Shown here one piece after another: positions 1 through 26,504 of a DNA stretch of 26,504 nt. A program made the position numbers and the translations under genes. Source of the DNA: a virus; IMG/VR virus record IMGVR_UViG_3300037264_007179, positions 1-26,504 of that record; one strand, 5' to 3'. How positions within the stretch are numbered: the first letter of the stretch is position 1; the number at the start of each line of letters is the position of its first letter. The notes under the pieces are model-generated. The model saw only the letters and a program-made list of their open reading frames with translations, did no database searches and was not told the DNA's origin.

Positions 1-206
1 TAATAATGGTAGGTGATGAAATCTAAAAGAACGCAAATACCAATGGCGTGAAGAATTGAGACTGGTCGTAGCCCCAACGGAACTACGAACCATTCCCACA
101 AATATGCAAGCACTAGCCCTTCAAGAGAACTGGCAATCGCAAACAAAAGAATAAATGACCAGAACAATCCAAGCAACTTCAAGAACTTAGCTGCTGTATT
201 TTTCAT
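1..206 (-). CDS. Small membrane protein, 3' end outside the window (partial)
   Basis: An open frame of 68 codons runs from an ATG at 206-204 to the window edge without a stop. The protein begins MKNTAAKFLKLLGLFWSF and is strongly hydrophobic. One membrane span lies near residues 10-28; a second amphipathic or membrane stretch rich in W, L and V follows (residues 30-50), then a third hydrophobic piece around residues 55-66. Its ATG overlaps the TAA of the upstream AAA+ ATPase (TAATG), so the two are probably translationally coupled. No good Shine-Dalgarno sequence of its own is visible. I do not recognise the family. A membrane partner or anchor for the AAA+ ATPase is a possibility drawn only from the coupling. 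Confidence 0.7.
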   Translation of the reverse strand, partial: MKNTAAKFLKLLGLFWSFILLFAIASSLEGLVLAYLWEWFVVPLGLRPVSILHAIGICVLLDFITYHY

Positions 207-1219
207 TAATGGAAGCCCATCAACTTATCCATATCTTCCTTGGAAGATATGTTTTCTTTCATGTGGTTCAAATTCTCCAACGCTTCTGCGTAATCATCGC
301 CCAAGATAACAACAGCAACAAACAATTCTTTCAAGTGAGCAATACTGAAATCTTCAGTGTCCTTGACCCACTTCTTAATATCAACCTTTAATTCTTCTGG
401 CTTCTTGGTGCCACAAAGATGCTTAAAATACATTGTTCGTGATTCCGCATTTGGATACGGAATCTTAAATCTCTTGTCGAATCTAGATGGTCTGTTAATG
501 ATACGAGGGCCAAGCGTTTCAGGATAATTTGTTGTCGCAAGAAAAACCACCTTATTAACACTATCAACCCCATCAAGAATGTTCAAAACTGGAGATTCTT
601 CATAGTGTTCGATAATGGAATCAATATCTTCCATCAAGACAACAATTGGCGTTGCAGACTGAATCTCTCTTAAAACTCTCATGCCTTCAATGAAAAGACC
701 AGGGTTGGTAAACTTAATTACTACGCCATTACGATCAACTACGTCTTTCATGATAAGATTGACGGTACAGGTTTTACCACCGCCTGGTGGCCCCCACAAA
801 ATAATACCGCGCTTGTAAGTAATAGCAAACTCGGTAAATAGGTTTTCACGATCCCAAAAAGTTTCAATTTCTTTTAGGACTCGTTCCGAGTTAGTCTGTG
901 GGAACCGAAGAAGACCTTCGGTACGAACAAGAATCTTCTGGAAATATAGACCTAGACAGGCGCTATGGTGAATCTCATAGACAGCAGGCGGAAGTTCTTC
1001 TTTAGTTGTGCCTGCTGGGATAAATCGCGTTCCGTCTCCTGTCGTCCATTGGGTTAATTTACCATAATCAGTTTTTTCGGTTGGTGGCTCACATGCCATA
1101 GCAGGTTCACAGGAATCTTCCTTATAACGACGATGACGCATTGGCCTCCCTTTAATGGATGCCATCTTTTCATTCAATTCTTGATTTTCTCGATTTACTA
1201 CCATGTTTTTACTATCCAT
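206..1219 (-). CDS. AAA+ ATPase, FtsH/BCS1-like module
   Basis: This 337-residue protein has one AAA+ module after about 100 unrecognised residues. Visible motifs (from the ATG at 1219) are Walker A GPPGGGKT (143-150), Walker B VVLMEDID (193-200), sensor 1 TTN (229-231) and the arginine-finger segment NRPSRFDKR (242-250), a pattern typical of the FtsH/BCS1/proteasomal ATPase branch. No protease domain follows, so it would act as a remodelling or unfolding ATPase on an unknown client. An upstream ATG at 1249 is in frame, but 1219 has a clear AAGAGG ribosome site and does not overlap the HNH gene, so I prefer it. It sits 13 bases after the HNH gene and is coupled to a membrane protein downstream. 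Family confident, role unknown. Confidence 0.9.
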   Translation of the reverse strand: MDSKNMVVNRENQELNEKMASIKGRPMRHRRYKEDSCEPAMACEPPTEKTDYGKLTQWTTGDGTRFIPAGTTKEELPPAVYEIHHSACLGLYFQKILVRTEGLLRFPQTNSERVLKEIETFWDRENLFTEFAITYKRGIILWGPPGGGKTCTVNLIMKDVVDRNGVVIKFTNPGLFIEGMRVLREIQSATPIVVLMEDIDSIIEHYEESPVLNILDGVDSVNKVVFLATTNYPETLGPRIINRPSRFDKRFKIPYPNAESRTMYFKHLCGTKKPEELKVDIKKWVKDTEDFSIAHLKELFVAVVILGDDYAEALENLNHMKENISSKEDMDKLMGFH

Positions 1220-1232
1220 AAAATTAGCCTCT

Positions 1233-1763
1233 TTACTTGTTATAGTCATATTGCTTACTTACCGCAAGACAAAAATCAAAGACATCATTCTTGTTAAAAT
1301 TGTTTTTTGCACACTGCGCCATAAAACTTACAAACTCTATATTACCTTTCAGATAACCTTTGCTGGAGTCAATACGATCAAGAGAAGCCATGCTAGGAGT
1401 CAGTGGTCTAACATCCCCTGTGTTTTTTGGAGTGGTTAGTTTCCAACCTGTATATGAACAAATTCCTTTCTGTATTTCCCACTGATGTTTAAGGTCTTCT
1501 AAAGTAAGATTACATTCATGCTTTCTTTTCCTTCCAATAATACGATGCATAAAAACTCTGAATATTGAATATTCATCACTAAATTTACGCCTTAAATTCT
1601 CTGGATGGTGTCTCTTATCTCTAGGTATGTTAACAATATTACCTTTCCCAGCACAAGTCCTAGAACAGTAAAGCTGCCGACCTATTTTTGCATTTCTATT
1701 AACCTCACCCTTTGTTCTTAGAAACTTTACACTACAAATAACACAAGTTAATTCTATTTTCAT
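1233..1763 (-). CDS. HNH endonuclease with N-terminal zinc finger, probably homing-type
   Basis: A 176-residue protein. Residues 7-37 hold CxxC and CxxxC pairs (C7, C10, C33, C37), a small zinc-binding module. The C-terminal half carries the pattern ICSYTG ... SLDRIDSSKGYLKGN ... CAKNNF, which matches HNH nucleases of the kind found as free-standing homing enzymes in phages (metal-binding His/Asn replaced in part, as is common there). It lies alone between the tmRNA gene and the AAA+ gene, as expected for a mobile intergenic endonuclease. The start ATG at 1763-1761 has a strong AAGGAG seven bases upstream, but that site lies wholly inside the stem of the hairpin at 1766-1805, which predicts translational repression. 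The target site is unknown. Confidence 0.85.
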   Translation of the reverse strand: MKIELTCVICSVKFLRTKGEVNRNAKIGRQLYCSRTCAGKGNIVNIPRDKRHHPENLRRKFSDEYSIFRVFMHRIIGRKRKHECNLTLEDLKHQWEIQKGICSYTGWKLTTPKNTGDVRPLTPSMASLDRIDSSKGYLKGNIEFVSFMAQCAKNNFNKNDVFDFCLAVSKQYDYNK

Positions 1764-1765
1764 AA

Positions 1766-1805
1766 AAAATCTCCTTAGCCTAGATTAGTAAGCTAAGGAG
1801 ATTTT
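1766..1805 (-). promoter_or_regulatory. Perfect 14-bp hairpin: tmRNA terminator and RBS-sequestering element of the HNH gene
   Basis: Bases 1766-1779 and 1792-1805 are perfect inverted complements around a 12-base loop. Read on the minus strand, the stem is followed by a short T run and two bases later by the ATG of the HNH gene. The descending arm contains the AAGGAG ribosome site (1776-1771). The element can act as an intrinsic terminator for the tmRNA transcript, and in any read-through transcript it would hide the HNH ribosome site. The folding is certain from sequence; both functions are inferred. Confidence 0.8.
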
Positions 1806-1834
1806 AGTGGAGTAGACCGAAACTTTTAATGGAT

Positions 1835-2191
1835 TGGAGATGTTGGGAGTCGAACCCAAGTCACAGCAATTTAACCAAAAGACTTCTACACGCTTATTTT
1901 GTTGTTTAATCTAAACTTGCATAAGAACAGCAAACAAATCTCATGCTAGTCGTTGCAACTAATCTTAGCTTTAGAACAGTTGCCATTCTAAAGAGCAGCC
2001 AAATTTTACATTGGACTTCCAGACGCTATTGGCATTCGCTTCTGTCGTCCACCAACGGTTATTAGGCCGCTAGAGCATACTCATTCTGAGTTGCGTTTAG
2101 AACTTTTGATCGACTTTTTAAAGTAGCCTGTCGATCAACTACTGCGTGCATTCCGATGGTCCCAATTCCTGCTCGATACCATTTCATCCCC
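1835..2191 (-). ncRNA. ssrA: tmRNA (SsrA), trans-translation RNA, tag ATQNEYALAA
   Basis: The ends pair as an alanine acceptor stem: 5' GGGGAUG (2191-2185) with CAUCUCC (1842-1836), including the G3-U70 wobble recognised by alanyl-tRNA synthetase, then discriminator A at 1835. CCA is not encoded. A T-arm with GGGTTCGACTCCC precedes the 3' end. An H-type pseudoknot upstream of the tag is formed by 2139-2143 with 2122-2126 and 2130-2138 with 2106-2114. The tag frame starts at the resume codon GCA (2094-2092) and reads ATQNEYALAA, then two TAA stops (2064-2059). The YALAA ending matches bacterial degradation tags. Length 357 nt is normal for one-piece tmRNA. The product, with SmpB, would rescue stalled ribosomes and tag peptides for ClpXP-type proteases. 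No smpB is seen here. It ends just before the 1766-1805 hairpin. Confidence 0.97.
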
Positions 2192-2212
2192 AATTCTTAC
2201 GTTCAACAATAT

Positions 2213-2240
2213 ATAATACAGAGACAAACATTTTTGTCAA
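2213..2240 (-). promoter_or_regulatory. Sigma70-like promoter for the tmRNA gene
   Basis: On the minus strand a perfect TTGACA (2240-2235) is followed after 16 bases by TATTAT (2218-2213), one mismatch from consensus. The mature tmRNA 5' end lies 21 bases beyond the -10 box, leaving a short leader that RNase P would remove. This is the strongest promoter-like match I found in the window. Confidence 0.7.
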
Positions 2241-2268
2241 TAGGATATATAAAGAAAAGGAAAAAGTT

Positions 2269-3210
2269 ATGTCATTCCAAAGATTCAAAGAATACCTGAC
2301 CGATAAAGGCGATTTGCAGAAAAAGCCTATTGTAACACCAGATGCGGATACTGGACCATCTGGCAAAAACACTCCTCGCCCACCAAAAGCTGTCACAAAA
2401 GGCAAAAATTGGAAAAACTTTGAAGCATCGCAGGTTGAAGACGGCGGGAATGGCACCAAGCCTGCGCCTTACATGGGTGTAGGCACCGATCCAGGTCTAG
2501 AAACTGCTGACGGCAAAGCTGGAAAAGCTGACCCTCTAGGTCTAAAAGGTGATAAAAGCCTAATTTATAATCCAAAAACTATGGATCAAGCTCTTAAAAT
2601 GAAGAAGCTCCATGACACGACTCCAGAAGACACAAAGACAGAACAATTCCTTAACGCAACCAAGAATTTATCTCCAGAGAGTTATGCTGAGTATATTCTA
2701 AAAAAGACCAATGGTAAAGGTGTAAAGCAGATTCTCGAAACTGTTGAACTTATCAACAAGAACGAACTTCTTATAGAAACCTTTGTTCGTGAAGTAAAAC
2801 GAAAAGGTGATTTCCCCCCTTTGATCTCTGCAATCCTAAGTCAGCCTGAAACCTATGCTGAAATTGCAGCAAGATTAGCAAATGAGTCACACGGCAAAGA
2901 TATCGCGCGTCAATTAGCAAAAGCTGTTAATGAAATTACAGCGGGTCCAGCCGCTGATGATATTGTCCCTGAAAAACCAGCTTCAAAAAGTAAGCCACGA
3001 AATGACGATAGCATTAATGCTAGAGGTCAGTCTGTTGTTCCAGACGAAAACGTTCGTAAAGCCAAAACTGTTAAGGATATTCCAACCGAAGCTGGCAATA
3101 TCCTGCAAAGCAAGAAACAGTATGTTATGATGCGTCCAGAGCATAACTTAATTGAAGCTCTAGCTAATTATAAATCTATTCGTGCTACTATGAAAAATAT
3201 AGTTGGCTAA
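2269..3210 (+). CDS. Unknown acidic/proline-rich protein with FKEYL N-terminus, possible virion protein
   Basis: A 313-residue protein of no family I recognise. The frame is open upstream to 2146, but that part overlaps the tmRNA gene; the ATG at 2269 has an AAGGAA ribosome site and gives the N-terminus MSFQRFKEYLTDKG. Residues 15-110 are low in hydrophobics and rich in K, G, P and D, so probably disordered. Residues 115-230 look helical (two or three amphipathic helices around LSPESYAEYILKK and PETYAEIAARL, possibly an internal repeat). The C-terminal third is again charged, ending in a helix. The N-terminal aromatic/basic motif recurs in other small proteins here and resembles the capsid-targeting peptide of T4 internal proteins. 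It is transcribed divergently from the tmRNA. Virion association is a guess. Confidence 0.85.
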   Translation: MSFQRFKEYLTDKGDLQKKPIVTPDADTGPSGKNTPRPPKAVTKGKNWKNFEASQVEDGGNGTKPAPYMGVGTDPGLETADGKAGKADPLGLKGDKSLIYNPKTMDQALKMKKLHDTTPEDTKTEQFLNATKNLSPESYAEYILKKTNGKGVKQILETVELINKNELLIETFVREVKRKGDFPPLISAILSQPETYAEIAARLANESHGKDIARQLAKAVNEITAGPAADDIVPEKPASKSKPRNDDSINARGQSVVPDENVRKAKTVKDIPTEAGNILQSKKQYVMMRPEHNLIEALANYKSIRATMKNIVG

Positions 3211-3214
3211 AATA

Positions 3215-3270
3215 TTAGTTTCCAGAGAAGATTATGTCCATGTCTTCTCATAATCTTCTCTGGAAACTAA
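3215..3270. terminator. Perfect 22-bp inverted repeat between convergent genes
   Basis: Bases 3215-3236 and 3249-3270 are exact inverted complements with a 12-base loop. The repeat begins just after the TAA of the plus-strand gene (3208-3210) and covers the last codons of spoVR on the minus strand, whose stop is at 3232-3234. It probably terminates transcription from both sides, although T runs are short (TATTTTA on the minus side). The stem is unusually long for an intrinsic terminator and is half protein-coding. Confidence 0.75.
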
Positions 3271-4839
3271 CGCAACGTCTTTTTGCGGATCATTACCCAC
3301 GCAAACATAGACATACTCATCATTATCTTTGTCTTTCGTCGCCAACATAACCTCTTTGCCCCAAAGGTAATGAATCGAAGTCAATACCGCCCTAGCGTAA
3401 GGATCATATAAATTACGGTCATCTAACTCATTCTTGTAATGCTGTAGCAGTAAATAGTTCTTGTTTCTATGGTTAGGATCGACAATTCGAATATCTGGCA
3501 ATCCACCATTTACATGCTTTTGCAAGAGTTTTCTTTTGATTATCTTAGCATCACGACTTTCAATCTTCCACTCACCATTTGGATAGTGCTTGTACTCAAA
3601 ATACTCGAATTTATTGCAAAACTCTTGGGTGAAGAATTCATTGATAAAAGTTACGTCGTTGTAATACTTTCTTACTTCGAATATTTTCTCTTTACCAAGG
3701 CCAAGCTTCAAATCCCAATCTTCCTTCTGTTTCATGTTCTTGCATTCTTCGTATTCTGTGCCGAATTGACCCTTGTTCCATCGTTCCTCAATATCTAAGA
3801 ACAAGTAAAATCCAGTCTTGTAAGGATTAACACTATACTTACCGCCAAGAACACCCATCTTGTGAATCGAATATTCCACAATACCCATATCGTGCGTCTT
3901 CTGGCCCAATGCACAAAAACCCTGGCGGGTCATGAACTCATAATCCATCATCGACGCCCAACCTTCATTGATGGTCTTGGTCGCTCGCTGTGGAGAGAAG
4001 TACATTGACTCCTCATAGAGCATACTGATGATATCCTGCTGCCAAGGTTTTAGATGGGCATAATCCTTCAAGAAGCCAAAGATATCTTTATCCGAAATCT
4101 GGAATAGTTCTAGTTCTTGGGCCAACTCTTTTTCTTCGATACGCTTATATTCATTATCAATGAAGGGTTTTGGGTTAATCCAAGGGTCCATATGAAGACG
4201 GTCGGAAGCAACCTTGAGTCTTCTTGGATAATCATAATCTCGTCTATCTTTAATAACTGGTTCTTTGATTACTCGTTCAGTCCATGCTTTAGCAGGGTCA
4301 ATCAAAGTCTGGATTCTTAACACATGGTCAATAAACTCAGTTACTCTTTCTCTACCCCAACGGGAAATGTACTTGCGAATACGGGCGGCGTTACTGGACA
4401 ATTTATTCATCATATTTTCGTCAGTTGGCGTGAAGAAAATATTGTTCTTAAAGAAGTCATTGTGTCCAGTAGCATGAAACACAACTGTCACGTTATCCAA
4501 CATGGTGTTGGATGCCATAATATACATAACGCATGGATTGGTGTTCACGACAAGTTCATATATACGATGCTGGTTATATTCGTAACCACGCTGGAGTTCT
4601 TCGTATTGCATACCCCAATACCAGTGGGGATAACGGTGAGGAAAACCACCATAGGCAGCGATTTCCGACATTTCATCGTATCGCACCTTCTGTATAATAG
4701 TTGGATAGAAATTAAGTCCATACTCCTTAGACTTTATAAGGGCTTCACTGAAGACCCGCTTCTCTTCTTCTGTTAAATGGCACCCTGGAGTCGTATCATT
4801 TCCTTCAAGTAATGCCGAACCCCTCATGAATTTTGACAC
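3232..4839 (-). CDS. spoVR: SpoVR family protein (YcgB-like)
   Basis: A 535-residue protein, close to the usual length of about 500 for SpoVR/YcgB. It carries the family segments YGGFPHRYPHWYWGMQYEEL (63-82), HATGHNDFFKNN (122-133) and the INEGWAS motif (290-296). The molecular role of SpoVR is not established; in Bacillus it is linked to spore cortex formation, and in many bacteria it is co-encoded with PrkA and DUF444 proteins, as here. The start is a GTG at 4839 that shares one base with the DUF444 stop (TAGTG), with a G-rich ribosome site upstream, so the pair is translationally coupled. The last codons lie in the 22-bp inverted repeat. It is intact and full length, with no sign of decay. 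Confidence 0.95.
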   Translation of the reverse strand: MSKFMRGSALLEGNDTTPGCHLTEEEKRVFSEALIKSKEYGLNFYPTIIQKVRYDEMSEIAAYGGFPHRYPHWYWGMQYEELQRGYEYNQHRIYELVVNTNPCVMYIMASNTMLDNVTVVFHATGHNDFFKNNIFFTPTDENMMNKLSSNAARIRKYISRWGRERVTEFIDHVLRIQTLIDPAKAWTERVIKEPVIKDRRDYDYPRRLKVASDRLHMDPWINPKPFIDNEYKRIEEKELAQELELFQISDKDIFGFLKDYAHLKPWQQDIISMLYEESMYFSPQRATKTINEGWASMMDYEFMTRQGFCALGQKTHDMGIVEYSIHKMGVLGGKYSVNPYKTGFYLFLDIEERWNKGQFGTEYEECKNMKQKEDWDLKLGLGKEKIFEVRKYYNDVTFINEFFTQEFCNKFEYFEYKHYPNGEWKIESRDAKIIKRKLLQKHVNGGLPDIRIVDPNHRNKNYLLLQHYKNELDDRNLYDPYARAVLTSIHYLWGKEVMLATKDKDNDEYVYVCVGNDPQKDVALVSREDYEKTWT

Positions 4840-6056
4840 TAAATACTACCCCCCGCTTCTACATTTGGTTCACTGAGCAATGCCTTTAGAGCCTGTTTAA
4901 TCTGTTCATTTCTCTCTTCTTCTGTTAGTTTGCTAGAATCCCAGCTTCCAGAAGAAAAATCTACCGACTTTTCATGACCAACTGAAACAGTCTTAACATT
5001 TGGTAGTTTCTCAATATTCTTATCAACACTTTCCTTCAAACTACCAGCATAATTGTAACATAAAACCTGTGTAACCCCAAATAAATTACATACAGTTGGT
5101 GGGAAATCCTTCTCAAGTAACTCATTAAACACAGAATTGTCGTTATACTGATTCTCGCCGTCACTAAAATAGAAACAATAAACATTCCAGCGGTCAGGAC
5201 GGAACCGATTCTCAAACTGTTTTGCCATGAACTTCAAAATAGACGAACATTGCGTGCCGCCACCATAACGATACTGATAGAAGGTTTTTTCATCTACTTC
5301 CTGAGCGGCAACGTCATGCCAGAAGTAACAGCGTTCGACCTTTTCATAGAACCTTCTAATCCAAACGTCTATCCACCATGCGATATCCGATACAATATCA
5401 CATTTCTCTTCATCCATTGAGATAGAGCCGTCACGTCCGAACATAATAACGGCATTACTGCTCGGTATTTTGATTTCCTTATACTGTCTATAACGACGGT
5501 CGGAATTAATTGGTTTAATAATGCGTAAAGGATCAGTTGACCCTGGAATATAATAAAGCTTATCCAAGTCATTCGCAGCCGCCTGACGCTTTAAAGCCTG
5601 TAGAATAGTTCTACGATTATGCCTTAATGATTCTGGCCCTGTTAGGGAAATATCATTATATTTAATCTTGATATCTTCAAAGGTTTGCGTCGGTTTTGGT
5701 TTAAGATTTGGAAGTTTGAGTTCTTTCTGAAGTTCGTCTACGAAATAGTCTAATGGCACGCTAACAAGAATGCCTTCACCTTCGTCTTCACCCGCTTCGT
5801 GGCCATCACCGTCCCCCTGTGGGTCACGTTTAATAACATCACCCTTATTGCCAGGACCACGACCAATTCCTGTTTCGCCTTCACCATAAACAAAATGCGG
5901 TATATCAATGGATGGAATGGATACTGTTGCTTTGCCATTCTTGCCACGCAAACGAACAAATTTGTTCGTTTTGACGTATTTCTGTAGTTCCTTCCTTAGT
6001 TTCCCATCAATAACATCTCTGAAGTGTTTATGATCTTCCTCAATAGCTCTAGGAAT
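4839..6056 (-). CDS. yeaH: DUF444 / YeaH-type von Willebrand A protein, apparent ATT start
   Basis: YeaH/YhbH family protein. After a basic N-terminus comes VSIPSIDIPHFVYG, a Gly/Asp/Glu-rich linker (about residues 58-95), then a VWA-like domain with metal-site residues DGSIS (209-213; DxSxS), GGGT and FSDGEN. The family acts with the PrkA kinase and SpoVR; the biochemical role is not settled. The first ATG/GTG/TTG in frame is a TTG at 5951, but homologous-looking sequence (RAIEEDHKHFRDVIDGKLRK) continues upstream without a stop to a TGA just before position 6070. The only start that restores it is ATT at 6056, preceded by AGAGAGGTG. This gives 405 residues, near the family length. A sequencing slip or frameshift from the ATG at 6075 (stops after 8 codons) is the alternative. 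Confidence 0.92.
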   Translation of the reverse strand: MPRAIEEDHKHFRDVIDGKLRKELQKYVKTNKFVRLRGKNGKATVSIPSIDIPHFVYGEGETGIGRGPGNKGDVIKRDPQGDGDGHEAGEDEGEGILVSVPLDYFVDELQKELKLPNLKPKPTQTFEDIKIKYNDISLTGPESLRHNRRTILQALKRQAAANDLDKLYYIPGSTDPLRIIKPINSDRRYRQYKEIKIPSSNAVIMFGRDGSISMDEEKCDIVSDIAWWIDVWIRRFYEKVERCYFWHDVAAQEVDEKTFYQYRYGGGTQCSSILKFMAKQFENRFRPDRWNVYCFYFSDGENQYNDNSVFNELLEKDFPPTVCNLFGVTQVLCYNYAGSLKESVDKNIEKLPNVKTVSVGHEKSVDFSSGSWDSSKLTEEERNEQIKQALKALLSEPNVEAGGSI

Positions 6057-6112
6057 TTTGCACCTCTCTTTTCATAATTTATTCTATCTCTTTGAACTTG
6101 GTATCTGGAGGC

Positions 6113-6355
6113 TCACTTCCCTCGTTTAGTGAATAACTTCTTCGGTTCCTTTATATCCCAAAATACATGTTCAGTTATATCTTTGGCATAATGGTTCCAA
6201 GCCTTGACGAATCGGACACCATCAATGCCGTTTTTCACTGCATTTTGGTACATTTGAAGAAAAACAGTTTGATCTTTGTGCCTCAAATTACACAAGTTGA
6301 AAACTATGGTTCTGTTGCCATTTTGATATTCTTTTACGTCGTCTGCATCAGTCAT
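6113..6355 (-). CDS. Orphan 80-aa protein between prkA and the DUF444 gene
   Basis: A soluble 80-residue protein beginning MTDADDVKEYQNGNRTIVFN, with no membrane segment, no cysteine pair pattern and no family I recognise. The ATG at 6355 has a good GGAG ribosome site seven bases upstream. It lies downstream of the 17-bp hairpin that follows prkA and about 57 bases before the DUF444 start, so it heads the DUF444-SpoVR transcript or is expressed by read-through. Composition (mixed charge, aromatic residues, NHYAKD, FWDIKEP) suggests a small folded domain. An accessory factor of the triad is possible from position alone. Confidence 0.75.
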   Translation of the reverse strand: MTDADDVKEYQNGNRTIVFNLCNLRHKDQTVFLQMYQNAVKNGIDGVRFVKAWNHYAKDITEHVFWDIKEPKKLFTKRGK

Positions 6356-6372
6356 TATAATCTCCTATAAAC

Positions 6373-6434
6373 AAATTGGACTCTCCCACATATAATTATG
6401 CATTACTTTTATAATTCGTGGGAGAGTCCAATTT
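6373..6434. terminator. 17-bp inverted repeat after prkA
   Basis: Bases 6373-6389 and 6418-6434 are exact inverted complements with a 28-base AT-rich loop, immediately after the prkA stop (6441-6439). On the minus strand the stem ends in AATTTG, a poor T run, so termination may be partial. It would set a step in expression between prkA and the downstream DUF444-SpoVR pair, or act as an mRNA-stabilising 3' structure. Confidence 0.65.
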
Positions 6435-6438
6435 ATTT

Positions 6439-8526
6439 TTACTTATCATCTTCGTCCATAGCGGTACGGGCAAATAATGAGCCGACATAATCCAACACAT
6501 CCGAAGCGGACTTGTCGTTGTAACCATAATTGTCGATCAATCGCTTCTTAATAGCGTCAATCTTGTCCTGAACGTCAGGAGCAACCACAGTTGCTTCCGA
6601 GACATTAAGAGCAGACAACTTAATGTGATCTCTTGTATCTTCAAACAGCCTGGCTTCCAAAGCTTTCCTCAAATCAGGGTTACTATCCCACTTAAATCTC
6701 TTGCCATCAGTAGCCAAGTCACCAATGAAGGCTGCAATCATGCGGCGGAAATCATCAACACCCTGGTCTGGAATGCCAATCTTTTCTTCGATAGAACGCA
6801 TCAAACGCTCGTTTGGTGGTTCGTCACGACCAGTTAACTTGTTTTTTATCTTGGACTTACGGATATAAGCCATGATACATTCAATATAATTAGCACAAAG
6901 TCTTTCAATTACCTTTTCGTCACCCACTAGAGCCTTTCTGACTTCATCCTTGAGAATTTCGTCCAACTCTTTTACAGCAAGGTCAACACAACTGTTGTAA
7001 CGTGCTACGTCTTCCTTTTTGTTAATCAGGGCGTTGTTATCCAACCCTGACTTAATTTCATGGAGAACCATGAATGGATTTATATAGTCATGGTTGTTGC
7101 TTAAACAGTTGGAAACCTTGTCCTGAACATATCTGGCGGACACACCCATTGTCATACCTTCGTTCGGGTGTTTATCATGCAATTCCTTGACTGTATCTTC
7201 TGTGTAGCCAGGTAGAGCTTCGCCGTTATAAAGTCTGACTTTCTGAACCAAAGTCAATTTGCCATCTTTGTCATCATCCAAACGGGTCAAAATGGCCCAT
7301 AAAGCAGCGATTTCAAGGGTATGTGGAGCAACGTGCTGGCGGACTTTACCACCACCATAATCCTGTTCCAAAACCTTAATTTCATCAGACCAACGCAAGA
7401 GATAAGGCACGTCAATTTTCACAGTTCGATCCTTTAATGCCTCCATATACTGATTATTTCTTAGGCGCTCATATTCTGGATTGTTTGTATGACCGATGAT
7501 TGCTTCATCAATAGCAATCTGTGGAAACTTCTTAGGCTTGATCTGGCGTTCCTGACTAGCTCCTAGTAGGTCATATAGGAACTCCTGGGCCAGTTTGAGC
7601 ATTTCGATGAACTCAACAATACCTCTATTACCGACACAAAACTCGCCGTCGAAATTGAATGCACGGGGGTCTGAGTCGGCTCCGAAGTGACCGATCTTAT
7701 CGAAGGCGATATCACCTGTTAATTCCGTTGCGTCCTGGTTCTTTTCGTCCTTTGGCTGGAAGGTAGCGATACCGCAGCGGTCAGCTTCTGAATAAACCTT
7801 GCGGATAACTCGGATGTGATCCTCAACGATTTTCTGCCAATTGCCCTTATTAATCCGCATCAACTCTTCCATGAACTTACGGCAGCGTGGGTCTAGTTCG
7901 CCGTCACAGATTAGGCTATAAATCAGATTCTTCTTATCATCAACGGTCTGGTCACGAAGAACTTCGTTCAACTCCTGCACGACCTTCTTGCGGAAGGTAA
8001 TAGGGATAAGTTTGAGCGGTTCTTCGTGCATTGGACATTCGTTTTCAACATGTGTATAAATGCCTGTTGCGCCTGTTGGCAGGTTGACCCACTTGAAGGA
8101 ATACCACGACCCTTCTGGCTTACGGGAATACTTCTCCAATCCCCTTTTGATTCTTCGAAGAATGGTTGATTTGGACGAACCGACTGGTCCATGTAGCAAT
8201 AGAACTCTTTTTTCTGTGCCATAACCGCCAGCAGCACCTTTGAAGAATTTAACCAATTCGTCTAGGGTTTCTTCTAGTCCAAAGATAGGAATTTCAGGAT
8301 CATCAAAGAAATTATAATGGACCAATTTCTTCTTATATCTTTGGAATTCATTACAACCTTCGCTCATAATCATGTCATACAAGCGTTGGTAGGCAGTCCT
8401 TACCAACAAAGGGTTCGCATAAACTCGGTCAAGATATTCAGCGAATGATATTTCTTCATGCAGTTCTTCAAACTCTTCTTTATTGAACCTAGCGGCCAAG
8501 CGATTGAGGTGTTGGCACTTTTCCAT
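6439..8526 (-). CDS. prkA: PrkA-family serine protein kinase (YeaG-like)
   Basis: A 695-residue protein, somewhat longer than the usual 630-650. The N-terminus (FAEYLDRVYANPLLVRTAYQ, residues 28-47) is the PrkA entry segment. The AAA-type domain has Walker A GPVGSSKS (113-120). The conserved segment with IAIDEAIIGHTNNPEY and NQYMEALKDRTVKIDVPY follows near residue 340-375, and the C-terminal PrkA domain after it. Known members phosphorylate serine/threonine in host proteins and respond to starvation; an ATP-dependent protease activity has also been proposed for the family. The start ATG at 8526 has AGGAGA upstream. It is the first gene of the prkA-orphan-DUF444-spoVR group, with a TATAAT-containing promoter at 8556-8584. 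The extra length lies mostly in the C-terminal domain. Confidence 0.95.
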   Translation of the reverse strand: MEKCQHLNRLAARFNKEEFEELHEEISFAEYLDRVYANPLLVRTAYQRLYDMIMSEGCNEFQRYKKKLVHYNFFDDPEIPIFGLEETLDELVKFFKGAAGGYGTEKRVLLLHGPVGSSKSTILRRIKRGLEKYSRKPEGSWYSFKWVNLPTGATGIYTHVENECPMHEEPLKLIPITFRKKVVQELNEVLRDQTVDDKKNLIYSLICDGELDPRCRKFMEELMRINKGNWQKIVEDHIRVIRKVYSEADRCGIATFQPKDEKNQDATELTGDIAFDKIGHFGADSDPRAFNFDGEFCVGNRGIVEFIEMLKLAQEFLYDLLGASQERQIKPKKFPQIAIDEAIIGHTNNPEYERLRNNQYMEALKDRTVKIDVPYLLRWSDEIKVLEQDYGGGKVRQHVAPHTLEIAALWAILTRLDDDKDGKLTLVQKVRLYNGEALPGYTEDTVKELHDKHPNEGMTMGVSARYVQDKVSNCLSNNHDYINPFMVLHEIKSGLDNNALINKKEDVARYNSCVDLAVKELDEILKDEVRKALVGDEKVIERLCANYIECIMAYIRKSKIKNKLTGRDEPPNERLMRSIEEKIGIPDQGVDDFRRMIAAFIGDLATDGKRFKWDSNPDLRKALEARLFEDTRDHIKLSALNVSEATVVAPDVQDKIDAIKKRLIDNYGYNDKSASDVLDYVGSLFARTAMDEDDK

Positions 8527-8555
8527 ATATTTCTCCTAAAATCCTGATTTGTGTA

Positions 8556-8584
8556 ATTATAAGTTGGGCTTGATGCTAATACAA
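8556..8584 (-). promoter_or_regulatory. Candidate promoter for prkA
   Basis: On the minus strand a perfect TATAAT (8561-8556) lies 17 bases after TTGTAT (8584-8579), which matches only the TTG of the -35 consensus. It sits about 30 bases before the prkA start, in the only non-coding gap upstream of the group. Confidence 0.45.
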
Positions 8585-8601
8585 GAATAATCTCAAAAAA
8601 A

Positions 8602-8901
8602 TTAATCTAATTTCTTGCTGCTATAAGGATTGGTTCCCATGTGCGATTTAGATTCAGCTGCTCGCCGTTCAGATTTAGCATTCTCCATATTGTGACCAGC
8701 ACGGTAACTAAAGTTATCCCACTTGCTGCTTTCCTTGGGATTGGTAAAGGCAACGGCAATGTCGTAGTCGAATGTCCGCTTCTTTTTTTTAGACTTGCAT
8801 TGCGGGCACTTGACACCTTTATATTTATCAGTCTCGTCGTAATCAGTTAGCTCCTCATAAGTGCGGGAGCATTTCAAGCATTCAAACCTGTATATTGGCA
8901 T
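8602..8901 (-). CDS. FmdB-type zinc-ribbon protein
   Basis: A 99-residue protein opening with MPIYRFECLKC and carrying two CxxC knuckles (C8/C11 and C32/C35), the signature of the FmdB putative regulatory zinc-ribbon family. The family function is unclear; members are small nucleic-acid or protein-binding candidates. The remaining 60 residues are basic and polar, ending in a Ser/Lys-rich tail, with no further motif. Its ATG overlaps the upstream stop (TAATG), so it is coupled to the acidic small protein before it. It ends about 40 bases before the prkA promoter and could share regulation with the triad. Confidence 0.85.
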   Translation of the reverse strand: MPIYRFECLKCSRTYEELTDYDETDKYKGVKCPQCKSKKKKRTFDYDIAVAFTNPKESSKWDNFSYRAGHNMENAKSERRAAESKSHMGTNPYSSKKLD

Positions 8902-9233
8902 TACTCAGACTCTTTTTGTTCTTCTTCTTGGTATTGAGCCGTATCAATATCAGCCAAAGCCTTAAATGTCTGATACGTCTCTACAATTAAAGTTAGTTTC
9001 TTATTCAAAGATTTTAAACTCCAAAACCAAGTTTTTTCCAAATAACGGATGGTTTTTACCAAAATGGCAAAATTAAGCTCTTTTTGCACAATTTGAAGCT
9101 TGATCGCTTCGATTAATTCTCTTTTTTCAAGGATGGCAAGATATTCTGAGTTCAATTCTTCTTCACTGTCCCCATCAATGTCAGGAAAGTCCTCATCCTT
9201 GAACTCTTCGTCGTCATTGAATCTATTTTTCAT
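8901..9233 (-). CDS. Small acidic, helical protein of unknown function
   Basis: A 110-residue protein. The ATG at 9233 has a strong GGGAGGT seven bases upstream; an in-frame TTG at 9254 is less likely. Residues 1-30 are very acidic (MKNRFNDDEEFKDEDF). The middle (30-95) is a long predicted helix or coiled coil with heptad-like Leu/Ile spacing around LAILEKRELIEAIKLQIVQK, and the tail is again Glu-rich. No catalytic motif is seen and no family is recognised. It is the first gene of the minus-strand block, divergent from the glycosyltransferase cluster across a 130-base gap, and is coupled to the FmdB-like gene. Confidence 0.75.
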   Translation of the reverse strand: MKNRFNDDEEFKDEDFPDIDGDSEEELNSEYLAILEKRELIEAIKLQIVQKELNFAILVKTIRYLEKTWFWSLKSLNKKLTLIVETYQTFKALADIDTAQYQEEEQKESE

Positions 9234-9363
9234 AATCAACCTCCCGTGTAGCACATCTATTTATCCATCAACCACAACAAACTTGTCACAACTGTTTTAA
9301 TAGTAAACAAATGGTGTAAATTCATGCTTCCAAACTAACTTAAATAAACTAGAGAAAATAAAA

Positions 9364-10152
9364 ATGATAAGCATATGTTCGGTTGTGCTAGATTTAACTA
9401 AAAAATATGAAGAAATTTTTTACGAGTCAATAATTCAAACCACCAAGCTAGTGTCAGAAGTAATACTAATTAAAAACGATGCCCCATGCTGTTTTTATAA
9501 AGAATGGAAAGAACGGAATATCCAGTTTAAAGAATATGGAAATAGTGAACAGGCAGGCGGTTTCGCTTGCGGCGATCAGCATGGACTTGGTTTGAATGTG
9601 GCAGTCGAGAAAGCAACTAACGAAACTGTTTATCTTTGTGACCCTGATCTTTTTTTCATGTCAGCAGCGGATGAGTTATTTTATGAACTCAAAAAAAGAT
9701 ACAACCTGAACGCAATTGGTTGTTCACACCATTCGGCTACAGAGTTAGCAGGCACTTTTTTCCCGTGGCATGGGAATATCATGATGGACAAATCAGATTT
9801 ACCACCGATGGATAACGATTTCCTTAAAGAAGATGTAAAAGTGCCTGGAAAGTATTTGATGGCTGGTGCAGGGATAACTTACAGGGATGTATACCCAAAC
9901 CCTACTGGTAATTTTGACACCGCATCGGGGTTATGGCTTTGGGCACATGAAAATCATTGGAAGTGGATGAGCTTCCAAAGCATTGACACACACTGCTATG
10001 TAACCAAGTTTTGTAGAAGCAATGTCAAGATGTGTGAAAGATTTCCGATGCAAAAAATAATCCATCATGCTGTGAGCGGGTCTATCGAGAAGGAGGTGTG
10101 GGAACCCTACGCTGCCGTTTATCAAGAATGGAAAAATGAGGAACAAGAATAA
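9364..10152 (+). CDS. GT-A-like glycosyltransferase, DPD family, copy 1
   Basis: A 262-residue protein, first of six paralogs here. The family pattern is an N-terminal beta strand (MISICSVVLDL), an HGLGL helix start (73-77), an acidic DPD after a hydrophobic strand (93-95, CDPDLFF), then ADE, YNLNAIGCSHHS, a K-x-DLPP segment, GNFDTASGLWLWA, W-K-WMSFQ and a C-terminal IIHH. DPD fits the metal/nucleotide-sugar DxD site of GT-A glycosyltransferases, but I cannot name a CAZy family; donor and acceptor are unknown. There is no signal peptide or membrane span. The ribosome site is weak (AGAGAAA). It opens the plus-strand cassette, and the next copy starts directly after its stop. Glycosyltransferase assignment is inferred from motifs. 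Confidence 0.8.
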   Translation: MISICSVVLDLTKKYEEIFYESIIQTTKLVSEVILIKNDAPCCFYKEWKERNIQFKEYGNSEQAGGFACGDQHGLGLNVAVEKATNETVYLCDPDLFFMSAADELFYELKKRYNLNAIGCSHHSATELAGTFFPWHGNIMMDKSDLPPMDNDFLKEDVKVPGKYLMAGAGITYRDVYPNPTGNFDTASGLWLWAHENHWKWMSFQSIDTHCYVTKFCRSNVKMCERFPMQKIIHHAVSGSIEKEVWEPYAAVYQEWKNEEQE

Positions 10153-11130
10153 ATGGAAAAAATCAGCCTCTGCACTGTATTAATAAACGAAATTAAAGAT
10201 TGGCTAGAGATAATGATTCAATCTGCTTTGGAGAAACTGCATAACCTCCATGAAATCATAATATGTGATATAGATGCTGAGTTTTATAGACAAGAGAGCC
10301 AAGAAAAAATTGGTAACGTTCTTATCCGCAGAATTAGTTTGCCGCTTTTTTATGAATTTACAAATTTAGTAAATTCCAATATATCACGATACATCCGTCA
10401 TAGCCCCTCCGTCATTACCATAAAAGACCTGGCCGATTACAATAAAAGGGCTATAGTTGAAATTAAAGGTTCTTTTGGACACGCATTAGGATTGCATGAA
10501 TGTATCAACAATGCACATGGAGATTACATATTTTTTTGTGATCCAGATGTAATTTTTTATACAAACGTTGATGAAATTTATTTAGAGCTTATGATAAAAC
10601 ATAATTTAAATTATGTTGGATGCGCACATGAAACAGCCGAGAAACTGCCTTATGGACATTTTCCATATTTGGCAAATTCACTGGTAAAAAAGAACGATCT
10701 TCCTGACATGAACTTTTTGACAAATTATATATATTTTAATGACTGTTTACGAATGCCTGAAAATCTCGAATATTTTAAAGAATTAAGAACACAGTTTACT
10801 CAAACATCAAAATATTTAATACGGGGCTGTATCCCTGAAATGATTGATAAATTTCAAATGTCTATTGATAAAATTATGAAAGTAGATTTTGATACTGGCA
10901 GCAATTTGTATATTTGGGCTATAGAAAATAAATGGCGATGGCTTTCATTTTTAAGCAACGACTGTCAAAACTATAAAACTTCATTCTACCGATCTAACAT
11001 TAAATTAATTGATCGTATGAAACCTCAAAAATTAATTTATCATCAATGGGGCCGATACCGATGCCAACCAAATAGTTTTCAGACGTTTCAAGAAATTTAC
11101 AAAGAATCAAAAGAGGAAGAATATGATTAG
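10153..11130 (+). CDS. GT-A-like glycosyltransferase, DPD family, copy 2 (with insertions)
   Basis: At 325 residues this is the longest and most divergent paralog. It keeps the family marks (SLCTVL, HALGLHEC at 110-117, CDPDVIFYTNVDE with DPD at 130-132, HNLNYVGCAHE, FDTGSNLYIWA, WRWLSFL, KLIYH). About 35 extra residues lie before the HALGL helix and about 30 more between the K-x-DLP and FDTG segments. Such insertions usually alter acceptor choice in GT-A enzymes. The ATG follows the previous TAA with no gap and has GAGGAA upstream. Its last eight bases overlap the start of the fossil copy (11123), showing the same ATGATTAG junction as copy 3/copy 4. Catalysis is not demonstrated. Confidence 0.78.
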   Translation: MEKISLCTVLINEIKDWLEIMIQSALEKLHNLHEIIICDIDAEFYRQESQEKIGNVLIRRISLPLFYEFTNLVNSNISRYIRHSPSVITIKDLADYNKRAIVEIKGSFGHALGLHECINNAHGDYIFFCDPDVIFYTNVDEIYLELMIKHNLNYVGCAHETAEKLPYGHFPYLANSLVKKNDLPDMNFLTNYIYFNDCLRMPENLEYFKELRTQFTQTSKYLIRGCIPEMIDKFQMSIDKIMKVDFDTGSNLYIWAIENKWRWLSFLSNDCQNYKTSFYRSNIKLIDRMKPQKLIYHQWGRYRCQPNSFQTFQEIYKESKEEEYD

Positions 11131-11233
11131 TATTTGCACTCTTCTAATACGAATTAACCTTGGCATCTCTCATCACTGCAATGCAAAATTGCAGCGGTTA
11201 GCTTATAAAATTTCAGAGGAAATAGAAGAATGA
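11123..11233 (+). pseudogene. 36-codon remnant of another DPD glycosyltransferase copy
   Basis: The frame starts MISICTLLI, the family N-terminus, then immediately loses similarity and stops after 36 codons with EEIEE. It begins inside the end of copy 2 (ATGATTAG overlap, identical to the copy 3/copy 4 junction) and ends by ATGA overlap with copy 3. The simplest reading is a former full copy that lost nearly all its body while 5' and 3' junctions survived; its terminal codons resemble the Glu-rich C-termini of neighbours. A short hairpin (CTGCAAT/ATTGCAG) lies inside. It may still be translated and serve only to couple its neighbours. Confidence 0.6.
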
Positions 11234-12057
11234 TTACCCTATGCAGTGTGGTCCCACCAAATTACGAAGAATATGCAAAAACAATGCTTGAATCTATTGT
11301 TACTACAACCAAACATATCACCAACGTACTGCTAGCTTGTCCAATTACTAATAGCAGAGATACAAACGTTATTAAGGTATGGAATGAACGTGGTATAAAT
11401 TTCAAAAAATTCCATGCACCAATGAATTGTCCTGAACATGGTCATGCACTAGGTTTACACGCTTGTATTAATCGGGTAGAAACTGAATTCATTATGTTTT
11501 GTGATCCTGACTTATTCCTATGTTCTGCGGTAGATGAACTGTACTTAAATTTAATGAACAAATATAATCTAAATTATATTGGGTGTTCACATCACTCCGC
11601 TGTGGCTAACGCCTATTCTTATTTCCCCTACGTTATGAATTCTCTAGTGCGCAAAAAGGATTTGCCAGATGAAAGCTTTTTAAGAGGACTGCTTAAATTC
11701 AGGAATGGGTGTATTATGGTCGAAGGATTAACTGCCGAGGACAATTTTGAGCCAGCAGATGGAAAATACTTAGTATCTAGCCCTATTCCTGGGCATTGGC
11801 ATAAATTGCCCAATATTAAACCTAACGTTTTTTTTGACACAGCAGTTAATCTTTGTCTATGGGGAATTGAACAAAACTGGCGGTGGTTATCCTTTCAAAC
11901 TCCTGATGCTCATAATTATACAACTAAATACTTCAGAGGAAATTTCAAATTTACAGACCGCATACCTTTTCAAAGACTAATCTATCACGACGTTCGACAA
12001 AGTTCTATTTTAATGCATGAAATGTACAAAAAGTTTAAGGAGAGCCAGAATGATTAG
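11230..12057 (+). CDS. GT-A-like glycosyltransferase, DPD family, copy 3
   Basis: A 275-residue paralog: MITLCSVV strand, HALGLHAC (72-79), CDPDLFL with DPD at 92-94, VDE, YNLNYIGCSHHS, a KKDLPDESFL segment, a short insert around residues 155-190, FDTAVNLCLWG, WRWLSFQTPDAHNYTTKYFRGN and LIYH. This last stretch, W-R-W-L-S-F-Q-x-x-D-x-x-N-Y, is the most conserved signature after DPD across the array. The ribosome site AGAGGAAA precedes the ATG. It overlaps copy 4 by eight bases. Soluble, no signal peptide. Function as for copy 1, by motif. Confidence 0.8.
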   Translation: MITLCSVVPPNYEEYAKTMLESIVTTTKHITNVLLACPITNSRDTNVIKVWNERGINFKKFHAPMNCPEHGHALGLHACINRVETEFIMFCDPDLFLCSAVDELYLNLMNKYNLNYIGCSHHSAVANAYSYFPYVMNSLVRKKDLPDESFLRGLLKFRNGCIMVEGLTAEDNFEPADGKYLVSSPIPGHWHKLPNIKPNVFFDTAVNLCLWGIEQNWRWLSFQTPDAHNYTTKYFRGNFKFTDRIPFQRLIYHDVRQSSILMHEMYKKFKESQND

Positions 12058-12868
12058 TCTCATTACAGTGTCACTTGAAAGATTAAAACCATTCCTTGAA
12101 ATATTTTTCAAATCAATTGTTGAACAAACCAAAATAATAGATGAGGTTTTACTGCCCTGCGCTGACCTCGAAGAAGGATATCTTGAAGAATGGAAAGAAC
12201 GTGGTATTAAATTTATAAAATTCGGAGCAAAACAACACCTATTTGGGGCTAACTGTCCTGTAACCATCTGTGTTGACCATGCTTGCAATCTTCATGCTGG
12301 ACTAAAACGTGCTAAGAATGATTTCGTATTTATGTCTGATCCTGATGTTTTCTTTTATAGTGCGGTAGACGAGTTTTATATGAACCTTATTGATAAGTAT
12401 AAACTAAACTATATTGGCGTATCACATCCTGCGGCTATTACACAGGCATTCACTTATTTCCCAAACATACTAAACTGCATGGGTAAAAAGAGTGAATTTC
12501 CTGATGATAACTTCCTCAAAGGTAAACTCTGTTTAGACAATTGTATACCTGACACGAATATTTCCCTCGCAGGCAAATTTTTAGCCGCTGGTTCTATCCC
12601 TGATGTAAAACAGGATTTTCCAAATCCAAATGGACATTTCGAAACGGGATGCAATATGGTTTTATGGGCAAAAGAAAAGCAATGGCGATGGCTCTCATTC
12701 CAAACCGCAGATGTTTTTAATTATACATCTCAATATTATCGTGGCACAATAAAACCACAACCTTTACCGAAAGTTAAGTTGCTTTATCACGCAACAAATG
12801 GTTCTGTGTGTCCAGAACATTTTACTAGATTTAAAAAAGCTTATGAAAACTCCAAAACAGCTTTTTAA
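12050..12868 (+). CDS. GT-A-like glycosyltransferase, DPD family, copy 4
   Basis: A 272-residue paralog starting at the ATG at 12050, which has AAGGAGAG upstream and aligns with the MISxxTV family start; the longer in-frame start at 12017 only adds out-of-family residues. Marks: DHACNLHAG in place of HALGLHEC (77-84), SDPDVFF with DPD 97-99, VDE, YKLNYIGVSHPA, FPDDNFL, FETGCNMVLWA (FET replacing FDT), WRWLSFQTADVFNYTSQYYRG and LLYHATNGS. The altered HALGL helix sets it apart and pairs with copy 5, which shares the KQ-LF segment and FETGCN. A 39-base gap separates it from copy 5. Confidence 0.8.
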   Translation: MISLITVSLERLKPFLEIFFKSIVEQTKIIDEVLLPCADLEEGYLEEWKERGIKFIKFGAKQHLFGANCPVTICVDHACNLHAGLKRAKNDFVFMSDPDVFFYSAVDEFYMNLIDKYKLNYIGVSHPAAITQAFTYFPNILNCMGKKSEFPDDNFLKGKLCLDNCIPDTNISLAGKFLAAGSIPDVKQDFPNPNGHFETGCNMVLWAKEKQWRWLSFQTADVFNYTSQYYRGTIKPQPLPKVKLLYHATNGSVCPEHFTRFKKAYENSKTAF

Positions 12869-12907
12869 ACTTGCATTTCTGAGGCACCAATATTATTATA
12901 TTATCAA

Positions 12908-13711
12908 ATGATTAGCATTTGCACAGTAATTTTGGATAGGTTGCAATCCTTTTTAGACATCAACATAGAATCAATTTGTGAACAATTAGAACATGTCAAA
13001 GAAGTGATAATTTGTAATGTCGAACAAGATTCTTCTTACAACCGAGAAGAAATCATCAAGGGGAAAACCTTCAAATACTTTGGCGGCAAACAAAATTTAT
13101 TTCAGGTTTCAGGTGCTAATTCCATTTGCGAACAACACGCCCTTGGTTTGCACATGGCGATTGAACGAGCCACTCATGAATTTATTTGGCTAAGCGATCC
13201 CGATATATTTTTCTACAATGCAGTAGATAAAATTTTTTTAGATTTGATAGGACAATATAAGCTTAATTGCATAGGAATATCCCACCAAAATGCCATGAAT
13301 GAAGCATATGGATTTTTTCCAACAGTTGCAAATTTAATGGTTAGAAAAAAGGATTTACCTGACAATACTTACTTAAAAAAAGAGCTTACACTTAATTTTG
13401 AAACTCCTAACAAATATCTGTTCCCTGGACGAGCAAATATAGAAGATGAATTTTACTACAATCCTAAAGGTCATTTTGAGACAGGGTGCAACCTGCTTCC
13501 TTGGGCAATCAAACAAAACTGGCGCTGGCTTTCTTTTCAAACTTTAGACTGCTCAAACTACAGCACGTTACCATATCGAAATCAACCAAGATCAAACATA
13601 AAATTACCAAAACAAAAATTACTACATCACTCAGGATTATCTGCTGGACCACACAATAAAATTGTTCCGTTTTTGAATGCCTATAAAAATTTCAAAAAGG
13701 ATGAATTATGA
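12908..13711 (+). CDS. GT-A-like glycosyltransferase, DPD family, copy 5
   Basis: A 267-residue paralog: MISICTVILDRL, GGKQNLF, EQHALGLHMA (75-84), SDPDIFF with DPD 97-99, VDK in place of VDE, YKLNCIGISHQ, KKDLPDNTYL, FETGCNLLPWA, WRWLSFQTLDCSNYST and KLLHH. It is closest to copy 4 by the shared KQxLF segment, the SDPD form and FETGCN, so these two look like a recent duplication. No Shine-Dalgarno sequence is visible in the AT-rich 39-base leader, unlike other copies. It overlaps the methyltransferase by ATGA. Confidence 0.8.
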   Translation: MISICTVILDRLQSFLDINIESICEQLEHVKEVIICNVEQDSSYNREEIIKGKTFKYFGGKQNLFQVSGANSICEQHALGLHMAIERATHEFIWLSDPDIFFYNAVDKIFLDLIGQYKLNCIGISHQNAMNEAYGFFPTVANLMVRKKDLPDNTYLKKELTLNFETPNKYLFPGRANIEDEFYYNPKGHFETGCNLLPWAIKQNWRWLSFQTLDCSNYSTLPYRNQPRSNIKLPKQKLLHHSGLSAGPHNKIVPFLNAYKNFKKDEL

Positions 13712-14313
13712 ACTTAGATAGTATATTCGTTAAATACAACACAGATAAAGGGAGTGGTTCTCATAATTATTCGCCTATTTATGAGCAATATTTGCAAGGC
13801 TTAAAAAACAGACCAATTAAAATGCTGGAAATAGGAGTTCAATCTGGAAGTTCCATTCACGCTTGGTATGAATATCTCCCCACAGCAACAATTATAGGCA
13901 TGGATGTTGAAGATAAAAGACACCTTGAAAATGATCGTATCAAAATATTTAAAGGCCACCAAGGAATACGCGGGCAGCTTAAAAAATTTACAGCTAAATT
14001 TGGAAAATGTTTTGATGTTATTATAGATGATGGCAGTCATTTCAACGATGACATATTAACATCTCTTGGATATTTTTATTCCCATTTAAACCCTGGAGGT
14101 CTTTATTTTATTGAAGACCTTCAAGCATGGGTAACAATAGCGATTCCAGACACCGCTTTAAAAATATTCAAGAAATTTCAAGAAACAAGAACCATTGAAA
14201 TTGATAACTTAAACCCAATGCTAAATGAAGAAATAGAGTTTGTTCAAAATAACACTAAAGCATGTAATTTTTATTGCAACGATGAACTCTTTGTTTTAGA
14301 AAAAATTGATTAA
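13708..14313 (+). CDS. Class I SAM-dependent methyltransferase, sugar O-methyltransferase-like
   Basis: A 201-residue protein. KYNTDKGSGSHNYSPIYEQYL (9-29) is the entry segment seen in macrolide/sugar O-methyltransferases of the MycE/TylF-like kind and in other small class I enzymes. Motif I is EIGVQSGSS (41-49), the acidic ribose-binding strand GMDV (64-67), and DVIIDDGSH (103-111) is the active-site strand with metal-type Asp/His residues. It probably methylates a sugar hydroxyl on the glycan made by the surrounding transferases; the acceptor is unknown. Its ATG overlaps the copy 5 stop, with AAGGA upstream. It sits inside the glycosyltransferase array, so co-expression is near certain. Confidence 0.85.
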   Translation: MNLDSIFVKYNTDKGSGSHNYSPIYEQYLQGLKNRPIKMLEIGVQSGSSIHAWYEYLPTATIIGMDVEDKRHLENDRIKIFKGHQGIRGQLKKFTAKFGKCFDVIIDDGSHFNDDILTSLGYFYSHLNPGGLYFIEDLQAWVTIAIPDTALKIFKKFQETRTIEIDNLNPMLNEEIEFVQNNTKACNFYCNDELFVLEKID

Positions 14314-14350
14314 AAATAAAACGTATAATCAGGTATAATGGAGAAAATAT

Positions 14351-15358
14351 ATGAATCACCCACACATGGCAATGACTATTGATGAATGTGTTGAACTGAC
14401 GCACTTAAAAGAAAAAGTTACAATGGTAATTCCTACTAGGAATTCTAGTATGGAATTTCTACTGTGGTCAGTATTTTCCATACTTCTGCGATCAAAACCC
14501 AATGGAATGATGGAACATTTTTGCGTATGCATTAATGGTCCTGATGAACGTACAGGGGAAACTGAAGCAGAAGATACCAAACAAAGATTTTTAGAAGAAT
14601 TAAGAGACTTGGAGTGGTATCACGCTGACGATCCAACTAACCACCGCCAAATGCCATTGACAGTGATTAGAATTTGGAGTCGCGTGGGTTATGCAGAATC
14701 TTTTGAAATGGCACTAAATTGGGTTCATACTGATGCTTATTGTTTAATGCATGATGATGTAATCATAACTAATAAAGATTGGGACCAAGAAGTAAAATCT
14801 AAGTTTTACGCTGACGACCAAGTGGCTATAGCATTTGTGCCGCCGCTGTTAGGATGCGACTGCGATCATGCTGTTCATCGCGGTATGTATCTTTTGCGAT
14901 TGCCACAAATGCAAACAACATTTGTGGTTTGTAAAAAGAAGCACATCATGAAGGTCGGGGGTTTATGGCGAGGGTTCCATGTAGCATCTGACGATAACAT
15001 GCTTCAATTTGATTTAGAAGAAATAGGGAGCATTGAAGAATTCGAAAAATTTTGGACTGAGAAAGGATTGTATAAGCAACCTGTGATGAAAACCGAACTT
15101 TATAATTTTGTAAGGCAGGAAGTAGGAGCCTGGATTTATTACAAATTAAACCAAGCTGGCTTCAAGTTTGCAGAACTAAACCCCAACAACATCCTGCATT
15201 TTGAAAAAATGAGTCATCCAGTCTGTACTCCAGAATTTAAATCAGAAGCCCTTAAGAGGAATGCTGAAGTAATTAAGGACTTAGAAAAAGAGATTTTAGC
15301 ACATCCTACATATTCACTACTTTACAAAAAATATTTACCATCAAATTTGGAGATTTAA
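14351..15358 (+). CDS. GT-A-like glycosyltransferase, larger paralog pair, member A
   Basis: A 335-residue protein related along its whole length to the next gene. It starts MNHPHMAMTIDECVELT; a beta strand VTMVIPTRNS (38-47) resembles the GT2 nucleotide-binding start. The putative DxD-type site is CLMHDDVII, within a hydrophobic strand near residue 136. Further conserved pieces are WSVFSILLR, CVCINGPDERTG, RIWSRVGYAESFEMAL and a C-terminal aromatic segment (VGAWIYYKLNQAGFKF) followed by ILHFEKMSH. No membrane span. GGAG lies eight bases before the ATG. Two perfect TATAAT sequences stand just upstream without convincing -35 boxes. Likely a glycosyltransferase; substrate unknown. Confidence 0.7.
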   Translation: MNHPHMAMTIDECVELTHLKEKVTMVIPTRNSSMEFLLWSVFSILLRSKPNGMMEHFCVCINGPDERTGETEAEDTKQRFLEELRDLEWYHADDPTNHRQMPLTVIRIWSRVGYAESFEMALNWVHTDAYCLMHDDVIITNKDWDQEVKSKFYADDQVAIAFVPPLLGCDCDHAVHRGMYLLRLPQMQTTFVVCKKKHIMKVGGLWRGFHVASDDNMLQFDLEEIGSIEEFEKFWTEKGLYKQPVMKTELYNFVRQEVGAWIYYKLNQAGFKFAELNPNNILHFEKMSHPVCTPEFKSEALKRNAEVIKDLEKEILAHPTYSLLYKKYLPSNLEI

Positions 15359-15359
15359 T

Positions 15360-16361
15360 ATGCACCCACATATGGCTTGCTCTGTAGAAGAAGCGGCGGA
15401 ATTGACCAGTATACCAGAAAAAATAACTGTTATTTACCCAACATCGCTTGGCCCAATCGAATGTTTGTTGTGGTCCACTTTTTCGCTTTTATTGCGAACA
15501 AAAGTAAAAGACTACATGGACCATTTTATTGTTTGTGTAAATGGACCAGACAAAAGAACTGGTGACGTAACGATCTGTGATAAAAAACAAGCATTCCTTG
15601 AGGATTTGCGAAAACTAAAATGGTATCACGTTGATGCCCCAAAAGCAAAAAGAGATATGCCTATCACAGTTATTCGAGTTTGGAGTCGAATCGGACACCC
15701 CGAAGCTGTAGAAATGGCGATTCCTTGGGTGCATACAGACAGTTACCTTATCATGCACGATGACCTAATTATTTGCCAGCATGATTGGCTTCGTGTAGTT
15801 GAAAAGACTTTTTTCGCTGACCCCAATGTAATCATAGCTTACGCTGAACGTACCCCAATCACATTGTTATGTGCAGGCTGCGACTCTGCAACCTATGCTA
15901 ATGAACCACTACTTCGTTGCCCACATCTGCTTTGTCTTTTCCTATGTTGTCGTAAGAAGTATATGCTAGAATTGGGATCGTCCTGGTGTGGCTATCATAT
16001 ACCAACCCCACCTTTCTATTTACATGAACGAGTGGGCGATGTAAATGAGTTTTTGAAATATTACAGCAATTTAAAAGCATTGGGTTATGATATACCACAA
16101 ACAGAAAAACCTTATAAATTCATTAGCATGGAGATGGGGGCATGGCATTATTATAATGCGGTTCAAAAGGGCTATAAATTTGTACCGATGCCACTAGACA
16201 TTATCCACTTCGGAGCAATGAGTTGGGATATTGATACTGGAAAAAGCAAGAGAATCATGAAATATCAAGACCAAGTTAAAGCACTGGAAAAGGAAATTTA
16301 TGCCCATCCTGATTACGGTCCTCTGTATAACAAATACTTGCCAGAGAAATACAAAAAATGA
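15360..16361 (+). CDS. GT-A-like glycosyltransferase, larger paralog pair, member B
   Basis: A 333-residue paralog of the preceding gene: MHPHMACSVEEAAELT, ITVIYPTSLGP, WSTFSLLLR, CVNGPDKRTG, RVWSRIGHPEAVEMAI, the acidic IMHDDLIIC, and MGAWHYYNAVQKGYKFVP with IIHFGAMSW. The two share order and spacing of all blocks, so they come from a tandem duplication and have since diverged, notably in the region after the HDD motif (residues 160-200) with several cysteines (CAGCDS, LCLFLCC). GGAG precedes the ATG; two bases separate it from the previous stop, and its own stop overlaps the next ATG (ATGA). Glycosyltransferase by motif; substrate unknown. Confidence 0.7.
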   Translation: MHPHMACSVEEAAELTSIPEKITVIYPTSLGPIECLLWSTFSLLLRTKVKDYMDHFIVCVNGPDKRTGDVTICDKKQAFLEDLRKLKWYHVDAPKAKRDMPITVIRVWSRIGHPEAVEMAIPWVHTDSYLIMHDDLIICQHDWLRVVEKTFFADPNVIIAYAERTPITLLCAGCDSATYANEPLLRCPHLLCLFLCCRKKYMLELGSSWCGYHIPTPPFYLHERVGDVNEFLKYYSNLKALGYDIPQTEKPYKFISMEMGAWHYYNAVQKGYKFVPMPLDIIHFGAMSWDIDTGKSKRIMKYQDQVKALEKEIYAHPDYGPLYNKYLPEKYKK

Positions 16362-17140
16362 TTACCATTTGCACAGTTACACTAGATGATTGTAAACATT
16401 ATTATGAAATATATAAAAAATCTTTAGCCTCAAAAGTTAGGTTGGTAAATGAGGTCTTAATTGCCAAGACAGACTCTCCCCCAAGCCATGAATTGAAGTG
16501 GGAGAATAATGGCATCAAGTTCCATGAATTCGGCATTATGAAGTCATGCCGTACAGCCCAAGGCATTGAACATGGCCTTGGGCTACATGAGTGCTTAAAT
16601 AGAGCTAACAATGATTATATTCTTTTTTGTGATCCAGATATATTTTTATACTCTGCTATAGATGAGTTTTACTATACATTATACAACAAATATAACCTTA
16701 ATATAATCGGAGTGTCGCACTGTGCTGCAACTAAATTTGCTTATACATTTTGGCCCTATTTAAGTAATATGTTTTTCAAAAAATCTGATCTACCACCGTC
16801 TAACTGGCTGAAAGATAAAATCAAAAGTGATTTTGAAACAAACGGAAAATATCTGATAAGAATAACCCCAACTAAAGAGTATGCCCAATTATTCCCAAAT
16901 CCAGAAGGGGATTTTGACACAGGATCATTACTATGGTTGTGGGGATATCAAAATAACTGGAAATGGCTTTCCTTCCAAACAACAGACGTTCATAATTACA
17001 CAAGCAAATATTATCGTGGCAATGTCAAAATAAATGAAAAAATACCAAACACAAAATTAATTTATCATGCAACTAGCGGAACAGCAGGACAAGAAGACAA
17101 TTTTATAAAATTCAAAAAAGCTTGGGAGGAAAGTCAATGA
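16358..17140 (+). CDS. GT-A-like glycosyltransferase, DPD family, copy 6
   Basis: A 260-residue paralog of the five upstream copies, separated from them by the methyltransferase and the larger pair. Marks: MITICTVTLDD, EHGLGLHECL (71-80), CDPDIFL with DPD 92-94, IDE, YNLNIIGVSHCA, KKSDLPPSNWL, FDTGSLLWLWG, WKWLSFQTTDVHNYTSKYYRGN and LIYHATSG. It is close to copies 1 and 3 in the CDPD form and the short middle segment. Its detached place shows that the array was rearranged or that the intervening genes were inserted. It is coupled on both sides by ATGA overlaps. Confidence 0.8.
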   Translation: MITICTVTLDDCKHYYEIYKKSLASKVRLVNEVLIAKTDSPPSHELKWENNGIKFHEFGIMKSCRTAQGIEHGLGLHECLNRANNDYILFCDPDIFLYSAIDEFYYTLYNKYNLNIIGVSHCAATKFAYTFWPYLSNMFFKKSDLPPSNWLKDKIKSDFETNGKYLIRITPTKEYAQLFPNPEGDFDTGSLLWLWGYQNNWKWLSFQTTDVHNYTSKYYRGNVKINEKIPNTKLIYHATSGTAGQEDNFIKFKKAWEESQ

Positions 17141-17847
17141 TCGGATTAACCACAATCGTAACAGCGACCTACAACAAAGAAATGTTCCTTCCGCAAGCGG
17201 CTGAGAGCGTGTTCAACCAAACTAAAAGGGACTGGCGATGGTGGATCATCCTTGATGGGGCCAACGAAAAAACAAGTGATTATGTATTTAACTTACAACA
17301 CCGCGACTCAAGAATAACAGCATTTGTTGAACATGTTGGGTTCCATGAAAGAAAACAGATATATCGCCCATCCATGCTGATGAACAAATATTTTCCACTA
17401 ATAGCAACTGATTACTTTTGTTGGCTATCCGATGATGATATAATGCAACCAACTTATCTTGAATCATTGGCGGGAGCTTTAGACAGGCATCCAGATTGGG
17501 ACATTGCTTTTGGTTGGTGTGATATTATCAATCAAGTGGGTGAAAATGAATGGGCCTTGCACATGTACTTTGGCAGGCATCACTGGAATAAAGAATATAA
17601 CCAGGATAACCTCCCAATGTACTCATTAGATGGCGGGCAGATTGTTCAAACAAAAACTTCCTATAATGCCCTAAAAGGGTGGCAATTCCCTATTGAGTGG
17701 GCTGATGGAAATTCATGCGATGGTTTGTATTTAAATGAATTAGCCAAAATATTTACTTTTAATCCAATAAACGAACATGTTCTAACACACCGTAGAACAC
17801 ACCTTTCAGAGAATACTAGGACTAATCCTAAATTTGAAAAGGCATAA
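17137..17847 (+). CDS. Family 2 glycosyltransferase
   Basis: A 236-residue protein starting at the ATG at 17137, which overlaps the previous stop and has GGAGGAAAG upstream. Classic GT2 features are visible: LTTIVTATYNKEMFLPQAAE (4-23), SVFNQTKRDWRWWIILDGA (24-42), and the DxD-type FCWLSDDDIMQPTYL with DDD at 99-101. It lacks the long C-terminal extension of processive GT2 enzymes and has no membrane segment, so it most likely adds one sugar in the cytoplasm. It connects the DPD array to the aminotransferase and acetyltransferase, which may make its donor. Donor unknown. Confidence 0.88.
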   Translation: MIGLTTIVTATYNKEMFLPQAAESVFNQTKRDWRWWIILDGANEKTSDYVFNLQHRDSRITAFVEHVGFHERKQIYRPSMLMNKYFPLIATDYFCWLSDDDIMQPTYLESLAGALDRHPDWDIAFGWCDIINQVGENEWALHMYFGRHHWNKEYNQDNLPMYSLDGGQIVQTKTSYNALKGWQFPIEWADGNSCDGLYLNELAKIFTFNPINEHVLTHRRTHLSENTRTNPKFEKA

Positions 17848-17848
17848 A

Positions 17849-18967
17849 ATGAAAATTGATCTATTTAAAGTGTTTATGTCTCCTGATGCACCTATCCAAG
17901 TAAGCAATGTACTTACCAGTGGATTTATTGGACAGGGACAAAAAGTTGAAGAATTTGAAGATAAATTAAAAAACCACTTCAACAACACCTTTATTAATAC
18001 CTTGAACAGCTGCACATCTGCCCTTGAATTAGCTGTACATATGGTAAAAAATGAATATGACCCAAACTGTGAAATTATAACCACCCCACTCACTTGCACG
18101 GCAACCAATTTAGCCATTATCTCTAGAGGCGCAAAAATTAAGTGGGCTGATGTAGACTCAAATACCTGTAATATCGACCTTGATGACGTAGAAAAGAAGA
18201 TCACACCGCAAACCAAAGCAATTATGGTTGTTCATTGGGGCGGCTATCCAGTTGACCTTGATAGATTAAAAGACATACAATTCAAAGCCTTTAAAAAGTT
18301 TGGTAGAAGTCCAATAGTAATCGAAGATTGTGCCCATGCATGGGGTGCTAAATATAAAGGCAAACTAATTGGCACATATGGTAATTTTGCTGCATTCAGC
18401 TTCCAAGCAATTAAACATTTGACAACTGGAGATGGGGGAATCCTTATTTCTCCTGACGACGAATATCATCAAAGAGCCAAATTACTTCGTTGGTATGGAC
18501 TTGACCGCACCAGCAGTAAGGACTTCCGCTGCGGACAAAATATTAGAGAAGCAGGCTTTAAATGGCATATGAATGATATTGCCGCTACAATTGGCCTGTG
18601 CAACATAGAACATACAAACTATTTAGTACAAAAACACAAAGATAATGGACGATATTATAACTTCGCCCTCAAAAATATTCCTGGTATCAGATTATTAGAA
18701 AACAATCCAAACTATGAATCAAGTTACTGGATTTATACAATGATGGTGCAAGATCGCCCTGATTTCGTTAAAAAAATGAAAGAAAAAGGCATTATGGTCG
18801 GACAAGTCCATGATCGCAATGATAAGCATGAATGCCTGCAAGAATATAAAGCTCTCTTGCCAAACCTAGATACTATCTCCAACGAAATGATTTGCATTCC
18901 GTGTGGTTGGTGGGTTACAAAAGAGAACAGAGAATATATCGTGAATTGCATAAAGGAAGGTTGGTAA
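17849..18967 (+). CDS. DegT/DnrJ/EryC1/StrS-type sugar aminotransferase
   Basis: A 372-residue PLP enzyme of typical length. Visible marks are SGFIGQGQKVEEFED (24-38), the NSCTSALELA phosphate/PLP site (53-62), VIEDCAHAWGAKYKG with D160, and FSFQAIKHLTTGDGG, where K189 is the Schiff-base lysine. Members convert nucleotide-linked keto sugars to amino sugars using glutamate or glutamine. The downstream GNAT gene overlaps by TAATG, a common pairing for N-acetylated amino sugar synthesis. The ATG at 17849 is preferred to the upstream TTG at 17834. No dehydratase or thymidylyltransferase for the keto sugar is seen here, so the substrate must come from elsewhere in the element or from the host. Confidence 0.93.
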   Translation: MKIDLFKVFMSPDAPIQVSNVLTSGFIGQGQKVEEFEDKLKNHFNNTFINTLNSCTSALELAVHMVKNEYDPNCEIITTPLTCTATNLAIISRGAKIKWADVDSNTCNIDLDDVEKKITPQTKAIMVVHWGGYPVDLDRLKDIQFKAFKKFGRSPIVIEDCAHAWGAKYKGKLIGTYGNFAAFSFQAIKHLTTGDGGILISPDDEYHQRAKLLRWYGLDRTSSKDFRCGQNIREAGFKWHMNDIAATIGLCNIEHTNYLVQKHKDNGRYYNFALKNIPGIRLLENNPNYESSYWIYTMMVQDRPDFVKKMKEKGIMVGQVHDRNDKHECLQEYKALLPNLDTISNEMICIPCGWWVTKENREYIVNCIKEGW

Positions 18968-19506
18968 TGAGTTTCTTATACGTCCATCCTAACACTATGG
19001 CTTTCCGCAAAGCTGATAAATGCGATGCCGCTGAGTTACTTGATTTGAAAAATGAAAGTCACTTCGGCACACATACCGTCACATATGCTAATCTTACTAG
19101 CCAAGAAAAATGGCTTGAATCTATCAGTTGTGAAACTCATTGCCCACGCAACCTTGTTTTAATTGCCAATGTCCAAGTTCTTACAAGCGGACATGATTGC
19201 GGCATATTTAAAATCTTAAATATTGATTGGCAGAATCGTCGGGCAGAAGTCGGTTGGGATATATATAAAGATTTTAGAGGACAAGGCTATGGCAAGAAAT
19301 TAGTCAAAGCTGGAGTAGATTTTACTTTTAATATTTTAAATTTACATAGACTTGACGCTCAAATACTTATAACAAATGAAGTATCCCTTAAATGTGCAAA
19401 AGCCGCAGGGTTTCAAATAGACGGCAGACAAGATAAAGCCATCTTTAAAAATGGCCAATATATAGATAATTTAATATTAGGAGTTTTAAATGAGAGTAAT
19501 ATTTGA
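18967..19506 (+). CDS. GNAT-family N-acetyltransferase, probable amino-sugar acetyltransferase
   Basis: A 179-residue protein with the RimJ/RimL-like GNAT core. The acetyl-CoA loop is RGQGYG (104-109) after EVGWDIYKDF, and the C-terminal fold continues with LHRLDAQILITNEVSLKCAKAAGF, the usual end of the domain. The ATG shares a base with the aminotransferase stop (TAATG), so the acceptor is most simply the amino group made by that enzyme, as in PseH- or FdtC-like steps. That link is contextual; protein or small-molecule acetylation cannot be excluded. The longer frame from 18892 lies inside the aminotransferase gene and is rejected. Confidence 0.88.
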   Translation: MSFLYVHPNTMAFRKADKCDAAELLDLKNESHFGTHTVTYANLTSQEKWLESISCETHCPRNLVLIANVQVLTSGHDCGIFKILNIDWQNRRAEVGWDIYKDFRGQGYGKKLVKAGVDFTFNILNLHRLDAQILITNEVSLKCAKAAGFQIDGRQDKAIFKNGQYIDNLILGVLNESNI

Positions 19507-19546
19507 TTTTATAAAATATGTATGTAGAAAGATTGAAAACTTCTAG
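19490..19546 (+). CDS. Possible 18-aa peptide ORF behind the acetyltransferase
   Basis: ATG at 19490 with an AGGAG seven bases upstream opens a frame reading MRVIFDFIKYVCRKIENF and stopping at 19544-19546. It overlaps the end of the GNAT gene by 17 bases. The ribosome site is better than that of many real genes nearby, so it is either a translated micro-ORF or the head of a truncated gene. Nothing in the peptide is diagnostic. Confidence 0.3.
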   Translation: MRVIFDFIKYVCRKIENF

Positions 19547-19567
19547 CGGACACACAACTGAATAAAT

Positions 19568-19801
19568 ATGATACATTTAAATGAAATTGATTATCCTGGT
19601 GGCTTTGATAAATTGACCACCGATATAGGCAATTTACGCTACGACACTCTAGGTAAATTCCTTGAATTACTTTCCAAGAAGCTAGAAGCAGATGCTAAAG
19701 CAGATGAGGACAGGGAACGATATCAGTTAGCGAAACAATTAACCTATTCAGCCAAACATATTAAAAATGCCTGGAAAATCTGCGAACCTTTTATGACTTG
19801 A
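19568..19801 (+). CDS. Hypothetical 77-aa helical protein
   Basis: A soluble 77-residue protein beginning MIHLNEIDYPGGFDKLTT. From residue 20 on it looks mostly helical and charged (LGKFLELLSKKLEADAKADE). No family recognised. No ribosome site is visible before the ATG. It is the last plus-strand gene of the cassette and its 3' end overlaps the convergent FKEYF-motif gene by 11 bases. Amino acid composition looks like a real protein; function unknown. Confidence 0.6.
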   Translation: MIHLNEIDYPGGFDKLTTDIGNLRYDTLGKFLELLSKKLEADAKADEDRERYQLAKQLTYSAKHIKNAWKICEPFMT

Positions 19802-19988
19802 GAGCCGATTTGCCCATTCGGAAGATTGGTTTGTAAGGCTTGGCAGGAGTCCAAAGTCTCATTTTAGCGGCACCCGAAGGATTGAAACCAGTCTTTGGTA
19901 TCTCGGTTGGAACAAGTGGATTATCCTTGTAATCAAGGACGCCACGCACTTTAAGTTCCATCGTCAGAAAATATTCTTTAAACCCCAT
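19791..19988 (-). CDS. Small basic protein with FKEYF N-terminal motif
   Basis: From the ATG at 19988 this is 65 residues: MGFKEYFLTMELK, then a basic, proline-rich body (NPLVPTEIPKTGFNPSGAAK, LWTPAKPYKPIF). A longer form from a TTG at 20015 with a weak AGAGAAG is possible, but the N-terminal FKEYF motif, shared with three or four other proteins in this window, supports the ATG. The body resembles a structural or packaging peptide more than an enzyme: no catalytic motif, no membrane span. I do not recognise the family. Confidence 0.6.
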   Translation of the reverse strand: MGFKEYFLTMELKVRGVLDYKDNPLVPTEIPKTGFNPSGAAKMRLWTPAKPYKPIFRMGKSALKS

Positions 19989-20051
19989 TGTTATATTTAT
20001 GATAAAAATGTACAATTTACTTCTCTATTATCTTAAAGATAGGAGTTTATT

Positions 20052-20321
20052 ATGAAAGCGATTCACAACACGGTTACTTTCCTCGCAGCTGTAGTAGTAT
20101 TATCTTGGGCGGGTTGGCAGACCTATCTCCATTGGGATATCCTACTGAACAAGGCAGCGGTTGCAGTTCCACAAACACGACAACAGCATCCGCCAGCGAA
20201 GAAATGCCCTTGCTGCAATCATTGCACATGTGGCAAAACAGATTGTAAAGGCGCTTGTTGCGCAGACAAAAAATGTTGCGATGCCTGCGGTTGCACCGAA
20301 GCAGGTTGCTGCAAGAAGTAA
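20052..20321 (+). CDS. Membrane-anchored metallothionein-like cysteine-rich peptide
   Basis: An 89-residue protein in two parts. Residues 7-22 form one hydrophobic segment (TVTFLAAVVVLSWAGW), a signal anchor or signal peptide without a clear cleavage site. After a short polar linker, residues 52-87 contain 14 cysteines in 36 residues, mostly CC and CxC pairs with Lys, Gly and Asp between them, the composition of metallothioneins and of secreted cysteine-rich metal-binding peptides. It would sit at the membrane, with the cluster on the outer side if it is exported. A good TAGGAGT precedes the ATG. It is a single plus-strand gene facing hldE, with stops adjacent. Metal binding is inferred from composition; a disulfide-rich exported peptide is the alternative. 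Confidence 0.8.
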   Translation: MKAIHNTVTFLAAVVVLSWAGWQTYLHWDILLNKAAVAVPQTRQQHPPAKKCPCCNHCTCGKTDCKGACCADKKCCDACGCTEAGCCKK

Positions 20322-21719
20322 TCAAGAGGATTTAATCTTCTTGATAATCTCAGATGTGCTATGTCCTTGTATCAGAGGGACATAGCACACTTCTTTTACA
20401 CAGTCCGCTCCCGCCACCTCTTTCCCTTCCCAATCAGCCCCTTTTACCAATACATCAGGCTTAATACCTTCAATTAACTTCTGTGGCGTGTCCTCGTCAA
20501 AAGAAATAACATAATCAACATGTTCCAAAGCCGCTAAAAGCTTCATTCGCTCGTAAAGTGGTAAAATTGGACGTGTATCACCCTTTAATCTTCGAATACT
20601 TTCATCAGAATTGACCGCCACTACCAACTTATCCCCTTGATTGCGAGCAAACTCAAGAGTGTGTAAATGCCCGCTATGAATCAGATCAAAACACCCATTA
20701 GTAAAAACCAACTTGTATTCTCTGTTCCTTAAAAAATGCCAATTCTTTAATATTTTCCCGCTGGCATGAAAAGACCAAGGACCAAACATCCCTCGTTGCT
20801 TCTGCTGGACATACATTAAGCCGCCATGAAATGCTATTTTTGCCGATTCCTCAATGGTAAAACCATGCGTTATTGCCAGTGCTAAAACCCCTATAAAACA
20901 ATCCCCTGCACCGATAATATCCATCGGCTTTACATTGCACTTTGGCCTATATTCAAAGTAATCATCGACCTTGCCTGCAATGCCATCACCTTCCTGCGTA
21001 ATAATAACAGCCTTACAATTCAATTCCTTTTTAAAGAAATCACACTGTCGCTGCCAATCCTTAAACCCACTCAACGTCTCCGCTTCCTTTGAATTAGGCT
21101 TAAATATAGTACAACCATGCCAACGATCTAATGGTGCAGCTTTAGGATCAACTATAGTAACAGCTTTCGTATCAAACCAGTTAAGTTTGAAATCACCAGA
21201 AAAGATACCTTTATTGTAATCAGAGAAGATCATTACGTCTGGTTCGACCTGAAATATGAGCCACCGCATCGTTAATTCCGCTTGCAAATGCCTAAAAGTC
21301 GCATCATCTAATCCATATCTTGGCTTTTCAATGTCCCATCTGGCAACAACCTGAAACCCTTTCTCATAAAATCGCTTCTTGTGGGGGATGTAATGGTCTT
21401 TTGGCAGATTAATTCCACCCCAATACTTGACACCGTGATTACGAATAACCTTATAGGCTTCGTCATCAATAAAAGTGAATAACCGACTAACAATGTTAAA
21501 ATTATTTAGCTGATAAGCGACATTGGCAGCGCCGCCAGGAAACTTTCGAAATGGCGTATCATCTTCTGATAACAGGACATGAACATTAGCACATTCAGGA
21601 GAAATGCGGCTTACTTTGACTTGATAATCTTCATCCAACATTGCATCGCCAACAATATGAATAAAAATAGCTTTGTTGTTATGTTCTAATTTACTGGCAA
21701 ATCTCTGTAATAACTCCAT
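20322..21719 (-). CDS. hldE: HldE-like bifunctional heptose-7-phosphate kinase / nucleotidyltransferase
   Basis: A 465-residue fusion near the usual 470. The N-terminal ribokinase/PfkB domain has VGDAMLDEDY and SRISPE (23-43), PGGAANVAYQL (59-69) and the anion-hole MDIIGAGDCFIGVLAL. The C-terminal cytidylyltransferase-like domain has FTNGCFDLIHSGHLHTLEF (HxGH motif), NSDESIRRLKG and a terminal HSTSEIIKKI. HldE phosphorylates D-glycero-D-manno-heptose 7-phosphate and later adenylylates the 1-phosphate, giving ADP-heptose for LPS core or other heptosylation. GmhA, GmhB and HldD are not in this window, so they would come from elsewhere. Both domains look intact. The start ATG at 21719 has no close ribosome site. 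It lies downstream of the NadD-like gene by 14 bases. Confidence 0.93.
   Translation of the reverse strand: MELLQRFASKLEHNNKAIFIHIVGDAMLDEDYQVKVSRISPECANVHVLLSEDDTPFRKFPGGAANVAYQLNNFNIVSRLFTFIDDEAYKVIRNHGVKYWGGINLPKDHYIPHKKRFYEKGFQVVARWDIEKPRYGLDDATFRHLQAELTMRWLIFQVEPDVMIFSDYNKGIFSGDFKLNWFDTKAVTIVDPKAAPLDRWHGCTIFKPNSKEAETLSGFKDWQRQCDFFKKELNCKAVIITQEGDGIAGKVDDYFEYRPKCNVKPMDIIGAGDCFIGVLALAITHGFTIEESAKIAFHGGLMYVQQKQRGMFGPWSFHASGKILKNWHFLRNREYKLVFTNGCFDLIHSGHLHTLEFARNQGDKLVVAVNSDESIRRLKGDTRPILPLYERMKLLAALEHVDYVISFDEDTPQKLIEGIKPDVLVKGADWEGKEVAGADCVKEVCYVPLIQGHSTSEIIKKIKSS
20355..20389. terminator. 12-bp inverted repeat near the convergent ends of hldE and the cysteine-rich gene
   Basis: Bases 20355-20366 and 20378-20389 are exact inverted complements with an 11-base loop. 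On the plus strand the stem is followed by CTTCTTTTA and lies about 35 bases after the stop of the cysteine-rich gene, so it may be its terminator. It is also coding sequence for the hldE C-terminus on the minus strand. Confidence 0.5.
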
Positions 21720-21733
21720 ATAATACAGGAGTT

Positions 21734-22288
21734 TTACCCCCTTAATTCCCTTGAAGATATTTTAACAGGTAAAAAGTCATCCACAATAGTCATATTTTTC
21801 AACAATCCAGGCGGAAAATCCTTGAAATCATCTGCCGTGCTGAGTGTGCCATCGGCTTTATGACGCGGGAAAACAATCCACTTGGTTCCCAATTCGTTGA
21901 ATTCCTTGATTACAGTATTAAAATCTTCCTTATAGTATTTCCCGTCACAAAAAGCTTTAATTGTATCAAAACCACAAACGAAAGTTACATCTGGGAAAAT
22001 TCTAGCTTTCTCCAAATAACGAGCATCATCAGTCATGTAGAGACGGCCAAATGAAGGTTTTCGCTTCTCTAACATAACTTTATATCTGTAACAAACATCA
22101 TCTTTCATTACAGATAATTTTTCTACATTGTGAAGTGAGATTTCAAAATCGACAGGGACGCCATATTTCTCATAGATATAATCAACGATGGCAATATGAC
22201 CTTCATGGAGCGGATTAAACGACCCACAGAAGAGATATTTTGGGTAGTCTAAGCATTCATTACCAACGTTAATTACGCTGTAGAGCAT
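21734..22288 (-). CDS. NadD/NadM-like nucleotidyltransferase
   Basis: A 184-residue protein of the HxGH nucleotidyltransferase superfamily: YLFCGSFNPLHEGHIAIVDY holds the first nucleotide-binding loop with H-x-G-H, and the C-terminal VKISSRELR corresponds to the ISSTxIR motif. In known relatives these bind ATP and join AMP to nicotinate or nicotinamide mononucleotide. Central features (VCGFDTIKAF, WIVFPRHKADG) suit a NadD-like fold, but the acceptor could differ. The ATG at 22288 has TTGGAG upstream and overlaps the preceding small gene by 20 bases; the longer start at 22318 adds residues foreign to the family. Placed between thyX and hldE, it could belong to NAD salvage or to activated-sugar synthesis. 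Confidence 0.82.
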   Translation of the reverse strand: MLYSVINVGNECLDYPKYLFCGSFNPLHEGHIAIVDYIYEKYGVPVDFEISLHNVEKLSVMKDDVCYRYKVMLEKRKPSFGRLYMTDDARYLEKARIFPDVTFVCGFDTIKAFCDGKYYKEDFNTVIKEFNELGTKWIVFPRHKADGTLSTADDFKDFPPGLLKNMTIVDDFLPVKISSRELRG

Positions 22289-22532
22289 TTTTCTCCAAAT
22301 AGAAATAACCTGTGTCATAACCAGAAGTGCTTTTGTTACGCTTTAATGTTAAACAACAAGTCATACCTGCTGGGCATATATCTAATTCTTTACCATAGGC
22401 TTCTATTTTAGTAATTTCCATATAGTTTAAATAATCGCCCAAGTGCAGGTCTTTCTCACCATTTCGCCCAATGATACGAATGCAGTCATCTTTGACTTCG
22501 ATAGAAACAATGCACGCGATGAAGTCCTTCAT
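22269..22532 (-). CDS. Hypothetical 87-aa protein
   Basis: An 87-residue soluble protein beginning MKDFIACIVSIEVKDD. Predicted mostly beta (alternating hydrophobics in ACIVSIEV, CIRIIG, CCLTLKRN), with several cysteines but no regular metal motif. The ATG at 22532 has AGGG upstream. It follows thyX by about 20 bases and overlaps the nucleotidyltransferase gene at its end, so it belongs to the thyX-nucleotidyltransferase-hldE transcript. No family recognised. Confidence 0.7.
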   Translation of the reverse strand: MKDFIACIVSIEVKDDCIRIIGRNGEKDLHLGDYLNYMEITKIEAYGKELDICPAGMTCCLTLKRNKSTSGYDTGYFYLEKNALQRN

Positions 22533-22551
22533 ATACTACCCTACTATAAAT

Positions 22552-23442
22552 TTAGGCTTTGTCCAAGTAGTCTCCCACCAAAAGCCCCATGCGAGCGGCC
22601 TTAGCAATCCACTCAGTTTGTTCTCGCTTATTATCACTATCCAGCTTCATAACCGCACTTCCACCGAAAGACCTTCTGATAGCATCCATTTCTAGCTTGG
22701 TTAGCTTCATAGCCCCGCGATGATCGTGATAATCATTCCATGCTTCTACGGCAAACGGAACTAATGGCTTAATTAAATCTAAAATCGCATCTGCAAAAAC
22801 TCTAGTTTCCCATTGAGCGTGAGCATCGCAACGCAATCCAAGAAAATGAAACAGATTGTGGAGGTCAATCTTCCAGTACCATTCCGTGTATAAATTCAAC
22901 GGTAGAATCATTCTGGCTTGCTCTCGACTCACGCCCTTATCGAGATATTCAGTATATGTTTGATAGGATTTTATACACGCTTCATCCAAATATGCTAAAA
23001 AATCTTTAGCGGTATCAATTTCTATTTTGTCATCGCCCCCCTGTTTATTGGTTTTGGATTGCAGTCTTAGATTGTCCAAATTTGGAAAATAGAACTCGTC
23101 CTTCATTACCGAATAGCGACCGCTATATTCATTAACGCTAACTGTCCTGTGTCTTATTATTTGTCTAGCACAGAAAATTGGTAATTTCATATGGAACTTA
23201 AATTCTACCATTTCTAGTGGGGTAGAATGTGAATGTCGCATCAAATAACGAATTAATCCCCTGTCTTCATTAACAGTTTTTGTACCATCACCATACGATA
23301 CTCTCGCAGCTTGCACGATAGCAAAATCTGCTGTTTTTCTATCTTCAGGCACCAAACGTGGCATCACATCAACCAAAGTCACAAAACCTAAATCAAGACA
23401 TTTAATAGTTTTCTCAGGAACCTTTTCCATTACATCATACAT
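22552..23442 (-). CDS. thyX: Flavin-dependent thymidylate synthase ThyX
   Basis: A 296-residue protein with the diagnostic ThyX motif RHRTVSVNEYSGR (97-109, RHRxxSxNExSxR), preceded by RHSHSTPLEMVEFKFHMKLP (69-88). The C-terminal catalytic part includes SREQARMILPLNLYTEWYWK and the LRCDAHAQWETR segment. It methylates dUMP to dTMP using methylenetetrahydrofolate, FAD and NADPH, supporting DNA synthesis; ThyX is frequent in large phages. It is somewhat longer than average (220-260) through an insert around residues 118-140. The ATG at 23442 has AAGGG about ten bases upstream. It heads the small-gene/nucleotidyltransferase/hldE run. Confidence 0.97.
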   Translation of the reverse strand: MYDVMEKVPEKTIKCLDLGFVTLVDVMPRLVPEDRKTADFAIVQAARVSYGDGTKTVNEDRGLIRYLMRHSHSTPLEMVEFKFHMKLPIFCARQIIRHRTVSVNEYSGRYSVMKDEFYFPNLDNLRLQSKTNKQGGDDKIEIDTAKDFLAYLDEACIKSYQTYTEYLDKGVSREQARMILPLNLYTEWYWKIDLHNLFHFLGLRCDAHAQWETRVFADAILDLIKPLVPFAVEAWNDYHDHRGAMKLTKLEMDAIRRSFGGSAVMKLDSDNKREQTEWIAKAARMGLLVGDYLDKA

Positions 23443-23484
23443 TTGTGTATACCCTTCTGTTTAAGCGAATTAATTTATAAACTT

Positions 23485-24087
23485 CTACTTGTCAATCACC
23501 AGAACATATCCTGTCCAATAGTAATTAAACCATTGGTGTGTTGCGGTGTAAGTATGGTCGGGATCATTAGGGTCCAAAAATTGAACACCGTCGTCATTGT
23601 AATCCAGAAGGATAATGGCATGTGTATCATTTGACGGTTTGCCCCAATAACATTTCACCACAATCAAACAGGGTTGGTTGTCCTTGATTGCATTCTTGAT
23701 TATGATTTTATCATAATTGTAATAACTTTGGTAGCGATATTTCACTTTCAACTGATTTAATTTGTTGGCCAATGCTTGATGTGGGCCAGGTGAACGTAGC
23801 TCAAGGGCTTTGTAACTACCATAATCAATCATGACATAAGGTGATTTTTCCCAGGCTTTTTTTCTTGCATCCCATGTCCAAGTGAATTCTTTTGAGCGAT
23901 TCTTGGTGAGATCATTTAACGCTTCAATACCGTAATGCCTGCCAATGGTTTCAAGACAGCACCAGGCACAATAGCCTGTTTCGAAATTTTGATTTGATAC
24001 TCGATGCTCTTTTTTAATGTGAACTTGTGCAAAAGACGGACACGCAAACATGAGCAGTAGCAAGATTGTTGCTACAAATTTACGCAT
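23485..24087 (-). CDS. Secreted C39-like cysteine peptidase
   Basis: A 200-residue protein with a clear signal peptide (MRKFVATILLLLMFACPSFA, cleavage probably after residue 20). In the mature part, FETGYCAWCCLETIGRHYG places C40 where C39/papain-like peptidases have their nucleophile before the helix, DTHAIILLDY gives H156 and FLDPND the third residue, the usual order Cys, His, Asp/Asn. This fits the peptidase C39-like group. Other cysteines (C43, C44) are near the nucleophile. It has no transporter domain, so it is not a bacteriocin exporter. The substrate is probably outside the cytoplasm: peptidoglycan-linked peptide or surface protein. AGAGGATAA precedes the ATG. It is preceded by a long untranslated leader. 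Confidence 0.75.
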   Translation of the reverse strand: MRKFVATILLLLMFACPSFAQVHIKKEHRVSNQNFETGYCAWCCLETIGRHYGIEALNDLTKNRSKEFTWTWDARKKAWEKSPYVMIDYGSYKALELRSPGPHQALANKLNQLKVKYRYQSYYNYDKIIIKNAIKDNQPCLIVVKCYWGKPSNDTHAIILLDYNDDGVQFLDPNDPDHTYTATHQWFNYYWTGYVLVIDK

Positions 24088-24276
24088 AATTATCCTCTAC
24101 GATAGAAAAATGATGGGGAATTCGTCGTTGCCATACAACAATACATCATTAAATAAAAGTTACAAAATAAATAAACAACTATCGGCTTCCCCAGTACCGC
24201 TGGCATTTTAGTGCCAAGTTAACCACTATCGTCCGTGAATCTTTACTATATATCAAATAGTATCTCTAAAGCAAAT
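24088..24276 (-). other. 189-base gap with small hairpins (leader of the peptidase gene)
   Basis: No gene is supported here. On the minus strand it forms the leader of the C39-like gene. Two small stems share bases: CCAG/CTGG (24191-24194 with 24200-24203) and TGGCA/TGCCA (24201-24205 with 24212-24216), so only one can form at a time. A weak 6-bp stem, TACTAT/ATAGTA (24244-24262), follows the small gene upstream. I cannot match it to a named riboswitch or tRNA. Confidence 0.4.
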
Positions 24277-24456
24277 TTATTTCCTTTTTCTAAGTCCGTC
24301 TTCAGACTTATCATCATCGTCTTCTTCGTCGTCACCCGCTATGGATGGTGGCCACGTTCTCTTGACCTGAGTAGCACCAAAAATCGGTCGAGCGAATACA
24401 GCGACCATATTAGCACCTGTGCCAACCTCATTCAAATACCATTGTTTAAATTTCAT
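24277..24456 (-). CDS. 59-aa protein with FKQWYL N-terminus and acidic tail
   Basis: The ATG at 24456 follows GGAGGAGG, which is itself the Gly-rich 3' end of the upstream gene, and overlaps that gene's stop (ATGA). The protein starts MKFKQWYLNEVGTGANMVAV and has a middle part rich in P, F and W. It ends in a strongly acidic patch (GDDEEDDDDKSEDG) followed by KRK. No family recognised. The N-terminal aromatic/basic motif is shared with other small proteins here. The upstream ATG at 24510 lies in the middle of another gene and is rejected. Confidence 0.7.
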   Translation of the reverse strand: MKFKQWYLNEVGTGANMVAVFARPIFGATQVKRTWPPSIAGDDEEDDDDKSEDGLRKRK

Positions 24457-24893
24457 AATCCTCCTCCAGGTGGTGCCCCGCCTGCCGCTCCTGCTATTGC
24501 CGACTGCCATCCTTTACCAAGAATATCAGCAAGTTTCTGAATGGAAATAAGGTGTACCTTTCCATCAGTCTCGCCTTCATATGGCACTAATTGACCATCA
24601 TGCCTGCGTTTGTAGGCTCTTTCAAAGTTCGGTGACGAACTCTTATAGAATTTAATTCTTACATACAAGTCAGTTTCTTCTATGGGTTTAACTATCTGCC
24701 ATATAGCTTGATTATAAATCAAGCCCTCTTCTTCAATCTCTATGGGACCACTTTCTACAAAATCTGGCAATGCATTACGATCAATACCTAACTCCTGCCA
24801 CAAACCATCAATATAATTACCCTTCTTGGGCTTATGCTTATGTTTGTGTGGCCCCCTATCGAATTCAAAAAACTGTCTAAAACTAAAGTCCAT
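24453..24893 (-). CDS. 146-aa protein with FRQFF N-terminus and His/Lys stretch
   Basis: The protein begins MDFSFRQFFEFDRG, then a His/Lys run (HKHKHKPKKG, 17-26) and a compact domain without recognised family (residues 27-125: YIDGLWQELGI, YVRIKFYKSSSPNFERAYKR, VHLISIQKLADILGKGW). The C-terminus is a low-complexity Ala/Gly/Pro tail. It shares the N-terminal motif with its downstream partner, to which it is coupled by ATGA. It is divergent from the plus-strand pair starting at 24926, across 32 bases. KLADILGKGWQSAIAG could be a DNA- or membrane-contact helix. Function unknown; a virion-internal protein is one idea from the motif. Confidence 0.72.
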   Translation of the reverse strand: MDFSFRQFFEFDRGPHKHKHKPKKGNYIDGLWQELGIDRNALPDFVESGPIEIEEEGLIYNQAIWQIVKPIEETDLYVRIKFYKSSSPNFERAYKRRHDGQLVPYEGETDGKVHLISIQKLADILGKGWQSAIAGAAGGAPPGGGL

Positions 24894-24925
24894 ACATAGT
24901 ATATAAACATTGAGAGGTCAATATT

Positions 24926-25390
24926 ATGTTACAGTCACCAGCTTTTTCTTCATTCCGATCAATTATGGACATTTGGGATGAAGCTACGCTTATAGAAGAT
25001 AAAAAAAAAGATAAAAAACAAGGGAAAGTAAAAAACCTAATAGACGGAAAAGGTCTTATTATGTTCTTTAATAAAGGAGATTCAGTATTCGGCGCACCCG
25101 AAGAGAGTCGCATAGTTTTCGCCAGAATGATGAATCCAGACCCTGATGATATGCCACTGGATGATGCTAATTTCAGTGCCTTTGACCTTATTCAAGCCTT
25201 GAATGGCAATTCTACCGAAAATATATTCTCAATGGGTGAAATGCCCCAAATAAATGTCATTACAAGGGATGAAGCTGAAAACCAGCTTATGAAATGTCCA
25301 TGCCAAGACGATGTGCCGCCAGCCGATATTCAGGCTATGCCTATAAATAAACTCGGTGCAAATGTCATAAATCTCAAAGATAGGGAATGA
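24926..25390 (+). CDS. Hypothetical 154-aa protein upstream of the TnsA-like nuclease
   Basis: A 154-residue acidic protein beginning MLQSPAFSSFRSIMDIWDEA; the FSSFRSIMD segment is a weak version of the window's N-terminal motif. A Lys-rich stretch (KKKDKKQGK) follows, then an unknown domain (LIMFFNKGDSVFG, RIVFARMMNPDPDDMP) and a Cys pair CPC late in the protein. The ribosome site GAGAGGT is good. One base separates its stop from the nuclease gene, so the pair is co-expressed. A partner of the nuclease in packaging or head maturation is conceivable but not shown. Confidence 0.75.
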   Translation: MLQSPAFSSFRSIMDIWDEATLIEDKKKDKKQGKVKNLIDGKGLIMFFNKGDSVFGAPEESRIVFARMMNPDPDDMPLDDANFSAFDLIQALNGNSTENIFSMGEMPQINVITRDEAENQLMKCPCQDDVPPADIQAMPINKLGANVINLKDRE

Positions 25391-25391
25391 T

Positions 25392-26063
25392 ATGTTTTTT
25401 GACAAAGATAATGGCAAAAGAAAGTGGCAATGCTTCGTGTGCGGAAAGGAGCATCCTGACTTTGAAACATTCCGCAACCATATCGTTGAAACCCATGAAA
25501 TAGGCAGGGAATACGTCCTATGTCCGTTGGGACGATGTGCCGCACCTGTCCGCGATATAAACCTTCACATGAGGGCTAAACACCCTCACGATCTAGTCCC
25601 TAGCTACAATGGGCCAGCCAGAGTTATTGTCTGGAAAGATCAAAAAGGCAAAAAAGGCGGTAAGAAAGGTAAAAAACCAACCTTTCGTGAAGGGCATTTT
25701 GTTAGTATGAAGAACGGTGGGAAAGAGTTTTACTATCAATCCAGCTACGAGTGCGAAGTATTTGAATGCCTGGAGCAGATACCAGAAGTCGTTGCTTATG
25801 ATGCTCAGCCATTAAAAGGTGGAATACCGTATTTGTATAAAGGCGATCAACACCATTACTATCCAGATGTTTCTCTACAGTTTGCTGACGGACATATTGA
25901 AATTTGGGAAATTAAACCAGCTAGTCAAACTATGTTGCCATTAAACGAAGCAAAATGGGACGCGGCAAAAAGATATTGTGAAGCTAGAAATTGGGCATTC
26001 ATCGTCATAACAGAAGTGGGTATTGGCAAATTAAAGAAAGTGGTAAAAAAGGGGAAGGGGTAG
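25392..26063 (+). CDS. Zinc-finger protein with TnsA-like endonuclease domain
   Basis: A 223-residue protein. The N-terminus holds two Cys2His2-type fingers: C14/C17/H30/H35 and C44/C49/H59/H64. A Gly/Lys-rich linker (84-95) follows. Residues 110-200 carry the restriction-type fold of TnsA-like nucleases: E120/E122 in SYECEVFE, YYPD (D159) and IWEIK (E173, K175), the E...PD...ExK arrangement. The same nuclease type occurs in Tn7 TnsA and in the T4-type head completion nuclease, so cutting or trimming of DNA during packaging is one candidate role. No TnsB/TnsC is present, which argues against a Tn7 element. AGGGA precedes the ATG. The stop lies in the 26052-26082 hairpin. Fold assignment is by motif only. 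Confidence 0.8.
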   Translation: MFFDKDNGKRKWQCFVCGKEHPDFETFRNHIVETHEIGREYVLCPLGRCAAPVRDINLHMRAKHPHDLVPSYNGPARVIVWKDQKGKKGGKKGKKPTFREGHFVSMKNGGKEFYYQSSYECEVFECLEQIPEVVAYDAQPLKGGIPYLYKGDQHHYYPDVSLQFADGHIEIWEIKPASQTMLPLNEAKWDAAKRYCEARNWAFIVITEVGIGKLKKVVKKGKG

Positions 26064-26082
26064 TAATTTACTACCCCTTCCC
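26052..26082. terminator. GC-rich hairpin between convergent genes
   Basis: Bases 26052-26066 and 26068-26082 are exact inverted complements (15 bp with a nominal one-base loop; in practice a 13-bp stem with an AATTT loop). The plus-strand TAG stop (26061-26063) is inside the stem. It lies between the nuclease gene and the convergent TPR-like gene, which ends at 26096. No T run follows on the plus strand, but the stem is strong. Confidence 0.65.
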
Positions 26083-26095
26083 AATACGTCGAAAC

Positions 26096-26504
26096 TTACT
26101 GAATTTTGCTTAACAGTTCCTTGGCTTCCTTACCTGCTGCACTATCAGGACTCTTACTTACAATGTCTTTCAAGCGTTGCTTGGCCGCATCAGTCTTGCC
26201 CTCTTTAAACAATTCCTTGGCCCAATTGAGTCTCTGATTCATCAACTTCTCTTCATCCTGCGGTTGAGCTTCAACCTTGGGCATCGGTGGCGCTGCCACC
26301 TTGCCGTCACCCTCTTCTGGAACCTTATGCAAAATCTCATCGCCAGCCTTAAATTGTAGCATCGTGCTATAATTCAACTTGGCACCCTTTGGTCTGCCCT
26401 TTTCGACAGGCCACTGGACCTTGATTTCGTAATTATAAATCTTGTCCTTCTGAAGCGGTGGGGTTATATACTTTCGCAATAGCCCCTTAATCGTCTGCTT
26501 TGCT
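26096..26504 (-). CDS. Protein with TPR-like C-terminus, 5' end outside the window (partial)
   Basis: The minus-strand frame stays open to the window edge (about 135 codons, reading KQTIKGLLRKYITPPLQKDK at the start), so the gene begins beyond 26504; the TTG at 26479 is probably internal. The visible part has a beta-rich segment (YNYEIKVQWPVEKGRP, then MLQFKAGDEILHKVP), a Pro/Ala linker and a C-terminal helical pair (NQRLNWAKELFKEGK, then AAKQRLKDIVSKSPDS, AAGKEAKELLSKIQ) with the spacing of a tetratricopeptide repeat. Such tails are common in secreted or envelope proteins of some bacteria, but no family is recognised. Role unknown. Confidence 0.7.
   Translation of the reverse strand, partial: AKQTIKGLLRKYITPPLQKDKIYNYEIKVQWPVEKGRPKGAKLNYSTMLQFKAGDEILHKVPEEGDGKVAAPPMPKVEAQPQDEEKLMNQRLNWAKELFKEGKTDAAKQRLKDIVSKSPDSAAGKEAKELLSKIQ

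Follow-up and report, generated by a model that had tools for sequence, protein, structure and literature searches.

The window analysed here is the whole of a 26,504-nucleotide stretch of viral DNA (IMG/VR record IMGVR_UViG_3300037264_007179, positions 1 to 26,504). Between 9364 and 17140 the ORF list and a family alignment place six paralogous genes coding for proteins of 260–325 residues, here called DPD glycosyltransferases and designated Wa to Wf (Table 1). These six related proteins had already been described in a sequence-only reading of the window, and all six ORFs are present. The same reading called them a tandem array: five of the copies are indeed consecutive, but the run is broken before the sixth by a methyltransferase followed by two enzymes of a different GT-A family.

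Table 1. Genes and other features of the glycosyltransferase island in the window.
Feature	Position	Strand	Length	Basis
DPD glycosyltransferase copy 1 (Wa)	9364–10152	+	262 aa	ORF, family alignment; L007 ortholog 57%
DPD glycosyltransferase copy 2 (Wb)	10153–11130	+	325 aa	ORF; PF00535 4.7e-7; L007 ortholog 49%
Possible remnant of a seventh copy	11123–11233	+	36 codons	Frame MISICTLLIRI...AYKISEEIEE then stop, between Wb and Wc
DPD glycosyltransferase copy 3 (Wc)	11230–12057	+	275 aa	ORF; AlphaFold2-modelled copy; L007 ortholog 68%
DPD glycosyltransferase copy 4 (Wd)	12050–12868	+	272 aa	ORF, alignment, spacing
DPD glycosyltransferase copy 5 (We)	12908–13711	+	267 aa	ORF; tree, without clear L007 ortholog
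Class I SAM methyltransferase	13708–14313	+		phrog_21658 methyltransferase 4.8e-22; Methyltransf_24 just below cut-off
Second GT-A family (HDD motif), copy 1	14351–15358	+		Alignments; homologs in five viral contigs and LR756511
Second GT-A family (HDD motif), copy 2	15360–16361	+		AlphaFold2 pLDDT 86; GT2-type PDB neighbours, Z 14–16
DPD glycosyltransferase copy 6 (Wf)	16358–17140	+	260 aa	ORF; L007 ortholog 56%
Ordinary GT2 glycosyltransferase	17137–17847	+		PF00535 1.1e-13
DegT/DnrJ/EryC1-type sugar aminotransferase, PseC-like	17834–18967	+		TIGR03588 PseC 3.5e-58, under equivalog cut-off
GNAT N-acetyltransferase, PseH/spermidine-acetyltransferase-like	18967–19506	+		Under equivalog cut-offs
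HldE-like heptose-7-P kinase / heptose-1-P adenylyltransferase	20322–21719	-		PRK11316 6.1e-77, under equivalog cut-off

Wd overlaps Wc by 8 bp, its start having been set to 12050 by the family alignment (the ORF list has 12017), and Wb carries about 40 additional residues on the N-terminal side of the HALGL helix. The 36-codon frame between Wb and Wc, which is missing from the viral contig L007, may be the remnant of a seventh copy; the evidence is suggestive only, being a 22-bp match (91%, blastn E 0.02) to the beginning of one of the L007 copies. Wf has its L007 ortholog in the equal position, after the HDD pair. By alignment the other copies are 33–42% identical to Wa, and the BLASTP E values of about 1e-36 or better put the paralogy of the six far beyond chance. 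Orthologs and conservation rule out that the ORFs are not genuine genes. No recent gene conversion among the copies was seen: those of the same genome share just short stretches at 65–85%, and a stretch of 100% in contig L009 is the genomic overlap of two ORFs. Promoter and terminator scans gave no excess over shuffles. Profile comparison gave no support for homology between the DPD and HDD families (probability 1%); both are GT-A.

The order of motifs is mostly as had been claimed, but several of the motifs are looser than stated. HGLGL becomes HACNL and DLP becomes EFP in Wd, DE becomes DK in We, WLSFQ is WMSFQ in Wa and WLSFL in Wb, and YH is HH in both Wa and We. Other positions are robust. 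In an alignment of 23 relatives the second D of DPD is present in all and the first in 22, the acid of [DE]T (position 203) is conserved throughout, and the C-terminal His is found in 22 of the 22 whose sequence reaches that position. Because the second D, the acid and the His are kept, nearly all copies look catalytic. Divergence had been noted before the HGLGL helix and between the DLP and FDT blocks, and both regions are real, with a mean pairwise column identity of 0.21 at Wc residues 43–68 and 0.23 at 147–203, against 0.42–0.64 in the motif blocks; their lengths across relatives are 26–65 and 34–64 respectively. About as much variation is seen in the C-terminal helix (0.18) and in the first helix (0.26).

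The proposal of glycosyltransferases with a GT-A fold is borne out by structure prediction. It was run for Wc, and the AlphaFold2 model has, with high confidence, a GT-A fold (pLDDT 93, pTM 0.92). Its neighbours in the PDB are WrtF, KfiA, EXTL2, SpsA and TarP, with VIA Z of 12–14 over approximately 160–195 residues; 996 of the 999 aligned chains had Z of at least 5, and all among the matches listed are GT-A enzymes. The predicted fold is nearest to GT2-type enzymes, with VIA Z about 13. PF00535 (Glycos_transf_2) matches 14 of the 23 relatives at E up to 1, mostly weakly, and among the six in the window only Wb passes the gathering cut-off (30.3 vs 23.3 bits). Fold, neighbours and PF00535 matches support glycosyltransferases of the GT-A type. 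A PDB sequence search with the DPD proteins gave nothing significant, the matches to IL-6 receptor and cutinase being due to chance, and a comparison with PHROG gave no match of note.

With the GT2-type enzymes WrtF, KfiA, SpsA, TarP/TarS and EXTL2 the family shares a Rossmann-like core, a DxD after the central strand (directly after strand 87–91 in the Wc model), a C-terminal His and an acid at the place of the ED of GT2 enzymes. It differs from them in a signature of its own, consisting of HALGLH, FFP, [DE]TG and W[RK]WLSFQTxDxHNY. Identity to the solved structures listed is only 7–14%. The DPD proteins are a previously unnamed, GT2-like subfamily of GT-A, new both as a family and in its rapidly changing copies.

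The family has a narrow distribution. Scans with different profiles all gave the same four other viral contigs, whose operon-like islands contain 6, 6, 3, and 2 copies. Each of the five records has multiple copies, and in L007–L010 start and stop overlap by 4–8 bp. No DPD relative was found by tblastn against 50,697 phage records, and no cellular relative was found with short peptide patterns in the genome contigs of 84,980 species. DPD orthologs are 43–68% identical, compared to 69–92% for adjoining genes; Wc is the exception, its conservation being nearly tied with that of the GNAT gene. Given that ortholog identity lies below that of the neighbours, the copies are old and mostly fast-evolving, with gain and loss. 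The description of a diversifying set holds in that the genes are multi-copy and diverge faster than most of their surroundings, but in the sense of positive selection it meets synonymous sites that are saturated (pS 0.72–0.84 in orthologous pairs).

The window's PrkA is 85% identical to that of the metagenomic huge phage LR756511.1 (595 kb), and the window is accordingly a fragment of a huge-phage genome. In LR756511.1 the genes for PrkA, SpoVR (81% identical) and the HldE-like protein (71%) occur in the same order around a glycosyltransferase island. There are no DPD copies in the whole of that genome; its syntenic island holds other glycosyltransferases and HDD-family proteins, some of them inside ORFs of 670 and 969 aa. 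The DegT and GNAT genes, which adjoin the array in the window, are some 230 kb away from the island in LR756511.1.

Paralogous glycosyltransferases, sugar-nucleotide enzymes and modification enzymes occur together in a variable island, the combination by which jumbo-phage saccharide islands are recognised. Since six copies stand beside sugar-making genes, a sugar chain is probably made by the virus itself. The earlier suggestion of variable glycan assembly fits with the sugar-nucleotide neighbours and with the island content, which differs between related phages, while the glycan, its donors and its acceptor are what we infer. We see about an even chance that soluble GT2-like enzymes make a heteroglycan specific to the phage, working in the cytoplasm and most likely with a protein of the virion as acceptor. 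The DPD proteins would be soluble, metal-dependent and probably inverting GT-A enzymes, in which metal and nucleotide diphosphate would be bound by DPD together with the C-terminal His, while the F[DE]T acid would act as catalytic base. The six lie in one operon-like run with the two other GT-A enzymes, the GT2, the methyltransferase (possibly for O-methylation of the glycan), the aminotransferase and the acetyltransferase. Each paralog would add one different residue, from a phage-made amino or acetamido sugar nucleotide and perhaps ADP-heptose, together with sugar nucleotides of the host. The heteroglycan would be short, and its assembly on what is most likely a structural protein of the phage would give the virion a lineage-specific sugar coat, which might serve in masking or recognition. 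No virion genes are present in the island in the window, and the host surface or DNA are possible alternative acceptors. The DegT, GNAT and HldE-like matches all fall under equivalog cut-offs, so that the sugars named here are candidates.

Predicted transmembrane segments are absent from nearly all glycosyltransferases of these islands, the initiating sugar-phosphate transferase PF02397 was found in none of seven records (positive controls were detected), and by simple hydropathy every ORF of the 187-kb contig of L008 has at most three predicted transmembrane segments. Together these results point to a cytoplasmic acceptor. The records are incomplete, and therefore genes for a flippase, polymerase or base modification may lie elsewhere. 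The same searches bear on the idea that the enzymes remodel LPS, O-antigen or capsule of the host during infection, blocking adsorption of competitors or re-adsorption of progeny, which we consider somewhat unlikely. This is how the clusters of jumbo cyanophages and pelagimyophages (PfkB/HIGH or rfaE with paralogous glycosyltransferases) have been read in the literature (PMC7824862, PMC7029224), and genes of the HldE and PseC kind are part of surface-glycan pathways; but no membrane partner of Gtr or Wzx/Wzy type was seen in these searches, although host precursors and a host flippase could serve instead.

It is improbable that the enzymes attach sugars, one per copy, to modified bases of the phage DNA, hydroxymethylated or other, to evade nucleases. 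There are virus-encoded glycosyltransferases known to hypermodify DNA (Pyle 2024, cited in PMC12619734), and the enzymes are soluble and cytoplasmic. The hydroxymethylase of thymidylate synthase type (PF00303) is however absent from every array-bearing record, the window having ThyX; a search for Tet_JBP (PF12851), run without positive control on incomplete genomes, was empty; and the aminotransferase, acetyltransferase and HldE-like genes suit a heteroglycan better. It is likewise improbable that the set includes duplicates which are neutral or in decay and whose fast divergence reflects relaxed constraint instead of new specificities, as might be suggested by the possible remnant, by the ortholog-less copies We and V7_6, by HPD in place of DPD in V7_6 and by the partly duplicated C-terminus of V8_3, for the complete copies are all open and keep the acid and, save V7_6, DxD and His, and of the orthologous pairs four or five have been retained.

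We tentatively suggest, as a possibility well short of even, that one huge-phage clade has amplified a lineage-specific GT-A family to up to six non-redundant enzymes, whose evolution outpaces that of most adjoining genes and which would act as a modular assembly line for a glycan, encoded by the phage. The product on the virion would then differ between closely related phages, in analogy to the virus-encoded capsid glycosylation of chloroviruses. This compact island bears on why huge phages carry many sugar transferases and on what they glycosylate: it combines a single enzyme family, in which orthologs can be assigned between phages, with a conserved chromosomal site and matching sugar-nucleotide genes, and would allow one to test whether transferase duplication builds lineage-specific phage glycans.

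Clusters of this type for phage glycans are known; what is new here is the glycosyltransferase subfamily. The 'LPS' cluster of P-SSM2 and the host recognition cluster of pelagimyophages likewise combine a sugar kinase/HIGH nucleotidyltransferase or rfaE with methyltransferases and paralogous glycosyltransferases, within a variable genomic island of a large phage (PMC7824862, PMC7029224). Unlike these, the window has a single unnamed GT-A subfamily amplified up to six times, and it has HldE-like, aminotransferase and GNAT genes without an epimerase or dehydratase. A similar arrangement is seen in the Immutovirus cluster of Flavobacterium phage (MW353176, 49–60 kb), where glycosyltransferases, DegT, a methyltransferase and a 'pilin glycosylation' gene form one run; its DegT is 51% identical to that of the window, while the cluster has no DPD or HDD members and carries an epimerase.

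All six related proteins of 260-325 residues named in the sequence-only reading are present as forward open reading frames (ORFs) in the ORF list of the window, called Wa to Wf here in gene order. Their alignment has 34 invariant columns, and BLASTP between them gives E values of about 1e-36 or better. For the fourth copy, Wd, a start at 12050 is preferred over the 12017 given by the ORF finder, since ATGATTAGT at that position lines up with the beginning of the other family members. The copies lie where the tandem array had been placed, but a methyltransferase gene and two genes of a second GT-A family (the HDD family, after its motif) intervene between the fifth and sixth copies, which had gone unmentioned.

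The DPD proteins, named likewise, are almost certainly GT-A glycosyltransferases. One of the copies in the window passes the Pfam Glycos_transf_2 cut-off, and the domain is matched in 14 of 23 relatives at E values up to 1. AlphaFold2, given the alignment of the 23 relatives, produced a confident model of Wc (pLDDT 93, pTM 0.92). Its structural neighbours (Foldseek, VIA-align) are GT-A glycosyltransferases throughout, as had been anticipated, headed by WrtF, plant cellulose synthase, KfiA and EXTL2 (Z about 13, 3.1-3.7 angstrom over about 165-190 residues). Across the 23 aligned sequences DPD never varies at its second Asp, and only V7_6, from the related viral contig L007, departs at the first, with His; an acid always precedes the T of F[DE]T, and the C-terminal His is kept in every copy long enough to reach it. 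The DPD Asp, the F[DE]T acid and this His would correspond to the metal ligands and base typical of GT-A enzymes. The predicted HDD structure (pLDDT 86) has GT2-type neighbours at Z 14-16, and profile comparison gave no alignment between the two families.

Viral contig scans found the DPD family in only four contigs. Six copies each are present in L007 (59 kb) and L008 (187 kb), three in L009 (39 kb) and two, at the contig end, in L010 (21 kb). No member was found in the phage collection searched, nor, at the sensitivity used, in genome contigs. A profile that detects the copies in the other records finds none anywhere in LR756511, a metagenomic huge-phage genome. Wa, Wb, Wc and Wf each group with a single L007 copy in the tree (bootstrap 98-100%), Wd and V7_4 take the same position, and no clear partner is seen for We or V7_6. 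This pairing argues that the duplications predate the split of these phages, copies having since been gained or lost. Adjacent copies in L007-L010 overlap mostly by 4 or 8 bases, which suggests translational coupling. A 36-codon frame between Wb and Wc, with a family-like MISICTL start and an ...AYKISEEIEE end, extends into the start of Wc and resembles a copy whose middle was lost, on a supporting match of just 22 bp. In V8_3 of L008 the C-terminal YH segment is present as two divergent versions. The copies show no sign of recent gene conversion.

Between the window and L007, DPD orthologs are 57, 49, 68, 43 and 56% identical, against 92% for PrkA, 88% for YeaH, 89% for the FmdB-like protein, 75 and 86% for the HDD pair, and 77, 76 and 69% for the island neighbours GT2, DegT and GNAT. 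Non-synonymous divergence is 0.24-0.56 for the DPD copies, the slowest of which (Wc) ties with GNAT (0.24), compared with 0.056 for PrkA and 0.10-0.18 for the HDD pair. The DPD proteins change fast, although positive selection is not thereby demonstrated, synonymous sites being near saturation. Residues 43-68 and 147-203 (Wc numbering) are variable, as the sequence-only reading had it, but so are the first and C-terminal helices; model confidence is lowest inside 147-203. In GT-A enzymes the stretch from DxD to the ED-type acid commonly lines the acceptor site, so the guess that acceptor or donor choice lies in the variable regions is reasonable.

From 9364 to 19506 all genes run in one direction, in the order DPD copies, methyltransferase, HDD pair, sixth DPD copy, GT2, PseC-like aminotransferase and GNAT; an HldE-like kinase/adenylyltransferase lies just past them on the opposite strand. 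L007 follows this plan with a different methyltransferase, located elsewhere in the island, while in L008 two further ORFs separate the HDD genes. The equivalent site of LR756511 encodes HDD-family proteins of 969, 670 and 326 aa and no DPD copy; its DegT/GNAT pair is about 230 kb off, amid genes that by eye are of sugar-nucleotide type. The differing content at one site points to a variable glycosylation island in a fixed place between conserved genes. The HDD domain lies inside the two longer of these LR756511 ORFs (969 and 670 aa), which suggests that transferases encoded by separate genes in the window are fused into multi-domain proteins there. Small cysteine-rich ORFs occur in the window and near the L009 island.

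Features of the window and of related records
Feature	Record	Positions	Strand	Remark
Wa	window	9364-10152	+
Wb	window	10153-11130	+
Wc	window	11230-12057	+
Wd	window	12050-12868	+
We	window	12908-13711	+
Methyltransferase	window	13708-14313	+
HDD-family gene	window	14351-15358	+
HDD-family gene	window	15360-16361	+
Wf	window	16358-17140	+
Cys-rich ORF	window	20052-20321	+	hydrophobic N-terminal stretch
Similar Cys-rich ORF	L009	11385-11729
Homing-endonuclease-like (575 aa) and MerR-like ORFs	L008	11893-14268		by eye
Long HDD ORFs	LR756511 (L048)	15507-20313
PrkA/YeaH(YhbH)/SpoVR	window	3232-8526	-
SpoVR	L007	2481-5396	-	971 aa
tmRNA	window	1834-2191	-	Rfam tmRNA, 117.6 bits
tmRNA	L042	6841-7195
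tmRNA	L038	18845-19193
tmRNA	LR756511 (L048)	6281-6633
Ten tRNA genes	L008 contig (L033)	6741-12862
ThyX	window	22552-23442	-
ThyA-type synthase	LR756511 (L048)	25553-26482
ThyA-type synthase	L019	1229-2089		adjoins HDD gene

The window record consists of 26,504 bases with no further contigs. The PrkA-like protein it encodes shares 85% identity with the counterpart in LR756511.1 (595,163 bases), the next-best phage records being near 33%, and SpoVR, YeaH, the HldE-like protein and a NadD-like nucleotidyltransferase follow a common gene order in both, from which we infer that the window is part of the genome of a huge phage from this clade. These huge phages share a conserved PrkA, YeaH(YhbH) and SpoVR trio, which in bacteria normally forms a module for stress and sporulation; identity is 77-92% in L007 and LR756511, and Thermus phages carry distant PrkA homologs. 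SpoVR of L007 is longer than that of the window (535 aa) and has an intein-like insert of about 430 aa with C...HN boundaries, placed after ...YELVVN. Four related huge phages encode a tmRNA in a shared gene neighbourhood, and the tag differs between them (ATQNEYALAA, ATHNEYALAA, AENTYALAA and ANPEFAMAA). The L008 contig has a run of tRNA genes, for Ser and Leu only, interleaved with small ORFs.

Judging by family matches below equivalog cut-offs, the phage would supply one or more acetamido sugar nucleotides through its own enzymes, and perhaps also a donor resembling ADP-heptose. Several soluble glycosyltransferases would then attach residues one after another, and the methyltransferase may cap the glycan. 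The searches turned up no flippase- or polymerase-like membrane protein and no initiating phosphosugar transferase, so that a cytoplasmic acceptor is favoured. Overall, a virion protein has about an even chance of being the acceptor, and virion glycosylation is documented for mycobacteriophages (Freeman 2023, as cited in PMC12619734). The host surface, whose modification is the published reading of comparable clusters (PMC7824862, PMC7029224), is a distinctly less probable target. Phage DNA is improbable, since no TS-type hydroxymethylase occurs in the records with the array and the window encodes ThyX; other or mixed acceptors take the remaining probability. ThyX also occurs in L007, whereas a ThyA-type thymidylate synthase is found near the equivalent LR756511 site.

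No PHROG covers the DPD subfamily, which falls outside any named family that was tested; no earlier description was found of its amplification to six copies that are old and mostly evolve fast. Jumbo-phage sugar clusters with paralogous glycosyltransferases have already been described (PMC7824862), and the island is therefore of a known kind.
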